Notes under the pieces: model-generated
Database searches by the model: none
What the model saw: only the letters and a program-made list of their open reading frames with translations
Told to the model about the DNA's origin: nothing
Position numbers and translations under genes: made by a program
Part shown: positions 1-64,000 of the stretch, one piece after another
Numbering within the stretch: the first letter of the stretch is position 1
Layout: the number at the start of each line of letters is the position of its first letter
Assembly (NCBI GenBank): GCA_003148945.1
Contig: QGGY01000002.1
Location: 186,001 to 250,000, forward strand
Source: Murimonas intestini
Lineage (GTDB): Bacteria > Bacillota > Clostridia > Lachnospirales > Lachnospiraceae
Direction: 5' to 3'
Length of the DNA: 64,000 bases

Positions 1-215
1 GCCTTTCCATCAACTGTAGCTTTTAAGTCTAAATCATGGTATTTTAAATATTCTTCAATCTCCTTATCTGCCAGTGGAGAGATACGATGATTGATTTTAT
101 CAACTTTTTCCTGGATGATATCTACTGCTTCGACATGATTGTGCTGTGAGAGCAGGCATGCCAGAGATAAACCTACATAGCCTGTTCCTGCAACCGCTAT
201 TTTATATTGCTTCAT
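1..215 (-). CDS. ugd: UDP-glucose 6-dehydrogenase, N-terminal part
   Basis: Only the first 71 codons are in the window; the gene runs off the left edge. The protein begins [19 protein letters not shown], the glycine-rich Rossmann NAD-binding motif (GxGYVG) of UDP-glucose/GDP-mannose dehydrogenases. These enzymes oxidise UDP-glucose to UDP-glucuronate, a cytosolic precursor for polysaccharide synthesis. A GAGGAA ribosome site precedes the ATG. It lies 59 bp downstream of the sugar transferase gene in the same direction, so both probably share the invertible promoter further upstream. A related UDP-N-acetyl-sugar dehydrogenase cannot be excluded from the N-terminus alone. Confidence 0.85.
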
Positions 216-274
216 ATAAATTCCTCTTTTCATTTGCCATATCTGCTTCTTTACAGATTATTATTTAACATTTA

Positions 275-1717
275 TCACATCGCTCCATCGCCTTTTACCA
301 CGGCCCCTAAAGTCCTGATAAGGATTTTTATATCTTCACCTAATGTCCAATTTTGGATATATTCCATATCCAGCTGAACTACCTTTTCAAAATCAGTAAT
401 ACGGTTTCTGCCGCTTACCTGCCATAACCCTGTAATCCCGGGCTTAGTTGCCATCCTTGCACGATGATGGAAATCGTATTTATCCCATTCATCCACAGTA
501 GGAGGCCTGGTGCCTACCAGGCTCATCTCCCCCTTGAGTACATTCCAGAATTGTGGGAATTCATCAATAGAGGTCTTTCGTATAAACCAGCCCAGGCCAT
601 GCTTTGTGCCATCGGGGCCGCTTCCAATTATTCTTGGGTCAGCGTCAAGCTTAAACATATGTCCCTCAATCTGATTTTTTTCCATAAGCTCTCTTTTTCT
701 CTCCTCCGCATCCATATACATGCTCCTGAATTTATATATTCTGAATTTTTTACCGCCTTTTCCGATTCTATCCTGTGAAAAAAAGACAGGGCCGGGAGAC
801 GCCACATATATCATTGGGCCAAAAATGATAAGCATGATTCCTGTGAGAAGTGTACCAACCATGCCTCCGCAAATATCCATCAAGCGTTTAAGAAAAGCCT
901 GACGCGGAGTCGCTGCCCTGATACATGTAGTTATAACAGGATATCCGCATATCTTTTCCAGGATCTGCGTGTCATGCACATTCCCGGGAAAATTCAGACA
1001 GAAATGAACCGTCACCCCCATCTCTCCGCATATCCTTATTAGTTTGTCCGGATATTCTGTTTTATCTGAAATCTGTACCAGTACTTCATCTACCCAGTGG
1101 TTTTGAATATATTCCAGTATCTCTTCCTTACCCGAAGCTACTACAGGATAAACGCCTGCTGCCTTTATCTTGTTTTCTTCTTCTACTATCCCAATCCCTG
1201 TTATCCTCATAGACTTCCTGCAGCTTTTTTCCAAATGTTCAGCCATATCTGCAGCCAAATCCGATGATACAATGATGAGTACCGCACGTCCTCTGTCAAA
1301 ACCTCCGCCATATTTTTTCAGATAGCATTTCCATATACAGCGCATAGAGTATAAAAGGAGAAAGTAAAATAAGATAAAACAAAAAAAAGAGATGCGTGAA
1401 AAATCATCTGACTGTTTTGTTAAAAACAGGTACAGCCCTTCACAGGCAGTTACATATCCCACCTGGCCGGCTGTAGCCTTTAATTCTTTCAAATATCCTC
1501 TATTCAGGATACTTCTGTAATTTCCAGTCAAAAATATTACACAGACAGTAACAAGAAACAGGATTATAGACATCTCCCTGTAAAGATTTATATTATAGAT
1601 ACCTTTAAAACCAGACCTCACCATTACAGAGAGTGCAAATGATATTTCTACAATAATTAAATCCAGAACCATAAAATCTACATGTTTTAACCAGCTATTT
1701 GAAATTCTCCAATACAT
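275..1717 (-). CDS. Polyprenyl glycosylphosphotransferase (exopolysaccharide initiating sugar transferase)
   Basis: A 480-aa membrane protein of the bacterial sugar transferase family (WbaP/WcaJ type), which moves a sugar-1-phosphate from a UDP-sugar to undecaprenyl phosphate, the first step of capsule or exopolysaccharide repeat synthesis. The N-terminal third has several hydrophobic segments, then a Rossmann-like region (VLIIVSSD), then a hydrophobic hairpin near residue 300, and the catalytic C-terminus with the signatures SPGPVFFSQDRIGKGGK, YKFRSM, DEFPQFWNVLKGEMSLVGTRPP and KPGITGLWQVSGR. An ATG 60 nt upstream is in frame, but the start at 1717 has AAGGAG seven bases ahead, so it is preferred. 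The leader from the invertible promoter is about 290 nt and passes through three dyad repeats. Confidence 0.92.
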   Translation of the reverse strand: MYWRISNSWLKHVDFMVLDLIIVEISFALSVMVRSGFKGIYNINLYREMSIILFLVTVCVIFLTGNYRSILNRGYLKELKATAGQVGYVTACEGLYLFLTKQSDDFSRISFFCFILFYFLLLYSMRCIWKCYLKKYGGGFDRGRAVLIIVSSDLAADMAEHLEKSCRKSMRITGIGIVEEENKIKAAGVYPVVASGKEEILEYIQNHWVDEVLVQISDKTEYPDKLIRICGEMGVTVHFCLNFPGNVHDTQILEKICGYPVITTCIRAATPRQAFLKRLMDICGGMVGTLLTGIMLIIFGPMIYVASPGPVFFSQDRIGKGGKKFRIYKFRSMYMDAEERKRELMEKNQIEGHMFKLDADPRIIGSGPDGTKHGLGWFIRKTSIDEFPQFWNVLKGEMSLVGTRPPTVDEWDKYDFHHRARMATKPGITGLWQVSGRNRITDFEKVVQLDMEYIQNWTLGEDIKILIRTLGAVVKGDGAM

Positions 1718-1885
1718 AATACAGCTCCTTAGTTTACAGAAGATTAAATTATTTTCTTCCATATCGATCCCTGTCATTGCGTGCCAGCACTATCTGGGAA
1801 TGAAAATTTATGCTTCTGTTTTTAACAATGACGGCATGGATACATCCTATAAGCTGAATAAGAACTAAGCCTTCTCAATTGCCAC

Positions 1886-1974
1886 ACAACATAATAACAA
1901 TTATGTGTTTTCGCCTTGTATTACATAATAACAATTATGTGTTTTCGCCTTGTATTACATAATAACAATTATGT
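1886..1974 (+). repeat. Left arm of the invertible segment (three tandem recombination sites)
   Basis: An 89-bp arm containing three copies of the 18-bp imperfect dyad ACATAATAACAATTATGT at 1889-1906, 1923-1940 and 1957-1974, separated by the 16-bp spacer GTTTTCGCCTTGTATT. Each dyad has arms ACATAAT/ATTATGT around an asymmetric AACA core, as expected for a tyrosine recombinase core site. The arm is repeated in inverted orientation at 2257-2345. Confidence 0.9.
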
Positions 1975-2256
1975 AGTATTACATTGCAAAAACATATCTG
2001 CATTAAATGTATAATACTATTGCTGGAAAAAAATGTCAATAGAAAAAGGCTAAATTTCCCCCCTCATGTAGTTTTAGGTCAATTTTTTTGTTTTTTAACA
2101 TTAGTTGCACCAAATTTAAAAAATGTGCAGATATAAATTTTTAAATATAAATTGAAAGTACAGACAATTCTTTTTGAATTTTTGCAAAATTCTATTTTCT
2201 ATCTAATCTTTTTAATAGATATTACCCTCACTTTGGCATATAGAATATCAGCCACA
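1975..2256. other. Invertible DNA segment carrying the exopolysaccharide promoter
   Basis: 282 bp of AT-rich non-coding DNA lies between 89-bp inverted repeats and next to a tyrosine recombinase gene. The only strong sigma-A promoter seen in it points left, toward the sugar transferase and ugd, so the sequenced orientation is read as ON. Inversion would point the promoter at a fixed terminator on the right. No ORF of convincing quality is present. That it inverts is inferred from architecture. Confidence 0.8.
2011..2039 (-). promoter_or_regulatory. Sigma-A promoter inside the invertible segment, firing toward the sugar transferase
   Basis: On the minus strand TTGACA (2034-2039) and TATTAT (2011-2016) are separated by exactly 17 bp. 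The -35 is a perfect consensus and the -10 has one mismatch. The predicted start is near 2004. Inversion of the flanking segment would turn it away from the exopolysaccharide genes. Confidence 0.82.
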
Positions 2257-2345
2257 ACATAATTGTTATTATGTAATGCAAGGCGAAAACACATAATTGT
2301 TATTATGTAATGCAAGGCGAAAACACATAATTGTTATTATGTTGT
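2257..2345 (-). repeat. Right arm of the invertible segment (three inverted recombination sites)
   Basis: The reverse complement of the 1886-1974 arm over all 89 bp, with two differences, one in each spacer (TGCATT for TGTATT). Dyads lie at 2257-2274, 2291-2308 and 2325-2342, with a 34-bp period. The identity stops exactly at both ends, which is the signature of a recombinase-maintained inverted repeat. Confidence 0.9.
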
Positions 2346-2369
2346 ACAGGTAGAGATACCTGTTTTTTT
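2346..2369 (+). terminator. Intrinsic terminator just outside the invertible segment
   Basis: ACAGGTA-GAGA-TACCTGT forms a perfect 7-bp stem with a tetraloop, followed by seven T on the plus strand. It sits one base beyond the right repeat and outside the flipping DNA. It would stop rightward transcription in the OFF orientation before it enters the recombinase gene as antisense. Confidence 0.75.
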
Positions 2370-2419
2370 GTCCCTTTCTGCACTTCTCAATTCCTCCTTT
2401 CTGCATCAACATCCTTTAC

Positions 2420-3289
2420 TCAGCAGGGCACCTGCCCCAAATCAGATATTAATCCCAGCCCGTTTATAATTGCCTGGAACTGTGCCATAGTGTCTGCCGT
2501 GTATATCCTGGTGACTTCCAGACTGCTGTGCCCCAGAATATCTGCCAGTGCTGTCAGATTTTTTGTGGCATGATAAAAGGTACGTGCAAATAGATGACGT
2601 AAATTATGAGGGAAAACTTTTTTAGCATCCACACCTGTATCTTCAGACAATGATTTCATTTCCGCCCATATATTGCTGCGGTTTTTAGGATTTCCCTGTT
2701 TTGTTACAAATACCGGGCCTGAGTCAATCCGTTCTTTACCTGCAAAATAAAGCAGTTTTTTTACAAGCACGTCCGGAAGCAGGATGATCCTTGCCTTTCC
2801 TTTATTATTCACTTCAATTCTGCGCTTTTTCAGGCTTTCTATTGTTATATAACGAAGCTCTGATATCCTGATCCCTGTGGCACAAATCGATTCCATTATC
2901 AGGGCCAGCTGATGTTTTCCCTTCTTTTGCGCTGAATCTACCAGATTCCTGTATTCCTTATTCGTCATCTCTTTCTCAAGAAACATTTTTTTCTGTATCT
3001 TAAAGCTTTTAATTTTCATAACCGAGAGGCCCTGGAATTCTAAAAAACTGTTGAGCGCCGCTATCATTGAATTTGCACTGCTGACTGCATATCTTTCTTT
3101 CAGCCATTCTTTGTAATCCAGAAGTTTCCTTCTGTCTGCATCTGAATCTTCTCCAATAAATTTTAGAAATGTATTCATGTCCGTGAGATACTTTGATATA
3201 GTAGCTTCTGCCCGTTCCTGTTCGCGCAGGTAAGAAACGAATGCTTTCAGTTCATTATGTCCTACCCTGCATATCATTTTTTCATACAT
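2420..3289 (-). CDS. Tyrosine recombinase, predicted invertase of the adjacent promoter switch
   Basis: A 289-aa phage-integrase family protein. An N-terminal SAM-like core-binding domain (about residues 10-95) is followed by the catalytic domain with the conserved set: Arg in ATGIRISELR, Lys in NNKGKARIILLP, HxxR in HNLRHLF, His in LGHSSLEVTRIY and the nucleophile Tyr in RIYT. It is short, lacks an arm-binding domain, and has no excisionase nearby, which fits XerC/D-like invertases rather than phage or ICE integrases. The ATG at 3289 has GGAGG seven bases upstream. Its 3' end is 75 bp from the right inverted repeat, so a role in flipping that segment is the natural inference. Confidence 0.9.
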   Translation of the reverse strand: MYEKMICRVGHNELKAFVSYLREQERAEATISKYLTDMNTFLKFIGEDSDADRRKLLDYKEWLKERYAVSSANSMIAALNSFLEFQGLSVMKIKSFKIQKKMFLEKEMTNKEYRNLVDSAQKKGKHQLALIMESICATGIRISELRYITIESLKKRRIEVNNKGKARIILLPDVLVKKLLYFAGKERIDSGPVFVTKQGNPKNRSNIWAEMKSLSEDTGVDAKKVFPHNLRHLFARTFYHATKNLTALADILGHSSLEVTRIYTADTMAQFQAIINGLGLISDLGQVPC

Positions 3290-3317
3290 GTATTATCCTC
3301 CTTTTCCTCTGTCAAAT

Positions 3318-3346
3318 ATTATATTAAGCATATTTATTAATTGCAA
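3318..3346 (-). promoter_or_regulatory. Promoter of the recombinase gene
   Basis: TTGCAA (3341-3346) and TATAAT (3318-3323) on the minus strand, spaced 17 bp, lie 28 bp ahead of the recombinase start codon. It lies outside the invertible DNA, so recombinase expression should not depend on the switch orientation. Confidence 0.75.
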
Positions 3347-3411
3347 TGAGCAAACCTGTCCTGGAATATATTTCCAGAAGCAAAGGCTGTTATAAACAGA
3401 TTTCTGCAGAA

Positions 3412-3441
3412 TAAAAATGGATGCTGTTAAACACAGCATCC
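3412..3441 (-). terminator. Terminator after the HAD hydrolase gene
   Basis: The stem GGATGCTGT/ACAGCATCC (9 bp, 5-base loop) at 3419-3441 is followed on the minus strand by ATTTTTATT. It ends the leftward transcript of the HAD gene. Confidence 0.75.
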
Positions 3442-3469
3442 ACAGACATAAAACATTTACTTTATGATA

Positions 3470-4132
3470 TTAACCTATTCTCAATTCCTTCACCACTTCC
3501 CGGAGACTGCCAAACCTTCTCACACCCTCTATTTCTTTCCTGCCGTCCCTGTCCACCAGCCATGGCGTGATGCCTGCTGACATGGCACCTTTTACATCAC
3601 TTTCCAGGGAGTCTCCTATATGAACCACCTCTTCAGGCGCACAACCGCTTATCTTCAGGGCTTCCTGGAATATCCTCCTGTCAGGCTTATAGTACCCGGC
3701 CTTTTCACTTGTTATGATCCCGGCCGGATGGATCTTTAGCCGTTTTACAGCTTCCTCCAGATACTTGTCATCATTGTTGGATACAAGATAGATTGGAAGA
3801 GGACACTCCTCAAAGAATTCCTTTGTATCGTCAAATACAGGCGAATACTTCCAGTGCATCTCCAGGCCATGACAAAGTTCGTCCGCACTGTCTGTAAAGC
3901 CGTATTCCTCCATGATCCTTTCGAATGTCTCAACAGCAATGTCATGCTCCGGCTTGAAATCCCGGCCGCAATACTTTCCCAGAAGGCTGTCATGCAGCCT
4001 GAACCAGGCGGCCGCCACCTCTGACGGCGATTCAGTATGTGCCTGTTTATGGCATCTGTAGATCACTTCGTTTACGTACCTGCTCTCTTCTGAAACAATA
4101 GTTCCCATATAATCGATAAATACTGTTTTCAT
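3470..4132 (-). CDS. HAD-superfamily hydrolase
   Basis: A 220-aa cytosolic HAD protein. Motif I is FIDYMGT (nucleophile Asp7), motif II is YLVSNND, the motif III lysine is in YYKPDRRIF and motif IV is HIGDSLESDVKGA. A cap domain of about 60 residues follows motif I. The usual general acid two residues after the nucleophile (DxD) is Met here, so it departs from ordinary HAD phosphatases, and the substrate cannot be told. It follows the EFR1 ferredoxin gene by 8 bp and is probably cotranscribed with it. Confidence 0.85.
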   Translation of the reverse strand: MKTVFIDYMGTIVSEESRYVNEVIYRCHKQAHTESPSEVAAAWFRLHDSLLGKYCGRDFKPEHDIAVETFERIMEEYGFTDSADELCHGLEMHWKYSPVFDDTKEFFEECPLPIYLVSNNDDKYLEEAVKRLKIHPAGIITSEKAGYYKPDRRIFQEALKISGCAPEEVVHIGDSLESDVKGAMSAGITPWLVDRDGRKEIEGVRRFGSLREVVKELRIG

Positions 4133-4140
4133 TCTCTCTC

Positions 4141-4905
4141 CTAAAAAAATTCATTCTTTTTATGTCCTGAACATGCCTTCTTCAGCGACTGGGATGCAGC
4201 CGCAAGCATGATCTTATTCAGGGACCTGGCATGCTGCGGGCAGATACTGATACATCTCATACACGAGATACACTTCTTTGTATCTGTTTCACTGGGGTTC
4301 CCGGCGGGAATGGCCTGTGCCGGGCACCTTGACGCACAGAGGCCGCACTCAGTACACTTTTTTCTGTCAGCGGAGGGCTTCAGAGGCACACCTTTATACT
4401 CCCGGTACTCTGTATTTCCGGGAACCTCCACACTGACTGGCACTTCCATCTGTTCCAGACGCCTTCTGATCTCAGAACCAAACTTCTTCAGTTCCTCCTG
4501 ATCTGCCATATCCGGTCTGCCTGTCCCATACTGGTGCATGATAGAATGCTCAGTCACTGCCGCTGCTGCTGCCACGGCTATAAATCCCGCATCTTCCACT
4601 GTCTGCCTTAATTCCAGCAAAGTATCATCATATGCCCTGTTTCCATATGACACTATAAGAACAGCTGGTGTATGGCTGCCCCGCAGTTCTTTTATCCTCT
4701 GGACTGCCAGTTCCGGTACTCTTCCGCCATAGGAAGGCACTGCGAACATCACCAGTTCATCAGGCCCGAATTCTCTGCTGTGTGCCTCCACTGAAATATC
4801 TATCTCCTCTTTTTCCCATTCCAGGCCTTCCCCCAGTGCGTCAGCTGCCTTCTGTGTGCCTCCTGTCGGACTGAAAACTACCTTATTTAATTTTGTTATT
4901 TTCAT
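4141..4905 (-). CDS. EFR1 family ferredoxin (flavodoxin-like domain plus two 4Fe-4S clusters)
   Basis: A 254-aa protein with an N-terminal flavodoxin-like fold (VVFSPTGGTQKAADAL is the FMN phosphate loop) and two C-terminal 4Fe-4S motifs, CTECGLCASRCP and CISCMRCISICP, around residues 185-225. This architecture is the EFR1 family of clostridial electron carriers, presumably cytosolic; the partner is unknown. The ATG at 4905 follows AAGGAAGG. It overlaps the stop of the broken ArsR gene upstream (ATGA), so the pair was once a translationally coupled operon. Confidence 0.88.
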   Translation of the reverse strand: MKITKLNKVVFSPTGGTQKAADALGEGLEWEKEEIDISVEAHSREFGPDELVMFAVPSYGGRVPELAVQRIKELRGSHTPAVLIVSYGNRAYDDTLLELRQTVEDAGFIAVAAAAAVTEHSIMHQYGTGRPDMADQEELKKFGSEIRRRLEQMEVPVSVEVPGNTEYREYKGVPLKPSADRKKCTECGLCASRCPAQAIPAGNPSETDTKKCISCMRCISICPQHARSLNKIMLAAASQSLKKACSGHKKNEFF

Positions 4906-5185
4906 ATTTTCCTTCCTTTCTCATCTGCGGACCCCTCCGGGTTCTGCCTGCTCTGAAGCATCCTGCAGTTTTCCATGACTGTCTCCATCTTTTTAAACAG
5001 GGCTATCAATTCCTTCATTCTGACACTCCCTCCATCCAGATAGTAATAATTTTTCGTCCCGTCTTTTCTATCAATGTCAGGATAATGGACTGCCGTGTCT
5101 CGTCTCCTATGGCAGATAGCATATCACCGCAGCTCTTAAACTGCCCTGCAAATTTCTCCTTCTTTTCACAGTGCAAGCAATCCAT
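4902..5185 (-). pseudogene. ArsR-family regulator with the DNA-binding helix deleted
   Basis: From ATG 5185 the frame reads MDCLHCEKKEKFAGQ and then the ArsR-like GDETRQSIILTLIE, and stops after 56 codons. The end of an ArsR protein (YYYLDGGS, then MKELIALFKKMETVMENC) continues in another frame to a TGA that overlaps the ferredoxin start. The helix-turn-helix region normally between LTLIE and the YYYLDGG wing is absent, so the gene has an internal deletion with a frameshift. Loss of this repressor could leave the downstream ferredoxin and HAD genes constitutive. Confidence 0.7.
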
Positions 5186-5253
5186 TTCTGTTCCTCCGTC
5201 TTCTCCGGCCAGAGCCTTTCATCTGCCAGGGCGTGCTTGAAAAATGCTTTCCG

Positions 5254-5269
5254 TGTGATGAGCGTCACA
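5254..5269. promoter_or_regulatory. CRP/FNR-like palindrome in the divergent intergenic region
   Basis: TGTGATGAGCGTCACA is a perfect TGTGA-N6-TCACA dyad between the divergent ArsR pseudogene and the amidohydrolase gene. The rest of the gap 5186-5544 shows no gene and only weak promoter-like hexamers. Confidence 0.4.
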
Positions 5270-5544
5270 GTTTGTGGGAATGATTTTTCAAACAGGCTCC
5301 AGTACAATTATCATGGAGCGCCGGCTTTTATGGTTTATATTTTTCGACCATTACTTTACCATTATATTACAGTTGTTCTGCTCCGTCTATATTGGGAAAG
5401 AAAATCGAGACATAAGATGTTACGGCTCACTCAGTAATCAGCAGCTGTGGGAATTCACTTTCAGCAGGAATTATCATGAATCTGTCTCCTGATCCTGCTA
5501 AACTGTAGTCAAAGACGCCGCACCGGCAGACAGGAGAGATGAAA

Positions 5545-6678
5545 ATGCAGACAAATAAAACGATCCAGGCACACACTATTGAATTAAAAGGAAAAAGCTA
5601 TGATATCGGATATGCCCAGGGAATGGCTATCTCAGCCATACCTGCCATGAAGGAAATCCATACCGCAGGCTTTAAAGGATTTGATTCTGAAGAAGTAAAG
5701 AGGGCACAGTCACTATTTGGACGCTTCTGCCCCGGACTCAATGAAGAGCTGGCCGGATTTGCAGATGCTCTGAAAGCTGCGCCGGAGCAGATTGTATATT
5801 TTGCCATGACCTTCCTGCGGCCAAACTGCAGCCACATGGTGATCCATCCACAGATGACAGAAAATGGGCATATCCTGCTGGCCAGGAACTATGAGTTCAG
5901 CAATGAAGCAGAAGACTTCATTCTTGCCAGGACAAGTGTTGACGGAAAATATACCCATATAGGGACAAGCGTGCTGAATTTCGGCAGGGAGGACGGCTTT
6001 AATGAAGCAGGCCTGGCCATCACTATGAGTTCCTGCGGTTTTCCCGTCGGCGCTCCTGAATATATGCGCCGGCCTGCAATAGAGGGGCTGCAGTACTGGG
6101 CTGTCATCCGCACCCTTCTTGAAAACTGCCGGAATATAGATGAAGCTCTTGATATGGTCCGGGACATGCCTGTTGCCTACAACCTGAACCTGATCGCCGC
6201 TGACAAATCAGGCAGTGCCATCCTTATAGAAACTCTGGACGGACGCCTGGCATTTCACAGGCTGGATCCGGAGACAGAGAGATATCTCCATGCCACAAAC
6301 CACGCCGTGATCCCTGAGCTGGCTGCTCTGGAACCTGCTGTCATGGAACATTCCGCCGTCAGATATGACTATATTAAAAGGACGCTGGACGCTTCCGGAA
6401 AAATTTCTAAAGCTGCACTAAAGTCCATGCTTCTCTCAAATTATCCTGATGGTCTGTGCTGCCGCTATTATCAGGAATTTTTTGGAACTACAAAAAGCAT
6501 GGTAATTGACCCTGTTGATGGTATAATAGACTTATGCTGGGGCGGCAGCGCCGGAAATGGCTGGAATTCATATTCCATGTCAGATCCTTTTGAGGAAGGC
6601 GTACACCCCGTAACTATCACGAATGAAAAGGCAGCTCCGTCTGTCTTTCAGTACATTACACACAGGAGTACATTGTGA
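5545..6678 (+). CDS. C45-type Ntn hydrolase (acyltransferase/amidohydrolase family)
   Basis: A 377-aa protein of the C45 / linear amide C-N hydrolase superfamily, whose members become active by cutting before a cysteine that turns into the N-terminal nucleophile. The likely site is Asn-Cys in FLRPNCSHM, followed by the typical LLARNYEFS and GREDGFNEAGLAITMS signatures. Substrates in the family are acylated amides such as penicillins, bile salts or acyl-amino acids; none can be assigned here. An ATG at 5539 is too close to AGGAG, so the ATG at 5545 (eight bases away) is preferred. Its stop overlaps the start of the AraC gene, so they form one operon. Confidence 0.82.
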   Translation: MQTNKTIQAHTIELKGKSYDIGYAQGMAISAIPAMKEIHTAGFKGFDSEEVKRAQSLFGRFCPGLNEELAGFADALKAAPEQIVYFAMTFLRPNCSHMVIHPQMTENGHILLARNYEFSNEAEDFILARTSVDGKYTHIGTSVLNFGREDGFNEAGLAITMSSCGFPVGAPEYMRRPAIEGLQYWAVIRTLLENCRNIDEALDMVRDMPVAYNLNLIAADKSGSAILIETLDGRLAFHRLDPETERYLHATNHAVIPELAALEPAVMEHSAVRYDYIKRTLDASGKISKAALKSMLLSNYPDGLCCRYYQEFFGTTKSMVIDPVDGIIDLCWGGSAGNGWNSYSMSDPFEEGVHPVTITNEKAAPSVFQYITHRSTL

Positions 6679-7553
6679 ATTATTTAAAAGCTCTGGAACA
6701 TGCCATCATTTATATAGAAGACCACTTATCAGAACCCTTCAGTGTTGAGGAAGCCGCCCGCTATGCCGGCTACTCCTACTACCATCTCACCCGGCAGTTT
6801 TCGGCTGTCCTGGGTGAGAGCATAGGGAGCTATGTCCGGAAAAGGCGTCTTGCCAATGCTGCCAAAGATCTGATCTACTCAGATGAACGCATCCTGGACA
6901 TCGCCCTGAAATGGGGGTTTGAATCAAGCGAAGCTTTCAGCAGGGCATTCAAATCCCTGTACATGATGAATCCTGCTGCTTACAGGCGAAACCGCCTTGA
7001 CCTGTTTATCGGCAAAAAGCCCATGCTGGATGAGGAACGACTCAGCCATCTGGCCGAAAACCTGACTGTACAGCCTGTGCTTACCACTCTGCCTGATATA
7101 AAAGTAGCCGGCCTGAGGGGCCAGACTACGCTCAGGGATAATGTACTGCCCGGGCTATGGGCAGAATTCAACTCCATATCTCATAAAATACCTGATGCCA
7201 TCCCGGGAGGCAGAGGTTTTGGTATCTGCGAGGCCTGCTCTGAAGGCAATACCCTACTAAATATGAATGAAGACGTGAATTTTTCCGAGATTGCAGGTAT
7301 TGAAGTATCCAGCCTGGAACATATAAAACCCCCCTTTACAGGAAAAATCCTGAAAGGAGGGCGTTATGCCGTTTTTACCCATAAGGGCAGCCTCTCCAGA
7401 CTTTCTGAGACATTTGAATATATCTGGGGAACCTGGTTTTTATCTGCTCAGGAGGAGCTTGACTTCAGGGAGGATTTTGAACTCTACGATGAACGCTTCC
7501 TGGGCTACGACCATCCTGAATCCAGGATAGATCTTTATATTCCTGTTAAATGA
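6675..7553 (+). CDS. AraC-family regulator with a GyrI-like effector domain
   Basis: A 292-aa regulator starting at GTG 6675 with AGGAG six bases ahead. Residues 1-105 hold two AraC helix-turn-helix motifs (SVEEAARYAGYSYYHLTRQFSAV and LDIALKWGFESSEAFSRAFKSLY). Residues about 135-292 are a GyrI-like small-molecule binding domain, as in Rob and SoxS-related sensors. The 4-bp overlap with the amidohydrolase gene suggests it senses a related compound or controls its own operon. Confidence 0.88.
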   Translation: MNYLKALEHAIIYIEDHLSEPFSVEEAARYAGYSYYHLTRQFSAVLGESIGSYVRKRRLANAAKDLIYSDERILDIALKWGFESSEAFSRAFKSLYMMNPAAYRRNRLDLFIGKKPMLDEERLSHLAENLTVQPVLTTLPDIKVAGLRGQTTLRDNVLPGLWAEFNSISHKIPDAIPGGRGFGICEACSEGNTLLNMNEDVNFSEIAGIEVSSLEHIKPPFTGKILKGGRYAVFTHKGSLSRLSETFEYIWGTWFLSAQEELDFREDFELYDERFLGYDHPESRIDLYIPVK

Positions 7554-7564
7554 TGGCATATGGC

Positions 7565-8257
7565 CTATTGGAGCTGTTCTCCACCTGAAACCTCTTCTTT
7601 TATAAACATCAGGGCAAATCCGCCCATCAGCGCGGCCGCTGCTATCCATATAGCACGCTCTCCCATGCCTGGTGTAACAAGCGCTCCTATCGCGGCGCCT
7701 GCTGCAAAAACAAGGATCACAAAATAGTAATGAAGGCTTTTCCGTTTCAGCTCCCTGTCTTTTGTAATATGGTATCTGCACAACAATTCTGTGGCATTCC
7801 TCATATTCCCTATACACATAGTCGTTGCACACGGAAGGCCCCTGAATTTCCTGAAGCTCTCCACCTGCATGGCACACGCAAATGACATCAGCACATTAGC
7901 AGCCATATTAAGGGACTGGGGCATAAAACCCACTGTGATAAGCAGAATAATCTCCGCCGCCAGCACGATCTGCCTCCAGTGTATCCTCTCGTATTCCCTG
8001 CAGCGGTGCCTGACCCAGCCTGTGACATAGACTCCCAGGAGGAACGCCAGAAGAGGCAACAGATAGTGGGCGGCATTCAGCAAGTTTCCCTGGGCCAGAT
8101 TCTGTCCCAGCAGCACGATATTCCCTGTCTGCGCATTTGCAAACACATGCCCCCGGCAATTATAAGAATAAGCGTCCTGAAAACCTCCGGCCAGCGTGAG
8201 GAATACTGCTAGCAGCAGTGACTCAGACATCTGGCCATTCCATTTTTTCTTCAGCAC
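7565..8257 (-). CDS. YoaK/DUF1275 family membrane protein
   Basis: A 230-aa protein with about six hydrophobic segments and the DUF1275 signatures GGFQDAYSY, GHVFANAQTGNIVLLG and AYMA-like glycine-rich helices. Its function is not established; it is a predicted inner membrane protein. Translation starts at GTG 8257 behind GGAGGGAAGG and overlaps the preceding GNAT gene, which indicates coupling. It converges with the AraC gene, leaving only 11 bp between the two stops. Confidence 0.82.
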   Translation of the reverse strand: MLKKKWNGQMSESLLLAVFLTLAGGFQDAYSYNCRGHVFANAQTGNIVLLGQNLAQGNLLNAAHYLLPLLAFLLGVYVTGWVRHRCREYERIHWRQIVLAAEIILLITVGFMPQSLNMAANVLMSFACAMQVESFRKFRGLPCATTMCIGNMRNATELLCRYHITKDRELKRKSLHYYFVILVFAAGAAIGALVTPGMGERAIWIAAAALMGGFALMFIKEEVSGGEQLQ

Positions 8258-9126
8258 TCCTGCCTTCCCTCCTCTGATCCCCGCTGTAATCTCTGTCTGA
8301 AATACCTCACCTCAAAAACAGGAGCAAATCCATACTTTCTGTACAAATTCAGCGCCGGCGGATTTTTACTGTCCACATCCAGCACAACCTTCTTTTTCTG
8401 CTCCTCTGCCATATTCAGAGCTGCCCGCACCGCCTGGCTGCCGTACCCCAGCCCCCGCATGGCCTTCTTTACTACAACGCCGCACAGATAGATATTCTCG
8501 CCATACTCCAGATTAAATATTGCCGCCGGCTCACTGCCGTCATAGAGAATATATCCCTCACGTGTCTCTGAAGCCAATATGGCTGCTGCTCCCCCTCCGT
8601 CACTGCCATATTCCTCCTCTGCTACAGACATAAAATCCGCAGTATTTTCTTCTGACAGCTGCTTCAGTATGATCCCCTCGCCAAGAGGGGCGTAAGAAGG
8701 CCCGCACTCCATGGTATATTCTGTATGGCTGTGTTCTGCCGTCCCCAGCCCCTGCAAGTACTTCATTCCTGCCGGGCTGGCCGGCTCAACCGCGAACAGA
8801 AAGTCCGGCACTCCGGCTGACCGCAGCACTTCCCCGGCCCGGTCCAGCAATGCCGTAAAATACCCTCTGCCGCGGCTGCCGGTCCTGGTAAAGCCTGTCA
8901 CCTCTCCCTCCCGTTTATCCGGCATGAACAAATTCAGGAAAGATACAAGCAAGCCATCCTCATATCCCATAAAAAAACAGTCCAGTTTCCTGTCAAAATT
9001 CAGTTCTGATGACAGCCATATTCTGTTCTGAAGCACTTCCTCCCCATAGATCTGGTCTTCGAGAGCCTCTATCTCTGCTTTCTGCCTGTCATCCAGAACT
9101 GATAAAGTTCTAATCTCATACCCCAT
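8251..9126 (-). CDS. GNAT family N-acetyltransferase
   Basis: A 291-aa protein. The C-terminal half carries the acetyl-CoA binding signature VVVKKAMRGLGYGSQAVRAAL, then VVLDVDSKNPPALNLYRKYGF, typical of GNAT enzymes. The N-terminal half is a degenerate second GNAT-like domain (TRTGSRGRGYFTALLDRAGEVL). The substrate is unknown. It starts 9 bp after the TetM-like gene and overlaps the DUF1275 gene, so all three are probably one operon. Confidence 0.85.
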   Translation of the reverse strand: MGYEIRTLSVLDDRQKAEIEALEDQIYGEEVLQNRIWLSSELNFDRKLDCFFMGYEDGLLVSFLNLFMPDKREGEVTGFTRTGSRGRGYFTALLDRAGEVLRSAGVPDFLFAVEPASPAGMKYLQGLGTAEHSHTEYTMECGPSYAPLGEGIILKQLSEENTADFMSVAEEEYGSDGGGAAAILASETREGYILYDGSEPAAIFNLEYGENIYLCGVVVKKAMRGLGYGSQAVRAALNMAEEQKKKVVLDVDSKNPPALNLYRKYGFAPVFEVRYFRQRLQRGSEEGRQEC

Positions 9127-9135
9127 ATATCTCTC

Positions 9136-11850
9136 TCACTCCTTGTCAAAATCTGTGTACCCCAGCCTCACATCTTCCATATGCCTGGCCATGTCTTCCG
9201 GCAGATTCTCAAATAAATAATTCTTGCTGCTCTTCTGCTTTTCCAGATATTCGCTGCGGATCTCTTTTCTGACCAGCTCTACCTCATCCTTCAGACCCTG
9301 GGCCGACATCCTGTCAGCGCCCTGTCCCAGTATGATGACCTGCTCTAAAGCATCAGAAGTAGCCACTGTAACATGATGCTTCCTTCCAATCTCGTGCACA
9401 GCCTTTTCGATGTACTGGTCAGCAGTCTCCGCCTCTTTCGTGTAGACAACAAATATATTGTGGTACTTCTGGACATCTCCCTTATTTCCCGGCACTTTGT
9501 AAGCATCAAACACCAGGATAAGGGTCATCTTCTTAAATCCCTGATAATTACAAAGGACATCCATAAGCTTATTTCTGGCGCCCTCAATATTCACTTCTGC
9601 CAGCTCCCGCAGATCTTCCCAGGCAAAAATAATATTATATCCGTCCACCAGAAGATATTCCTCTGATCTTTCTCTGGTTTTGGGTCTGTGGACAGCGCTG
9701 CTCTGGATATTCTCAGCCGCTCTTCTCCCCGCTGTCCCTCCCCGGTTAAACCGGTTGCGCTCCCTCTTTACAGGCCCGTATGTTCTCTCGAATATCTCTT
9801 CCAGCTCCTTTGGGTCTGCCCATCTGTCCTGATTCTCTGTATCCCTTCTTTCCCTGATCTGCTGCACCTCTTCTTCACGCTGTCTCATGATATCATTCTT
9901 TAAAACACTCTCAAGGTGCATATAATCACGCACCTTGTCCCAGCTGACTACAAACCCTGCCCCGCGGGCGCAGAATACAGACCCTGTAGGATTCTCCAGA
10001 TCTTTCTCAGAATCGTAACCTGCCGCCTCTATTACCTCTTCTGCATTATGGCAGGGCTCATACCCCGCCAGAGAACAGGATAATCTTCCTCTGCCGCTCG
10101 TATATGCAGTGACCTCCCTCTGGTAGCCCTGCATTCTTTCTGCTGGCGCCCTGCCGGTGATGACAGTCATCTCCCCATCTATCTGAGGATTCTTAAAACT
10201 TCCGTACATCTTCTGGATGTCTGAAATTGCCCTCCCCATTTTGTCTGAAGGCACTTCCAGCCTGAATTCATACACTGGCTCCAGCAGGATGCACTTCCCC
10301 ATCTTCAGTCCCTGACGCACCGCTCTGTAGGTAGCCTGACGGAAATCCCCGCCTTCAGTATGCTTCAGATGGGATCTGCCTGTCAGCAGAGTGATCCGCA
10401 TATCTGTGATCTCCGCCCCTGTCAGCACCCCCGGATGGCGTTTCTCTTCCAGATGGGTGAGTACCAGCCTCTGCCAGTTCCCGTCCAGGATATCTTCACT
10501 GCAGGCAGTGGCAAACTGCAGGCCGCTGCCTGCCTCCAGAGGTTCCAGCAGCAGATGCACCTCCGCATAATGGCGCAGCGGTTCAAAATGTCCCACACCC
10601 TCCACCGGTTCCAGTATGGTCTCTTTATACACAATACTTCCTGAGCCAAATTCAACCTTTACCCCAAACCGCTCCTGTATCATGCTCTTGAGGATCTCTA
10701 TCTGCACCTCCCCCATCACCTGGGCATGTATCTCCTGAAGCTGCTCATTCCACACAATATGGAGCTGCGGCTCTTCTTCCTCCAGCTGGCACAGCTTCAA
10801 AAACATACCATGTACATCACAGTCTTCAGGAAGCTGGATCTGATATGTCAGGACAGGCTCCAGGACGGGAAGCTCAGATGCCTCCTCAATTCCAATCCCC
10901 TCCCCTGAAAACGTACTATCCAGCCCCGTAACCGCACAGATCGTCCCCGCAGGAGCCTCTTTCACAGACCGGAATGAGGCGCCTGAATAAATACGTATCT
11001 GATCAGCCTTCTCCTCCCTGCTGCCTGAAAGCTGCATCTTTACCTTCAGGGCTCCCCCTGTTATCTTCATATGGGTAAGCCTGTTTCCCTGGGCATCCCT
11101 GGATATTTTATATATTTTTGCGCCAAATTCCTCCTGATACACACTGCTGCCTGTATACTTATCAAGCCCCTGAAGAAATTCTTCTACCCCCTCCACCTTC
11201 AGGGCAGAGCCAAAATAACACGGAAATACTTTCCTTGCGCGGATCAATTCCACTGTCTCTTCCCTGCTGATGCTGCCCTTTTCCAGATATGCCTCCAGCG
11301 CTTTCTCATCGCACATGGCCAGGTTTTCCATAAAGCTTTCATCTGAATCATCTGCTCCGAACTCCACGCATCTCTCGTCCAGCCGCACTTTCAATTCATC
11401 CAGCAGCTTTTCCCGGACACAGCCGGGCTGATCCATTTTATTAATAAATAAAAATACAGGGATGCTGTAACGCCGGAGCAGCCTCCACAGCGTTTCCACA
11501 TGTCCCTGCACTCCATCTGCCCCGCTGATGACAAGCACTGCATAATCAAGGACCTGCAGTGTCCTTTCCATTTCGGCAGAAAAATCCACATGTCCCGGAG
11601 TATCCAGCAGGGTCACTGACTTCTCCCCCAGAACTGCCTCAGCCTGCTTTGAAAAAATAGTGATCCCTCTGGATCTCTCCAGCTCATATGTGTCCAGAAA
11701 GGCATTTCCATGATCTACCCTGCCCGGCTTCCTTATCTCTCCCCGCAGATAGAGGATACTCTCGGCCAGAGTAGTCTTCCCTGCGTCCACATGGGCCAGA
11801 ATGCCTATTACTAATTTATTTGTATGGATTAATCTCTTTATCTGTGTCAT
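9136..11850 (-). CDS. TetM-like ribosome-protection GTPase fused to a Rae1/YacP-like NYN endoribonuclease
   Basis: A 904-aa protein. Residues 1-640 resemble EF-G/Tet(M) ribosome-protection factors: GILAHVDAGKTTL (P-loop), RGITIF (switch I), DTPGHVDF (switch II), NKMDQ (guanine specificity) and the downstream EF-G domains. A charged linker leads to residues about 728-895, a close match to the YacP/Rae1 nuclease fold (YLLVDGYNIIFAW, LILVFDAYKVPG, AETADQYIEKAV, HVTVATSD, GQGADRMSA). Rae1 of B. subtilis cuts mRNA in the ribosomal A site. Here both ribosome-A-site activities share one chain. A GTG 81 nt upstream is in frame but overlaps the -10 element, so ATG 11850 is chosen; no clear ribosome site precedes it. 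Confidence 0.88.
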   Translation of the reverse strand: MTQIKRLIHTNKLVIGILAHVDAGKTTLAESILYLRGEIRKPGRVDHGNAFLDTYELERSRGITIFSKQAEAVLGEKSVTLLDTPGHVDFSAEMERTLQVLDYAVLVISGADGVQGHVETLWRLLRRYSIPVFLFINKMDQPGCVREKLLDELKVRLDERCVEFGADDSDESFMENLAMCDEKALEAYLEKGSISREETVELIRARKVFPCYFGSALKVEGVEEFLQGLDKYTGSSVYQEEFGAKIYKISRDAQGNRLTHMKITGGALKVKMQLSGSREEKADQIRIYSGASFRSVKEAPAGTICAVTGLDSTFSGEGIGIEEASELPVLEPVLTYQIQLPEDCDVHGMFLKLCQLEEEEPQLHIVWNEQLQEIHAQVMGEVQIEILKSMIQERFGVKVEFGSGSIVYKETILEPVEGVGHFEPLRHYAEVHLLLEPLEAGSGLQFATACSEDILDGNWQRLVLTHLEEKRHPGVLTGAEITDMRITLLTGRSHLKHTEGGDFRQATYRAVRQGLKMGKCILLEPVYEFRLEVPSDKMGRAISDIQKMYGSFKNPQIDGEMTVITGRAPAERMQGYQREVTAYTSGRGRLSCSLAGYEPCHNAEEVIEAAGYDSEKDLENPTGSVFCARGAGFVVSWDKVRDYMHLESVLKNDIMRQREEEVQQIRERRDTENQDRWADPKELEEIFERTYGPVKRERNRFNRGGTAGRRAAENIQSSAVHRPKTRERSEEYLLVDGYNIIFAWEDLRELAEVNIEGARNKLMDVLCNYQGFKKMTLILVFDAYKVPGNKGDVQKYHNIFVVYTKEAETADQYIEKAVHEIGRKHHVTVATSDALEQVIILGQGADRMSAQGLKDEVELVRKEIRSEYLEKQKSSKNYLFENLPEDMARHMEDVRLGYTDFDKE

Positions 11851-11931
11851 TTTATCTGTAGTCCAATCATTCTTTTTATGCAACTGTGCACTGCCGCCGC
11901 AATTGCCGCTTCGCAATATAGTGTCTATCAC

Positions 11932-11960
11932 ATTATATCATTTCAGCAAATGCTTGACTA
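11932..11960 (-). promoter_or_regulatory. Putative promoter of the TetM-Rae1 operon
   Basis: TATAAT (11932-11937) on the minus strand has a weak -35 TAGTCA (11955-11960) at 17 bp. The predicted start leaves a leader of about 75 nt before ATG 11850. The weak -35 and GC-rich dyads in the leader leave room for regulation. Confidence 0.45.
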
Positions 11961-11984
11961 TAGTGAAATTTTACATATGCCTTG

Positions 11985-14360
11985 TCACTGTACGGTATAT
12001 ATGATCTCCGTGGCTCCTGTACATGCTGACAGGTCCTGCTCTGTCTCCCTGTAATACCCTGTCATCCACTCCGGACATCTGATCTGCAGTCTGCCTATCT
12101 TGTCCTTCATTGACATCCCATGCTCTGTCTTATATCTCCTGACACTGCTGATCAGATCTTTCATATGCATACCAAACGCCAGGATATCTTCTTCCCTTCC
12201 CTCTGCTCTTTTCCACAGTTTCTGATGGATAGACAGTTCAGGTTCAAATTTTCTAAAAAACTCCTGATAAAGATATTCTGTAATATGGGGCACAAAGACT
12301 GAATACATCTTCATTATTTCCAACAGGCTGCTATATAGGGCATATTGTCCTGACCTGCGCCTGTCTGCCCCGTGTTTTCCTGGCTGATAAAGCCTTTCTT
12401 TTACAATTTCAATATAATAGTCACAGAAATCTTTCCAGAATAATTCATCCAGCTCATGCCTCGCCTGTCCAGCCTCGTATTCTTCCAGCAGCTTTCCCGT
12501 CTTTATAGACGTTTCATTCACTCTCTGCAGTATCCACCTGTCAACCGGAAGCAGGCAGGCCGCCGGATCTCCGGTCAATTCAAAATCCCCCAGCTGTGCC
12601 ATTGAAAATTTAGCGGCATTGTATAGCTTGTTTATAAATCTTTTCGATGCTTTCAGCTCATCCTCACTGAAAAATGTATCTGTTCCCAGCCTGGCATTCG
12701 CCGCCCAGTACCTTATGGCGTCCGCTGAATGCATTTCTATCAGCTCCATCGGGGAACTCGAGGCATTATTCTTTGATTTGCTTATTTTCTCCCCAGGCTT
12801 TGCAAGCACAAATCCGCTGACCATAATGTCCTTCCATGGTATCTCCCCCGTATGGTAGAGACTCCTTACAATCGTATAGAAAGCCCAGGTGCGGATAATT
12901 TCGTGTGCCTGATGACGCATTCCCATAGGAAGTATCTGCCGGCTCCTGTCTCCCTCCTCCCCGTATCTGGCATTTATCAGCGGCGAGATGGAGGATGTGG
13001 CCCATGTATCAAAAACCGCTCTTTCCGGTATAACTTCCGTACAGCCGCAGCTGCATGAAGACAGAGGCCTGTCTTTCTCTGGATCCACAGGCAGCTGGCA
13101 GGGATCTGCTAAGATGGGCTTTTTACATTCTGCACAATACCATACAGGAAATGGAACTCCAAAATAGCGCTGTCTGGAAATACACCAGTCCCACTTTAAG
13201 TTCTGTACCCAGTCCAGATATCTGCTTTTCATCCGGGCCGGATGCCATCTGATCTCATCCGCAGCTTTTATAAAGCGTTCTTTCTCTGTCAGGATATCAA
13301 TATACCACTGCCTGGACGGAATAATTTCTACATCTGTCCCGCACCGCTCATGCACTGCCACAGCATGTATCAGTTCTTCCTTTTTTATAATGAGCCCCCT
13401 GCTCTCCAGTTCCAGGGCAACGGCCCTTCTGGCCTGTGCAGTTTTCATCCCTCCTGTAAAGGGAATGTGCTCTGCTATTCTGCCATCCTTCGTGATTACC
13501 TCCTTATAAGGGAGGCTAAACTTTTCATACCACTCTGCATCTGTGGAATCCCCGAATGTGGCACACATAACAGCCCCTGTCCCCTTTTCCATACTAACTC
13601 CATCATCTTCAAGTACAGGTATCTCAAATCCATAAAGGGGTACCTTTACCTTCCTTCCCACATATTTTTTATATCTCTTATCTGCCGGGTGTACCAGTAC
13701 ACAGGCACAGCCGGGCAGCAATTCCGGCCTTGTAGTAGCCACAGGCAGTATTTTCTCCCCCGCATCAAATACCAGATAGTAAAAGCACGATTCACTCTCC
13801 TTAGTCTCCAGCTCCGCCTGTGCTATGGACGTCTGGCACTGCGTGCACCATAACACTGGGGACTCTTTCATATAGGCTTTTCCCTTCTTAACAAGCTCCA
13901 GAAACAATTTCTGTGAGATCTTCCGTGACTCTTCTGAAACCGTATGATATTCCAGATCCCAGTCAACAGAAAAGCCCAGACTCTTCCACATTTCCCTGAA
14001 ATCCGCTTCATACCCTTCCACAGTCTCCATACACTGCCGCCTAAATTCTTTCCCCGGAATATCCCTGGCATGGATCTTTCTTTCCTTTTCAACCAGCCGC
14101 TCTGTAGGCAGACCGTTATCGTCAAAACCAAACGGATAAAAGACATCATACCCCTGCATTCGTTTAAAACGCGCTATCATTTCCGCCTGAGTATAGGAAA
14201 ATACATGGCCTATATGCAGAGAACCGCTTACAGTGGGCGGCGGTGTATCTATTGAAAATATTTTCTTCTCCCTTCCATTCTGGAACTTATATATTTCATT
14301 TTCTTCCCAGAACTTTTGCATCTCCCTTTCTGTTCTTTTAAAATCATACTTCTGATTCAT
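11985..14360 (-). CDS. valS: Valine--tRNA ligase
   Basis: A 791-aa class I aminoacyl-tRNA synthetase that charges tRNA-Val. It shows the HIGH motif in SGSLHIGHVF, the KMSKS motif as GEKISKSKNN, a CP1 editing domain (residues about 160-340) and an anticodon-binding C-terminus. It is shorter than the usual 880-aa bacterial ValRS and lacks the C-terminal coiled coil, so it may be a second valS type. Of two adjacent ATGs, the one at 14360 is seven bases from GGAGG and is chosen. Expression is controlled by the T-box leader upstream. Confidence 0.92.
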   Translation of the reverse strand: MNQKYDFKRTEREMQKFWEENEIYKFQNGREKKIFSIDTPPPTVSGSLHIGHVFSYTQAEMIARFKRMQGYDVFYPFGFDDNGLPTERLVEKERKIHARDIPGKEFRRQCMETVEGYEADFREMWKSLGFSVDWDLEYHTVSEESRKISQKLFLELVKKGKAYMKESPVLWCTQCQTSIAQAELETKESESCFYYLVFDAGEKILPVATTRPELLPGCACVLVHPADKRYKKYVGRKVKVPLYGFEIPVLEDDGVSMEKGTGAVMCATFGDSTDAEWYEKFSLPYKEVITKDGRIAEHIPFTGGMKTAQARRAVALELESRGLIIKKEELIHAVAVHERCGTDVEIIPSRQWYIDILTEKERFIKAADEIRWHPARMKSRYLDWVQNLKWDWCISRQRYFGVPFPVWYCAECKKPILADPCQLPVDPEKDRPLSSCSCGCTEVIPERAVFDTWATSSISPLINARYGEEGDRSRQILPMGMRHQAHEIIRTWAFYTIVRSLYHTGEIPWKDIMVSGFVLAKPGEKISKSKNNASSSPMELIEMHSADAIRYWAANARLGTDTFFSEDELKASKRFINKLYNAAKFSMAQLGDFELTGDPAACLLPVDRWILQRVNETSIKTGKLLEEYEAGQARHELDELFWKDFCDYYIEIVKERLYQPGKHGADRRRSGQYALYSSLLEIMKMYSVFVPHITEYLYQEFFRKFEPELSIHQKLWKRAEGREEDILAFGMHMKDLISSVRRYKTEHGMSMKDKIGRLQIRCPEWMTGYYRETEQDLSACTGATEIIYTVQ

Positions 14361-14491
14361 GTTCATACCTCCAATTGTATTATATTGAAATACAAAACAG
14401 ACATAGCGAAAGTATATTTTTTGTTCCGCGTGCAGCCCTGCCTCCTCCCGGAGGGTTTTATTCTGTAGGAAACTTCGTTGCCTGTAGAATA

Positions 14492-14796
14492 TAAAACGCC
14501 CTGAGCTAAATTTAGCTCAGGGCGGGCTGATTTGTCCGTGGTACCACCTGAATTCAGAATATTATTCTGCACTCATAACGATACGGGTACTATCATGTAA
14601 GAATAGTCCGATACCGCTTTCCTTGATAACGGTGGAAATCTCCGTTGGAGTCTACTTGAAGTCATTCTTCTTTCAATCCAAAGCTCAAAGGCTACTTCCA
14701 TGTTCCCTTCACGAAGATTTTCACCAGTCATCTTCTCTCTGTGCATCCGGAATAACATGTACTCCTCCTCGTCTACGCTGTTGTCTGTGTTTGTTG
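14492..14796 (-). promoter_or_regulatory. T-box leader (tRNA-Val responsive riboswitch) with its terminator
   Basis: On the minus strand the leader has Stem I landmarks (AGAGAG, TGGTGAAAA), a specifier context GAA-GTA-GCC with GTA (valine) at 14693-14695, the T-box AGGTGGTACCACGG near 14536-14549, and a terminator hairpin GCCCTGAGC...GCTCAGGGC followed by GTTTTATATTC at 14492-14523. Uncharged tRNA-Val should pair with the T-box and let transcription enter valS. Confidence 0.92.
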
Positions 14797-14802
14797 AAGA
14801 TC

Positions 14803-14830
14803 ATTATACCAGACCCCTGGAGTATGTCAA
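14803..14830 (-). promoter_or_regulatory. Promoter of the valS T-box transcript
   Basis: TTGACA (14825-14830) and TATAAT (14803-14808) are both perfect consensus hexamers, spaced 16 bp on the minus strand. The transcript starts near 14796, at the 5' end of the T-box. Confidence 0.88.
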
Positions 14831-14855
14831 GGCTTTTTTCCTCTTTATCCAGGAC

Positions 14856-15326
14856 CTACTTTTCCTCCTTCAGAGGCAATTCAATCTCAACAGCATGATC
14901 CAGAAATACCACCCCATCCAGATGTTCCAGCTCATGGCAGAAGCACTTTGCCATAATCCCCTCCCTCGTTATGAGGACTTCTTCCCCCCTTTCGTTCAGC
15001 GCACTGACTGTGACCGTCTGGGGTCTGACTGTCTTTCCCATCTTTCCCGGAAAGCTTAAGCATGCCTCTATACACTCCTGCTCCCCGCTGCTTTCTACTA
15101 TCCTGGGATTCACCAGTTTCAGGCAGTATTCCCCATAATCTACCACAACCAGCCGCTTTAATATCCCCACCTGATTAGCAGCCAATGCCGCCCCATTTTC
15201 AGTATCATGGAGAGTATCCATCATGTCATCCAGAAGTTCCAGGACATGGTCATCTATGGTTTCTACTTCCTTACATCTTTTCCTCAACATCTTATCGTCA
15301 AACAGACGAATCTTTCTTACTGCCAT
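14856..15326 (-). CDS. def: Peptide deformylase
   Basis: A 156-aa metalloenzyme removing the formyl group from nascent protein N-termini. The three motifs are present but slightly divergent: GAALAANQVG (motif 1, usually GxGLAAxQ), EACLSFPG (motif 2, with the metal Cys) and CHELEHLDG (motif 3, HExxH). Upstream in-frame ATGs exist, but ATG 15326 has AGGAGG seven bases ahead and gives normal family length. The start lies inside the end of the XRE regulator gene, so it is translationally coupled to it. Confidence 0.92.
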   Translation of the reverse strand: MAVRKIRLFDDKMLRKRCKEVETIDDHVLELLDDMMDTLHDTENGAALAANQVGILKRLVVVDYGEYCLKLVNPRIVESSGEQECIEACLSFPGKMGKTVRPQTVTVSALNERGEEVLITREGIMAKCFCHELEHLDGVVFLDHAVEIELPLKEEK

Positions 15327-15561
15327 CTTTTTCCCTCCTGCTGCTGTCAGCCCTTGATTTTCTTTCACTTTCCTCAAATAAAAAAACTTCTTCAATGGTA
15401 CATTCAAATATACGTGAAATATCATAGGCCAGCCAGATGGAAGGCTCACACTTCTCTGTCTCAATAGCATTTATGGCCTGCCTGGATGCTCCAACCAGCT
15501 CTCCAAGATTTTCCTGGGTCATCCCCCGTTTCTCTCTCAGTTCTCTGACTCTGTTCCTCAT
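15298..15561 (-). CDS. XRE-family helix-turn-helix regulator
   Basis: An 87-aa protein, almost wholly one HTH domain (RELREKRGMTQENLGELVGASRQAINAIE, then PSIWLAYDISRIFECTIEEVF), like the small Cro/YgzD regulators, with a basic hydrophilic tail. It overlaps def by 29 nt and shares its transcript. Two near-identical dyads flank its promoter, which suggests autorepression. Confidence 0.88.
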   Translation of the reverse strand: MRNRVRELREKRGMTQENLGELVGASRQAINAIETEKCEPSIWLAYDISRIFECTIEEVFLFEESERKSRADSSRREKDGSKKDSSV

Positions 15562-15573
15562 ATTTCCCCCTTT

Positions 15574-15630
15574 GTAATGTTAACCTTACATATATTATAT
15601 ACTGTGGTGTGTGTAATGTCAACCTTACAT
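15574..15630 (-). promoter_or_regulatory. Promoter with paired operators of the XRE-def operon
   Basis: TTGACA (15617-15622) and TATAAT (15594-15599) are spaced 17 bp on the minus strand. The 18-bp boxes GTAATGTTAACCTTACAT (15574-15591) and GTAATGTCAACCTTACAT (15613-15630), each an imperfect palindrome, cover the -35 and the region just downstream of the -10. Their starts are 39 bp apart. They are the obvious binding sites for the XRE protein encoded downstream. Confidence 0.78.
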
Positions 15631-15679
15631 TAAAATCAGTCCTTTACAAACTGCCCTGCAAAATGGTTATATGATATAA

Positions 15680-15738
15680 AAACCCTTGAAAACGTTGCAT
15701 TTTCAAGGGTTTGGGTAATTCTCTTATAAAGTTTCTTA
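15680..15738 (+). repeat. 59-bp direct repeat, left copy (probable att site)
   Basis: Matches 19481-19539 at 57 of 59 positions in the same orientation. The repeat contains a hairpin (AAACCCTTGAAAA...TTTTCAAGGGTTT), probably the rpsI terminator, followed by TAATTCTCTTATAAAGTTTCTTA. It marks the junction between chromosome on the left and the mobile region on the right. Confidence 0.75.
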
Positions 15739-15757
15739 TATTATGTATTATGAAATT

Positions 15758-16561
15758 TCAAAACATATGCTCTTCGATTGAGCCGTCTTCTTTTACATCC
15801 ATGAAGCACTCTGAAAATTCATCACTATCCATAATCATTAAAACGCGATGCATTCCGACAGCTAGTTCCTTCTGTTCATATTCTTCTCGTGGAATCCAGT
15901 AAACTCTGCCCTCTTCCGAGCTTTTCAATTCTCCTTCAAATTGATCTGCCCGGTAAAGATATCCAACGTTATGGAATCCGTCCCGATACCAGTGATAGAT
16001 TCCTTTCAACACAGGATTCTTGATGCGCAGGCCGGTCTCTTCCAATATTTCACGCACAACGGCATCATGAAATGTTTACCTAGTCTCTACATGTCCGCCT
16101 GGAAACGTTGTTCCGGTATAAGTGTTATTTACCTTATCCAGTGCAAGCACTTCGTTTCCACGGCAGACCATGCACATGTTCATGAAAATCACAGTATCTG
16201 GCGGATGCTTACGAAGAGTATCCTCCTTCTGAATTCGTTCGCAGATCTTCGCACGTTTGCCCTGGTATCTTGACGCAATCTCCCCATATGGTATCCAAAT
16301 ATCAGCGGCTTCAATATGATCATAAACTGCTGCAATCACAGCATCATCTGTCTTAGCAGTTGGAAATTCACCTGTCTGTTCGTGAAACTTTCTAGTCTCC
16401 TCATACATCCATTGTGCAATCTTATCTTTCTGCTTCTGTTTAAGCTGGTTATAACTCTTGGTAGTCTGGAGAAGCTTGCCTCCCACTTTTATATGATTTT
16501 TCATCTTTATATTATTCGCCGCTCCTTTTTTGCCATTCACATACAATCGGATTCCAATCAC
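15758..16561 (-). pseudogene. Nudix hydrolase gene interrupted by a nonsense codon
   Basis: One reading frame spans the region with a single TAA at about 16078-16080. It falls inside the Nudix box: FPGGHVETR-stop-TFHDAVVREILEETGL, where the family has Glu-rich residues. Upstream are about 130 residues of unrecognised sequence rich in lysine (QLKQKQKDKIAQWMYEETRKF) and the start of the Nudix fold (VIFMNMCMVCRGNEVLALDKV). A single G-to-T change (GAA to TAA) would explain the break. Without readthrough the catalytic REILEE helix is lost. The gap 16562-16729 holds no supported gene. Confidence 0.72.
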
Positions 16562-16729
16562 CTGAACGTTCCTTATTACCTACCCAAACATTCCAAAATA
16601 GGTAATCCTAAAACGATAGCCTTTTTAGTTGGTAATGCAGGTAGTAAGACCAAAGCCCATCTGAATTATGCCAAGCCTTTCCGTTCTACTGTGTGATTGT
16701 CAAAGGCGGTGCAGCCATTCAACCGAATG

Positions 16730-17596
16730 TTATTTAAATTCTAACATCAGCGAATCACAAACGGGCCTATATCCTATTTTTTTATAAATACTATTCGATA
16801 TTGGATTTAATAAATCTGTGTATAATACGCACTTCGTAAATCCCTTATCTAAGGCAATTTGACTGATTTGAGCCACACATGAGGAGGCGTAACCCTTTCC
16901 ACGATAATAAGGAGGAGTATATACAAATGCCACACCGATAGCTGTTTGCATTTCTCTTGTATATCCTGCCATAGAGACAGGTATCCCATTATCTTCGAGA
17001 ACGTAGAGCTTTTGTCCCGATAATTGGTAGCGATAAGATTTTCCATCTTGCGGAATGGACATTTCTGTTTTTCCATAAATATTCGCTGCATTAAATGCTT
17101 CAACCCAATATGGGAAAAAGTACATATCTTTTTCATCCAGCAAACGTACAACACCAAATTGTTTAATATCCGGATTTACTGCTTTAAGCTCATATATTCG
17201 CTGACTCATGATTGTTTTAAAGGTCAATCCCTTTTGAGCAGTATATTTTTCTGCAAAATACTCCGCTAAGACTTTTTCGGTTGTCACGCCGGGAATTTCA
17301 TGGTCTTTCAACCCATCTATCATACAGTCTATAGCGTCTGAATTAATAATATTATCTGTTGCATAAAGAGTAATATTATGTGGTGGTGTCATTACCGCGG
17401 TAAGCTGTATCCCGTTTACATCCGAAATAGTTGCCATGAGCCAATTAACAGGATCGCGCCAGCCTGTTTTGTCTTTCCCTTCATGTCCAATTATAATATT
17501 GCCGAGAGAAATCATATTCTGTGCCTCGTGACGCATTAATATACCATAAGTATCCCTGTAAAACTCATGCACATCTGTATACAACTTGAATCGCAC
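16730..17596 (-). CDS. GNAT family N-acetyltransferase
   Basis: A 288-aa protein. Residues about 160-288 are a GNAT domain with the acetyl-CoA signature VAFVYTPPYYRGKGYASSCVAQIS and LYTDLLNPISNSIYKKIGY. The N-terminal 150 residues form a helical domain found in related clostridial acetyltransferases. The substrate is unknown. An AGGAGG site precedes the ATG at 17596. It is AT-richer than the ICE backbone genes to the right. Confidence 0.82.
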   Translation of the reverse strand: MRFKLYTDVHEFYRDTYGILMRHEAQNMISLGNIIIGHEGKDKTGWRDPVNWLMATISDVNGIQLTAVMTPPHNITLYATDNIINSDAIDCMIDGLKDHEIPGVTTEKVLAEYFAEKYTAQKGLTFKTIMSQRIYELKAVNPDIKQFGVVRLLDEKDMYFFPYWVEAFNAANIYGKTEMSIPQDGKSYRYQLSGQKLYVLEDNGIPVSMAGYTREMQTAIGVAFVYTPPYYRGKGYASSCVAQISQIALDKGFTKCVLYTDLLNPISNSIYKKIGYRPVCDSLMLEFK

Positions 17597-17664
17597 TGTA
17601 ACATCCTCCTTTTTTCACACCATAGAACTATCTTCGCGCCCTACTTTAAGTGTAGCCACACTTC

Positions 17665-18105
17665 CTATGCTTGCTCTTCTCTTGGAGCATATCTTAGTCT
17701 GTCAGGTTCATCACAAATCTCTTTCAATATATTTTCAATATTAAAAACCTCATATTCTTCTTGTTTAACTGTTGTTTTCCCTGTTTTCATTTCTGTATTT
17801 ATTCTTATGCCATGCCGTGAAATAAAGGGAGCTTCTTTTATTGAAAATACCCCTTTTGAAACGTCATCTTGCATTATCGTAACTCTGCTTGAATACTTCC
17901 CGCCTTCACTTTTCACCTTCAAAGATTCTTCCAATAATTTTCTACTATATTCCATCTTCACTAATTCAGTAAATAATGGTTCATATACCTTTGCAAGAAC
18001 TTCTGAATAAAATTCTCTATTCTTTTCTTTAAAATATTTGTATAACGCCCATGCGCCACCAATTACCACAGTGGCACATGTAATAATTGGTATGGCATAT
18101 GACAC
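17665..18105 (-). CDS. Small protein with an N-terminal membrane anchor, function unknown
   Basis: A 146-aa protein not recognised as a named family. Residues about 4-24 (IPIITCATVVIGGAWALYKYF) form one transmembrane helix. The rest is charged and predicted cytosolic, with a short helical stretch (YEPLFTELVKMEYSRKLLEESLK). It lies between the GNAT gene and the first type I toxin cassette, in the same direction as both. Confidence 0.6.
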   Translation of the reverse strand: MSYAIPIITCATVVIGGAWALYKYFKEKNREFYSEVLAKVYEPLFTELVKMEYSRKLLEESLKVKSEGGKYSSRVTIMQDDVSKGVFSIKEAPFISRHGIRINTEMKTGKTTVKQEEYEVFNIENILKEICDEPDRLRYAPREEQA

Positions 18106-18186
18106 TATATTCTACACCACTGGTAATAAATTATCCATTAAAATTACTCCTTTACAAACCGCCCCTTGAGTGGTATATTTTAAGTA

Positions 18187-18279
18187 GAAAGAGGAACAAC
18201 CGCCCACAAGGGGTTGACCTGTGAAAGAAGTAGAAAATACCACCCTGACACCTGCCAAAGTTTCAAGGGTGGTTTTTCT
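18187..18279 (+). ncRNA. Antisense RNA of type I toxin-antitoxin cassette 1
   Basis: A promoter TTTACA (18151-18156) with 17-bp spacing to TATATT (18174-18179) faces right. The predicted RNA of about 93 nt ends in the hairpin ACCACCCT...AGGGTGGT with a T-run at 18239-18278. It converges on the toxin gene that ends at 18288, so it pairs with the 3' untranslated part of the toxin mRNA, as RatA does with txpA mRNA. The hairpin can also terminate the toxin message from the other strand. Confidence 0.65.
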
Positions 18280-18287
18280 ATGCAAAA

Positions 18288-18377
18288 CTAATGACTAATC
18301 AAATAAATGAATGTCAGTAGTGCAATCAAAAATAATCCGAACTGCATCAAGTCATTAAAATTGAATTTGTTCTTCAT
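18288..18377 (-). CDS. Hol-Tox family type I toxin peptide, copy 1
   Basis: A 29-aa peptide starting MKNKFNFNDLMQFGLF and continuing with one hydrophobic helix (LIALLTFIYLI). It resembles the putative holin-like toxins (TxpA/BsrG type) that damage membranes when not silenced by an antisense RNA. The start ATG 18377 follows GGGGGTGG, and just upstream a hairpin CATTCTA-CA-TAGAATG could mask the ribosome site. A promoter TTGTAG-17-TAGAAT is seen at about 18440-18470. A second cassette of the same design lies at 19134-19223. Confidence 0.75.
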   Translation of the reverse strand: MKNKFNFNDLMQFGLFLIALLTFIYLISH

Positions 18378-18616
18378 ATGCACCACCCCCATTCTATGTA
18401 GAATGAAGGTCAAGCCACCCTGCAACACGATTGTTCCATAATCGCATTCTATCATATTATCTTTCTTCCTACAATTATTTATTTTCTTTTTCAAACAAAC
18501 ATTTTAAAACTATCAGATGCTGTCTTACATAAGACATAATGCAAAATTTTCTATTTGTCAGTTACGTGTTAGTTACCGATATTCTTTTATATATGCGCAT
18601 ACTGCAACATTATATA

Positions 18617-18844
18617 TCATGCAACTTTGCTATAATCAATAATAGAAATTTCCTGCATTACTTTCTTTGCCTGTTCTACGATATTTTCCAACCGTTTCAC
18701 TACATCTGCCGTGTAAATCACTTCATTGCATTCTGTGCATTTATAACAGGGGACATTTCTGACAATCACAAGGCAGCTTCCCAAGTCTGTCACATCTGTC
18801 GTGAATCCCTTCTCAGCTTTAGCGCCACACTCCATACATAACAT
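18617..18844 (-). CDS. MqsA-like (YgiT-type zinc finger) antitoxin without its HTH
   Basis: A 75-aa protein with two CxxC pairs (MLCMECGAKAEK and CYKCTECNE) forming the YgiT-type zinc finger of MqsA antitoxins. A short helical tail replaces the XRE domain of full MqsA, as is common in clostridial pairs with DUF4258 toxins. It starts two bases after the stop of the toxin remnant upstream, which keeps the usual toxin-antitoxin order. With the toxin truncated it is an orphan. Confidence 0.75.
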   Translation of the reverse strand: MLCMECGAKAEKGFTTDVTDLGSCLVIVRNVPCYKCTECNEVIYTADVVKRLENIVEQAKKVMQEISIIDYSKVA

Positions 18845-18845
18845 A

Positions 18846-18923
18846 TTATCGCTCCTTTCTAGTCTTTAAATCTGCTTCCCATTGTGTAATATCGGGATAG
18901 TACGCCGTTATCAAATAAAATCT
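18846..18923 (-). pseudogene. 3' stub of a DUF4258 (MqsR-like) toxin gene
   Basis: Immediately before the zinc-finger antitoxin, one frame reads RFYLITAYYPDITQWEADLK and then TRKER with a TAA stop. This is the typical C-terminus of DUF4258 toxins. A TGA lies just upstream and no start codon precedes it, so the N-terminal part of the toxin has been lost. Confidence 0.6.
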
Positions 18924-19035
18924 TCATTTCTGCTAAGCGCTATATGCATGTATCTATTATCAGTACAACAACCAATATTGCTTCATTTCTCAATTTTCTG
19001 TTGAATTAAATAAATCATTATGATATATTATAGAT

Positions 19036-19125
19036 AGAAAAGGAACAACCGCCCACAAGGTGGTTGACCGGTTAATGAGATAGCAAAGCCACCCGAACCG
19101 ACCAAGTATTAGGGTGGTTTTTGCT
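19036..19125 (+). ncRNA. Antisense RNA of type I toxin-antitoxin cassette 2
   Basis: The promoter TTGAAT (19001-19006), 17 bp, TATATT (19024-19029) faces right. The RNA begins with the same GGAACAACCGCCCACAAGG segment as copy 1 and ends in a GCCACCC...AGGGTGGT hairpin with a T-run. It converges on the toxin ORF ending at 19134. Confidence 0.65.
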
Positions 19126-19133
19126 ATGTATAG

Positions 19134-19223
19134 TTACTTACAAAACGTAAAAACGAATGTAAGCAATGCCAAAATGAAAAGACCAAAGGTCATTAAATCC
19201 TTAAAATCAAAACGATTTCTCAT
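19134..19223 (-). CDS. Hol-Tox family type I toxin peptide, copy 2
   Basis: A 29-aa peptide, MRNRFDFKDLMTFGLF followed by a hydrophobic stretch (ILALLTFVFTF). It matches copy 1 in length, position of charges and the hydrophobic helix. The ATG at 19223 follows GGGGGTG at the same spacing as copy 1; another ATG six bases upstream is less likely. The upstream region repeats the copy 1 promoter pattern (TTGTAT-17-TAAAAT) and the CATTC/GAATG hairpin at the ribosome site. Confidence 0.75.
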   Translation of the reverse strand: MRNRFDFKDLMTFGLFILALLTFVFTFCK

Positions 19224-19400
19224 AGGCATCACCCCCATTCTATTTGAATGAGGTCAACACACCCTGTAACACGATTGTTCCATAAATGAATTTTATCATA
19301 TTATCCATATTCATACAATTCTTAATTTTCTTCATTGGATATCTTTTACCTCATACACTCTGTCATATATAAGACATAATATAAAATTTTCTATTTGTCA

Positions 19401-19427
19401 GTTACGTGTTTGTTACCTGTCAGTTAC
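19401..19427 (+). repeat. GTTAC iterons with 11-bp period
   Basis: Three GTTAC boxes at 19401, 19412 and 19423, one per helical turn, lie upstream of toxin cassette 2. Cassette 1 has two at 18561 and 18572. The regular phasing suggests a protein binding array, perhaps integrase arm sites, since the att repeat is 54 bp away. Confidence 0.45.
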
Positions 19428-19480
19428 CCATATATTTCCACATTCTTTCAAGCTATTTTATAACTATTCAAAACATAAAG

Positions 19481-19539
19481 AAACCCTTGAAAACGTTGCA
19501 TTTTCAAGGGTTTTGATAATTCTCTTATAAAGTTTCTTA
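19481..19539 (+). repeat. 59-bp direct repeat, right copy (ICE left-end att site)
   Basis: The second copy of 15680-15738 (57 of 59 identical). It is directly joined to a duplicated rpsI 3' end on its right and lies 148 bp from the first integrase gene, the usual position of an integrase beside its att site. Confidence 0.78.
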
Positions 19540-19587
19540 TTATCTCTTTGAGAACTGCGGAGCACGACGTGCAGCTTTGAGTCCGTA
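19540..19587 (-). pseudogene. rpsI: Duplicated 3' end of rpsI (ribosomal protein S9)
   Basis: On the minus strand 15 codons plus stop read YGLKAARRAPQFSKR, the conserved C-terminus of ribosomal protein S9. Further upstream the frame is unrelated to S9 and has no start. The ICE therefore carries the 3' end of its target gene and rebuilds rpsI at its other end, which is predicted to lie to the right beyond this window. Confidence 0.8.
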
Positions 19588-19687
19588 TTGCGCGAGTTTT
19601 TGAGCTGTTTTCCCTTGATATTCCGGGCTTTTCCGGCTTTCTGCTTCTCAGTTATCCGGTGTGCGGACCATAAAAAACGGCCTTTTT

Positions 19688-20899
19688 TCATTCAGCGACA
19701 GGCTGATGAAACGCACCATTTACTACCCCAAACAGCTCCTCTGGTTTATTGTACTTCACTTTTGCATAGATGTCCATAGTTGTTTTGCTGTTTTCGTGTC
19801 CGGCAAGGTATTGTACTGTCTTTGGATCAACGCCCGCATAGAGAAGATTGGTGATATAAGTGTGCCGCAGCTGATGGGGTGTCACATCGAAGTCCAGCGT
19901 ATATTTGATTTGGGGTTGATTCTTCTGGGTCATACCCAGCGTTGGAGTAACCGTATATTTGATACTCTCCCCATTTACATACTTATAATAGTTCCGGGGC
20001 TTGGTGGAACGAACAACTACATACTGCCATACTCTTTGAAACTGCGAAGCAGCCAGCGGCTCCCCTTTGCTGTCAGCAATCACATAATCTGATATGGAGT
20101 TTTCTTTCGCTTCTCTCAGACACTCTACCAGACACTTTGGTATCGGAATATCCCTTTTTGCCGCCGGAGTTTTTAGCACCGTAGAAATCACGGGTCTGTT
20201 ATGCTCTGTACGCCATGCCCGCCTCACCGATAGATAAGGTGTATCCTCGTCCAGAAATACACAATCCCATTGCAGTGCAAGAATTTCTTCCCGGCGCAGA
20301 CCGGAATACAAACCGAGCATAATAAACAAATATGGAGGAAGTCCCTTGACGGTATCCAGAAGCACGGCTACCTGCTGATCTGTCAATGCCTCCTTCTTTT
20401 TTGTCGGTTTTCCGCCTTTACCGGATATTCCTGCACAGGGGTTGTGTTCAAGGAGTTGGTTTCGCTCTGCCGCATAAAAAATGCACTTGAGCAGCATATT
20501 GACCTTATTGTATAAGCCTTCCGATTTCTTTGACAATGGAACAAGAGCCAGCCGAATATCGTCAGCGGTCACTTCTTCCATATACATCTCTCCCAGGGGT
20601 TTGATGATATAGTTTGTCATATCCCTCGTATAACCTCTGAGTGTAGACGCAGACACCTTTGCCGACTGCATCAGCAACCACTTCTCGCCATACTCGGCTA
20701 CTGTCGGGTGCTGCCGGTGAAAGATAATTTCTTCCACCTGCTTCCGGGCCTCTAACTGCTTCTCATACAATTCTTCACAAGTAGTGGCATACAAACTCAA
20801 CTCTTTGCCATCCGCATCCGTAATCCTGGTTCTGTAATACTGGATTCCTTTCAATGTAATGGTCCCATACTTCGGGATCTGTGCTTTCTTTTTTGCCAT
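19688..20899 (-). CDS. int: ICE tyrosine integrase, copy 1 (terminal)
   Basis: A 403-aa Tn916-type integrase. It has an N-terminal arm-binding AP2-like domain (KYGTITLKGIQYYRTRITDADGKE), a core-binding domain, and a catalytic domain with Arg in YSGLRREEILAL, HxxR in TPHQLRHTYITN, and AGHENSKTTMDIYAKV holding the final His and Tyr. All catalytic residues are present. It is the last ICE gene before the rpsI-derived att site. It has no excisionase of its own, and a paralogue lies directly upstream. Confidence 0.92.
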   Translation of the reverse strand: MAKKKAQIPKYGTITLKGIQYYRTRITDADGKELSLYATTCEELYEKQLEARKQVEEIIFHRQHPTVAEYGEKWLLMQSAKVSASTLRGYTRDMTNYIIKPLGEMYMEEVTADDIRLALVPLSKKSEGLYNKVNMLLKCIFYAAERNQLLEHNPCAGISGKGGKPTKKKEALTDQQVAVLLDTVKGLPPYLFIMLGLYSGLRREEILALQWDCVFLDEDTPYLSVRRAWRTEHNRPVISTVLKTPAAKRDIPIPKCLVECLREAKENSISDYVIADSKGEPLAASQFQRVWQYVVVRSTKPRNYYKYVNGESIKYTVTPTLGMTQKNQPQIKYTLDFDVTPHQLRHTYITNLLYAGVDPKTVQYLAGHENSKTTMDIYAKVKYNKPEELFGVVNGAFHQPVAE

Positions 20900-20993
20900 C
20901 TTTGATCGTCCTTTCTTGATAATGTGTAGTCTCCGTATCTACACTCTCTTTTTATCAGAAAGCCTCGATTTAATCAAAGATACGGCTGATGCA

Positions 20994-21024
20994 AAATAAA
21001 GAGCGAGACATCCTTGCCTCGCTC
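20994..21024 (-). terminator. Terminator of integrase copy 2
   Basis: GAGCGAG/CTCGCTC (7-bp stem, 10-base loop) is followed on the minus strand by TTTATTTTGC. It separates the two integrase genes. Confidence 0.75.
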
Positions 21025-21047
21025 CTGCTTTACTTCCTATTTTATTA

Positions 21048-22265
21048 TTACTGTGCTGTGTCCCAGCTTGCAAACGCACAGCTCATTGATCTGACCAGCT
21101 CATCCGGCCTGTTATACTTAACCTTTGCATAGATGTCCATGGTAATCTTGCTACTTTCATGGCCTGCCAGGTATTGAACCGTTTTGGGATCTACCGACGC
21201 ATGAATAAGATTGGTGATGTAAGTATGCCGCAGCTGATGGGGTGTTACCTCAAAATCCAGACTGTAAACCACTTTTCCGTTATGAGCGGCCTTTTCTCCC
21301 AAGACAGGTGTGACAGTATGTTTTACTCTTTTTCCATCTTCATACCGATAATAGCTCCGCTCCTTGACCGTCCTCGTAACAATATACTGCCAAAGCCGCT
21401 TAAACTGCGTGTAGGACAGCGGTTCGCCATCCCGGTTTGAAACTACATATTCCGAAGTCGAAGTTTCCTTTGCTGCTTTCAAGCACTCGGCCAAACAAAC
21501 AGGGAGGGGGATATTTCTCTCCGCAGCCTTGGTTTTCAATTCATCCGAAATCACCGGTCTGTTATGTTCGGTGTGCCATGCCCGTCTTACCGTCAGATAT
21601 GGAGTATCTGTATCCAGATATACTGAATCCCATTGCAGAGCAAGAATTTCTTCCCGGCGTAGACCCGCGTACAAACCGATCATGACAAAGACATAAGGCG
21701 GCAAATCTCGGATAGCATCCAAAAGGCGCTCTGCCTGTTCATCTGTCAAAGCCTGACGATCCTCTTGTGGAACACCACCACCCTTTGTTGTCAGATAAAT
21801 CGTTGGGTTATGGTCAATAATCCTGCTTTCCATCGCTGCGCGAAAGATAGACTTGTAAAGGATTACCACAGATTTATAAACCGATGTAGATTTCTTGGAA
21901 ACTGGAACAAGGGCAAGCTGAATATCATCCAGGCTAACCTCGCCCATCCGTTTATCTCCCAATTCCGCTATAATATGTCGCCTGACCTTTGAAGTGTAAT
22001 CCGTCAAGGTAGTGGCTCGTACATGAACCGACTGCATCAGCAGCCACTTTTCACAATACTCTGCAACTGTGGGCGTTTTCCGATGAAAAGTAGCATTCTC
22101 AATCTGTTCCAACGCAAGAGTTTCTTTGTTATATAGTTCTTCAGGTGTTTTTGCGTAGAGAGCTACGAGCTTTCCATTCGCATCTTTGATTCTGGTCCTA
22201 TAATATAGGACACCTCTTTTCATAACTGTGCCATATTGGGGAAGCATTATTTTTCTATTTGCCAA
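21048..22265 (-). CDS. int: ICE tyrosine integrase, copy 2
   Basis: A 405-aa protein similar to copy 1 along its whole length (PQYGTVMKRGVLYYRTRIKDANGK; YAGLRREEILALQWD; VTPHQLRHTYITN; AGHESSKITMDIYAKV), with intact catalytic residues. The likely start is TTG 22265, eight bases after AGGAGG, which aligns its N-terminus exactly with copy 1; the GTG at 22274 touches the ribosome site. It is followed by a terminator and preceded by xis, as in Tn916, so this copy is probably the functional partner of the excisionase. Confidence 0.9.
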   Translation of the reverse strand: MANRKIMLPQYGTVMKRGVLYYRTRIKDANGKLVALYAKTPEELYNKETLALEQIENATFHRKTPTVAEYCEKWLLMQSVHVRATTLTDYTSKVRRHIIAELGDKRMGEVSLDDIQLALVPVSKKSTSVYKSVVILYKSIFRAAMESRIIDHNPTIYLTTKGGGVPQEDRQALTDEQAERLLDAIRDLPPYVFVMIGLYAGLRREEILALQWDSVYLDTDTPYLTVRRAWHTEHNRPVISDELKTKAAERNIPLPVCLAECLKAAKETSTSEYVVSNRDGEPLSYTQFKRLWQYIVTRTVKERSYYRYEDGKRVKHTVTPVLGEKAAHNGKVVYSLDFEVTPHQLRHTYITNLIHASVDPKTVQYLAGHESSKITMDIYAKVKYNRPDELVRSMSCAFASWDTAQ

Positions 22266-22349
22266 TTCCTCCACCTCCTAAAAAAGATCTCCAGCGCTGT
22301 ACCTTTGTTTTATCAAACATCTCTGATTCCATCAAGGATACGGACTGGC

Positions 22350-22580
22350 TCACGATCTTCCGCTTCGAGGCTTACGGTAAGTTGTGCTTCTCTCAACAGG
22401 CTTTGCCCTGTGCGTACATTTTGCGATATACTCCTGGAGACCCGCCGCAGTAAAATACACACAGCCATTCTGAACATACTGCACATAAGAGATCAAGCCG
22501 TTGTTACGGGCGGCATCCAGCGTTGCGATGCTGATTCCTAAGATTTCAGCCGCTTCTTTTCGTGTAATGAGTTTTTCCAT
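22350..22580 (-). CDS. xis: Excisionase (MerR-like HTH)
   Basis: A 76-aa protein with one helix-turn-helix (LITRKEAAEILGISIATLDAARNNGLI) typical of Tn916 Xis, the DNA-bending factor that steers integrase toward excision. An in-frame ATG at 22598 overlaps the GGAGGG ribosome site, so ATG 22580 is chosen. It lies 85 bp ahead of integrase copy 2 and is likely cotranscribed with it. Confidence 0.82.
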   Translation of the reverse strand: MEKLITRKEAAEILGISIATLDAARNNGLISYVQYVQNGCVYFTAAGLQEYIAKCTHRAKPVERSTTYRKPRSGRS

Positions 22581-22741
22581 AGACCATATTCCCTCCAATC
22601 TGTCAAGGTTATCATCGTGCTTTCAAAATCACATGAATACGCTGGCAGCCGAAACTGCCAGCGCATGGTATCTGATTTTGAGTAGAAAACGACCAACAAA
22701 GAAAGTAATCGCTTCCTAATTTTAATATGATTCAATTCTCG

Positions 22742-22918
22742 TCACATTTGCCACGCAACCCTGACGCTGGGAACATAGCAGGTCTCCGCTGGCGCGGTTG
22801 TCATAACTCCGCAGCGTCGTTTTACTCGTGCGCCGCAGGGTTCCCCCCAAGTCTTTAGGAGGCCGTGAGGAAGTATCTTTAAGCCCCCGTGCGGTCCTCG
22901 CGCCGGATCTGCCACCAT
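22742..22918 (-). CDS. Candidate 58-aa small ORF in the gap before xis
   Basis: The gap 22581-23132 holds no long gene. The best candidate begins MVADPARGPHGGLKILPHGL and ends VPSVRVAWQM. It is basic, with three cysteines, and lies in a GC-rich block unlike the AT-rich surroundings. No ribosome site is visible, and a 27-codon ORF with a close AGGAGGTG overlaps it in another frame (22879-22962). It may instead be a structured RNA. A strong hairpin CGCTGGCAG/CTGCCAGCG lies at about 22651-22675. Confidence 0.3.
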   Translation of the reverse strand: MVADPARGPHGGLKILPHGLLKTWGEPCGARVKRRCGVMTTAPAETCYVPSVRVAWQM

Positions 22919-23132
22919 CCGTTTTGTGAAATCGTAGATCGCTCCGAAACAGCGTTGTTCATCACCTCCCTGGCTGCTCCATCTTCGCGGCGTTCCACAC
23001 TCGCTCGTACACGGGTTATGTACCTGTTATGCTGTCTATGAAATTGTCAAAGTGCTGTTGAAGGGGGAAAACTTGTCCTTCTATTAACTCTGACAAAAAA
23101 AGCAAAAAACAGGCGCTTCAAACGAAATTTTA

Positions 23133-23546
23133 TCAAAAATATTTTGCCAGCTGTTTCAAACCGCGCCGGATGCTGTCCCGGACACGGCTTGGGTCTACAC
23201 CCTCTGCTGCGGCGATCTCTCCTACTCTCATACCCAGATAATACCGGGCATAAATCCGCTTGGCCTGTTTCTCCGGCAGAGCCATTACTGCGGTGTAGAG
23301 TTGTTCCCGCAGCTGTTTTTCCTCCAGGAACATTTCCGGCGTCTGGGGCTTCATCAGGACCGCATTTTCAATGCCGTTGTCGCTGTCCAGAGAGTAATGC
23401 GCCTTATAGCGATACATTCTCCGGTCATAGGCAGCTTCTGCACGCTCGGTGGCACGAATCGCCTCCAGCACATCTTCTGTTACTTCTACAAAGTGATCTG
23501 TTTTATAAACATCAGGATATAGATCCCGAAGATTGACTTTTTTCAT
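23133..23546 (-). CDS. Sigma-70-like regulator of the ICE
   Basis: A 137-aa protein whose C-terminal 65 residues form a sigma region 4 (LPEKQAKRIYARYYLGMRVGEIAAAEGVDPSRVRDSIRRGLKQL). No region 2 is apparent, as in the ORF7-type activators of Tn916-like elements. It probably activates excision or transfer genes. A GGAGG site precedes the ATG at 23546, and a 10-bp perfect dyad lies just upstream in its leader. Confidence 0.85.
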   Translation of the reverse strand: MKKVNLRDLYPDVYKTDHFVEVTEDVLEAIRATERAEAAYDRRMYRYKAHYSLDSDNGIENAVLMKPQTPEMFLEEKQLREQLYTAVMALPEKQAKRIYARYYLGMRVGEIAAAEGVDPSRVRDSIRRGLKQLAKYF

Positions 23547-23559
23547 TGTGTACCTCCAT

Positions 23560-23592
23560 TTCGATTCACGGGTAGTTAACGGGTGAATCGAA
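23560..23592. promoter_or_regulatory. Perfect dyad in the leader of the sigma-like gene
   Basis: The arms TTCGATTCAC (23560-23569) and GTGAATCGAA (23583-23592) are exact inverted repeats with a 13-bp gap. They sit immediately upstream of the ribosome site, so they can act as an operator or as an RNA hairpin limiting translation. Confidence 0.5.
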
Positions 23593-23711
23593 TGGAGGCG
23601 GAGACCGGCAGCGGTAACAAACCGCTCGTCTATCTAAAAAACGGCAAGCAAAAACGCCAGCTCCCCACAAAGGGATACTGGCGCGACAAGAAAACCTATG
23701 ATTATACTGGT

Positions 23712-23819
23712 TTACACAGATTGATAATACCGATATAAAAACATAATGCCCCGGTGGCGGGGCAAGGCTTTTTTTAACTGATGTAACTCATGGGTATTGT
23801 GAACCACTAACACAGACAT
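23712..23819 (-). CDS. 35-aa basic peptide upstream of the sigma-like gene
   Basis: An ORF starting MSVLVVHNTHELHQLKKALP and ending LYRYYQSV, behind TTAGGAGG with an eight-base gap to ATG 23819. The good ribosome site and its place between promoter copy A and the sigma gene make translation likely. Function unknown. Its coding sequence holds a GCCCCG/CGGGGC hairpin that could couple its translation to downstream transcription. Confidence 0.5.
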   Translation of the reverse strand: MSVLVVHNTHELHQLKKALPRHRGIMFLYRYYQSV

Positions 23820-24023
23820 GACGGCATCCTCCTAAAATGCCGCCCCTGCTGATTGCACGAGGGTCGTCGGGTTTCTGCTTTTCGCAAAAAGAAACGGCGG
23901 CCTTGATCTACTCAAAACCGCCGCTCCATGAGCGCGTAGGAATGTGTCTACTGTACGACGGCTTTTTTTCTTTTGCCGTCATCCGGTAGATTTAATCACA
24001 CTTTCTATCTTACTTGTAATTCT

Positions 24024-24057
24024 ATAATAAAGACCAAATGTTGCAGAAATCTCCTAA
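24024..24057 (-). promoter_or_regulatory. Shared promoter motif, copy A
   Basis: The 23-bp motif at 24035-24057 (CAAATGTTGCAGAA...TCCTAA on the plus strand) lies exactly 5 bp from a -10 TATTAT (24024-24029) on the minus strand. It faces left, toward the 35-aa ORF and the sigma-like gene, and is the only copy not in front of transporter or two-component genes. The stretch 23820-24023 downstream holds hairpins and one doubtful 24-codon ORF. Confidence 0.7.
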
Positions 24058-24085
24058 CCACTTTCTTTTTCGGCAAGAAAACAGG

Positions 24086-24120
24086 CTGAATTGCTTCATT
24101 TTTGTAGCAATTCAGTTTTT
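24086..24120 (+). terminator. Terminator hairpin at the end of the BceB-like gene
   Basis: CTGAATTGC/GCAATTCAG forms a 9-bp stem followed by TTTTTAT on the plus strand. On the minus strand, where the permease gene ends at 24119, the stem is followed by the weaker CTGTTTTC, so it may act in both directions. Confidence 0.5.
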
Positions 24121-26086
24121 ATCTCATTTCCGGTCGAAGAATAACCCGTTTGAATAAGAACATTGTTGCACCAAAATAGGTCAGGTAGATTGCACAGAAT
24201 AGCAGGATCGTCACCAAACCATAAAGAGGCACAAGTCCCTGCTGCAAGATTGCCTCTCCGAAAAAGAACTGTGCCCCTGCTATCAGCAAAACCGTCAGCA
24301 AAAGAGGGAATAGCAGTGGGATCAAAAAGACTGTGGACAGTTCCCTGCGTATCAGGGAGGCTTGCCTGTGCCCCGGTACACCCAAACGGTCAATAACTGC
24401 ATAATTCTTCTGGTTTTTATCTATGGCAGAAAGCTGCTCAAATGCAAGCACCGAGCAGGATAGAATGATAAAAATAATGCTTAAATACAATCCGCAGAAC
24501 GAAATGGCTGTAAATCCAGTCAGCGAATTGGCAACACCCCACGCCTTTACTGTAACACCCATCGTTACTTTTTCCGGGAGCTGTTGACTGGACTGCAATT
24601 CCGGCTGCCATTTCCCACTGTTCAGGAATTGCTTCAAGTCACTTTTCAATTCCGGGTATCCGCCATCTTCCAGTTTCATAGCCAGACGACTTTTTTCTCC
24701 GACTAATTGTGAAGCTGCTTCATCCGGCAGAACAAGCACATATCCCTTCGTTCCAGCCATTTGATACTGCTCCATCGGCTCTGTCAGGATCGGTGTTTCT
24801 GCAACGGTCAATGTCCGACCATTTAATGTGATCTCCGGCTGTTGCTCCAAGCCTTGTCGGATTCCGTCCATATAGTTCCATGTATCACAATGAACCAAAA
24901 ATTCGTTGTTGCCCATGACAACAGGAGAAAGCCCCAGGATTTCGCGCAGGTGGTTATAGTCGGACAAGGACAAGGCTTCAATCGGTTTTTCAGGAACCGC
25001 ATACAAATAATAGCTCACAGAATCCTCGACTCCACAATGATCCTCTGTAAAGGAAACGATGGAATCCATGCTGGATTTTTCCAGAGGTGCATCAATCGCC
25101 ACGCCTGCATCATAGGGATAATAGGCTTTCATATTGGCTTTGTAGCCGGCTCCCATTGTAAGCCCCACAAACATGGTTGCCAGAGATACGGTCAAAAGAA
25201 TTGCCACCACAGCCATTGTCCGACCAGCAGAATGGATGCGCCGTCCAATCTGCCCCAAAAAGAACAGATTTTCTTCTTTGTACTTATGGCGCAGATTTTG
25301 TTTTGCAAATCGGTGCAGCAAAAGTGGAATCTGGCGATGCAGCTCGTAAACACCCGCCAGAATGAGCAAACAGGCTCCGCCAAGGTACAAAAATGCTTCA
25401 TTGGTTTGTGTCTGAAGCATCCGCCCAAGCAAAATCACGCCTGCAACCATTGCGGCTATTGAAAGCAATACTACCAAAAGACTATGGCGGAATGATTTGA
25501 AACGGTATTCTTCATTCTTACGGTTATCATACAGAAGATCAATCACTTTCTGATGCCGGATAATCTTTGCTGCTCGGAGCGTCCCAAAACCATACATCAA
25601 GGCAAAAAATAAAAAGGTTACTGCCCACGCCCGGAGAGAAAAGGAAACCTGATAGGTATGCGGCACCTCAAAGATATTTTTTACCACTTGATTTAGCAAA
25701 CCGGAAAGCCCTGTGCCAACCAAAGAACCAAGCAGAAAGGCTCCTATGCCGATAATGCTGTTTTCAGCAAGAAACAAATTTCGTACTATCTTTGCTTCCA
25801 TGCCGATCAGTTCATAGGTTGCAAATTCCTTTTTCCGTCGTCCCAGCATAAAGCGAATCGCATAACCGATCACAAACGAGGACATAAAAGCAACCAGAGC
25901 TGACATAAGCAAAATTCCAGTAGTCAGCATCGACATATTCTCTGCCATAGCAAGAACATCTGATGAAAAGCCCAATGCCAAAAATGAGTACATCAATGCC
26001 GCAGTCAAGGTAAGCGTCACAAAGTAAATGATATAATCCCGCAGGCTTCTGCGGACATTACGAAGTGCCAGTTTAGCGTACATCAT
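24119..26086 (-). CDS. BceB-type ABC transporter permease (antimicrobial peptide resistance)
   Basis: A 655-aa FtsX-family membrane protein with the BceB layout: about ten transmembrane helices, starting with one near residues 17-37, and a large extracellular domain of about 200 residues (about 315-520) that binds peptide antibiotics or lipid II-cycle complexes and signals to the kinase. It overlaps the ATPase gene by 14 bp. Together with the kinase and response regulator upstream it forms a BceRS-BceAB detoxification module, here as ICE cargo. The actual drug is not predictable. Confidence 0.88.
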   Translation of the reverse strand: MMYAKLALRNVRRSLRDYIIYFVTLTLTAALMYSFLALGFSSDVLAMAENMSMLTTGILLMSALVAFMSSFVIGYAIRFMLGRRKKEFATYELIGMEAKIVRNLFLAENSIIGIGAFLLGSLVGTGLSGLLNQVVKNIFEVPHTYQVSFSLRAWAVTFLFFALMYGFGTLRAAKIIRHQKVIDLLYDNRKNEEYRFKSFRHSLLVVLLSIAAMVAGVILLGRMLQTQTNEAFLYLGGACLLILAGVYELHRQIPLLLHRFAKQNLRHKYKEENLFFLGQIGRRIHSAGRTMAVVAILLTVSLATMFVGLTMGAGYKANMKAYYPYDAGVAIDAPLEKSSMDSIVSFTEDHCGVEDSVSYYLYAVPEKPIEALSLSDYNHLREILGLSPVVMGNNEFLVHCDTWNYMDGIRQGLEQQPEITLNGRTLTVAETPILTEPMEQYQMAGTKGYVLVLPDEAASQLVGEKSRLAMKLEDGGYPELKSDLKQFLNSGKWQPELQSSQQLPEKVTMGVTVKAWGVANSLTGFTAISFCGLYLSIIFIILSCSVLAFEQLSAIDKNQKNYAVIDRLGVPGHRQASLIRRELSTVFLIPLLFPLLLTVLLIAGAQFFFGEAILQQGLVPLYGLVTILLFCAIYLTYFGATMFLFKRVILRPEMR

Positions 26087-26840
26087 TCATTCCCCCTCCC
26101 ATCATGGTGAGGACATCCAGGATTTTTTCAAAGAAAGTCCTACGGGAATCACCGCCCTTACGGATTTCCGTGAAGATTGTCCCATCCCTTAAAAAGAGAA
26201 TACGATTGGCGTAACTTGCCGAAAAAGCGTCGTGTGTCACCATCAGGATTGTGGCTCCGAGATCTTCGTTGATACTCTGGATCGTAGAGAGCAGCATCTG
26301 GGACGAGTGACTGTCTAACGCACCGGTGGGTTCATCCGCCAAGATCAGCTTAGGCTGGTTGATAATGGCTCTGGCACAGGCGCACCGCTGCTTCTGACCA
26401 CCAGACACCTGATAGGGGTACTTATCCAGAATATCCGTGATATTCAGCTTTCCGGCCATTTCCCGCACCCGTCCATCAATCTCGCCTGCTGGAACCTTGT
26501 TTATGGTCAGCGCCAGGGCTATGTTTTCCGAAATGGTCAGCGTGTCCAGCAGGTTAAAATCCTGGAAAACAAAGCCAAGATTTTCCCGACGAAACCGGGC
26601 AATCTGTTTTTCATTGATTTCCGTCACATCGATCCCATCCAGATAGATATGTCCCGCACTGACGGTATCAATTGTGGAAATACAGTTGAGCAGGGTGGTC
26701 TTGCCGGAGCCGGATGCTCCCATGATTCCGACAAATTCTCCCTCTTGAACGGAAAAGCTGATGTCCTGAATTGCTTTTGTAACATTCCCGCCATTTCCGT
26801 AATATTTTTGGATATGATCCAGTTTCAAAATTTCTTTCAT
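26073..26840 (-). CDS. BceA-type ABC transporter ATPase
   Basis: A 255-aa ATPase with Walker A GASGSGKTTL, Q-loop FVFQDFNLLDTLT, signature VSGGQKQR, Walker B LILADEPTGALD and H-loop VTHDAFSA. It drives the neighbouring permease. The ATG at 26840 with GAGGTGAT ahead is preferred over a GTG nine bases upstream. The 100-bp gap from the kinase gene contains TTACA/TTGTAA-rich direct repeats, a plausible response-regulator site. Confidence 0.9.
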   Translation of the reverse strand: MKEILKLDHIQKYYGNGGNVTKAIQDISFSVQEGEFVGIMGASGSGKTTLLNCISTIDTVSAGHIYLDGIDVTEINEKQIARFRRENLGFVFQDFNLLDTLTISENIALALTINKVPAGEIDGRVREMAGKLNITDILDKYPYQVSGGQKQRCACARAIINQPKLILADEPTGALDSHSSQMLLSTIQSINEDLGATILMVTHDAFSASYANRILFLRDGTIFTEIRKGGDSRRTFFEKILDVLTMMGGGMNDVR

Positions 26841-26941
26841 TGTTATCACCTCTGATCTCTATTGTAGAATAAGAACGACTTCGTTTGTATCAAGTTTTCT
26901 TACAAAGTTCTAACAAAAATGTAAGAAGTGCAGAACGCTTT

Positions 26942-27955
26942 TCAGTCCTGCACTTCATGAATCAGACAGTTGATGTGAAAAGAAAGGGAAATGGCTGTGC
27001 CATGTTCCGACGACTCCGCCGTAATGCCAATACCCAGCTTTTCACAAAGCCGTTTGCATAGGTACAGACCAATTCCTGTGGATTGCTGTACCATACGACC
27101 ATTCTGACCGGTAAATCCCTTTTCAAAGATGCGAGGCAGATCGGATGCAGCAATTCCGATTCCATTATCCTCCACGACAAGGACAACCTGATCCTGCCGT
27201 TTATGGGTAGAAATGCGGAGGATCGGCTGCTCAATACGATACTTGACCGCATTGGCAATCAGTTGGTTCAGAATAAAGCGCACCCACTTTTCATCTGAAT
27301 AAACCGTATCCTGCATTTCCTCCACTTCCAGGTGCATACCACTTTGGAGCAATAGATATTTGTTATCTGCAATCGCCTGATGCACCACCTGAGACAACGC
27401 CATTTCCCGAACGGAATAATCTTTCTCTGTATGCTCGCTTCGAGCGTAGTAAAGAGCCTGTTCGGTAAAACGATTCGTCTTTTCCAGTTCCAGCAGGAGT
27501 TCCTTTGTCCAGTCCGTCCGATGATTTTCACATAGGAGTTTCATGGCAGTAATAGGGGTTTTGATCTCGTGAATCCATTGCTCAATGTATTCCTTGTACT
27601 CCAGGCGTTCCCGCTCGACCTCTCCAATCTGCTCCAACATGGATTTTCCAGCCATTTTCAAAAGCTGATAGTAAACCTGATCCTCAGCCTGTTCCGGCAA
27701 CTCCATCACTTCGGAAATGAGGTATCGTTCTGAAAGCTGTTCCGCCATATCCAGAAGTTTTTTCATCTGCCGCTTCCGTTTCCAGTAAGTAAGGACAAGT
27801 CCAGCCAACAAAATCAATGCCCATACAATCAGGATCAATAATACTGCGGAAACCGAGTTGCCGCACACCAGTAGAAATACAGTGAGCGCAGCCATACAAA
27901 CAAGGTTCGTCAGCAGAAATGGCAGTCTGTTTTTCCAATATCGTCTGCTGTTCAT
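26942..27955 (-). CDS. Intramembrane-sensing histidine kinase of the BceS type
   Basis: A 337-aa kinase. Two N-terminal transmembrane helices (residues about 13-32 and 36-56) are joined by only a few residues, so it has no sensor domain and must read the transporter's state. A HisKA-like motif follows (YIEQWIHEIKTPITAMKLL, phospho-His), then the N-box LNQLIANAVKYR, VEDNGIGIAASDLPRIFEKGF and STGIGLYLCKRL of the ATP-binding domain. It overlaps the regulator gene by 4 bp (ATGA). Confidence 0.9.
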   Translation of the reverse strand: MNSRRYWKNRLPFLLTNLVCMAALTVFLLVCGNSVSAVLLILIVWALILLAGLVLTYWKRKRQMKKLLDMAEQLSERYLISEVMELPEQAEDQVYYQLLKMAGKSMLEQIGEVERERLEYKEYIEQWIHEIKTPITAMKLLCENHRTDWTKELLLELEKTNRFTEQALYYARSEHTEKDYSVREMALSQVVHQAIADNKYLLLQSGMHLEVEEMQDTVYSDEKWVRFILNQLIANAVKYRIEQPILRISTHKRQDQVVLVVEDNGIGIAASDLPRIFEKGFTGQNGRMVQQSTGIGLYLCKRLCEKLGIGITAESSEHGTAISLSFHINCLIHEVQD

Positions 27956-28620
27956 ATCGTGTACCCCTGTCGATGCTTTGTCTTAATAAAATCTGTCAGA
28001 CCAATGCCCGCCATTTTTTCCCGGATACGGTTGATATTAACGCTCAAAGCATTGTCATCCACATATAACTGATTGTCCCACAAATACTCAATCATATCTG
28101 CACGAGAACAGATTTTTCCTCCGTTCTTGAAAAGGTAATAGAGAATTTTCAATTCGTTCTTGGTAAGTTCTACGCTCTGTCCATTATAGTCTAAACTGCT
28201 GAATTCCATATGCAGCACTGCATCTCCATAGACGATCTGTTCCCGTTGCTGTGTGGGATAGGCTTTTTTCAACAGAGAAGCAATTTTCGCAAGCAGGATT
28301 GCTGTGTTATAGGGCTTCGTGATAAAAGCATCTCCACCCAGCATGATGCTGTTCAGTTCGTCCATATCCGTGTTGCAGCTTGTCACAAAGATGATTGGTA
28401 CTTCGGAAAATGTGCGAACCTCGGTGCAGAGAGAAAAGCCGCTGATTCCCGGCAGCTTGATGTCCAGCAAAACCAAGTGTGGTTGTTCAGCTTTGATCCG
28501 GTCGATCACATCAGAAAAATCTTCCGGAGCCACCGTTTCATAGCCGTTACTTTGCATCAGCGTTTTCAATTCATTCCGTATCAACGGATCATCTTCTATT
28601 ATCAATATTTTTTCTTTCAT
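27952..28620 (-). CDS. OmpR-family response regulator of the BceR type
   Basis: A 222-aa protein. The receiver domain (residues 1-115) has the acidic pair in IIEDDPL, the phospho-acceptor Asp in LVLLDIKLPG and the Lys in ITKPYN. The C-terminal winged helix (residues about 128-222) has ELTKNELKILYYLF and VNINRIREKM. It should activate the bceAB-like genes downstream. A palindrome AACTAC-ATATA-GTAGTT lies in its own leader near 28640. Confidence 0.9.
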   Translation of the reverse strand: MKEKILIIEDDPLIRNELKTLMQSNGYETVAPEDFSDVIDRIKAEQPHLVLLDIKLPGISGFSLCTEVRTFSEVPIIFVTSCNTDMDELNSIMLGGDAFITKPYNTAILLAKIASLLKKAYPTQQREQIVYGDAVLHMEFSSLDYNGQSVELTKNELKILYYLFKNGGKICSRADMIEYLWDNQLYVDDNALSVNINRIREKMAGIGLTDFIKTKHRQGYTI

Positions 28621-28751
28621 ATCAGCCTCCGTGAAGAAAACTACTATATGTAGTTGCTCATGCTCCCATTGACATTTGCATCAGGCGAATATAAAAATGC
28701 AGCCTTAATGCGTTAGGAACCTTGTCCCTCAACAAATGAAAAATGGTAAAC

Positions 28752-29168
28752 TTATATTTCTTCAACATCAATGACATTATATCCTCTTTGTTTTAATGCC
28801 TTTGCAAACAAGCCCATTCCGGGAATTAACTTCCCAGTGAAGCTACCATCATATATCTGATTAACACCACAGGTAGGACTTCTGGATTGTAATATAACTA
28901 AATCAATCTCTTCATTCTGAATTTTCGATAATGCAACTGCCACTGCTTTATCATATTCTAAACTAACATCATTTCCGTTTTCATCAACTACTCTCCCATC
29001 CACAATTTCTGCACAGGATCTGGGAATTTTCATACCTGCTAATACTTCTGGGCAGATAGAAATAACTTCTTTATCTTTCAAGAAATTGATAGCCGCTATA
29101 TTTTCGTTGTTTTTCCCATTATATTTACAGTTCACTCCCATAATACAGGCACTAACCAATACCTTCAT
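28752..29168 (-). CDS. DUF523 family protein
   Basis: A 138-aa small protein with the DUF523 features: VLVSACIMGVNCKYNGK at the N-terminus, CPEVLAGMKIPR, and SRSPTCGVNQIYDGSFTGKLIPGMG. The conserved cysteines suggest metal or cluster binding, but no function is established. It and the next genes are more AT-rich than the flanking transporter operons, which suggests separate acquisition. Confidence 0.82.
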   Translation of the reverse strand: MKVLVSACIMGVNCKYNGKNNENIAAINFLKDKEVISICPEVLAGMKIPRSCAEIVDGRVVDENGNDVSLEYDKAVAVALSKIQNEEIDLVILQSRSPTCGVNQIYDGSFTGKLIPGMGLFAKALKQRGYNVIDVEEI

Positions 29169-29193
29169 CCTTTTCGCCTCCCTAAGCTTTCAA

Positions 29194-29613
29194 TCAAAAC
29201 CAATTCACTTTTTCTGCTCTAAATTGAGGAGTATCGCCTTCCTGGTATGGATTATAGGTATTGCGATTACACCCAAATTCTTTCAACGACTTTATTCTAT
29301 TATCCTCTGTCCATTCAACCAGCGAGATTCCATCAAATTCCTCTATACTTCCATTGTTCATTTCATTTTTGAAATACCACTCTACAATCGTTTGATCTCC
29401 CTTATGGAAGAATTGCTTGATTTTCCAAACAACTACCTTGCCACGGGTATTCCATTCCTGAAACCAATGCTTTACTGTTTTTCGGTTGTTATACTGGGGA
29501 CTCCAACTTTCTGTATAAATCACATCTTCTGCAAATATATCATCAATCCCCATATCCTGCTGATTGAGCCACATATCAAACCATAGTCGGATTATTTTTT
29601 CTCGTTCATTCAT
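29194..29613 (-). CDS. NTF2-like / SnoaL-type protein
   Basis: A 139-aa protein with the NTF2-like cone fold pattern (IIRLWFDMWLNQQDMGIDDIFAEDVIYTESW ... IVEWYFKNEMNNGSIEEFDGISLVEW). Such domains act as small hydrolases, isomerases or binding modules. The ligand is unknown. It lies 25 bp from DUF523 and 12 bp from the DUF2812 gene, so it probably belongs to one transcript with them. Confidence 0.72.
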   Translation of the reverse strand: MNEREKIIRLWFDMWLNQQDMGIDDIFAEDVIYTESWSPQYNNRKTVKHWFQEWNTRGKVVVWKIKQFFHKGDQTIVEWYFKNEMNNGSIEEFDGISLVEWTEDNRIKSLKEFGCNRNTYNPYQEGDTPQFRAEKVNWF

Positions 29614-29625
29614 GATATAAACACC

Positions 29626-30213
29626 TCACCATTCTTTTGTCTTACCTTCGCGTTTGTTCTGCATAACCTTGGTTTGATATACGAGAACAGGAATCAGAGA
29701 AACCAGGGCAAGCACACCAAAAACTACCGAGCGTTTTGCAACCGCAAATATTGCGAACATGAGCAGTATCAGCAACCACGGATTACGCAGATTTCTGTAA
29801 TAGTTTTCCTTGTCCTCATAAGAAGTATGAAGTTCAAATGGCTTACCGTCATTATCCTTTTCTACAATCAACAGTTCCCGGTTAAAGGTGGTGGCATTTG
29901 TTGCTATGCGTCCTCCTCTTTCAGCCCATGGCCGTAGACGCACTTTACCAACAGAGTAGTTCAGGTTGATGTTTTTATAAAATACTTTGTAACCCATCCC
30001 CTCTAAAAACTCATGATAATCTGACGCATCGACCTTCGATTTTTGCCCGATAAACTCCACACAGTATTTTACCTGATCCGGTTTACACTCCTCAAATTCA
30101 TACAACATTTTTTCCGCCCGAATCAGACGATAGCCCTTTTCAGACATTTTATTCAGCCAATGTTCCTGGGCAGTCAACAAACCGCCAAAGAAACGATAAT
30201 ACTTTTTGCTCAT
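29626..30213 (-). CDS. DUF2812 domain membrane protein
   Basis: A 195-aa protein. Residues 1-115 are the DUF2812 domain (YYRFFGGLLTAQEHWLNKMSEKGYRLIRAEKMLYEFEEC). Two transmembrane helices follow near residues 142-178. It overlaps the PadR gene by 4 bp; PadR-DUF2812 pairs are widespread in Firmicutes, with DUF2812 probably a membrane partner or anti-factor of the regulator. Confidence 0.85.
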   Translation of the reverse strand: MSKKYYRFFGGLLTAQEHWLNKMSEKGYRLIRAEKMLYEFEECKPDQVKYCVEFIGQKSKVDASDYHEFLEGMGYKVFYKNINLNYSVGKVRLRPWAERGGRIATNATTFNRELLIVEKDNDGKPFELHTSYEDKENYYRNLRNPWLLILLMFAIFAVAKRSVVFGVLALVSLIPVLVYQTKVMQNKREGKTKEW

Positions 30214-30533
30214 ACTGCACCTCCAATAATTCCATTAGCCACGCCTACAAGTTCATTGAGCCTTATAAGTTCCTTTTCTGCAATTTCTTTTCCTTGCGTT
30301 GTAATGAGATATTCTTTTTTCCGTCCCGCACTATCTCCAAAAGGTGCAATCCAGCCTTTTTCCTGCAACGAGTTCAACGCACCATATAAAGTACCTGCCC
30401 CCAGCGTGAGCCGCCCTTTTGTACTATCTTCAATAAATTGCATGACAGCATATCCATGTTTCGGGGTATAGAGGGAGAGCAAAATAAAGAATGTCACCTC
30501 TGTGAGCGCACCACCTTTCGCATTGTCTCGCAT
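30210..30533 (-). CDS. PadR-family transcriptional regulator
   Basis: A 107-aa winged-helix protein (VTFFILLSLYTPKHGYAVMQFIEDSTKGRLTLGAGTLYGALNSLQEKGWI), typical of short PadR-s2 repressors. The start at 30533 has GAGGAGG ahead. A perfect 10-bp dyad overlaps its promoter, consistent with autorepression that a membrane stress or drug signal would relieve. Confidence 0.9.
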   Translation of the reverse strand: MRDNAKGGALTEVTFFILLSLYTPKHGYAVMQFIEDSTKGRLTLGAGTLYGALNSLQEKGWIAPFGDSAGRKKEYLITTQGKEIAEKELIRLNELVGVANGIIGGAV

Positions 30534-30548
30534 AACACCTACCTCCTC

Positions 30549-30595
30549 ATTACGGTTACTGTAATAAATATATCACTAACCGTAATAGAAGTCAA
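30549..30595 (-). promoter_or_regulatory. Promoter and operator of the padR operon
   Basis: TTGACT (30590-30595), 17 bp, TATATT (30567-30572) on the minus strand. The arms ATTACGGTTA (30549-30558) and TAACCGTAAT (30577-30586) are exact inverted repeats with an 18-bp gap that contains the -10. Confidence 0.75.
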
Positions 30596-30666
30596 TAATG
30601 AGCCAAAATATAACGACAAGCCTAAAAAGCGGGGCAGCACGCTGCCGCCCCGCCAATCCTATACGG

Positions 30667-33048
30667 TTATTCCATCGCTCGCATTTCTTCCACAAGAGAT
30701 TGATTTTTCTGTCTGCGCATTGTCCAGAAGGACAGGATAACCTCCAGGCCAAACAGCACCAGAACGAACAGCCCCATTTGCAGGAAAGGGAACGAATATG
30801 GCATTGCTACATGGAAAGTCATTTCGCTGAATTTTCGGGCAGCTATCACTGCAATCGGGAGGCCGACTGCCAGAGTTGCCAGCGCAGCAGAAAACGCATA
30901 GCAAATTCCCTCATAGATGGTCATTTGACAGAGCTGCTTTCTGGTCAGACCGATGGCGCGAAAGACGCTGTTTTCCCTCTTTCTGGACATCTGATTGGAG
31001 AGTGTGGTATTGATGAGATTGACCACGCCAAAGAGGAATACCAACCACGACAGCGCCTGAAGCCCTCCGAAAACAACCCTGTTCTCCATTTCCTCATAAT
31101 CCTTATGTATCCCAATGGTATCCAATTTAAGATCCGGATTGGAAGAAATGATTGCATTCAGGCTGTTTTCAATCTGCTCTGCCTTTTTAGGATCACCGAC
31201 AATGCTCCAGGAATAATCAAAACAATCGATCATCGGCATTGCTTCCTGAAACAGCTCTTTGGTTGCAACCATGCAGGTGCTGTCCAATGCCAGAGGACCA
31301 TGACCATTTTTAAGCCCATCGTTTATGAGCAGACCGGAAACAGTGACAGGAATCTCTTGATCCCCTATGGTAAGTTTGATAACTGACCCCACATCTACAC
31401 CGACCATATCTTCCGCATATTCCATATCCAGTGCAATACTATGGGAATCTTGAGGCAAAGTCCCCGACACAAGCGCTGCTTCCATTTGATCTCTGTTTCG
31501 GTCACTCAACAGATCGCACATTCCACCGGAAGAACTTTCCTCATTCTCAAACCGCACATGAACCGCCTGACGATTTTCTATCACATCTGTTACGCCGTCT
31601 ACGGCCAGCACTTCCTGCCGAAGCGTTTCATTCAACGGATTTCCTTCCGACATCACCTCATATTCTGATTCTTCGGAATTGATATAGATTTTATAATCCC
31701 CATCCGGGAAAAACTGTCTTGCGATACGCTCCGGCGAGCGGACCAAAAGAATAGATGCTGTCACCAAAAGAATCACGCCGCCCAGGCTCAGGGAAGCCAC
31801 GATGCTGATCGTCTTTTTGCGGTCACGCCTAAAATTTGCAATTCCCATAGAGAGCGGATTTAACCGCATATTCTTCTTATGTGTGTGGGATTTACTGCTC
31901 TGACTGCCGGTAAAGCGGACTGCTTCAATCGGGGAGATACCTGCGGCAATCTTTACCGGTCTGCGGATCGCAATAGATACCATAAACCAGCCAAGCAGTG
32001 CCGTCAAAACAATCGCAGCTGCATAAAACGGCAGATGAAATCCACGGGAAAACAGGGCAAACCCGACTGCACACCCCAGAAAAATACCGATTCCAATGCC
32101 GGCCCATCCCAAGAAACGGCCTTCCTTTTTGACAATACGGCGGATCTGCTTGGGCGTTGTGCCGATGGTCCGCAGCTGTCCATAGCTTTGGATCTTGTCA
32201 TTGATAGAGATCCGGAAGATACTTTGTATCACCACATATCCTCCGATGATGACCAGAACTGCGATGCCGGCAACCAGCGCCAGCATACTGACATTCACAG
32301 GCTGCTTATAGAATTTCATATAGCTGAGGTTCATGACCGGCATTTCCAGCTGATATTCCTTTGCAATCTCCCGGCTGCGGGCAGTCAGTTCTGTTTCATC
32401 CATTTGCTGCTCATTCTGAAAATGCACATAAGCGCGATAATCAGCGGGGTCATAGCCGCTCCATCCTTTCAAAGCTTCTTTGGAAAGAAGAATGGAACAG
32501 CCATTTACCTCTTTTTCCTTATAGCCTTCCAGAATGCCAGTCACCGTATATTCTCCGTGAAAGCTCTCGCTGCTTAGCATAACCTTTTCGCCAATCCCGG
32601 CGTCTGCACCATATTCGGAAAGGAAATAACGGCTGACCGCTACCTCATCCTCCTTTTGGGGCAGGCGGCCTTCCAAAAGCTTCATCTGGTCACGGGCAAT
32701 ATACATCGTTTCCTCATCACAATAAATATAGGAGGCGTTGTATCCCTGCTCCGCAGGTTCCACAGCCAGCATATAATACTCTCCTACCCTTGAGAAGTCA
32801 TCCAGCCCCTTCAGGGTGGACACATCTTCCTCGGTAATCCTGGTATAGACTGCCTCATAGGTATCCTCCACATGATTTTTCTCTATCTGCCGGGTAGACA
32901 AAGCCATCACAATCGAAAAACAGATCAGACAGGATGCCAGCGCAACGGCGATCACCACCATCAGATTCCGGCGCTTCTCACTTTTCAAACTTTTTCTTGC
33001 CAGTTTCCTGACAATATTTCCTGTATCATTCTCAAATGGTACTGTCAT
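30667..33048 (-). CDS. FtsX-type ABC permease (second permease of the operon)
   Basis: A 793-aa protein with an N-terminal PFENDTGNIVRKLARKSLKSEKRRN signature, a transmembrane helix at about residues 28-48, an extracellular domain, and two FtsX-domain helix groups (about 255-370 and 680-780). The start is taken as ATG 33048, nine bases from AAGGAG, which aligns it with the other two permeases. It is the last gene of the ATPase-permease-permease operon and probably pairs with the preceding permease to extrude peptides or lipids. Confidence 0.85.
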   Translation of the reverse strand: MTVPFENDTGNIVRKLARKSLKSEKRRNLMVVIAVALASCLICFSIVMALSTRQIEKNHVEDTYEAVYTRITEEDVSTLKGLDDFSRVGEYYMLAVEPAEQGYNASYIYCDEETMYIARDQMKLLEGRLPQKEDEVAVSRYFLSEYGADAGIGEKVMLSSESFHGEYTVTGILEGYKEKEVNGCSILLSKEALKGWSGYDPADYRAYVHFQNEQQMDETELTARSREIAKEYQLEMPVMNLSYMKFYKQPVNVSMLALVAGIAVLVIIGGYVVIQSIFRISINDKIQSYGQLRTIGTTPKQIRRIVKKEGRFLGWAGIGIGIFLGCAVGFALFSRGFHLPFYAAAIVLTALLGWFMVSIAIRRPVKIAAGISPIEAVRFTGSQSSKSHTHKKNMRLNPLSMGIANFRRDRKKTISIVASLSLGGVILLVTASILLVRSPERIARQFFPDGDYKIYINSEESEYEVMSEGNPLNETLRQEVLAVDGVTDVIENRQAVHVRFENEESSSGGMCDLLSDRNRDQMEAALVSGTLPQDSHSIALDMEYAEDMVGVDVGSVIKLTIGDQEIPVTVSGLLINDGLKNGHGPLALDSTCMVATKELFQEAMPMIDCFDYSWSIVGDPKKAEQIENSLNAIISSNPDLKLDTIGIHKDYEEMENRVVFGGLQALSWLVFLFGVVNLINTTLSNQMSRKRENSVFRAIGLTRKQLCQMTIYEGICYAFSAALATLAVGLPIAVIAARKFSEMTFHVAMPYSFPFLQMGLFVLVLFGLEVILSFWTMRRQKNQSLVEEMRAME

Positions 33049-33127
33049 TTTGATCATCTCCTTTAAGTCTTATATTTCTGCTGTCAGCAAAGCGGCGGCT
33101 TTCCGCCTCGGAAGCCGCCGCCTCTGG

Positions 33128-35512
33128 TTATTCCATGGTCTTAATCCGATCCACAAGGGAAAGCCGTTTGGAATAACGGACAGCAACCACAGAGAAGATT
33201 CCGGTCACAACCAAAAGTGCCAGAACAAAAACAACCGTTTCCATCAACGGGAACTGATAAGACAGTTCCCCGAAAATATTAAAACTGCTGATCACATAGT
33301 CCAAAATCCAGCCTAGGGTTCCGCCGATACCAACCGACAGTAACACCGTAACCCCTGCATACCACAGGCATTCTGCAATCAGCATACGGGAAACCTGCTT
33401 TCCTGTCATGCCCACAGACTGCAAAATCCCAATCTCCTGCTGCCTTGCCAGCAGATTGGTCATCAGGGTGTTGACCAGATTTACCATGGAGAACACAAAC
33501 AGGAACGCCAGCAGCAGATAAACACCGCGGGTCATTGTCTTTAACTGCGATTCCAGGGATGCCGCATGGTCTGCCCTGGAAAATACCGTCAGCACCGGAT
33601 TTTCCAGCAGGCTGAAAATAGACGCCCTGAGCGCATCAGAGTCCTCCGATGTATGAACATTCCAGACAGCCTCTCTGTTCTCAATATCCGGGTAAAGCTG
33701 GTCGGCCAATTCTTCTGTAAGGGTAAACAGCCCCCATGCGCCAGTTCCTGATGTCACTGACGGCTTCGCAATTCCCATGACCGTTACTTCTATGGCCTTG
33801 CCGTCCATGGATTCAAAGGTCAGCACATCCCCGATCGCAGGCGTATAGCCATAAAACATACTTAAAAGGTGATCTTCCGCGTCCGTCACGACCACACCGT
33901 TGTTTGCGGCAAGCTCCTCATAATCCGCACTGCCCTGTTCCAGATTTTCCTCCGGCAGCCATTGTTCCATCTGCTCCCTGTCAAACACCGGGAATTTTAA
34001 TGCAACACTTTCCTGGGGGAATTTCACCGTTGCGGATGTCACTTCATGGCTGGTGATGGATTCCACTCCATCCAGGGCAAGCAGCTTTTGACGAAGTTCT
34101 TCTGTCAGCGGATTCTCCCGCGCAATATCAGGCAGTCCTTCCGCCCCTCCCGAATCCATCCAGCTGACCTCATAGTTACAGTGATCCCCCATGGCTTCCA
34201 TCGCCATCTTTTCGGGACTGATGGAGTTCAGCACCGTAGCGGCCGTCACCAGAAATACACCCGTCAGTCCTAAAGAGGTCAGGGTGATGACTGTCTTTTT
34301 CCTGCTCCGCCTGAAATTCATCTGTGCCATGGAGAATGGCGTAATGCGGTGGTTTTTCTGATCTTTACGGTCTGTTGCCGTTTCATAACCGCTGGAGCGC
34401 ACCGCTTCGATTGGGGATACCTTCGCCGCCATGCGGACCGGTGCATGGATGGACAGAAATACCGTCAGTGCGCAGGCTGCTGCGGTCGCAGCCAGATAAG
34501 GCAGATTGCCGAGCCAGCTCCAATGTGCTGGGTAAATTGCAAACCCGATCGTTCCCCCGACCAAAAGACCAAGGGTGATTCCCCAAAGGGATAACAACAA
34601 TCCCTCCCGCCGCACCATCCGGCGGATCTGTTTCGGCGTGGTACCGATCACCTTCAGCCGTCCATATTCCCGCATTTTACCCTTTACGGAAATAAAGAAG
34701 ATACTGTAAATGACCACGGCACAGGCAACCAGCAGAAGGATTGCCACCGGAATGTAATATTTCATCACGCCGGACTTAAAGCCCTGCATATCAAAATAGT
34801 TGGAACTGTAAAAAATCTGATCCTCTGCAACGCCGTTGGCAGAAAGGAATGCTGCAATATCCGCCTTGAGCTGTTCCAGCTCCATATCGTCCGCACCGGT
34901 ATAACGAAGGCGGAATTCAAACAGCGGCTCTCCCTGTGCCATCTCCTCCACAAATGCTTCGGATACATAAAGCTGGAACATACGGGAGTCGTTCTCCACA
35001 TCCATAATACCGCTGACGGTATAAGTCTGCTTCCCATTTCCCAGATCCACTTCTATGGTCTGCCCTACTTCTGCCGGGATTTCAAAATAATCAAGAAACG
35101 CCCGTTCTGCCAGAATTTCATTAGCAGCCTGCGGAAGCGTCCCGGTGAAAGAAGGTTTCTTCCCCAATTCCATCCAGTTGGCGTCCGCATACTCCAAGGT
35201 CAGAACGCTGTCACCATAGCGGGCGGAACCGTAATTCTGTGAAAGGCCCCAGCGTTCCACCTCCGGGCAGGCTTTTAATTTTTCAATCATGTCGCGGTCA
35301 CAATTTACTACGACCGCCTGATACTGTCCCCGGATGTCCGCCTCCAGTTTTCTGTCGCTTCCCGCTCCTGCACAAAAAATCGCTGCCATCAAAGCGGCTG
35401 CCAGGGCAATCGTTATGATCACAAACAGGTTGCGCCGCTTATCTGTCTGAATGCTCCGTGCCGCCAATTTTTTAATGACCGGCCCTGTATCATTTTCAAA
35501 AGGCAATGTCAT
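33128..35512 (-). CDS. FtsX-type ABC permease (first permease of the operon)
   Basis: A 794-aa protein of the same family as its downstream neighbour (MTLPFENDTGPVIKKLAARSIQTDKRRN), with matching topology: one N-terminal helix, a large outer domain, three helices near residues 255-370, and the second FtsX block near 680-790. The start is set at ATG 35512 behind AAAGGGGG. It lies 14 bp from the ATPase gene. The outer domain of about 200 residues suggests a large or amphipathic substrate. Confidence 0.85.
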   Translation of the reverse strand: MTLPFENDTGPVIKKLAARSIQTDKRRNLFVIITIALAAALMAAIFCAGAGSDRKLEADIRGQYQAVVVNCDRDMIEKLKACPEVERWGLSQNYGSARYGDSVLTLEYADANWMELGKKPSFTGTLPQAANEILAERAFLDYFEIPAEVGQTIEVDLGNGKQTYTVSGIMDVENDSRMFQLYVSEAFVEEMAQGEPLFEFRLRYTGADDMELEQLKADIAAFLSANGVAEDQIFYSSNYFDMQGFKSGVMKYYIPVAILLLVACAVVIYSIFFISVKGKMREYGRLKVIGTTPKQIRRMVRREGLLLSLWGITLGLLVGGTIGFAIYPAHWSWLGNLPYLAATAAACALTVFLSIHAPVRMAAKVSPIEAVRSSGYETATDRKDQKNHRITPFSMAQMNFRRSRKKTVITLTSLGLTGVFLVTAATVLNSISPEKMAMEAMGDHCNYEVSWMDSGGAEGLPDIARENPLTEELRQKLLALDGVESITSHEVTSATVKFPQESVALKFPVFDREQMEQWLPEENLEQGSADYEELAANNGVVVTDAEDHLLSMFYGYTPAIGDVLTFESMDGKAIEVTVMGIAKPSVTSGTGAWGLFTLTEELADQLYPDIENREAVWNVHTSEDSDALRASIFSLLENPVLTVFSRADHAASLESQLKTMTRGVYLLLAFLFVFSMVNLVNTLMTNLLARQQEIGILQSVGMTGKQVSRMLIAECLWYAGVTVLLSVGIGGTLGWILDYVISSFNIFGELSYQFPLMETVVFVLALLVVTGIFSVVAVRYSKRLSLVDRIKTME

Positions 35513-35526
35513 GTCTGCCACCCCCT

Positions 35527-36192
35527 TTATCCAACGATTCTGCCATCCTCGATCCGCACGATGCGGTCTGCAAGCTGGGCAATGGCATCGTTATGCGTGA
35601 TCATCACCAGCGTCTGGTTAAATTCACGGCTCGTTCTCTGCAAAAGCCCAAGCACATCGGCGCTGGTCTTGCTGTCCAGGTTGCCGGTGGGTTCATCGGC
35701 CAGAACGATTGCGGGCTTTGACACCAGGGCGCGGGCGATTGCCACACGCTGCTGCTGGCCGCCGGAGAGGTTGTTTGGCATATTCTTCAGCTTATCCTCC
35801 AGTCCCAGCATGGACACCACATCCGCCATAAATTTCTGATCCACCGTATCCCCGTCCAACTCCACGGGCAGGACGATGTTCTCATACACATTCAGGATCG
35901 GCACCAGATTGTAGTTCTGGAAAATAAAGCCGATATTGCGGCGGCGAAAAATTGTAAGCTGCTCGTCGTTCATCTTCGCCAGCTCCTTATCCCGCACCAT
36001 CACGCTGCCGGAGGTAGGGGTATCCAGACCGCCCATCATGTGAAGCAGGGTGGATTTACCGGAGCCGGAAGTGCCGACCACCGCTACAAATTCGCCCTCC
36101 TCCACAGAGAAGTTCACGCCATCCAGGGCGCGGGTAATGTTCGGCTCTGTGCCGTAGTATTTTTTAAGATCAGTTGTCTGCAAAATTTTCAT
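35527..36192 (-). CDS. MacB-type ABC transporter ATPase
   Basis: A 221-aa ATPase: Walker A GTSGSGKSTL, Q-loop FIFQNYNLVPILN, signature LSGGQQQR, Walker B IVLADEPTGNLD, H-loop MITHNDAIA. It heads the operon with two FtsX permeases and probably also serves the third permease upstream, which has no ATPase of its own. It is expressed from promoter copy B. Confidence 0.9.
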   Translation of the reverse strand: MKILQTTDLKKYYGTEPNITRALDGVNFSVEEGEFVAVVGTSGSGKSTLLHMMGGLDTPTSGSVMVRDKELAKMNDEQLTIFRRRNIGFIFQNYNLVPILNVYENIVLPVELDGDTVDQKFMADVVSMLGLEDKLKNMPNNLSGGQQQRVAIARALVSKPAIVLADEPTGNLDSKTSADVLGLLQRTSREFNQTLVMITHNDAIAQLADRIVRIEDGRIVG

Positions 36193-36226
36193 AACAGTTA
36201 CCTGCCTTTCTTAATTTGTTGAGTAT

Positions 36227-36260
36227 AGGGTAAAGGACAAATGTTGCAGAATTGTCCTAA
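36227..36260 (-). promoter_or_regulatory. Shared promoter motif, copy B (ATPase-permease operon)
   Basis: The motif at 36238-36260 lies 5 bp from the -10 TACCCT (36227-36232) on the minus strand. An inverted partial copy (TTTTAGGACAATTC, about 36291-36304) lies upstream and could form a long hairpin with it at the end of the preceding permease gene. Confidence 0.75.
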
Positions 36261-36321
36261 ACGATATGAAAATCTATGGTGAATTGCTTCAATTTTAGGA
36301 CAATTCGTTTTGCAGTGAGAC

Positions 36322-38979
36322 TCACACATTTTCATCCTTTAAGACTTCTACAATAATATCCCTGCGGATTCTTCTGGAAGCCGCCCTGTAAATCCCACTG
36401 ATGACCATTAGCACAAGGACAACATAAGCTATCAGTCCTAGTAACGGGAATACCTGAATGAACTCCATAAAAGTCACATCCTGCATCCACATCAGAACTG
36501 TGGCGATCAAAAACAGGATTGGTAATCCAATGACCAAAGGCTTTCCTCCAAGGAAGAACCCTTCTATATGGAGCAAACGGTCAAGACCTTTTCTATCCAG
36601 TCCCACAGAACGCAGCATGGCAAATTCCTTTCTTCTTTGATGCAGACTGTTCAGGATCGCCACTGCTGCCGATGAGATTCCAATGATGCCAAATAATGCG
36701 GTCAGACTGTAAACGATCAGCATGGTCGCATCGGTCAGTCGTTCTCTGTCCAAAGCACGCTGTGTCTTGCTGGAGGTATAGAAATCACTCGTTCCCAAAT
36801 AAGTACCACAGATCTGCTCTGCCTGCTTCTGTACTTCGGCATCCAGCCCATCTTCCACAAGAAGATTCATGTAAGTCCTGTAATTGTAAACTGCACGATC
36901 CTCTCCAAAATTCTGGATAATCTCATAGTATTGATCCATCGGCACAAGAATGGGTAATGTATAAAAAGCCATATTGCGCCCAATCTCCGGCATTTCAGGA
37001 AGCACAGATGATACCGTCACATCAAAACGGTAATCCCCCTGAATGGAGTCTAAAAACTTCTCTGTTAGTTCTAAAGACTGACCTTTTTTGAGGTTTAGAT
37101 ATGGAATCGTATCTTTTTTGGCTTCATAACCTCTGGAGTCAGGATTTTTTACAACAGAATTGACAATGAGTGCAGCGCCCGGATCAGAATAAGGTACACC
37201 TGACTGCATGAGATAATCTTCATAGGCATTCTGTTCCAAACCGATCAATACGCATGGGATACGGTAGCGGCCATCACGCTTTGCTACATACTCACCAGCC
37301 GCTTTTGTTCCAAATCCTCCAGCGGAAAGAAATTCTTCCGATAACTCATTTTCTGAAACCCAGAGCGCACAGTTCGCCATCGTATAAGTGGCCTGTTCTT
37401 CTATGTGGGGCAGCTGCTTTAATTCCTCCATAAGTGCCGGCTCTATTTTCTGACCGGATTCCATTGTAATATTGACATTAAAGTGGCTGTCCTGTTCTGC
37501 TTTGGTATTGTTAATATCTGAAACGGAAAAAACAGCCAGAAAACTGAACATCAAAAGCATACACAGACTCAGCGTTACCGTACAGGTACGAAACAGCCTC
37601 TTATTAGCCGCCATGGAGTTTGCAGAAATATTTCCAAGGAATCCAAAGCACTTTTTCAGGATTGGATGCTTTGCTGATTTTTTCAAAGAAGGATTGCTCC
37701 AGCTTTCTTTGACCGCTTCAATCGGGCGAAGTTTTCCCATCTGCCGGGCAGGACCAGAAGCAGCCAGGCGAACCGTCAGGAACGAGAGAATCACGGAAAC
37801 CACTGCGACCCACGGGGAAAAGGAAGCTGTTATCCGGCTCCCGGTCACTTCCTGCATCAGGTCAGAGTATGCTGCCAATACGCCATAGGAAAAAAGGTAT
37901 CCAAGTCCCACAGAAACCAGAATGGGAAGCACAGACAGCCAGCGTGCCTCATATACGATCATCATGCGGATCTGCCTTGGCGTCATTCCAATGGATTTTA
38001 AGATTCCCAATTCCTTTACCTTGCGTTTCGCAGAAATAGAAAAAGCCCCCCGAATGATATAGGCAAATACCGCCATAGATGCTGCCATGACCAACCCCAA
38101 CGCCAGTGTAAGTTTAGGAAGGTCACTGCTTAGGAAATGCCCCGGTGCATAAATCCCATACATCCCAAGCAGGGCTGTATGGTAACGGAAAGGATAGTCG
38201 CCAAATTCATCCGGCTGCAAGCCAATATCCTCCGCTATCTGCGGGATGATTTCATATACTTTTCGTGGCTGCGTTACTTGAAGATACGCAACGACACCTG
38301 TGTCCTCCGATAATGCGGCCGTGTCCAGCCATCCATACGCAGGGTAGCCGTTATATGCGCTGGAAACCGTCATATCAATCTCACCAACAATGGTGTACTG
38401 CACATTTTCTGTTTTCACAAATTCTTCCCCGCTTTGAATGGGGGAAAGAAAATCCACAGTTGTATTTCCGATCCTGCGTTCGCCCAAGTCCAGGTTCAGC
38501 TGATCTCCAATCTCAACAGATGGATTCTGCTCAAAAAAGCTTTTTCCAACGACAATTTCTCCCGGCGCCTGGGGAACCCGTCCCCGCAGGATCAGATTCT
38601 TTTCCCGCATACCGCCCCAATATGCCCCATCACAGTTTTGGATCAAAAGATAGGGCAGACCGGATGCAGCAGGTAATGAGGCGGTCTGATTATCTCCTTT
38701 TACCATGATGGTCTGGATATTTTCGTTATTCCGAATCAAATCCAGCTGACCAGCATGAATCTCCAAAAGCTGTGCATCCCAATCACCGTAGGCTTCAATC
38801 TCCTGCTGCACACTTTGATTCCAATAGCTTTGGACGAATGTGCATAGCGAACACAAAAAAGTTGATGCGATCAATATGGCCGCCATGATAGAAATGGATG
38901 TACGCCGGTTTGCTTTCATGTTCTGTTTTGCCAGCCGCTTTACAATCCGGCTGGTATCATTTTCAAATGGTAATGTCAT
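36322..38979 (-). CDS. FtsX-type ABC permease with its own promoter
   Basis: An 885-aa protein, MTLPFENDTSRIVKRLAKQNMKANRRT at the N-terminus and the same overall FtsX layout as the other two, but about 90 residues longer. The start ATG 38979 is nine bases from AAAGGAG; the ATG at 38985 is too close. It has no adjacent ATPase and is transcribed separately from copy C, so it probably borrows the ATPase at 35527-36192. Confidence 0.85.
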   Translation of the reverse strand: MTLPFENDTSRIVKRLAKQNMKANRRTSISIMAAILIASTFLCSLCTFVQSYWNQSVQQEIEAYGDWDAQLLEIHAGQLDLIRNNENIQTIMVKGDNQTASLPAASGLPYLLIQNCDGAYWGGMREKNLILRGRVPQAPGEIVVGKSFFEQNPSVEIGDQLNLDLGERRIGNTTVDFLSPIQSGEEFVKTENVQYTIVGEIDMTVSSAYNGYPAYGWLDTAALSEDTGVVAYLQVTQPRKVYEIIPQIAEDIGLQPDEFGDYPFRYHTALLGMYGIYAPGHFLSSDLPKLTLALGLVMAASMAVFAYIIRGAFSISAKRKVKELGILKSIGMTPRQIRMMIVYEARWLSVLPILVSVGLGYLFSYGVLAAYSDLMQEVTGSRITASFSPWVAVVSVILSFLTVRLAASGPARQMGKLRPIEAVKESWSNPSLKKSAKHPILKKCFGFLGNISANSMAANKRLFRTCTVTLSLCMLLMFSFLAVFSVSDINNTKAEQDSHFNVNITMESGQKIEPALMEELKQLPHIEEQATYTMANCALWVSENELSEEFLSAGGFGTKAAGEYVAKRDGRYRIPCVLIGLEQNAYEDYLMQSGVPYSDPGAALIVNSVVKNPDSRGYEAKKDTIPYLNLKKGQSLELTEKFLDSIQGDYRFDVTVSSVLPEMPEIGRNMAFYTLPILVPMDQYYEIIQNFGEDRAVYNYRTYMNLLVEDGLDAEVQKQAEQICGTYLGTSDFYTSSKTQRALDRERLTDATMLIVYSLTALFGIIGISSAAVAILNSLHQRRKEFAMLRSVGLDRKGLDRLLHIEGFFLGGKPLVIGLPILFLIATVLMWMQDVTFMEFIQVFPLLGLIAYVVLVLMVISGIYRAASRRIRRDIIVEVLKDENV

Positions 38980-39002
38980 AGCCATTCACTCCTTTCGCTG
39001 TC

Positions 39003-39036
39003 ATCCTAACTCTCAAATGTTGCAGAAATATCCTAA
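39003..39036 (-). promoter_or_regulatory. Shared promoter motif, copy C (885-aa permease)
   Basis: The motif at 39014-39036 is spaced 5 bp from the -10 TAGGAT (39003-39008), 24 bp ahead of the permease start. As at copy B, a TTTTAGGACAATTC inverted partial copy follows, at about 39067-39082. Confidence 0.75.
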
Positions 39037-39080
39037 AGGTCCATCAATTTAATGGGAAATTGCTTCAATTTTAGGACAAT

Positions 39081-39341
39081 TCATTTTCGCGTGTCTTTTT
39101 TATAAAGCCGGATAGATATAAGCCAAACCGTTGCTAACTGAATTGCAACAAAAAACAGCGTCAGCCAAACGCTCTCATAATAAAAAATATCTGTCCAGAA
39201 GATCACCAGATCTACCAGAGCCACCACACCAGCCGACCATCTGATTTTTCTTGGAAAGAAGTGCCGGAGCAGCAGAACAACAACGACCGACGGGATCAGC
39301 AAGCAAGCTGCATTGATGAGCAATGTCTTTGTAATTTCCAT
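39081..39341 (-). CDS. Small three-helix membrane protein
   Basis: An 86-aa hydrophobic protein with three predicted helices (about residues 5-25, 34-52 and 55-76) and a lysine/arginine-rich C-terminus. No family is recognised. It has its own copy of the shared promoter and lies between the two-component genes and the permease, so it may be an accessory or signalling subunit of the transporter. TTGGAGGTGG precedes the ATG. Confidence 0.7.
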   Translation of the reverse strand: MEITKTLLINAACLLIPSVVVVLLLRHFFPRKIRWSAGVVALVDLVIFWTDIFYYESVWLTLFFVAIQLATVWLISIRLYKKDTRK

Positions 39342-39373
39342 AGAGCCACCTCCAATTTCAGGATGTTGCTATC

Positions 39374-39407
39374 AGCATAAATCCCAAATGTTGCAGAATT
39401 GTCCTAA
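39374..39407 (-). promoter_or_regulatory. Shared promoter motif, copy D (small membrane protein)
   Basis: The motif at 39385-39407 is spaced 5 bp from the -10 TATGCT (39374-39379), facing the 86-aa protein gene. A second GTCCT box follows at about 39416. Confidence 0.75.
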
Positions 39408-39469
39408 AATCCATTGTCCTCTAAAAATTTTTCAAAAAAGGCAGCCTGCCAAAACAGACTGCCTCAGAA

Positions 39470-40501
39470 TTATTTTATGGGCAGGAACACGGAAAAAGTT
39501 GATCCTTCCCCAACTTTAGACTCAACGGTAATATAGCCGCCCTGCATGGTAATAATTTCACGGGCAAGGTATAAGCCGATTCCAACCCCATCTATATCAT
39601 GCACTGCTTCATCCCGATAGAAGCGTTTGAAGATCGTACCCTGAGAATGCTCCGGGATGCCTCTGCCTGTATCCGTCACATCTATCCTCAAATACATCTC
39701 CCAATCCCGTACCCTCACCTGGATGCTACCACCAGCAGAGGTGTACTTTACTGCATTATCCAGAATGTTAAACAATGCTTCGCAAGTCCAGCGGCTGTCA
39801 TGGGATATTATCAGATCAGATGGGCAGTCCACCGAAAGGCTGATCTCTTTTTGTTCCATCGGAGCCAGAACACCATTGATGGCGTTCACCAGCGTATCCC
39901 CGATCACAGCATCCTGTTTCTCCAGCGTAATGACACCCGTTTCCAGACGGGAAGTTTTCACCATTCCCTGAATGAGAAAATCCAATTTATCCAGCTGCGT
40001 ACCCGTGGCCTGCAAAAACTCCTTGCGCTTTTCTTCTGTCAATGGCCGTGTCAGCATGGTATCGTTGATCAGCTTCAGATTTGCGATAGGGGTTTTGGTC
40101 TGATGGGAAATATCCGATACCAGGGATTGCAGTTCTTCCTTTTCTTCCTCCGCCGTATGTCTGGTCTTTTGCATCACATTGTAGAGCCGTTCCAGACGGT
40201 GGCTGATCCGGGACAGCAGTGTTTCCGCTTCATAGTCTACCTTGGGCCGGTCTGTACTGTCCATCATGTGATCCAATGTCTGGCACAAACCATCGGTAAA
40301 CAGAGAAAGCTTCTTTTGAAAGTAGTGCAGGAAAACCACGCCCCAAATGTAAAATGCAACTGTCAAAATAATGCCGCAGATGACAACCCGCACATCTTTC
40401 GTCATCAAGAAAAAAATCAACAGCAACAAAGCGGCAGTGAGCAGAGTCCCTGCCACAATTTTTCTCAAAAATGCCCTGACGGATAAATTTTGCAGCTTCA
40501 T
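39470..40501 (-). CDS. Histidine kinase of the second two-component system
   Basis: A 343-aa kinase. Two N-terminal helices (residues about 16-32 and 36-58) have almost no outer loop, so it is another intramembrane-sensing type. HisKA is at SDISHQTKTPIANLKL, N-box at FNILDNAVKYT, G-boxes at VTDTGRGIPEHSQGTIFKRFYRD and GVGIGLYLARE. It overlaps its regulator gene by 4 bp. Context points to sensing through the FtsX transporters. Confidence 0.9.
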   Translation of the reverse strand: MKLQNLSVRAFLRKIVAGTLLTAALLLLIFFLMTKDVRVVICGIILTVAFYIWGVVFLHYFQKKLSLFTDGLCQTLDHMMDSTDRPKVDYEAETLLSRISHRLERLYNVMQKTRHTAEEEKEELQSLVSDISHQTKTPIANLKLINDTMLTRPLTEEKRKEFLQATGTQLDKLDFLIQGMVKTSRLETGVITLEKQDAVIGDTLVNAINGVLAPMEQKEISLSVDCPSDLIISHDSRWTCEALFNILDNAVKYTSAGGSIQVRVRDWEMYLRIDVTDTGRGIPEHSQGTIFKRFYRDEAVHDIDGVGIGLYLAREIITMQGGYITVESKVGEGSTFSVFLPIK

Positions 40502-41187
40502 CGAGGCTCACCGCCGATCCACTGATAGCCCATTCCATAAGCTGTCTTAATATATTTCCTCTCCTCTGTTTCGATTTTTTTGCGGATACGGCTGATGATC
40601 GTCGTTAGAGTATGCTCATCCACAAAGTCTCCATCAATGTCCCACAGCTTCTCTAAAATCTGCCGCTTGGTCAGAATAATCCGGGGGTTCTTTACGAACA
40701 GGAACAGGGTTCGATATTCCTTCGGTGTAAAGTCCAGGGATTCTCCGGCAAGGGACGCACTCTGCTCCGAAAAGTCAATTTTCAAAAAACCATCGTCAAA
40801 CAGATCATGCCGAGGTGTCCGCAGCTCCAGATTTGCAAAAACCGCCGCCACTTTTTTACAAAGCACTGTCACAGAAAAGGGCTTAGTCACATAATCCGCG
40901 CCGCCGACTTCATAACCCTTGAGCATATCGCTCTCCTTATCATTGGCTGTGATAAAAATAATATAGGTATGCTGACCGCGATTCCGGATTTCTTCACACA
41001 GATCCAGTCCGCTGCCATCCGGCAGGTTAATGTCCAGCAGCGCCACATCAAACTCATTTTCCCGTAGCTTTCTTACCGCGCTGTCAAAATTAAAAACCGA
41101 AATGACCTCATATCCATCAGAGGTCAGATTATATGCCAAGGTCCGATTCAAAAGCTGATCGTCCTCTACAATTAAAATCTTCTTCAA
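40498..41187 (-). CDS. OmpR-family response regulator, likely activator of the shared promoters
   Basis: A 229-aa regulator: receiver with IVEDDQL, phospho-Asp in VALLDINLPDGSG and Lys in VTKPFSV; winged-helix DNA-binding domain with DFTPKEYRTLFLFVKN and TLTTIISRIRKKIE. An ATG at 41220 is in frame, but it coincides with the expected transcript start of copy E, so the TTG at 41187 behind AGGAAGTGA is preferred. It is the best candidate to bind the five 23-bp motifs, including one at its own promoter. Confidence 0.88.
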   Translation of the reverse strand: MKKILIVEDDQLLNRTLAYNLTSDGYEVISVFNFDSAVRKLRENEFDVALLDINLPDGSGLDLCEEIRNRGQHTYIIFITANDKESDMLKGYEVGGADYVTKPFSVTVLCKKVAAVFANLELRTPRHDLFDDGFLKIDFSEQSASLAGESLDFTPKEYRTLFLFVKNPRIILTKRQILEKLWDIDGDFVDEHTLTTIISRIRKKIETEERKYIKTAYGMGYQWIGGEPR

Positions 41188-41226
41188 AGCCTTCACTTCC
41201 TTTCCCAATTTTCCAATCATACTGAT

Positions 41227-41260
41227 ATTCTAAACATCAAATGTTGCAGAAATGTCCTAA
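41227..41260 (-). promoter_or_regulatory. Shared promoter motif, copy E (autoregulation of the two-component genes)
   Basis: The motif at 41238-41260 is spaced 5 bp from the -10 TAGAAT (41227-41232). The same spacing occurs in all five copies, while the -35 position is not consensus. This is the pattern of an activator-dependent promoter. Confidence 0.78.
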
Positions 41261-41446
41261 ATCTAAAAATCAAAAACATTTTTTATTTTTCCTTACTATT
41301 GACATTGTAACATAGCTCATCAAGGATACAAATGCACTTTCTCTATCATTCTCACAAAATCAGTATAATCATATCTATAGATAGATATAATAAGGTTATT
41401 CCTTTGAGTAAATCGGCACGATACAATATATTTGAGGTGAACGATT

Positions 41447-41803
41447 ATGCCGATTGATGATTTGACCGCGTTGGGACAAAGAATGCGGGAAGCCCGAAAG
41501 AAAAAAGACCTGACACAGCAGGAGCTTGCGGATCTAAGCCATGTATCTATCAAGCAAATCGCAAAAATAGAAAAAGGAAAAATAAATCCATCCTATTTGA
41601 TTTTGAAGGCATTGGCAAAGGTTCTGCCGATCTCTCTGGACAATCTGATCAATCCAGATGTTTCTCCAGAAGATGAGGGAGCCAATCAGATGAAGATGCT
41701 TTATTGTAGCTGTCCGTCAGAAATGCGTGAAACCCTCTTGCATCATACGCAGGAGACCGCGAAAGAACTAACAGAACTATCCGAGAAATTTGAAACGAAT
41801 TGA
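41447..41803 (+). CDS. XRE-family regulator
   Basis: A 118-aa protein with an N-terminal HTH (GQRMREARKKKDLTQQELADLSHVSIKQIAKIEKGKINPSYLILKALAKVL) and a C-terminal tail with two cysteines (LYCSCPSEM) and a helix. It is the only intact protein gene on the plus strand between 19.5 kb and the window end. It stands between the cargo transporters and the relaxase, so it may control either. TGAGGTGA precedes the ATG. Confidence 0.87.
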   Translation: MPIDDLTALGQRMREARKKKDLTQQELADLSHVSIKQIAKIEKGKINPSYLILKALAKVLPISLDNLINPDVSPEDEGANQMKMLYCSCPSEMRETLLHHTQETAKELTELSEKFETN

Positions 41804-41844
41804 GCCGGTGAGTGAAATTTGATTGTTTCCTCACTGGCTTCTTT
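41804..41844 (+). terminator. Terminator after the XRE gene
   Basis: The stem GCCGGTGAG/CTCACTGGC (one mismatch pair) is followed by TTCTTTC. It overlaps the stop codon region of the XRE gene. The rest of the gap to 42026 shows no gene. Confidence 0.5.
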
Positions 41845-42026
41845 CATTTCCGGGTAAAAAGAGGCAAGCAATGCCGGTGTTAATACACACCGACCCGCAG
41901 AGCGCAAAATCCCTCCGTGATTTTCCTCTCCGCTTGCTTGTTGAGGGCAGCGCCCCCAAGCCCCTTTGAACACAGAATTTCATTCTGTGGCTGCGCGTTC
42001 TGCGAACGCTTTTGACCAGGACCAGC

Positions 42027-43439
42027 TTACCGCTGGCCGTGGTCTTTTTCTTTTTCAACATCCTGTTCTACCTCCATTTTCAGGACCCGATCCACATTGG
42101 CCTTTGCCGTTAAAAGCTCCCGCATTTCTTCACGGGAACGCCGGTACTCGGCATAAGTCTTTTTCTTTTCTTCCAACAATTTCGCGTACTCTGTCTGCAA
42201 CTCTTTGACCTTGGGCAGCTTCTTGACGCCCATCTCATCAAAGGCATCCTTAGCAGCCTGGTGGAGCAGAATTTCTTCCTCATGTTCCTCCCGGAATTTC
42301 TTAGAGTAGCCCGCCTTGCGGTATGCCACATAGACCTCACGGGTCTTGGCATAATTTACGATGTGAGTACGCAGAACAGCAATCTCTGCCATGCGCTTTT
42401 CAGCCGCTTTGATCTGCGCCGAAAGCTCATTGTGATGTGCCGTGGCAGCCGCAGCCTTTTCTTCTAAAATCGCATACTCCAGCAGATTGTTCTCTGACAG
42501 GTAATTCATGGTCTGCGCCATTTGCTTCAGATTGAAAACTTTGGCCCAACGCGCATAGCCAGCACCTTTTCCTGCCTGCAATTTTGCCTGAATGTCCACC
42601 AGCAGATTGACCTTCGGCGGCTCTGCCTGTGTGACTGTTTTCTTTCGTGGGGTATGCGCTTTCTTCCCGGAGAGAACCGCCTGCAAATCATCTAATCCAT
42701 ATCCTTCGCCCAGACTGTCCATGCGGGCGGCTTTCTCCCAACCAGGGAGCTTCAAGCGATACGATTTCCCGCGCTTTGATACTTCACAGCCGGACTCTTG
42801 CAGCAGCTTCAACAGTTCCTCAAAATTAGCAGGACTTTGTGATAATGCGTTGTCAATCGCCACACGAAGCAGCTCTCGGTGGGATGGCTTTGCCTGATCG
42901 CCCAGCCATTTGTTATAGCTCTTTCCATGAGGGTTCGGATTCTCTACAATGGACAGTCCATTCTCAATGCAGATGGTATCACTTAACCGGCGAACCGCCT
43001 TAGTGCTGCCCCAAAAGTTTCGGAATTTCCGGTCATATTCTAAGCTGACCGATGACCAGATAATGTGATTATGAATGTGCGACTTATCTATGTGGGTGCA
43101 GACCACAAAGGCATGATTGCCCTTGGTAAATCGCTTGGCAAATTCTACGCCCAGCCGGTTAGCTTCTTCTGGGGTAATCTCGCCGGGGCGGAAGGACTGG
43201 CGCACATGATAGGCAATCACATCATCCGCGCCGCGCACTCGTCCTGTGGCGGCAATGTACTGCCGCTTTGCCAGAAGAAACTCTGCATCAGCAGTCCGGC
43301 TGTCACACGCATAGCCAGTAATGAGCCTGCCGTTATCTGTTTTCTTTGGATTGGCCACATAGTCGATGATGTCACTAATCGCCCGACTTTCTGTGCGGCC
43401 CTTGCCGACATGAAGCGGCATGATTCTTGTGGTTGCCAT
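42027..43439 (-). CDS. MobP-type relaxase (MobA/VirD2 family)
   Basis: A 470-aa protein that should nick the ICE origin of transfer and lead the strand into the recipient. It shows the relaxase core: the 3-His metal motif in HIDKSHIHNHIIWSS near residues 123-137, an upstream DDVIAYHVRQSF motif, and a candidate catalytic Tyr near the N-terminus (DIIDYVANP). The C-terminal half is helical and charged. GGAGG lies eight bases before ATG 43439. Its usual partner mobC lies 3.4 kb upstream, separated by cargo. Confidence 0.9.
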   Translation of the reverse strand: MATTRIMPLHVGKGRTESRAISDIIDYVANPKKTDNGRLITGYACDSRTADAEFLLAKRQYIAATGRVRGADDVIAYHVRQSFRPGEITPEEANRLGVEFAKRFTKGNHAFVVCTHIDKSHIHNHIIWSSVSLEYDRKFRNFWGSTKAVRRLSDTICIENGLSIVENPNPHGKSYNKWLGDQAKPSHRELLRVAIDNALSQSPANFEELLKLLQESGCEVSKRGKSYRLKLPGWEKAARMDSLGEGYGLDDLQAVLSGKKAHTPRKKTVTQAEPPKVNLLVDIQAKLQAGKGAGYARWAKVFNLKQMAQTMNYLSENNLLEYAILEEKAAAATAHHNELSAQIKAAEKRMAEIAVLRTHIVNYAKTREVYVAYRKAGYSKKFREEHEEEILLHQAAKDAFDEMGVKKLPKVKELQTEYAKLLEEKKKTYAEYRRSREEMRELLTAKANVDRVLKMEVEQDVEKEKDHGQR

Positions 43440-43458
43440 AGGTCAGACCTCCTTCCCG

Positions 43459-43489
43459 AAAAGAAAACGGCCTGCCGTAGCAGACCGTC
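43459..43489 (-). terminator. Terminator between the cargo operon and the relaxase gene
   Basis: ACGGTCTGC-TAC-GGCAGGCCGT on the minus strand is followed by TTTTCTTTTC. It would end the AbiEi/DUF1016/zinc-ribbon transcript just before mobA, so the relaxase needs readthrough or its own promoter. Confidence 0.65.
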
Positions 43490-43494
43490 TTGTG

Positions 43495-43704
43495 TTAATT
43501 ATCTGTTTTGTATCTTATGACAGGAATCTGTTTTACTTTTTTGCCGATCGTTTGCCTTTCCAGGGCAAAGACCATGTTTGGTGTTCTTTCAAAAAAGCCT
43601 TCATCCTTTTTCCAACTCATACCGCATTTACAATGCTGCAAACCAATAAACTGCTGTTTCATTTTCCTACCACAATTCGGACAGATTTTGTTGTTAGCAC
43701 CCAT
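43495..43704 (-). CDS. Small zinc-ribbon protein
   Basis: A 69-aa protein with CPNCGRKMKQQFIGLQHCKCGMSW, a four-cysteine zinc ribbon similar to the cysteine-rich KTR-type proteins of mobile elements, then a basic tail. It begins two bases after the DUF1016 stop, behind GGAAG, so the two are translationally coupled. Function unknown. Confidence 0.65.
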   Translation of the reverse strand: MGANNKICPNCGRKMKQQFIGLQHCKCGMSWKKDEGFFERTPNMVFALERQTIGKKVKQIPVIRYKTDN

Positions 43705-43705
43705 A

Positions 43706-44725
43706 TCATTCTTCCAGCTTATAAAAATCGTCCAAATTTAATTCATGCTTCAATTCTTCTTCTGTCGGCAGATAAGTAAAATATTTTGATGCAAATATCT
43801 GGTGATTATCTTCCGGCAGCGTGTACTTTACAATGGAGTCGCCTTTGTCTGCACAAAGGACAATACCGATAGGCTGTGAATCTCCCTCATTCATCATTTC
43901 ACGAGTATAATAGTTCACATACATCTGCATTTGTCCCAGATCTTGATGGGTCAGTTTTCCCATCTTCAAATCAATCAGAACAAAGCATTTCAAAATGTAA
44001 TTGTAAAATACTAAGTCGATGAAAAAATCCTGTCCATCCAGCGTAAACCGCTTTTGCCGTGCTACAAAAGAAAATCCTCGTCCCAGTTCCAGAAGAAAAT
44101 GCTGAAGGTGGTCAATCAATGCCTGTTCCAGTTCACCCTCATATACATGGGTATCTGGCTGAATCTGCAAAAATTCCATCACATAAGGATCTTTGATTAT
44201 TTTTTCATATTCAGGTTTCGGTTCTGTTGTTTGAATTTCTTTTGAAACAGCTGCTTTGTCTTGGCTTGCTAAAATTCTCTGATAGTACATCGTGTTGATC
44301 TGCCGTTCTAACTGCCGGACGCTCCACGCAGACTTTACACATTCCTCCATATAAAAGGTTCGTGCCTGCTCATCTGGTACACGCATCAGAAGGCGGTAAT
44401 GTGACCAACTTAATTCGCTCCACAGTGTGGAGCGATTTGGAAAGGTGCAATAAAATTGCCTCATATTACGCAGTCCTTGTACGCTAAATCCCTTCCCAAA
44501 TTCTGCTGTTAGCTGTTCAGATAAATATTGAAGCAGCTTCTTTCCATATTCTGCTCTGTCATTTTCTCCGCACGCTTTATAAATCTGTTCCCCAATCTCC
44601 CAATAAGTTATTACCATTGTGGAGTTCACCGCAGCACTTAACCTATGCTGTGCTGATACAATAGACTGGCGAATGGAATGATAGGTCTGTTCTGCATTTT
44701 GATTTATTTGCAAATTGTTATCCAT
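43706..44725 (-). CDS. DUF1016 (YhcG-type) PDDEXK nuclease domain protein
   Basis: A 339-aa protein with the two YhcG parts: an N-terminal helical domain (residues 10-160; YWEIGEQIYKACGENDRAEYGKKLLQYLSEQL, GFSVQGLRNMRQFY) and a C-terminal PDDEXK-like nuclease core (FFIDLVFYNYILKCFVLIDLKMGKLTHQDLGQMQMYVNYY). The acidic and lysine residues (D, D-x-K) are in place. Members are linked to mobile DNA and possibly defence. AAGGAG precedes the ATG. Confidence 0.88.
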   Translation of the reverse strand: MDNNLQINQNAEQTYHSIRQSIVSAQHRLSAAVNSTMVITYWEIGEQIYKACGENDRAEYGKKLLQYLSEQLTAEFGKGFSVQGLRNMRQFYCTFPNRSTLWSELSWSHYRLLMRVPDEQARTFYMEECVKSAWSVRQLERQINTMYYQRILASQDKAAVSKEIQTTEPKPEYEKIIKDPYVMEFLQIQPDTHVYEGELEQALIDHLQHFLLELGRGFSFVARQKRFTLDGQDFFIDLVFYNYILKCFVLIDLKMGKLTHQDLGQMQMYVNYYTREMMNEGDSQPIGIVLCADKGDSIVKYTLPEDNHQIFASKYFTYLPTEEELKHELNLDDFYKLEE

Positions 44726-44791
44726 TTTGTACTCTCCTTACTGTGGATGCTATTAAAATATTATACCACGGAATCAATAAAAACTCTCAAA

Positions 44792-44904
44792 TCAATATTT
44801 ATGGATTGATTTTTGCATTTTTTCTGCAAAATCTTCAATTAAAATCTCTTTCGGTTCTTTTTCTGAGTGACAATGACTTCAATCTGTCTTTCTATTTTTA
44901 TCAT
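44792..44904 (-). pseudogene. Mini-ORF remnant coupled to the AbiEi gene
   Basis: An ATG overlapping the AbiEi stop (ATGA), with GGAGGTGC inside the AbiEi end, starts 21 codons (MIKIERQIEVIVTQKKNRKRF, given in parts: MIKIERQIEVIVTQ then KKNRKRF). A one-base shift in the A-rich run opens a frame continuing KEILIEDFAEKMQKSIHKY to a stop at 44792. This looks like a small gene broken by a frameshift. It is not recognisable as the AbiEii toxin usually found here. Confidence 0.4.
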
Positions 44905-45503
44905 AAAAGCACCTCCAAATACTGCCGTAAAATCTTTTCCACCTTAAACATCCCAGCATATTGCATTAAAGCTCGCAGGTTCTTATCTTTTCTACGAGCA
45001 TACGCTTTCAATGCCCCCTGAAAGGTTTGAATTTCAATTCTACTTCGGCTTCTGAGCAAATCACAGATCGTTCGCTCCATATCATAAACCGGTACGGTAT
45101 GCCCAAAAGGTGTCTGGCCGCTGGACACCCCAACATCAAATAACTCTGGCTTAATGGTGTAAACAGATAGCCCTTCTGCTTTTAAGCGAGTGGTACTGTA
45201 CCCCCTGCGCACTGTGATGGCGTATGGAGAGGGTTCTCGGTCTGTTAAGTCATGAAAAAATAATGCTGATTCATGGGAAAATACTGCTTGACCACACCGC
45301 AGATGCAAAAGAAACATCGCATCAATCCATGTATCCTCGGAGACATAAATACCATGGGCAACCTGTTCTAATTTTCGCTCTTTAATATATTCATAAAAAA
45401 TAGGTTTTACAATTCCTCTGGCAACCGCCTGAGAAGTTTGTAGCATCCCGTCCTGCTCTGCCAGAAGACCATCTAGCTGTGCAAACCGTTCCAATTTTGT
45501 CAT
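44901..45503 (-). CDS. AbiEi-family antitoxin-like regulator, orphan
   Basis: A 200-aa protein of the type IV antitoxin AbiEi family: a winged-helix N-terminus (LLAEQDGMLQTSQAVARGIVKPIFYEYIKERKLEQVAHGIYVSED) and a C-terminal domain with HESALFFHDLTDREPSPYAITVRRGYS and YDMERTICDLLR. Such proteins repress their operon and neutralise the AbiEii nucleotidyltransferase toxin. No toxin gene follows, so it stands alone. ATG 45503 behind AAGGAAG is preferred over an upstream start. Confidence 0.8.
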   Translation of the reverse strand: MTKLERFAQLDGLLAEQDGMLQTSQAVARGIVKPIFYEYIKERKLEQVAHGIYVSEDTWIDAMFLLHLRCGQAVFSHESALFFHDLTDREPSPYAITVRRGYSTTRLKAEGLSVYTIKPELFDVGVSSGQTPFGHTVPVYDMERTICDLLRSRSRIEIQTFQGALKAYARRKDKNLRALMQYAGMFKVEKILRQYLEVLL

Positions 45504-45639
45504 GCCATCACTTCCTTTCGTGCTACTATCATACATGAATGTGGCACAAAAGTAAATATACAAAAGAGAACATCTTTTTTGAAAAAATTAAACACTATTA
45601 TATTAGAGTTCATCCATACACACTATCCTTTTTGAAAGA

Positions 45640-46066
45640 TGTGAACTACAACTTAGTGGGTGACATCCACCAAGTTACCCACCAAGATTCTGCACCTTCA
45701 GCAGTATTTGAACAGATTTTGACTTTCTGCACAAAACACAAGTCAAAGAAAGAGCTTATAGCATTTTGCAGCTTCAAAGATCTAAGAAATTTTACGCTGA
45801 AGTATAAATGTGAATTACTATCTTAGTCAGAAAAACTTAGTCAGCAACCAAGATTGTGACCAAGTTAGTGAGCAAGATAAACCACAGGACATCCTACACG
45901 CAGTCTTGGATTTTTGTATAACAGAAAAAAGCAAACAAGAAATTTGCTCACTTATTTTACAAGAAAATATTTGAATCCTCTACTGGCAAGCGGCCAGCTT
46001 AAAATGACTATTCCAGATAAGCCAAACAGTCGAAAACAAAAATATATTACCGTCCATACCAAGTAA
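45640..46066 (+). pseudogene. Decayed 3' fragment of a RecG-like/Fic-type protein gene
   Basis: Plus-strand pieces in different frames match the winged-helix tail found at the end of AlbA_2/RecG-like ATP-binding and Fic proteins: SAVFEQILTFCTKHKSKKEL, then DILHAVLDFCITEKSKQEI, then YLNPLLASGQLKMTIPDKPN ending in a stop at 46066. Stops and shifts separate them and no start is in sight. The rest of 45504-46136 shows no other gene. Confidence 0.45.
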
Positions 46067-46136
46067 AATAAGAAGCAGGGCATTGGGTCTCATATCCCAT
46101 TGTCCTGCTTCTTTTTCATTCCAGATTATATTCACA

Positions 46137-46439
46137 TCATTTACCCATACACCTATCTTGGATCGCAAATTTCAAACTCTGTACCTTGCCCAGCAGCCAG
46201 ATCGCAGCCAGCGGCAGCCCCATCGGGCTAATCAAAAATGCCATGACCAGCAGAATCACACCGTTCTGCGGAGAATAGGTAAGCAGCACAGCCACGCCAA
46301 GCAGAGCAATCACAGTGCTGAACAGACCAAGCACCAGACCAGATATGTAGATCAGCCCCGTGCAGAGCCAGACAAAAAGCGTCAGCACCAAAATAACCGG
46401 TGCGGTTACGATCATCAGCAGGCATTTCAAAATCTTCAT
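46137..46439 (-). CDS. CD1845-family mobile element membrane protein
   Basis: A 100-aa hydrophobic protein with three to four helices (MKILKCLLMIVTAPVILVLT..., GLVLGLFSTVIALLGVAVLL, GVILLVMAFLISPMGLPLAAIW), matching the family found in C. difficile CTn5-type elements. ATG 46439 is six bases after GGAGG and overlaps the preceding gene. Its role in transfer is unknown. Confidence 0.78.
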   Translation of the reverse strand: MKILKCLLMIVTAPVILVLTLFVWLCTGLIYISGLVLGLFSTVIALLGVAVLLTYSPQNGVILLVMAFLISPMGLPLAAIWLLGKVQSLKFAIQDRCMGK

Positions 46440-46738
46440 TCCAGTTCCTCCTTCCAACGCTCCAGATACCGTTTGCACAGGGCATCCGCTTCTCTCTCAT
46501 CATCTTCCGTCACTTCCCGTTTGCCTTTGGTCAGTTCAATCTCCAGATAAGTCCGGTAATCATCAGCTAAGAGGTCGAACAGTTCCTTGGGAGTATGGCA
46601 CACCTCGCCGGTGCAATAGTGAAAGTTCTGGTCAAATTCAACCCTTACACATCCGTGACGGCTGATATAAACTTCGATGGTCTCGTCTGCGGCCAGGTAG
46701 TCCGCAAAAATCTCCAACACTTTTTCAAAGGTCAGCAT
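46436..46738 (-). CDS. Conserved small ICE protein, function unknown
   Basis: A 100-aa acidic protein (LTFEKVLEIFADYLAADETIEVYISRHGCVRVEFDQN...) with a C-terminal charged helix (EREADALCKRYLERWKEELE). It is translationally coupled to the CD1845-family gene and sits downstream of the mobC terminator, an arrangement seen in related elements. No family function is recognised. Confidence 0.65.
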   Translation of the reverse strand: MLTFEKVLEIFADYLAADETIEVYISRHGCVRVEFDQNFHYCTGEVCHTPKELFDLLADDYRTYLEIELTKGKREVTEDDEREADALCKRYLERWKEELE

Positions 46739-46817
46739 CTGTTTTCCACTCCTTTGCTACGCTTCTTATTCTACTCATATTATCCGGTACAGACAGGCAA
46801 AAGACAAGGATACCGGC

Positions 46818-46870
46818 AAAAAGAAAAAGCGGAGGGAGGTGCGGCGAAGAAACGCCGTTCCTCCCTCCGC
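46818..46870 (-). terminator. Terminator downstream of mobC
   Basis: A perfect 11-bp GC-rich stem GCGGAGGGAGG/CCTCCCTCCGC, with an inner GGCG/CGCC pairing, is followed by CTTTTTCTTTTT on the minus strand. It ends the long processing transcript that includes mobC. Confidence 0.85.
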
Positions 46871-46890
46871 AAATGGAGCATCTATCCCTG

Positions 46891-47229
46891 TTATGAAAGT
46901 TTAGAAAGCTGGGTAAGGATTTCCTTCACACCCTCCCACAGTTGTTCCTGCCGCTGGGATATATCCTCCAAGTCAGCATCATAAACCCGCCCTGTCTCAT
47001 GCACTTTTCGGGTCAGCTGATTCAAGTTGTTGCTGCTTCGGCGCATCAGGGATACCAGCTCCTTCAGTTCTGGCAGATCCAGCTTGACCACATACCCATC
47101 CAGCGCCATTTTCCGCAGATAGGCACTCAAATTCTCTGTTCCGTATTGCTGCATCTTTTGATGAATCAGCTCCAGTTCCTCTGCGGATACCCAAAACAGA
47201 ACCGGAACATCCCGCTTTCGCTTTGCCAT
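46891..47229 (-). CDS. mobC: MobC-type relaxosome accessory protein
   Basis: A 112-aa protein with the MobC pattern: a basic N-terminus (MAKRKRDVPVLFWVSAEE), ribbon-helix-helix-like core (QYGTENLSAYLRKMALDGYVV) and NNLNQLTRKVHETGRVYDADLEDI. It helps the relaxase open the origin of transfer. It starts two bases after the DUF3849 stop. An oriT is expected nearby, but I could not place one with confidence. Confidence 0.88.
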   Translation of the reverse strand: MAKRKRDVPVLFWVSAEELELIHQKMQQYGTENLSAYLRKMALDGYVVKLDLPELKELVSLMRRSSNNLNQLTRKVHETGRVYDADLEDISQRQEQLWEGVKEILTQLSKLS

Positions 47230-47231
47230 GG

Positions 47232-48038
47232 TTATCGCTCCGGCTCCCGTTTCTTCGGGGCGGCCGGCTTATGGGCAGACAACTCCTGCCTGAGCTTTTG
47301 CAGGACGGAGCCTTTTTCTTTCTCCTGGATAGTTTTTCGAGCCTGTCTTGTAAACAGATCCACCAGTCCCGGATTGACCCGATCCACTACCAGATCGGCA
47401 CATTGCTGGGAAGTAGCACTATCCTCCGGCATTGGAATGGTCTTTGCCCATGCTTTGTTGTCACGAGAAATCCGCCCATCTGCATCCTTATGCTGAATCG
47501 TATTGGCGAGAATAAAGTTCATCCGCTCTACTCCAAATTCCTCCAAAATCTCTTGCACCGCGGAAGCAGTATCCAGCCTGCTATCCCTATAATGGGCACT
47601 GATTGCCTGCTCAATGGCAACTTTGCAAGAAAAATTTGCCTGGTCAGAAAGCCAGTATGCGTCTGTTTCTCCATGCTTGGACGCGTATGCGGCAGAATGA
47701 AGATAAACCAACAACGGATTGAGTTCCTCCGGCTCCCTGCATACCTCATTGGCCCGACTTTCAATGCTGTCCCTGATCACATCCATATAGCCGGTCTCCA
47801 GCTTGTCAAAATAGCGGTACACATCTTCTAGCGGCGAAGGAGATTCCAGAAGGGCCTGTGCCTGAGCATCGGTCAGCACCAGTTCCTCCATCGCCATCAC
47901 AATGTCCTCGCGGATGGTGTACTCATAGGCATGGTTTAAGACTTCTTCCGGGGGCTGGCTTTTCAGCCAGTCCCGGAACTTGTCCTGTTCGGCAGCCATC
48001 TTTTCATAAAGGGCTGTATTCAGATCGTTGGTATTCAT
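47232..48038 (-). CDS. DUF3848/DUF3849 ICE protein
   Basis: A 268-aa protein. The N-terminal part (YEKMAAEQDKFRDWLKSQPPEEVLNHAYEYTIREDIVMAMEE) matches DUF3848-type, and the middle (DAYWLSDQANFSCKVAIEQAISAHYRDSRL, GVERMNFILANTIQHK) matches DUF3849. Both are found in conjugative element proteins associated with the large helicase. The start at 48038 with GAGGAGGTG overlaps the helicase stop. Biochemical role unknown. Confidence 0.82.
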   Translation of the reverse strand: MNTNDLNTALYEKMAAEQDKFRDWLKSQPPEEVLNHAYEYTIREDIVMAMEELVLTDAQAQALLESPSPLEDVYRYFDKLETGYMDVIRDSIESRANEVCREPEELNPLLVYLHSAAYASKHGETDAYWLSDQANFSCKVAIEQAISAHYRDSRLDTASAVQEILEEFGVERMNFILANTIQHKDADGRISRDNKAWAKTIPMPEDSATSQQCADLVVDRVNPGLVDLFTRQARKTIQEKEKGSVLQKLRQELSAHKPAAPKKREPER

Positions 48039-48039
48039 G

Positions 48040-51000
48040 TTATCGCACCTCCTCATGCTGTTTTGGTTTCTTGTCTGTACTGCGGGGCAGCACCGGGCGT
48101 TTCAGGCTGTCCAGCACCGAAGGCCGTGTGCTTTTGGCAACAACAGCTTCAGCGTGTGCCGGTCCCTTTCCGTCGATGTTGAGCAGGGTATCCAGCTCTA
48201 CCAGACGGGCGTTTTTGCTTCTCAGTTCTTCTTCATAAAGGAATGGCTTTCCGACTTCCTCCTTTGCGGCAGCCTGCTGCTGACAGAGGTTATCCAGCTG
48301 TGCCTTTGCTGCCTCCAGACGCTGCGGCATCTGGGCGAGGGCATTGTCGATACGGGTAAGATTTCCGCGGGGGTCTGTACCAAGGGTTGCCCTGTGGGTC
48401 ATCTGCCCTTTTAGCAGGAGCGTATATTCCTGTTTCCATGCGGAAAATTCCACGGACATGGCATAACCCCGATAGCTGCCGATCTGCACCGGATCAGAGG
48501 TTTTGACCTCCTTGCAGGCATCCAAAAGGGCTGCACCGGCGTTCTCCTTATCGGTCAGCAGGTCTCCACGGATCTCCATACCGGAAAAGCCGTCCTCCGG
48601 GTGCGGGTGAGCCGCCAAAACCTCTAGGTCAGATTCAAAGCCCTTGATAAAGCCCTTGTGCTTTTCAATCTCCTCCGGAAAGTATTTGAGCAGTTGGTCC
48701 TCCAGACGATACTGCTTGCTCTGGTGGTCGGCTTTCATCAGCTTCAGGCGGGATACCTCCACATCCAAATCCATACGCTCTTTGATACGGGGGTCTCCGG
48801 CACACAGAGCCTTGATCTCGGCAAAGGAAAGCGCTGTTTCATCCACATCTTCGCAGGAGCGCACCGGCGATTTAGAAGTCATGATCTGGGAAATGAATTT
48901 CTGCTTATTCTCCACCGTCTGCCAGAGGTATGCGTCAAAGGTTCCTTCGGTCACATAGCGGTACACATGGACAAGGGGATTCTGGTTGCCTTGGCGCTCG
49001 ATACGGCCCTTGCGCTGGGCGAGGTCTCCGGGTCTCCACGGACAATCCAGATCATGAAGTGCCACCAGACGGTCCTGCACATTGGTGCCTGCGCCCATCT
49101 TGGCAGTGCTGCCCATAAGTACACGCACCTGACCGGTACGAACTTTGGAGAACAGCTCCTTTTTCCGCACTTCGGTATTGGCTTCATGGATAAAAGCGAT
49201 CTGGTCGGCAGGCATCCCCTGGACAATGAGTTTCTGACGAATATCGTCATATACCGTAAATGCCGGTTCCTGCTCCGGCAGAGGCACAGCGCCTTCCAAT
49301 GCGTGAAGCAGTGGATTATCCAGTGTTTTCGCCGCCTTGCTTGCAGGAGCTTTTGCCTGTGGTGTAGAAATGTCGCAAAACACCAGCTGGGTCAGCTTGT
49401 CAGCTTCGCCATCCCGCCAGATCTGCATGATGTTCTCTACGCATTGATTGACCTTTGTGCCGGGTTCGTCCGGCAGCATCTGGTTGACGATCCTCTGGTC
49501 CAGCCCCAGCTTGCGGCCATCCGAGGTAATCTTGAGCATATTGTCTTGAGACGGATCAACGGTTCCGCTGTGTACCAGCGATGCGCGCTCCGAAAGGGCC
49601 TTGACCATTTCCTGCTGATGTTCGGTAGGCTGCGCCACGATGTTGTGGTATTCCACCTCCGGGGTAGGCAGATTCAGCTGGTCGGCAGTCTTAATGTCAG
49701 CCACTTCTTTGAACAGGTTCATCAGCTCTGGGAGGTTGAAGAACTTACTGAATCTCGTTCTTGCCCGGTAGCCGGTGCCTTCCGGTGCCAGCTCCAATGC
49801 TGTGACGGTCTCCCCAAATCGGGAAGCCCAGCAGTCGAAGTGGGTCATGTTCAGTTCTTGCAGGCGTTCATACTGAAGGTAACGCTGCATGGTGTAAAGC
49901 TCGGTCATGGAGTTGCTGACCGGGGTGCCGGTGGCAAAAATCACGCCACGGTTTCCGGTGATCTCATCCATATAGCGGCACTTGGCAAACATATCGGAGG
50001 ATTTCTGCGCGTCCGATGTGGAAAGACCAGCCACATTCCGCATTTTTGTGTATAGAAACAGGTTTTTATAGTTGTGGGCCTCGTCCACGAACAATCGGTC
50101 TACACCCAGCTGCTCGAAGGTTACCACATCGTCTTTTCGCCCCTCTGCTTGCAGCTTTTCCAGTCTGGCTTCCAGAGACTTTCTGGTACGCTCCAGCTGC
50201 TTGACGGTAAAACGCTCACCGCCGCTGGCCTGCACCTCTGCGATCCCCTCGGTGATCTCGTCGATCTGCTCATAGAGAAGCCTTTCCTGACGCTCCCGGC
50301 TGATGGGGATACGCTCAAACTGGCTGTGTCCCATGATGATGGCGTCGTAGTCCCCGGTAGCGATACGGGCGCAGAACTTTTTTCGGTTATGGGTTTCAAA
50401 GTCCTTTTTGGTGGTGACTAAGATGTTGGCAGAAGGATAGAGACGCAGAAACTCCGACGCCCACTGCTCGGTCAGGTGGTTTGGAACCACAAAAAGGGAT
50501 TTCTGGCACAAACCCAGGCGTTTGGCTTCCATAGCAGCGGCCACCATCTCAAAGGTTTTGCCCGCGCCTACTTCGTGTGCCAGCAGAGTATTACCGCCAT
50601 ACAGCACATGGGCGATGGCGCTTTTCTGGTGTTCCCGCAGGGTAATGGCCGGGTTCATGCCGCCAAAAGTGATATGGCTGCCATCATACTCACGGGGACG
50701 GGTAGAGTTCATTTCTTCGTTGTACTGGCGCACCAAAGTCTGGCGGCGCTCCGGGTCTCTCCAGATCCAGTCCCTAAAGGCTTCCCTGATAGCTTGCTGT
50801 TTTTGAGCAGCCAGGGTGGTCTCCTTGGCGTTCAGCACGCGGCGCTCTTTTCCGTCTGCGTCCTCTATGGTGTCATAGATACGGACATCCCGCAGGTTTA
50901 AGGAATCCTCCAGAATCTTGTAGGCGTTGGCGCGGCTGGTCCCGTAGGTGGTGTAGGCTGCCACATCATTGTAAGATACGGAAGATTTCCCCTTGATCTG

Positions 51001-54000
51001 CCATTCAGCGGTAAAGGACGAATAGTTGACCTCGATACTGCGCTGGAGATAAAACGGAGTGTTGAAGGTCTCATACATAAACTGTTGGATATATTCCTTG
51101 TCGATCCAGGTAGCACCCAAACGCACCTCGATCTCCGACGCATCCAGGTCCTTGGGCTGGGCGGCGGTAAGAGCTTCCACATTGACTGCATAAACCGGGT
51201 CCTGCTGTGCCGCCCGCTGCGCCTGACGCAGTTTGCGGCGTACATTGCCGGAAAGGTATTCATCGGCGGTCACATAATGGGGCGATCCGTCCTGCTCCAG
51301 CTGTCCCGGTACACGGAAGATCACGCCTTGCAGTTCTCCGGCCAGTTCTTCTTTTGTTTTTCCGGTAAGCTGGCTCATATAGCCCATATCCACGCAGGCT
51401 TTTTCCGAGATGGACACCGCCAGCGCTTCACTTGCCGTATCCACCACAGCCACCGCCTGATGGGGCTTGATGGTCCGTTTGGTGAACATATCCGCCTTGC
51501 GCTCCAGCTTTCCGTCCTCGTCGATGACTTCCAGCGCACAGAGCAGGTAATAGGAAGAATCGTCTGCATATGCCAGACGGTTTGCACGGTCATTGATGAG
51601 ACCGTATTTGGCAGAAAAGCTGTCATAGAGGCTGTTCAGTTCCGCCTGCTTCTCCCGAATGGTGCTGTCCGGAACCGCTGCATCCATCTGAAGGTCGATC
51701 AGTTCCTGCACACAATCACGCAGTCCCACAAGACCTTTCACGCGGGCTTCTGCGGTGGCGTTGAGGTCAGGGCGCACCATACGGCTGTTTTCCCGGTAGT
51801 ACACCTGCCCGTCTACAATGGCATAGGAATAGTTCTTCACATTGGGGTCGGCAGGAATGGAGGTGTCAATAGCTTCGCCTTCGCCCAGCTCCGGCAGCTC
51901 TGCCTCCTGATAAGTGCCATGAATATACTTCACCGCATCATGCAGCTGGTCGGAAAGCTCCAGTCCCTCGATAGGGTTCACGGTGTAGTCCATACCATGA
52001 GCGGTGCTTACCGGCTCCTGTCTGCCCAGCACCATTTCCGGGTGGTCGATAAAATACCGGTTGATGGCAAACCCGTCCTCCGTCTGTCCGGTCTGGGTCC
52101 ATTCCGGCACAATGTCCAGCGGGCGATCCCGCTTTTGGAGGAAGATGATGTCCGATACCACCTCGGCACCGGCATTCTTTTTGAACGCGTCATTAGGCAG
52201 ACGGATAGCTCCCAGCAGCTCGGCACGCTGGGCAAGATAGCGGCGCACGGTAGAATCCTTGGCGTCCATGGTATAGCGGGAAGTCACAAAAGCCACCACA
52301 CCGCCGGGACGCACCTGGTCCAGTGCTTTGGCGAAAAAGTAGTTGTGAATACTAAAGTTCAGCTTGTTGTAGGCTTTGTCGTTGACCTGATACTGACCGA
52401 AAGGTACATTGCCGATGGCAAGGTCAAAGAAGTCACGCCTGTCGGTGGTCTCAAAGCCGCCTACTGTGATGTCCGCCTTGGGATAGAGCTGCTTTGCGAT
52501 GTGCCCGGAAACCGGGTCCAGCTCCACGCCGTACAGACGGCTGTTTCGCATTTCCTCCGGCAGCATACCGAAGAAATTGCCCACACCCATAGATGGCTCC
52601 AGAATATTTCCGGTCTCAAATCCCATACGGCCCACCGCTTCATAGATGGCCTGAATGACCGTAGGGCTGGTGTAATGGGCGTTGAGGGTGGAGCTTCTGG
52701 CGGCGACATATTCCTCCGGGGTCAGCAGCTCTTTCAGCTGGGCATACTCGGAAGCCCATGCCGGTTTCTCCGGGTCAAAGGCATCAGAAAGACCGCCCCA
52801 GCCCACATAGCGGGATAGGACTTCCTGTTGTTCCGGGCTTGCCTGCTGTCCGGCAGCTTCCAACTCTTTCAGCAAACGAATGGCATTGATATTTGCCTGG
52901 AACTTGGCTTTCGGACCGCCTTCGCCCAAATGCTCATCGGTAATACGGAAGTTTTGTGCATTGCGGCGCAGGTTGGCCTTGTATTCCTCATAGGAGGCTT
53001 CCTCGGCAGCTTTGGCATTGGGGAAGGTCTGCCACTGGCCATTGACCTGAATGGAAACCGGGTGTTCGTCCAGCACTTCCTCAAAGGTTTTCTCCGGCTC
53101 AGTCACAGGGGCTGGCGGCACCGGCTCCTCGATATGCAGCCGTTCCACCACCACATCATAAGGCAGATTGTTCTTGTCTCCCGGATAGACGGCCACGGTC
53201 TCGGAGTGGAAGACCGGGAATTTGACAGACGGTTGGGGCTGTTCCTGTCCAAAGCCATCCAGCTGACGGGCATACATCCCGCGCAGCAAAGGCGCAACTT
53301 CATCCCAACGGAAATACAGCACAGCCAGACGCTTTTCCTCTGCGTCCAGGACTTCCAGCTCCATGCCCTGTGCCGTGGTACGGTAATCGGCAATATCGCC
53401 GGTCTCCAGATTCAGGGTCTCGATCTCACCGGAATAGGCTCTGCTCAGCCAGTAGGCAATCTCACTGTTGCTCCTGCCGGATTGCAGCAGCGTGGAAACC
53501 TGTTTTTTATCTGCTTCATCCATCAGTCCATGGGACAATACATCCCGCAAGTCCTGATCTGCCTTGTCCGGGTCAATGGGAAGAAACTCGGTATAGTAAG
53601 CATTGCGGCGGTCTGCCCGAAGCAACTGCTCGAACTGTTCTTTACGCTCTGCCCGGTAGATGGGATATACCATACCGGCGGGCAGAAGCTGTACGGTGTC
53701 CTCCCGCAGCTCGGTGATCTGATAGGCGTCATCCTCGATATACACGGTATCGCCCACGGCATAAACCGGGGCGGCAGGGTCATAGGAAGTCCTTTGCGGA
53801 ATTGGACTGCGAACGGCATCATATTCCTCATCGGAAATGGAAATCGCGGAAGTCTGCTCTGCCTCGGCAGCTGCGATCTGCTCTGCATCTGACATCACCT
53901 GTTGGATAAATGGGTCATTGTCCAGTTTTTCCGGGTCTGCCACCTGTCCGTTGACGATGCCCCTTTCCTCCAGGGCTTCCCGGATGGCGATGGGGTCGAT

Positions 54001-56823
54001 GTTGTCAAAACGGTCCTGTTCTTCTTCGGTATAGAACCGGTCCTCCTGAATGAGCTGGGCGATCCGGCGCTGTACCTTCGTCCAGGGCAGCTGCGTTTCT
54101 TCCGGGCTTCCGGCACGGACAACGAACAGGCTGTTACTGCTGCCGTATTCCTGAGCCAACCATGCAGCGGTATCTTTTTCCCTTGCATGGTCTTTCATAT
54201 AGCGGACGACGGCGTGTTTACTCTCAATATTGCCGTTCCATGCACAAAGGGCAGTATTAATATCTTCCTGAGAAAGAGGGCGCAGAAGCTCATGGAGCTT
54301 TGGATAGGTCTCGTCGATCACTTCCCGGTGCAGACGCTGGCGGAACTCCGGTATATCAGAATAAAGGCGGATCAGCTCCATATCCTTAGAACCAAGGACC
54401 GCACGGCGCACAGCGGCATTGCCCTCGATGACAGCATTTTCACGGTCAGAATGACCGCAGGCATTGCGGTATGCGGCATCCTCGGAAATGGCGGCAGTCA
54501 CCACAGGCTTATACTGCTCAAACTGCTCCCGAAGGGTAGGCTTTGGCGTTTCTTCCTCCACCTCCGGCTGCTGGGCTTGGATGGCATCTTCTTCTGCCAG
54601 TTCCTTTTCAGTCTGGATCTTGTCATACTGCGCCTGTTCCTGTTCAGTAAGATAGCGGCCTTTCTGGACAAGAGAGGTAATGCGCTTGGCAACCTTTTCC
54701 CAGTTCAAGTGAACATCCGGGCAGTCCTGCTTTTTATAGTGCAGTCCTTTCCCGTCGTGATCTTCGCCGCTGTGTGTTGCGCCGGACAGGGCATGAGAGC
54801 GACCACCAATGCCATACTCGTCTTTGAGGAATCTCACTTTTTCCTTGTCCGTATGGTTTTCCATGAAGAACGCATAGATGCGGCCTTTTCCTCCGGCAAA
54901 ACTGCTGCCGCCGGTCATGGCAGCGTCGATCTCATCCTCGGTAATGAAGTGCTGGACGGTTGGCACTTGGGAAAGGTCTGAAGAAAAAGTCCTGCGGGGC
55001 AGGTCAAGGTCCTTCAGGTTCTCCCAGATCTCCCTTGGTTTATGATAGTGGAAGCGCAGCAGGTCACGATCCTGCTGATAAGCGGTCCAGAAAGCGGCGT
55101 ATTCTTCCTTGAGGGTCTGACGGAAGGCTGGGTCACTCAGCTGCTCCGTCAGGCGGCGGGTCTCCTCCGGGAACCCATTGCCCTTGATCTCTGACAGGCA
55201 GGACAAATATTCGGCTTCTCTGGCATCCTCGCTGAGATCGTGATATAAGTTCCAGAACTTTGTGGCAAGGAGGGAGCGTTCATAGCCTGCCGCTTCTGCA
55301 AGCTCCACATTGGAGGCAAACTGGCCGCTCTCCAAAAGTTCCCCGATACGCTCTGCGGCGCTCTCCCAGGAAATGACCTGGGCAGACCGGTCATAACGGA
55401 CAGACTTCCCGTGGGAAAGATGGATACCGTCCTCGGCGTACCATGCGCTCACGCTGCCAAGACCATTGCCGCCGTGGTACAGCGTTTTCAGTATCTCGAC
55501 AATCTCAGCGGTGGTTTTCTGCTTTTCAAAGGCTGCAACCACACGCTCCCTCTGGCGGTCTGTATTGCCGCCCAAACGCAGCACATGGTCGATGTCATTT
55601 TGGGCAAAAGAAAAAGCAGAGGATGTATGCGCTACATTCTCTGCTTCATCTATGGATTGGATCTGTTCCGCTTCGGAGAGGAACAGGTTTAGGGTCAGCT
55701 GTTGATAAGCTCCGCCATCAGGATCTCCTCGGCCTGGGCTTTGCAGGTGTTCATCAGCCCCACCCACTTCATGGGATCGCTGGCTTTCAGTTCCTCGGTG
55801 GCTCCCGCTTCCTTCGCCAGCTGGGGCATCATCTGCTCCAGTCTGTTCTGGGCGGTCTCGTCGATCTCCAGAAGGTGCGGGTACAGCTTCTCGCTCAGCA
55901 GCATCTGGTTGTAGAGGATGGGACGGTGTTCCTTCAGGTAGGTTTTCCTCATCCTGCCGTACTTGCCCAGGGGTTTCTCCGGCTGCTGGCTCAGCTTCAG
56001 GTCGGGAATCAGATAGTCTCCGTTCTGGATATAGGTCATGGGATTGTTCATCTTGTTTGCTCCTTTCTTGGTTGGCTTCGCGCTCTGCATTTCGGACGGT
56101 GACGCCGATCTGCCGCAGCACCTGCTGGTTAATCTGGCTGACCGCTGTTCCCAGCGCCCCGATGGTGGACGGGGTGTTGAAATCAAAGATCGCCATGAAA
56201 TCTTCGTGGTCGAAGTAGCGTTCCGGCTCCAGTCCGCAGCGGGACATCAAAGCGTAAGTGATGCTGACGGTGGCGGCTGCCTTAAACTGCACTCCGATGT
56301 TATACTCATCATATTCCTCCAAAAAGGAACCGTCAACGATATAGAAAAAGTCCTGCTGATGCTCTGTCCAGTATTCCTCGGCCAGTTTTCCGGCTACCTC
56401 GGTAAGCTGTCCGGCAAGGTCATCACCGGAAACATCATAGGTGCGCTCCAGCATGGCCTGCACGGAATCCAGATGGCGCTCCTCCAGCTGCCACAGCCAG
56501 GGTGTGCGGGAATGTTCACGGGTTCCGGTGTCGGAAATGTCAAAGACATAGCGCAGGCGGGGTCTGTCCCCGGAATCATCCACCAGAGCGATCCCCTTGG
56601 AACCGCGCCTTACATATCGGCCCATCTTTTCATTCCACAAATCGTACTCTGCACAGGCAGTGGCGTCCGGTCGCTGGGCGTAGATCATCAGCTGTTCATG
56701 GAACGGATACTTGTAAAGACGGGAAGCAGTGGTGAGAAACCCTGCCCATTCCTGCCAGCTCCCCGTGAGCTGTGTTGCCACCTTGTCCGCCATCTGTGCA
56801 TATAGTTCAGCTTTGGTTGGCAT
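48040..56823 (-). CDS. Giant ICE protein: ArdC-like N-terminus, N6-adenine methylase and SNF2-type helicase
   Basis: A 2927-aa protein. Residues 1-250 are an ArdC-like ssDNA-binding/zincin-type region (QEWAGFLTTASRLYKYPFHEQLMIYAQRPDA). Residues about 258-376 are a low-complexity hydrophilic linker that overlaps tnpV in another frame. Then come repeated helical regions. The methylase lies around 1400-1480 (NILEPSMGVGNFFG; catalytic-loop NVPFG in place of NPPF). The helicase has Walker A HEVGAGKT near 2084, DEAH near 2246 and motif VI QRKGRIERQG near 2602. ATG 56823 behind AAAGGAGG is chosen over one 60 nt upstream. Such proteins are thought to process and protect incoming ICE DNA. Confidence 0.92.
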   Translation of the reverse strand: MPTKAELYAQMADKVATQLTGSWQEWAGFLTTASRLYKYPFHEQLMIYAQRPDATACAEYDLWNEKMGRYVRRGSKGIALVDDSGDRPRLRYVFDISDTGTREHSRTPWLWQLEERHLDSVQAMLERTYDVSGDDLAGQLTEVAGKLAEEYWTEHQQDFFYIVDGSFLEEYDEYNIGVQFKAAATVSITYALMSRCGLEPERYFDHEDFMAIFDFNTPSTIGALGTAVSQINQQVLRQIGVTVRNAEREANQERSKQDEQSHDLYPERRLSDSRPEAEPAAGETPGQVRQDEENLPEGTPSHPLQPDAAEREAVPAPSGDRRDRPEQTGADDAPAGEGSGSHRGTESQRSHEVGGADEHLQSPGRGDPDGGAYQQLTLNLFLSEAEQIQSIDEAENVAHTSSAFSFAQNDIDHVLRLGGNTDRQRERVVAAFEKQKTTAEIVEILKTLYHGGNGLGSVSAWYAEDGIHLSHGKSVRYDRSAQVISWESAAERIGELLESGQFASNVELAEAAGYERSLLATKFWNLYHDLSEDAREAEYLSCLSEIKGNGFPEETRRLTEQLSDPAFRQTLKEEYAAFWTAYQQDRDLLRFHYHKPREIWENLKDLDLPRRTFSSDLSQVPTVQHFITEDEIDAAMTGGSSFAGGKGRIYAFFMENHTDKEKVRFLKDEYGIGGRSHALSGATHSGEDHDGKGLHYKKQDCPDVHLNWEKVAKRITSLVQKGRYLTEQEQAQYDKIQTEKELAEEDAIQAQQPEVEEETPKPTLREQFEQYKPVVTAAISEDAAYRNACGHSDRENAVIEGNAAVRRAVLGSKDMELIRLYSDIPEFRQRLHREVIDETYPKLHELLRPLSQEDINTALCAWNGNIESKHAVVRYMKDHAREKDTAAWLAQEYGSSNSLFVVRAGSPEETQLPWTKVQRRIAQLIQEDRFYTEEEQDRFDNIDPIAIREALEERGIVNGQVADPEKLDNDPFIQQVMSDAEQIAAAEAEQTSAISISDEEYDAVRSPIPQRTSYDPAAPVYAVGDTVYIEDDAYQITELREDTVQLLPAGMVYPIYRAERKEQFEQLLRADRRNAYYTEFLPIDPDKADQDLRDVLSHGLMDEADKKQVSTLLQSGRSNSEIAYWLSRAYSGEIETLNLETGDIADYRTTAQGMELEVLDAEEKRLAVLYFRWDEVAPLLRGMYARQLDGFGQEQPQPSVKFPVFHSETVAVYPGDKNNLPYDVVVERLHIEEPVPPAPVTEPEKTFEEVLDEHPVSIQVNGQWQTFPNAKAAEEASYEEYKANLRRNAQNFRITDEHLGEGGPKAKFQANINAIRLLKELEAAGQQASPEQQEVLSRYVGWGGLSDAFDPEKPAWASEYAQLKELLTPEEYVAARSSTLNAHYTSPTVIQAIYEAVGRMGFETGNILEPSMGVGNFFGMLPEEMRNSRLYGVELDPVSGHIAKQLYPKADITVGGFETTDRRDFFDLAIGNVPFGQYQVNDKAYNKLNFSIHNYFFAKALDQVRPGGVVAFVTSRYTMDAKDSTVRRYLAQRAELLGAIRLPNDAFKKNAGAEVVSDIIFLQKRDRPLDIVPEWTQTGQTEDGFAINRYFIDHPEMVLGRQEPVSTAHGMDYTVNPIEGLELSDQLHDAVKYIHGTYQEAELPELGEGEAIDTSIPADPNVKNYSYAIVDGQVYYRENSRMVRPDLNATAEARVKGLVGLRDCVQELIDLQMDAAVPDSTIREKQAELNSLYDSFSAKYGLINDRANRLAYADDSSYYLLCALEVIDEDGKLERKADMFTKRTIKPHQAVAVVDTASEALAVSISEKACVDMGYMSQLTGKTKEELAGELQGVIFRVPGQLEQDGSPHYVTADEYLSGNVRRKLRQAQRAAQQDPVYAVNVEALTAAQPKDLDASEIEVRLGATWIDKEYIQQFMYETFNTPFYLQRSIEVNYSSFTAEWQIKGKSSVSYNDVAAYTTYGTSRANAYKILEDSLNLRDVRIYDTIEDADGKERRVLNAKETTLAAQKQQAIREAFRDWIWRDPERRQTLVRQYNEEMNSTRPREYDGSHITFGGMNPAITLREHQKSAIAHVLYGGNTLLAHEVGAGKTFEMVAAAMEAKRLGLCQKSLFVVPNHLTEQWASEFLRLYPSANILVTTKKDFETHNRKKFCARIATGDYDAIIMGHSQFERIPISRERQERLLYEQIDEITEGIAEVQASGGERFTVKQLERTRKSLEARLEKLQAEGRKDDVVTFEQLGVDRLFVDEAHNYKNLFLYTKMRNVAGLSTSDAQKSSDMFAKCRYMDEITGNRGVIFATGTPVSNSMTELYTMQRYLQYERLQELNMTHFDCWASRFGETVTALELAPEGTGYRARTRFSKFFNLPELMNLFKEVADIKTADQLNLPTPEVEYHNIVAQPTEHQQEMVKALSERASLVHSGTVDPSQDNMLKITSDGRKLGLDQRIVNQMLPDEPGTKVNQCVENIMQIWRDGEADKLTQLVFCDISTPQAKAPASKAAKTLDNPLLHALEGAVPLPEQEPAFTVYDDIRQKLIVQGMPADQIAFIHEANTEVRKKELFSKVRTGQVRVLMGSTAKMGAGTNVQDRLVALHDLDCPWRPGDLAQRKGRIERQGNQNPLVHVYRYVTEGTFDAYLWQTVENKQKFISQIMTSKSPVRSCEDVDETALSFAEIKALCAGDPRIKERMDLDVEVSRLKLMKADHQSKQYRLEDQLLKYFPEEIEKHKGFIKGFESDLEVLAAHPHPEDGFSGMEIRGDLLTDKENAGAALLDACKEVKTSDPVQIGSYRGYAMSVEFSAWKQEYTLLLKGQMTHRATLGTDPRGNLTRIDNALAQMPQRLEAAKAQLDNLCQQQAAAKEEVGKPFLYEEELRSKNARLVELDTLLNIDGKGPAHAEAVVAKSTRPSVLDSLKRPVLPRSTDKKPKQHEEVR
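55695..56051 (-). CDS. tnpV: TnpV family protein nested in another frame of the giant helicase gene
   Basis: A 118-aa ORF wholly inside the helicase gene in a different frame. It has the TnpV (transposon-encoded) family pattern: MTYIQNGDYLIPDLKLSQQ, GKYGRMRKTYLKEHRPILYN and LLSEKLYPHLLEIDETAQNR. It has its own AAAGGAG eight bases before ATG 56051. The helicase frame across the same bases is disordered and rich in Glu, Arg, Pro and Gly, as expected of an overprinted linker. Function of TnpV is unknown. Confidence 0.8.
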   Translation of the reverse strand: MNNPMTYIQNGDYLIPDLKLSQQPEKPLGKYGRMRKTYLKEHRPILYNQMLLSEKLYPHLLEIDETAQNRLEQMMPQLAKEAGATEELKASDPMKWVGLMNTCKAQAEEILMAELINS

Positions 56824-56900
56824 GGTGTTCTGTCCTCCTTTCGGTTTTGGGGTAAAAGGTGGAGCGGCAAATTGCCACCCCATCCCTGCGGTTATGCTGT

Positions 56901-57116
56901 TTACTGGTCAAAATCCGGGTACAACTCCAGCTGGGCAAAGTCCTCATCGGTCATCGCACAGAGCTTCGTAAGGGCACTGTCGGTCAGCTCCCTCAGTTCC
57001 GTTTCCTCCGGCGAAAGCTCGCCGCGCATTTCACGCAGGCTGTCGATCAGCCCGGTGCGGCTACCGGTATTGTAAATGCACATCAGGTTCATTTCCTCAA
57101 AAGTAAAGTTTCCCAT
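56901..57116 (-). CDS. Transposon-transfer assisting protein (TTRAP family)
   Basis: A 71-aa acidic protein, MGNFTFEEMNLMCIYNTGSR at the start, then LIDSLREMRGELSPEETELRELTDSALTKL, the TTRAP family pattern of conjugative transposons. ATG 57116 follows GGGAG and overlaps the stop of the preceding primase-like gene. The family name implies a role in transfer, but the mechanism is not known. Confidence 0.82.
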   Translation of the reverse strand: MGNFTFEEMNLMCIYNTGSRTGLIDSLREMRGELSPEETELRELTDSALTKLCAMTDEDFAQLELYPDFDQ

Positions 57117-57117
57117 A

Positions 57118-60100
57118 TCAAATCTCCCTTTCCGCACTCTTTTTGGGTGCTGTCTTTTTGTGTTCTGCTTTGGGCTGGCTTTTCAGCTGATCCACAACGG
57201 ATTTTTTCTTTTCCCGTTCCTCCCGATGAACGGCGTCAGCCAAGTCCATCAGGGAAATGGGCTGACCGCTTCGGGCCTGCTGTTCCAGCTCTGCCACCGT
57301 AGGCTCTTTTGCACCATTGTTGATGATGCCGTCGATCATGCCGTAATCGTCCTCTACGGCCATCTCTGCATTTTTCAGCGGATTTTCCGGCAGGAATCCG
57401 GGGATCTGGGTAAAACCAACGCTGTCGCAGTAATGACAGGATACCTTACCGTCCTGTTTGATCGCAACGATGTCGCTGACGCTCATGGAGGAACTGTGAA
57501 AGTCTACGGGTTTTTCCAGATTGAATTGCTGATAGAGTTTTTCCAGCTGCTCCGGCACAGTGCCAGACTCACTCAGCGGAGCGGTGTAGATGAGGTCATA
57601 ATTGCTGCGGTCTACGGAAACATCATGGGACTCTAACCAGTCCAGATTCATAAAGCGCACATTCTGCGGATCGTCACGGCTCACCTGGTAGATGGCAAAG
57701 CAGTTTCTGTTCTGGGAGAGAAATGCCTGTTCTCGTTCCTGCTGATGTTCCTGACGCTCCATGACCTTTTCGTGGAACTGAGGGCTTTTCTCCCATTCCT
57801 CGCGGTCCACACCGAAAAGGCCTCCATGCTCCATGATCTCCTGTGGGTCAAACACCATGCTCTCCGTATTGTCCTCATGCAGCACATAGACAGTCAAACC
57901 GGCGGCATCCAGTTCCAGCGCCCGTTCTCTGGTAACAGGGAGCATCCCGTCATAAGAGTAGCCGTATTCTTGCATATCCGGTGTGGAGACCAGCTCATCC
58001 GGCGTTGGGTATTCATCCAGCGCCTGCTCCTGTGTCTCCGGCAGCTGGGAAGAAGCGGCCATCTGACTGGCCTCTGCCTGCATCTGCTGGTAGGCAGCTT
58101 CCTGCAAAGTCTCGATCATGGACAACGGTGCGTATTTTACAGAGTCTCTGCCCAAATCGTTGTCATCACAAATCTGGAGAACTGCCTTCATGCGGGAAAG
58201 CTCTGGCATATCCAGCTGACCACCATCCAGCTCTTTCATGGACGCGGCATCGTAAAGGGTGTAGTCCCAGCCACTGTCACAGGGCTGGATATGAAGATAG
58301 GTGGCATCGTCAATTAGAAACAAAGCCTCCTGCTGGTTTGCCTCCGCATCAAGAACCGCCATTTCCGGCTCTTTTTTTGCATTGGGGTCAATTCCACGCT
58401 CTTTGCAGATTTCCTTATAGTGGCGCTCAATGTCAGAGATCAAAGTGCCGGAGGTCTTATTGATGGTCTCCAAACTGGCTCTCAGCTCTTTCAGTTCCTT
58501 GCCCTGACTCCAGCTGGCAATATAGCCAAAACTGTTTTCTCCGGTCTCGATGCCAAAATATTTGCAGACTGCATAGGAGATGCTTTCAGCCTCTACTTCT
58601 TCCGTGTGACGGTCTTTCTTCTGTTCCTGCAAAAACTGGGCGAGAGTAGAAAAGCCGCCAACAAAATTCAGTCCTTCTTCCTCGGTCAGCATCAGGCGTC
58701 CATTTTCCGCCAGCTCCAGCGGATCTGTCAGCAGAACGGAACCTGCATGGTTTACAACCACTCGTTCTTCTACACAGACCGGCTCTCCGGGGTCGTAGTC
58801 AGAACCGCGCAGGTCATAGCAATAAACGCCCTCCGGCAGATTATCACGGACAATCCGCCCATTGGAGAACAGACCGGGTTTATCAAACAGCTCGATCTCC
58901 TGATATTGCTCGTCATTGGCAATCTGAATCTTTTTCTGATTGTGGAGCTTGCTGTGGGCAATCTCATGAACCGTGGCCGAAACCGTCTGCACCTCGCTCA
59001 TGCCCTGGCGAATGGCAATTTTCTGATGATCGGCAGAAAAATAGCCGTCCGTATCGGCGGCCATTGCTTCAAAAGTGATTGGTACCGGCGCACTGCGGCG
59101 CAGAGCCTCCATGAATGCCTCATAATTTGGCACATTGCCGGAAAGGGAGGAAGCAAGCTCCGGCAAAGGTTTCCCGTCGGTCTGGCTCACATCAAAAACC
59201 TTGACCGGACGGAACATAGGGATCTCGATTTCTTTTTCCTCTGTGACGATCTTTCCGTCTTTATCCAGAATCGGAGCCTTGGTATCCGGGTCCAGCTTCT
59301 GCTCCTCGATTTTCTTCTTATACGGTGTGGGGGCGATGATGGTAATGCCATGCTCGCCCTTTTTCACATGACGCTCAAACTGGTCTTTCCACTTATTGTA
59401 TCCGGCTACCAATGTAGCGTCCGGCTTCTGCATATAGATGAGCATGGTGTTGTTTACCGAATAGCGGTGGAAGCGGGACATGACGGACAGATAGCGCATA
59501 TACTTTTCACTCTCAAACAGTTCCTTGATCCCCTGCTCGATGCCATCTGTGATTTCCCTTAGCCGCTCTCGGTTGGTGGGTTTGTTCTCAGCCATGATTT
59601 TCAATCTCCTTTCCAAGTGTGTGATTTCTGCTGTGTGTTCTGCAATCCATGCCTTTTGTTCTTCTTCACTTTCATAAAGAAAAAGGTCCAACAGGTACTC
59701 TACATAGGTTTTCTTCTGGATTGCTTCCACAAAACGGGGGTGCGGTTCTTCCTCCGGTGTCCGGGGAGAATGGTCGCTCTCCCATTTTTTCAGCAGATAG
59801 TAGTAATCGGACAGTATGCGATAACACCGCTGCCGATCCTCACGAAACTGCTGTGCCTCGGTTTTCTGCCGGACATACCTCCTGCGGGGAGGGGCCTGAC
59901 TGTCATAGATCAGGCCAAAGTCCTGTGCCAGTTTCTCCGCCGCTTCTTTTGGGGAGAGGTCAAAGAGCTTTGCAGTAAAGTCGATCACATCGCCAGTAGC
60001 TCCGCAGCCGAAACAGTAGAAATATTCCTCGTTCAGCTTCATGCTGGGGTTCTTATCATCGTGAAAGGGACAGCAGGCCATGCCAGTTCGACTGACTTTT

Positions 60101-60171
60101 ATCCCGTAAAACTCTGCCGCTTCTCTGGTGCTGACCGACTGCTTGACTGCTTCAAACACATTCTCTGCCAT
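57118..60171 (-). CDS. Fusion of a CHC2 primase zinc finger with an ArdC-like/zincin/YodL/DUF4316 protein
   Basis: A 1017-aa protein. Residues 1-100 are a CHC2-type primase zinc-binding domain (CCPFHDDKNPS, YCFGCGATGDVIDF). From Met193 the sequence restarts like an independent protein (MAENKPTNRERLREITDGIEQ) with an ArdC-like ssDNA-binding domain, a zincin motif HEIAHSKLH near residue 395, a YodL domain (FAIYQVSRDDPQNVRFMNLDWLE ...) and a C-terminal DUF4316. Related elements usually encode these as two genes. Here an AAAGGAG lies about nine bases before the codon of Met193 at 59595, so a shorter product from an internal start is likely. Confidence 0.85.
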   Translation of the reverse strand: MAENVFEAVKQSVSTREAAEFYGIKVSRTGMACCPFHDDKNPSMKLNEEYFYCFGCGATGDVIDFTAKLFDLSPKEAAEKLAQDFGLIYDSQAPPRRRYVRQKTEAQQFREDRQRCYRILSDYYYLLKKWESDHSPRTPEEEPHPRFVEAIQKKTYVEYLLDLFLYESEEEQKAWIAEHTAEITHLERRLKIMAENKPTNRERLREITDGIEQGIKELFESEKYMRYLSVMSRFHRYSVNNTMLIYMQKPDATLVAGYNKWKDQFERHVKKGEHGITIIAPTPYKKKIEEQKLDPDTKAPILDKDGKIVTEEKEIEIPMFRPVKVFDVSQTDGKPLPELASSLSGNVPNYEAFMEALRRSAPVPITFEAMAADTDGYFSADHQKIAIRQGMSEVQTVSATVHEIAHSKLHNQKKIQIANDEQYQEIELFDKPGLFSNGRIVRDNLPEGVYCYDLRGSDYDPGEPVCVEERVVVNHAGSVLLTDPLELAENGRLMLTEEEGLNFVGGFSTLAQFLQEQKKDRHTEEVEAESISYAVCKYFGIETGENSFGYIASWSQGKELKELRASLETINKTSGTLISDIERHYKEICKERGIDPNAKKEPEMAVLDAEANQQEALFLIDDATYLHIQPCDSGWDYTLYDAASMKELDGGQLDMPELSRMKAVLQICDDNDLGRDSVKYAPLSMIETLQEAAYQQMQAEASQMAASSQLPETQEQALDEYPTPDELVSTPDMQEYGYSYDGMLPVTRERALELDAAGLTVYVLHEDNTESMVFDPQEIMEHGGLFGVDREEWEKSPQFHEKVMERQEHQQEREQAFLSQNRNCFAIYQVSRDDPQNVRFMNLDWLESHDVSVDRSNYDLIYTAPLSESGTVPEQLEKLYQQFNLEKPVDFHSSSMSVSDIVAIKQDGKVSCHYCDSVGFTQIPGFLPENPLKNAEMAVEDDYGMIDGIINNGAKEPTVAELEQQARSGQPISLMDLADAVHREEREKKKSVVDQLKSQPKAEHKKTAPKKSAEREI

Positions 60172-60177
60172 GTGCCA

Positions 60178-60456
60178 TTAACTGCTGGACTTTCTCACAG
60201 GGGGCTGGTATCCGGCGGCTTTCGCACGCTCACTGGCGGCTTTGCGGCGTTCTGCGCTATATGGCTCCCTGACTGATACACACCGCTTGGGGACGGTAAA
60301 GTTATGGGCGTCCTTTCGGGTGATCTGGTCGGGGTGCTTTTTTGCCAGCAGTTCCAGCTTCTCCATCAGACGGGGATCATGGGTGTAGACCTCAGCCATT
60401 GGTTCTGCCTGGTTATAGAGGAGAATGGTTTCCCGTTCCGCTAAAGAGAGCTTCAT
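60178..60456 (-). CDS. Conserved small ICE protein, function unknown
   Basis: A 92-aa protein, MKLSLAERETILLYNQAEPMAEVYTHD..., with a basic C-terminus (ERRKAASERAKAAGYQPP). It overlaps topB by 4 bp and precedes the CHC2 fusion gene by 6 bp, as in related CTn elements. No function can be read from the sequence. Confidence 0.72.
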   Translation of the reverse strand: MKLSLAERETILLYNQAEPMAEVYTHDPRLMEKLELLAKKHPDQITRKDAHNFTVPKRCVSVREPYSAERRKAASERAKAAGYQPPVRKSSS

Positions 60457-62561
60457 CGGCTGCCTCCTTTCCGCTGGTCAAATTCCAGCATGAAGTTAGC
60501 GTACTGTCCATCATCCTCCAAAACCACAGTGGCATCGTAGGTCTTTCCGGTTTTCTCCGAATATAGGCCTGTCACACGGACACGGCCATCTTTCAGCAGT
60601 GCAGACACCACAGCCTTGGTCGGCTGTTTTTTCTTGGCAGCCCACCATTTGTTGTTTTTCCAGATTGCAAATTTGCAATCTTTGTTCTGACAGAAGAAGC
60701 CTTTTTGCAGTTCTGCAACTTCACCGCCGCAGCGGGGGCATTTGCCCACCACCTCACGGGGCGGAGTGAACAGGTACTCGGTTCCCTTGATGACCTGATA
60801 AGTTCCCACCAGATCTTTCAGCATGGTGCTGATCCCGTCCAGAAACTCCTCCGGGGCAAGCTGCCCGCGCTCGATCTCTCCCAGGCGGTACTCCCACTCG
60901 GCAGTCAGAAGCGGAGATTGCAGCTGTTCCGGCAAGACTGTGATCAGGGAGACTGCATCGCGGGAAGGGAGAAGCTGCACCGTTTTCCTGTTCTTTTTTC
61001 GTTCCAGAAAACCGGCAGATACCAGCTTTTCCAAAATACCGGCACGAGTGGCCGGTGTCCCCAGACCTTTTCGCTCGGCATCCTCCGGCATATCCTCTTT
61101 TCCGGCAGTCTCCATCGCGGACAATAGGGTGTCCTCCGTAAAGTGCTGAGGAGGACTGCTTTTGCCTTCTTTGACGATTGCAGCAGCAACCGAAAGGGTC
61201 TGTCCTTCGGTCAGCTCCGGCAGGGCTTTCTCTGCACCATCTTTTTCCGGCTCTGCATCCTTCATTTTGGCACGGTAAGCGTCCTCCAGTGCTTTCCATC
61301 CGGGGTTCTTCACCGTTTTTCCTTTGGCGGTAAACTCCCCACCGGCACACGCTGCAATCACAACGGTTTCCGAATAGATATGGGGCTGGGCTACGGCGCA
61401 CAGCAGACGCAGGGCTACCAGCTCCAGCACCGCTTTTTCTCCCGCAGGAAGGGCAGAAAGGTCTGCATCCTTGAGATTTCTGGTAGGGATTACTGCGTGG
61501 TGGTCAGTTACTTTCTTATCGTTGATGACCGTCTGCGGATCACAGGTAATGGCGATCCCTTTGCGAAACGGCATAGCGCTGGCAACCAGATTCACCAGCA
61601 CTGGCAGGCTGTCTGCCATATCACCGGTCAGATAGCGGCTGTCAGTACGGGGGTAAGTGCAGAGCTTTTTTTCATACAGGCTTTGCAGATAGTCCAGGGT
61701 CTGCTGGGCTGTAAATCCAAGCAGGCGGTTGGCATCTCTTTGCAGGGTAGTCAGGTCATAGAGGGCAGGCGGCTTTTCGGACTTTTCCTTGCACTCCACC
61801 TTTTTGATTGTGACAGCTGCACCCTGACAGGCTTCTTTCAGCTGCTCGGCAGCAGCCTTATCCGCCATGCGCTCCCCGGATACAGTAAGACCGGGCAGCT
61901 CCAGCGCCACGGTATAAAAGGGAACCGGCTGAAAGGTGTCGATCTCAGCTTCTCGCTGGACAATGAGCGCCAGCGTTGGGGACATAACGCGCCCGATGTT
62001 GAGGGTGCGGTGATACAGCACGGAAAAAAGCCTTGTGGCATTGATCCCCACCAGCCAGTCTGCCTTGGCACGGCAGAGGGCAGCATCCCGAAGTCCGTCA
62101 TAATCTGCACCGGGACGCAGGTTTGCAAAGCCCTCCCTTATGGCGGCATCCTCCATTGAAGAAATCCAGAGCCTTTTCATAGGCTTTTGACAACCTGCCA
62201 GCTCATAGACGCTGCGGAAGATTAACTCGCCCTCGCGTCCGGCGTCGCAGGCATTCACTACCTCGGTTACATCCGGGGCATTCATCAGCTTTTTGAGAAT
62301 ATCAAACTGCTTTTTCTTATCCTTTCCCACCACCATCTGCCAATGTTCCGGCAGAATCGGTAGGTCATCATATCGCCATTTGGCGTACTTGGGGTCATAG
62401 CTGTCTGCATCCGCAAGACCGGCCAGATGGCCCACGCACCAGCTGACACGCCAGCCGTTTCCCTCCAGATACCCGTCCTTACGGGCAGATGCACCGATCA
62501 CCGCAGCCAGACTCTGGGCAACGGATGGTTTTTCAGCAATCACTAATTTATACTGAGCCAT
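60453..62561 (-). CDS. topB: DNA topoisomerase III (type IA)
   Basis: A 702-aa type IA topoisomerase. The TOPRIM domain has VIAEKPSVAQSL and DAGREGELIFR, and the active-site Tyr is in KLCTYPRTDSRYL near residue 310. A C-terminal zinc ribbon (CPRCGGEVAELQKGFFCQNKDC) follows. It probably resolves ICE DNA during transfer or replication. ATG 62561 with GAGGAGG seven bases ahead is preferred over an upstream in-frame ATG. The start overlaps the preceding small gene. Confidence 0.94.
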   Translation of the reverse strand: MAQYKLVIAEKPSVAQSLAAVIGASARKDGYLEGNGWRVSWCVGHLAGLADADSYDPKYAKWRYDDLPILPEHWQMVVGKDKKKQFDILKKLMNAPDVTEVVNACDAGREGELIFRSVYELAGCQKPMKRLWISSMEDAAIREGFANLRPGADYDGLRDAALCRAKADWLVGINATRLFSVLYHRTLNIGRVMSPTLALIVQREAEIDTFQPVPFYTVALELPGLTVSGERMADKAAAEQLKEACQGAAVTIKKVECKEKSEKPPALYDLTTLQRDANRLLGFTAQQTLDYLQSLYEKKLCTYPRTDSRYLTGDMADSLPVLVNLVASAMPFRKGIAITCDPQTVINDKKVTDHHAVIPTRNLKDADLSALPAGEKAVLELVALRLLCAVAQPHIYSETVVIAACAGGEFTAKGKTVKNPGWKALEDAYRAKMKDAEPEKDGAEKALPELTEGQTLSVAAAIVKEGKSSPPQHFTEDTLLSAMETAGKEDMPEDAERKGLGTPATRAGILEKLVSAGFLERKKNRKTVQLLPSRDAVSLITVLPEQLQSPLLTAEWEYRLGEIERGQLAPEEFLDGISTMLKDLVGTYQVIKGTEYLFTPPREVVGKCPRCGGEVAELQKGFFCQNKDCKFAIWKNNKWWAAKKKQPTKAVVSALLKDGRVRVTGLYSEKTGKTYDATVVLEDDGQYANFMLEFDQRKGGSR

Positions 62562-62751
62562 GATGGTTCCTCCTCTCCTTGAGCCATCGGGACATTTCCC
62601 GGTGGCAGACACCTACGCAGGGGCTTCCATAATTTCCGCAGCCATAACAGGGGTGGCTTGGGGGTAAAGAAGGAGGACGGGAAGTTTTCTTCCCGCCCTC
62701 CGGCCTGCGTGTCATCATGCGTTCATAGGGACTGTCTGTGAAACGGGTCAT
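62548..62751 (-). CDS. Small cysteine-rich ICE protein
   Basis: A 67-aa protein ([20 protein letters not shown]..., [15 protein letters not shown]) with four or five cysteines likely to bind a metal. It is coupled at both ends: its ATG overlaps the DUF4366 gene stop (ATGA) and its end overlaps the topB start. The conserved position before topB supports it as real. Function unknown. Confidence 0.65.
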
Positions 62752-63500
62752 TTCACGCTGTCCTCGTCATCTTCTGTGCTGCCCCCATCAGCATCCGGCT
62801 CGTCCGACTCCTCATCCTCGGTTTCCCATTCCTCGGAATCTTCCTCGCCATAATCATAATCGTCCAGACTGTCATTGCCCTTGGTCTTAGGCTTATTCTT
62901 AATGAGCTTCATGCAGGCAAATACGCCACCGCCGCCCAGCAGAGCCAGCAGAAGGATCAGGGCAGCTGGGTTCAGTCCGGCAGGCTTCTCCTTTTCCGGC
63001 TCCGGTGTTTCTGCCGGAGGTTCCGGTGCTTTGCCCGTACATTTACTCTTATCAGTTGCGCAGACCGGGCAGGCCGTATTGACTGCCCCTGCTTCACATT
63101 TTGTTGAACAGCTGCATACCGCAGGCGGCTCCTCTTTGGGTTTTCCATCTTCCATCAGCGCAGCAAGGTCTGCATCGTCCACCTGATTCAGAAAGTGAAC
63201 GGCGGTCTTTTTGTCCTCATTGGCTCTGTCAATCAGGATGTAAAAATAATTGCCCGCCTTAGTAGTAACGGTGATGAGCTGCTTGTTACCCCCAAAATCA
63301 TCCACCAGAGCGGCATTGCCCTCCGGGGTCAGCGGCGGTGCTTCTTCGGTTTCTTCCACCACCACATTGCTGTCATTGGTGGCATCCTCTGCCGGGGGCG
63401 GCGCTGCGCCCTGGGCAAAAGCGGGAACGGTAAAGCCCGATGCCAGAACCAGCGTCAGGCAAATGGCGGAAAGTGTTTGGAGCAATCGTTTATTCCTCAT
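62748..63500 (-). CDS. DUF4366 / CD1107-family mobile element membrane protein
   Basis: A 250-aa exported protein. A signal peptide ([25 protein letters not shown]) is followed by a DUF4366 domain ([39 protein letters not shown]), a cysteine-rich linker ([14 protein letters not shown]), a transmembrane helix ([19 protein letters not shown]) and a very acidic cytosolic tail. This matches the CD1107 family of CTn elements, probably part of the conjugation surface apparatus. ATG 63500 gives a clean signal peptide. Confidence 0.88.
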
Positions 63501-63741
63501 AGCCGTTTTCCTCCTGTTCGTTGTTGTCATCCCCCATACTGCCGGGAACTGTGCGGCCTGACAGCATGGCGCTCAGCTGGGTCGGGGTCATACGCAGGGC
63601 ACGCACCATCTGGACGATCTCCAGATTTTCTGCCTCGGTTTTCTGTGCTTCCAGCGCTTTGAGCTTTTCCTGATACTCTGCGATCTTCTCGCGGACCTTT
63701 GTAATCTCCTGATCAATGCGTTCAATTTTGTTCTTTGCCAT
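63490..63741 (-). CDS. DUF4315 family protein
   Basis: An 83-aa protein: a coiled coil (residues 5-40, [29 protein letters not shown]) followed by [23 protein letters not shown], the DUF4315 pattern. It lies between the C40 peptidase and the DUF4366 gene in the conjugation operon and overlaps the latter by 11 bp. Function unknown. Confidence 0.88.
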
Positions 63742-63770
63742 CGTCTATCACTCCTTCTTAAAAATCTCTG

Positions 63771-64000
63771 TTACCAGTTCATCAGTCCATAACCCTTGAT
63801 ACTCTGATAATTCAGGTCATAGCTTTTGATTTTGCAGGCATCACCGGAATTTCCTTCCACTGTATAAACCCGGCTTCCATCGGTTCCGATGACGATTCCC
63901 ACATGGTCAGCAGTACCATCCAAATCCCAATCGAAGAAAATGGCGTCGCCAGGGGCGATGTTCTCATACCCCCTTGCACCCCATTGTCCGCGGGACTGGA
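63771..64000 (-). CDS. C40/CHAP-type cell-wall hydrolase, C-terminal end
   Basis: The last 76 codons of a gene that runs off the right edge. The sequence GDAIFFDWDLDGTADHVGIV and VEGNSGDACKIKSYDL is the C-terminal half of an NlpC/P60 or CHAP domain, with the catalytic His in DHVGIV. Conjugative elements use such enzymes to open peptidoglycan for the transfer channel. The cysteine nucleophile lies outside the window. Confidence 0.82.
   Translation of the reverse strand, partial: QSRGQWGARGYENIAPGDAIFFDWDLDGTADHVGIVIGTDGSRVYTVEGNSGDACKIKSYDLNYQSIKGYGLMNW

Follow-up and report, generated by a model that had tools for sequence, protein, structure and literature searches.

The window, a stretch of 64,000 nucleotides of Murimonas intestini DNA, carries at its beginning the first genes of a predicted polysaccharide cluster, an intergenic segment between long inverted repeats, and a tyrosine recombinase gene. 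The features of this region are as follows.

1..233, minus strand: 5' part of a UDP-glucose/GDP-mannose dehydrogenase gene (ugd-like), second gene of the cluster (UDPG_MGDP_dh domains)
275..1717, minus strand, open reading frame to 1777: EPS sugar transferase, first gene of the cluster (Bac_transf, 4.4e-59; TIGR03025)
1718..2004, minus strand: predicted leader of the ON transcript, through the left array (promoter position; presumed start)
1886..1974, plus strand: left arm, three sites in tandem at a 34-bp step (repeat and site search)
1889..1906, plus strand: crossover-type site 1, ACATAA-TAACAA-TTATGT (site search; motif common to the family)
1923..1940, plus strand: crossover-type site 2 (site search)
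1957..1974, plus strand: crossover-type site 3 (site search)
1975..2256, no strand: predicted invertible segment, 282 bp (repeat search)
2011..2039, minus strand: sigma-A-type promoter TTGACA-17-TATTAT, facing the cluster, predicted ON (consensus match)
2257..2345, minus strand: right arm, three sites in tandem, inverted (repeat and site search)
2257..2274, minus strand: crossover-type site 4 (site search)
2291..2308, minus strand: crossover-type site 5 (site search)
2325..2342, minus strand: crossover-type site 6 (site search)
2346..2369, plus strand: terminator-like hairpin and T-run, predicted stop for the flipped promoter (fold; recurs in some relatives)
2420..3289, minus strand: tyrosine recombinase, predicted invertase of the switch (Phage_integrase, 1.5e-24; alignment A1; family layout)
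3318..3346, minus strand: promoter-like TTGCAA-17-TATAAT, possible recombinase promoter (consensus match only)

In agreement with a first-pass annotation, which had described 89-bp inverted repeats with a 282-bp segment between them, the repeat search places the arms at 1886-1974 and 2257-2345. By strict extension they are 89 nt long each, with 87 of 89 positions paired and two mismatches, and 282 nt separate them; a repeat finder stretches them to 1886-1977 and 2254-2345 (92 nt, 97%). The arms therefore flank a short intergenic segment, as the repeats of an inverton do. Absent from that annotation was the tandem make-up of the arms, each of which repeats ACATAATAACAATTATGT three times at a step of 34 bp. 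The 18-bp site ACATAA-TAACAA-TTATGT occurs in six exact copies in the whole window, three per arm and in opposite orientation, and a search allowing two mismatches has an expectation of 0.00 chance matches in the window. The 18-mers are nearly palindromic, and 34 bp amount to about three helical turns. A 16-bp block between the sites is present in both arms in inverted form and is identical at 15 of 16 positions. The one base separating the left from the right blocks was considered as an indicator of register and dropped as a weak hint. One 27-base pattern for the site gave 0 matches in viral contigs.

The recombinase reading frame (2420-3289, minus strand) lies 74 nt from the right arm, practically at the 75 bp reported before, and its Phage_integrase domain (E 1.5e-24) contains the conserved Arg, Lys, His, Arg, His and Tyr. 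The corresponding R141, K163/K165, H228, R231, H254 and Y263, which we take to be the catalytic residues, are invariant in the nine sequences of alignment A1. By score the protein does not group with XerC or XerD, as it falls short of the cut-off in each of the listed Xer models (106 versus 335 bits for TIGR02224, 103 versus 330 for TIGR02225, 147 versus 220 for the XerA model). Its top named model is nevertheless of the XerA type and its top solved chain an XerC-like recombinase. Exactly this protein is listed on 93 contigs, and in a scan of named genomes the top match was found in Blautia parvula (60%).

The sugar transferase scores 349.5 bits with TIGR03025, against a cut-off of 295.55, so the identity given to it earlier stands. 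For its start, the ATG at 1717 is a better candidate than 1777, because an AAGGAG at 1725-1730 precedes this codon by 7 nt. The ugd-like gene continues past the window edge (window -1020 to 233, or 14980-16233 of the adjoining piece L051). Of the 15 minus-strand reading frames that follow the sugar transferase in L051, which covers 16 kb past the edge, 10 were scanned. They include the UDP-sugar dehydrogenase, four further glycosyltransferases, a Wzy-like protein (under the Pfam cut-off), a hexapeptide-repeat protein, a Polysacc_synt flippase and a glycyl-radical-type protein, plus one without a family. Judged by strand and spacing, the sugar transferase and the genes behind it would form one operon.

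Crossover-type sites beside related recombinases

When one genome per species was scanned with alignment A1, which holds nine recombinases, at least 575 stretches encoding relatives came up. The best 80 were taken, chosen by similarity of the recombinase and not by their sites; with 25 fetched loci, the window's own included, and minus one duplicate (L078), 104 loci were examined. A protein search yielded 7,084 proteins at E <= 1e-60 among 7,994 candidates scored.

Exact-arm sites (CATAA-N6-TTATG) were counted within 800 nt 3' of the recombinase gene. Two or more were present in 46 of the 104 loci, and in 45 of these 46 the sites are inverted with identical N6; one locus has a direct pair and none has unlike N6. 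The direct pair belongs to L122, whose contig stops 123 nt after the stop codon. Upstream of the gene, no exact-arm site was found in up to 800 nt in any of the 104 loci (97 with the full 800 nt). The exact pattern skips variant arms, e.g. ACAGAA or ACATTC, which are caught by a free inverted-repeat search. This search, run without a shuffle control, detected inverted pairs on the 3' side of the gene in 71 of the 78 loci with a 1,100-nt flank, the pair in L108 not being site-like, and no inverted pair in 7 of the 78. Three related recombinases of one genome (G029; L068, L072 and L074) accompany segments of 466-469 nt and sites of the ACATTC-N6-GAATGT type; this genome has 21 recombinase matches.

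The six central bases are the same within a locus and vary between loci, and for this reason they are probably the region of strand exchange. The N6 of these sites behaves in the same manner as the exchanged centre of a tyrosine-recombinase site. With a centre specific to each locus, the question of which recombinase acts on which switch becomes testable.

The first downstream reading frame is collinear in 60 of 72 loci. A Pfam tally of these downstream genes, made for 58 of the 60 (L072 and L123 omitted), is scattered, with Flg_new (5), SLH (4) and DUF7601 (4) as the largest counts and three each of GGDEF, Peptidase_S26, SpaA, BTAD, Flg_new_2, Phage_integrase and TetR_N. Hence, the tally is by itself no proof of a surface theme.

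Orientation of the segment and its flanking signals

The promoter TTGACA-17-TATTAT at 2039-2011 has the top score among 21 promoter-like sites in 1-6000, where shuffles give 15.0 +/- 3.8. That it faces the sugar transferase and ugd, as had been claimed, is borne out as a sequence match, and it is by this consensus match that the segment holds a promoter aimed at a neighbouring gene. From its direction, the sequenced state is predicted to be ON. Given the gene start at 1717, the predicted leader would be ~287 nt long; the stretch 1718..2004 folds with a z of -2.5, and a search of 1-6000 against Rfam up to E 0.5 matched no known RNA element. A second promoter-like sequence, ATGACA-18-AATAAT (10/12), is found at 1777-1748 on the minus strand, beyond the segment and shortly ahead of the likely start at 1717. 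It could drive the operon in either orientation, which would amount to fixed expression.

Among 75 loci, and without a shuffle control, the predicted promoter faces the operon in 18 and the recombinase in 32, with 25 weak or ambiguous cases. Inversion is also visible between orthologous segments. In two Mediterraneibacter MAGs (L080 and L086) the flanks are collinear over 968 nt on the recombinase side and 956 nt on the downstream side, while the segment is inverted (identity 0.70 inverted versus 0.60 direct). In three single-contig genomes of the Blautia type, L206 and L208 have the switch in one orientation and L207 has it in the opposite one; inverted identities of L207 to the other two are 0.75 and 0.78, direct ones 0.64 and 0.64. 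No promoter-like match was found in the switch of L206-L208, the cleanest case of inversion. Three further inverted pairs (L113/L117, L129/L146, L133/L134) are weak, with identities of 0.64-0.66, and the orthologous sets L200-L202 and L204-L205 show a single orientation only. Contig ends within 250 nt of the recombinase match are found in 12 of 80 loci on the 3' side, where the switch lies, versus 1 of 80 on the 5' side. This is as expected if the coexistence of both orientations interrupts assemblies at the switch, and other causes are possible as well.

The comparison bears on whether the arrays are sites of recombination at all. They might instead be operators, with three phased palindromes per side binding a transcription factor and the recombinase acting elsewhere. 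Near-palindromic 18-mers at a step of about three helical turns would suit such a role, and spacings of neighbouring sites in 21 loci lean to a 10.5-bp period (Rayleigh p ~0.016), a value not relied on here as the 21 spacings are partly related and not all independent. An operator, however, does not need a locus-specific six-base centre common to both arms, and the exact-arm sites in the 104 loci lie 3' of recombinase genes, with none in up to 800 nt upstream, as centre-matched inverted pairs. We consider operator function very unlikely; as the main reading it is rejected in view of the ties of the sites to recombinases together with the inversion of segments between relatives.

The centre-matched inverted pairs, the occurrence of both promoter directions and the inverted orthologous segments of the relatives lend support to the inverton proposed in the first-pass annotation. 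We regard as highly probable (roughly 0.88) the prediction of a phase-variable promoter switch at this locus: the recombinase would flip the 282-bp segment at ACATAA-N6-TTATGT and so likely toggle the predicted polysaccharide operon. By cutting and rejoining the DNA at the paired inverted sites, the neighbouring tyrosine recombinase would turn the segment round, and the operon would likely be set on (the sequenced state) or off. The comparison supports a recombinase-driven promoter switch well; we infer that the recombinase acts on these sites, that the segment flips in this strain and that the promoter works. The module of a recombinase, an inverted ACATAA-N6-TTATGT pair, a promoter segment and a downstream operon can be read from Clostridia assemblies.

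Both orientations were seen between related species, while this species is represented by one genome in one orientation. The single orientation would equally be expected of a relic, i.e. a switch that formerly inverted and is now locked ON. Such a loss of function appears very unlikely, since the six sites do not differ from one another, the recombinase has an uninterrupted reading frame with the residues that do not vary among nine family members, and 93 contigs list exactly the same protein. Owing to this number of contigs, existing raw reads may settle whether the switch still inverts.

Directly outside the right arm, where a terminator at 2346-2369 had been claimed, a terminator-like hairpin is indeed present. 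Its stem at 2346-2363 (7 pairs, -8.8 kcal/mol, z -2.5) is followed by a T-run; in 1-6000, 5 terminator-like sites were found against 4.6 expected. It would absorb transcription from the flipped promoter. For the relatives, loci were split by the gap between stop codon and site into those with at least 20 nt (n=22) and those with less (n=53). With the longer gap, a hairpin facing the flipped promoter is present in 8 of 22 loci, the window's included, and none faces the other way, with 0.65 expected from shuffles. With the shorter gap, a terminator-like hairpin occurs in 1 of 53 loci (0.95 expected). These figures follow a strict, shuffle-controlled rule; a looser one gave an antisense-facing hairpin in 12 of 75 loci. 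The earlier proposal that a fixed terminator protects the recombinase gene from the flipped promoter thus gains support in a minority of loci.

Sites shared within the genome and tandem sites

Elsewhere in the same genome, on contig C13, one inverted pair of the identical 18-mer lies beside a recombinase of 53% identity. This switch (L052, 7753-8084) is predicted to be OFF, as its best promoter-like match faces the recombinase (11.5 versus 10 the other way), and its collinear gene is a 1,053-aa reading frame with a cadherin-like domain. A third locus, on contig C10, has another centre, TTCTCA. The fact that the window and C13 sites share the centre TAACAA raises the question of whether the C13 paralogue, or both enzymes, works the switch in the window, the two loci then being a pair. 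Sharing of a centre is uncommon within a genome, with 2 of 46 pairs (this pair included) versus 21 of 3357 between genomes, which favours such control in trans. In the loci examined, however, the enzyme sits beside its own sites, and both loci here have their own. We therefore see trans control as possible but rather improbable, and continue with the adjacent recombinase as the predicted invertase.

The locus is most probably an inverton, and as such of a known kind; what is unusual is its array of sites. Neighbouring exact-arm sites were found in 5 of 397 family genomes and 10 of 391 class genomes, scans that have at least 12 genomes in common and both count the window's genome; the family matches in G309 and G408 are not direct pairs sharing one centre. 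Three sites in a row were seen only in the window, in both scans and in the 104-locus survey. Among the loci surveyed, single pairs of sites are usual, some relatives have two sites in one arm and one in the other (2+1), and 3+3 is confined to the window. Of 23 multi-site loci examined besides the window, 16 are complete, three (L122, L160, L169) are cut off ahead of the second arm, and in four (L162, L164, L175, L178) the available stretch does not include a recombinase; the two sites of L162 form a close inverted pair and those of L164 have unlike centres. All 16 complete loci are 2+1, with the doubled arm next to the recombinase in 11 and on the far side in 5 (L126 and L171, being near-identical, do not count as independent).

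In a few relatives the doubled arm and its inter-site block align in inverted form to a doubled arm on the opposite side: L116/L174 (80% over 74 nt), L170/L177 (83% over 54 nt) and, more weakly, L176/L177 (72% over 78 nt). The recombinase ends are collinear in L116/L174 and L170/L177, and the downstream side aligns in L170/L177 and L176/L177, not in L116/L174. Inversion at the outermost sites would place the doubled arm on opposite sides in just this way.

In the window, any left site could pair with any right site. Exchange in register would preserve 3+3, and exchange out of register would shift 34-bp units between the arms, the total staying six. With sites counted from outside, exchange of left site i with right site j would turn a+b into [i+(b-j)] + [j+(a-i)], by which 3+3 could become anything from 1+5 to 5+1. 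The 16-bp block common to both arms fits a past exchange between them, which gene conversion would explain too. Recombination within one molecule between sites only 34 bp apart is an unlikely route to deletion, as a circle of this size is too stiff. The six-site array might hence be a switch with a counter, in which flips reset the number of palindromic units in the ON leader as a graded setting on top of ON and OFF; as the second locus has the same site, two surface loci would share one site address. We put this forward tentatively and think it improbable. In any case, the array lends itself naturally to testing whether additional crossover sites alter the flipping rate or move between arms.

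Comparison with described systems

E. coli fimS (FimB/FimE) has one site per arm, and differs from the window switch in its two recombinases and its other sites. It is alike in that a promoter lies on an invertible segment, of 314 bp in fimS, inverted by a tyrosine integrase to control a surface structure, as outlined in the part of the source used (PMC9993118). The Xer/dif system shares palindromic arms around a six-base centre, and the window recombinase best matches an XerA-type model and an XerC-like chain. It differs in that this recombinase scores under all listed Xer cut-offs, and its sites are inverted pairs beside the gene, whereas dif is present once per chromosome; the TTATGT of the window sites presumably resembles dif. 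The canonical centre of dif is given as six bases in the section consulted (PMC3025954).

In the hCom2 gut community, inverton group 139 (32 of 33 in Clostridia) is linked to tyrosine recombinases of invertase group 35, and two of its examples, from Clostridium sp. D5 and Intestinimonas, shift orientation between passages in the reads, according to the excerpted report (PMC11892184). The likeness lies in Clostridia invertons near tyrosine-type recombinases, with repeats whose starts are separated by 231 and 241 bp, distances that fall among those of the window's relatives; by the two coordinate sets given, the repeats measure 26 and 14 bp versus the 89-bp triple array here (PMC11892184).

The Cdi switches and RecV of C. 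difficile, as covered in the portions of two sources drawn on, likewise combine short inverted repeats, a tyrosine recombinase of the XerC/D type and surface targets, and Cdi2 and Cdi5 share identical repeats, like the window and C13 loci (PMC5903667, PMC2784873). The cwpV switch has 21-bp inverted repeats 195 bp apart and differs in that its promoter lies outside the segment and a terminator in the OFF leader does the switching; RecV differs in that one recombinase inverts several switches (same portions; PMC5903667, PMC2784873). Searches of the open-licence PubMed Central literature gave no report of tandem crossover sites in an invertible promoter.

Two regions elsewhere in the window, both on the minus strand, hold genes of other kinds. 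At 9136-11931, an EF-G-like GTPase (GTP_EFTU, EFG_IV, EFG_C) is fused to a YacP-like NYN domain. The region 48040-62612 encodes a 2,947-aa protein with an SNF2-related domain, a topoisomerase and a protein with LPD28, LPD16, YodL and ArdC-N domains, genes which we presume to be cargo of an integrated conjugative element.
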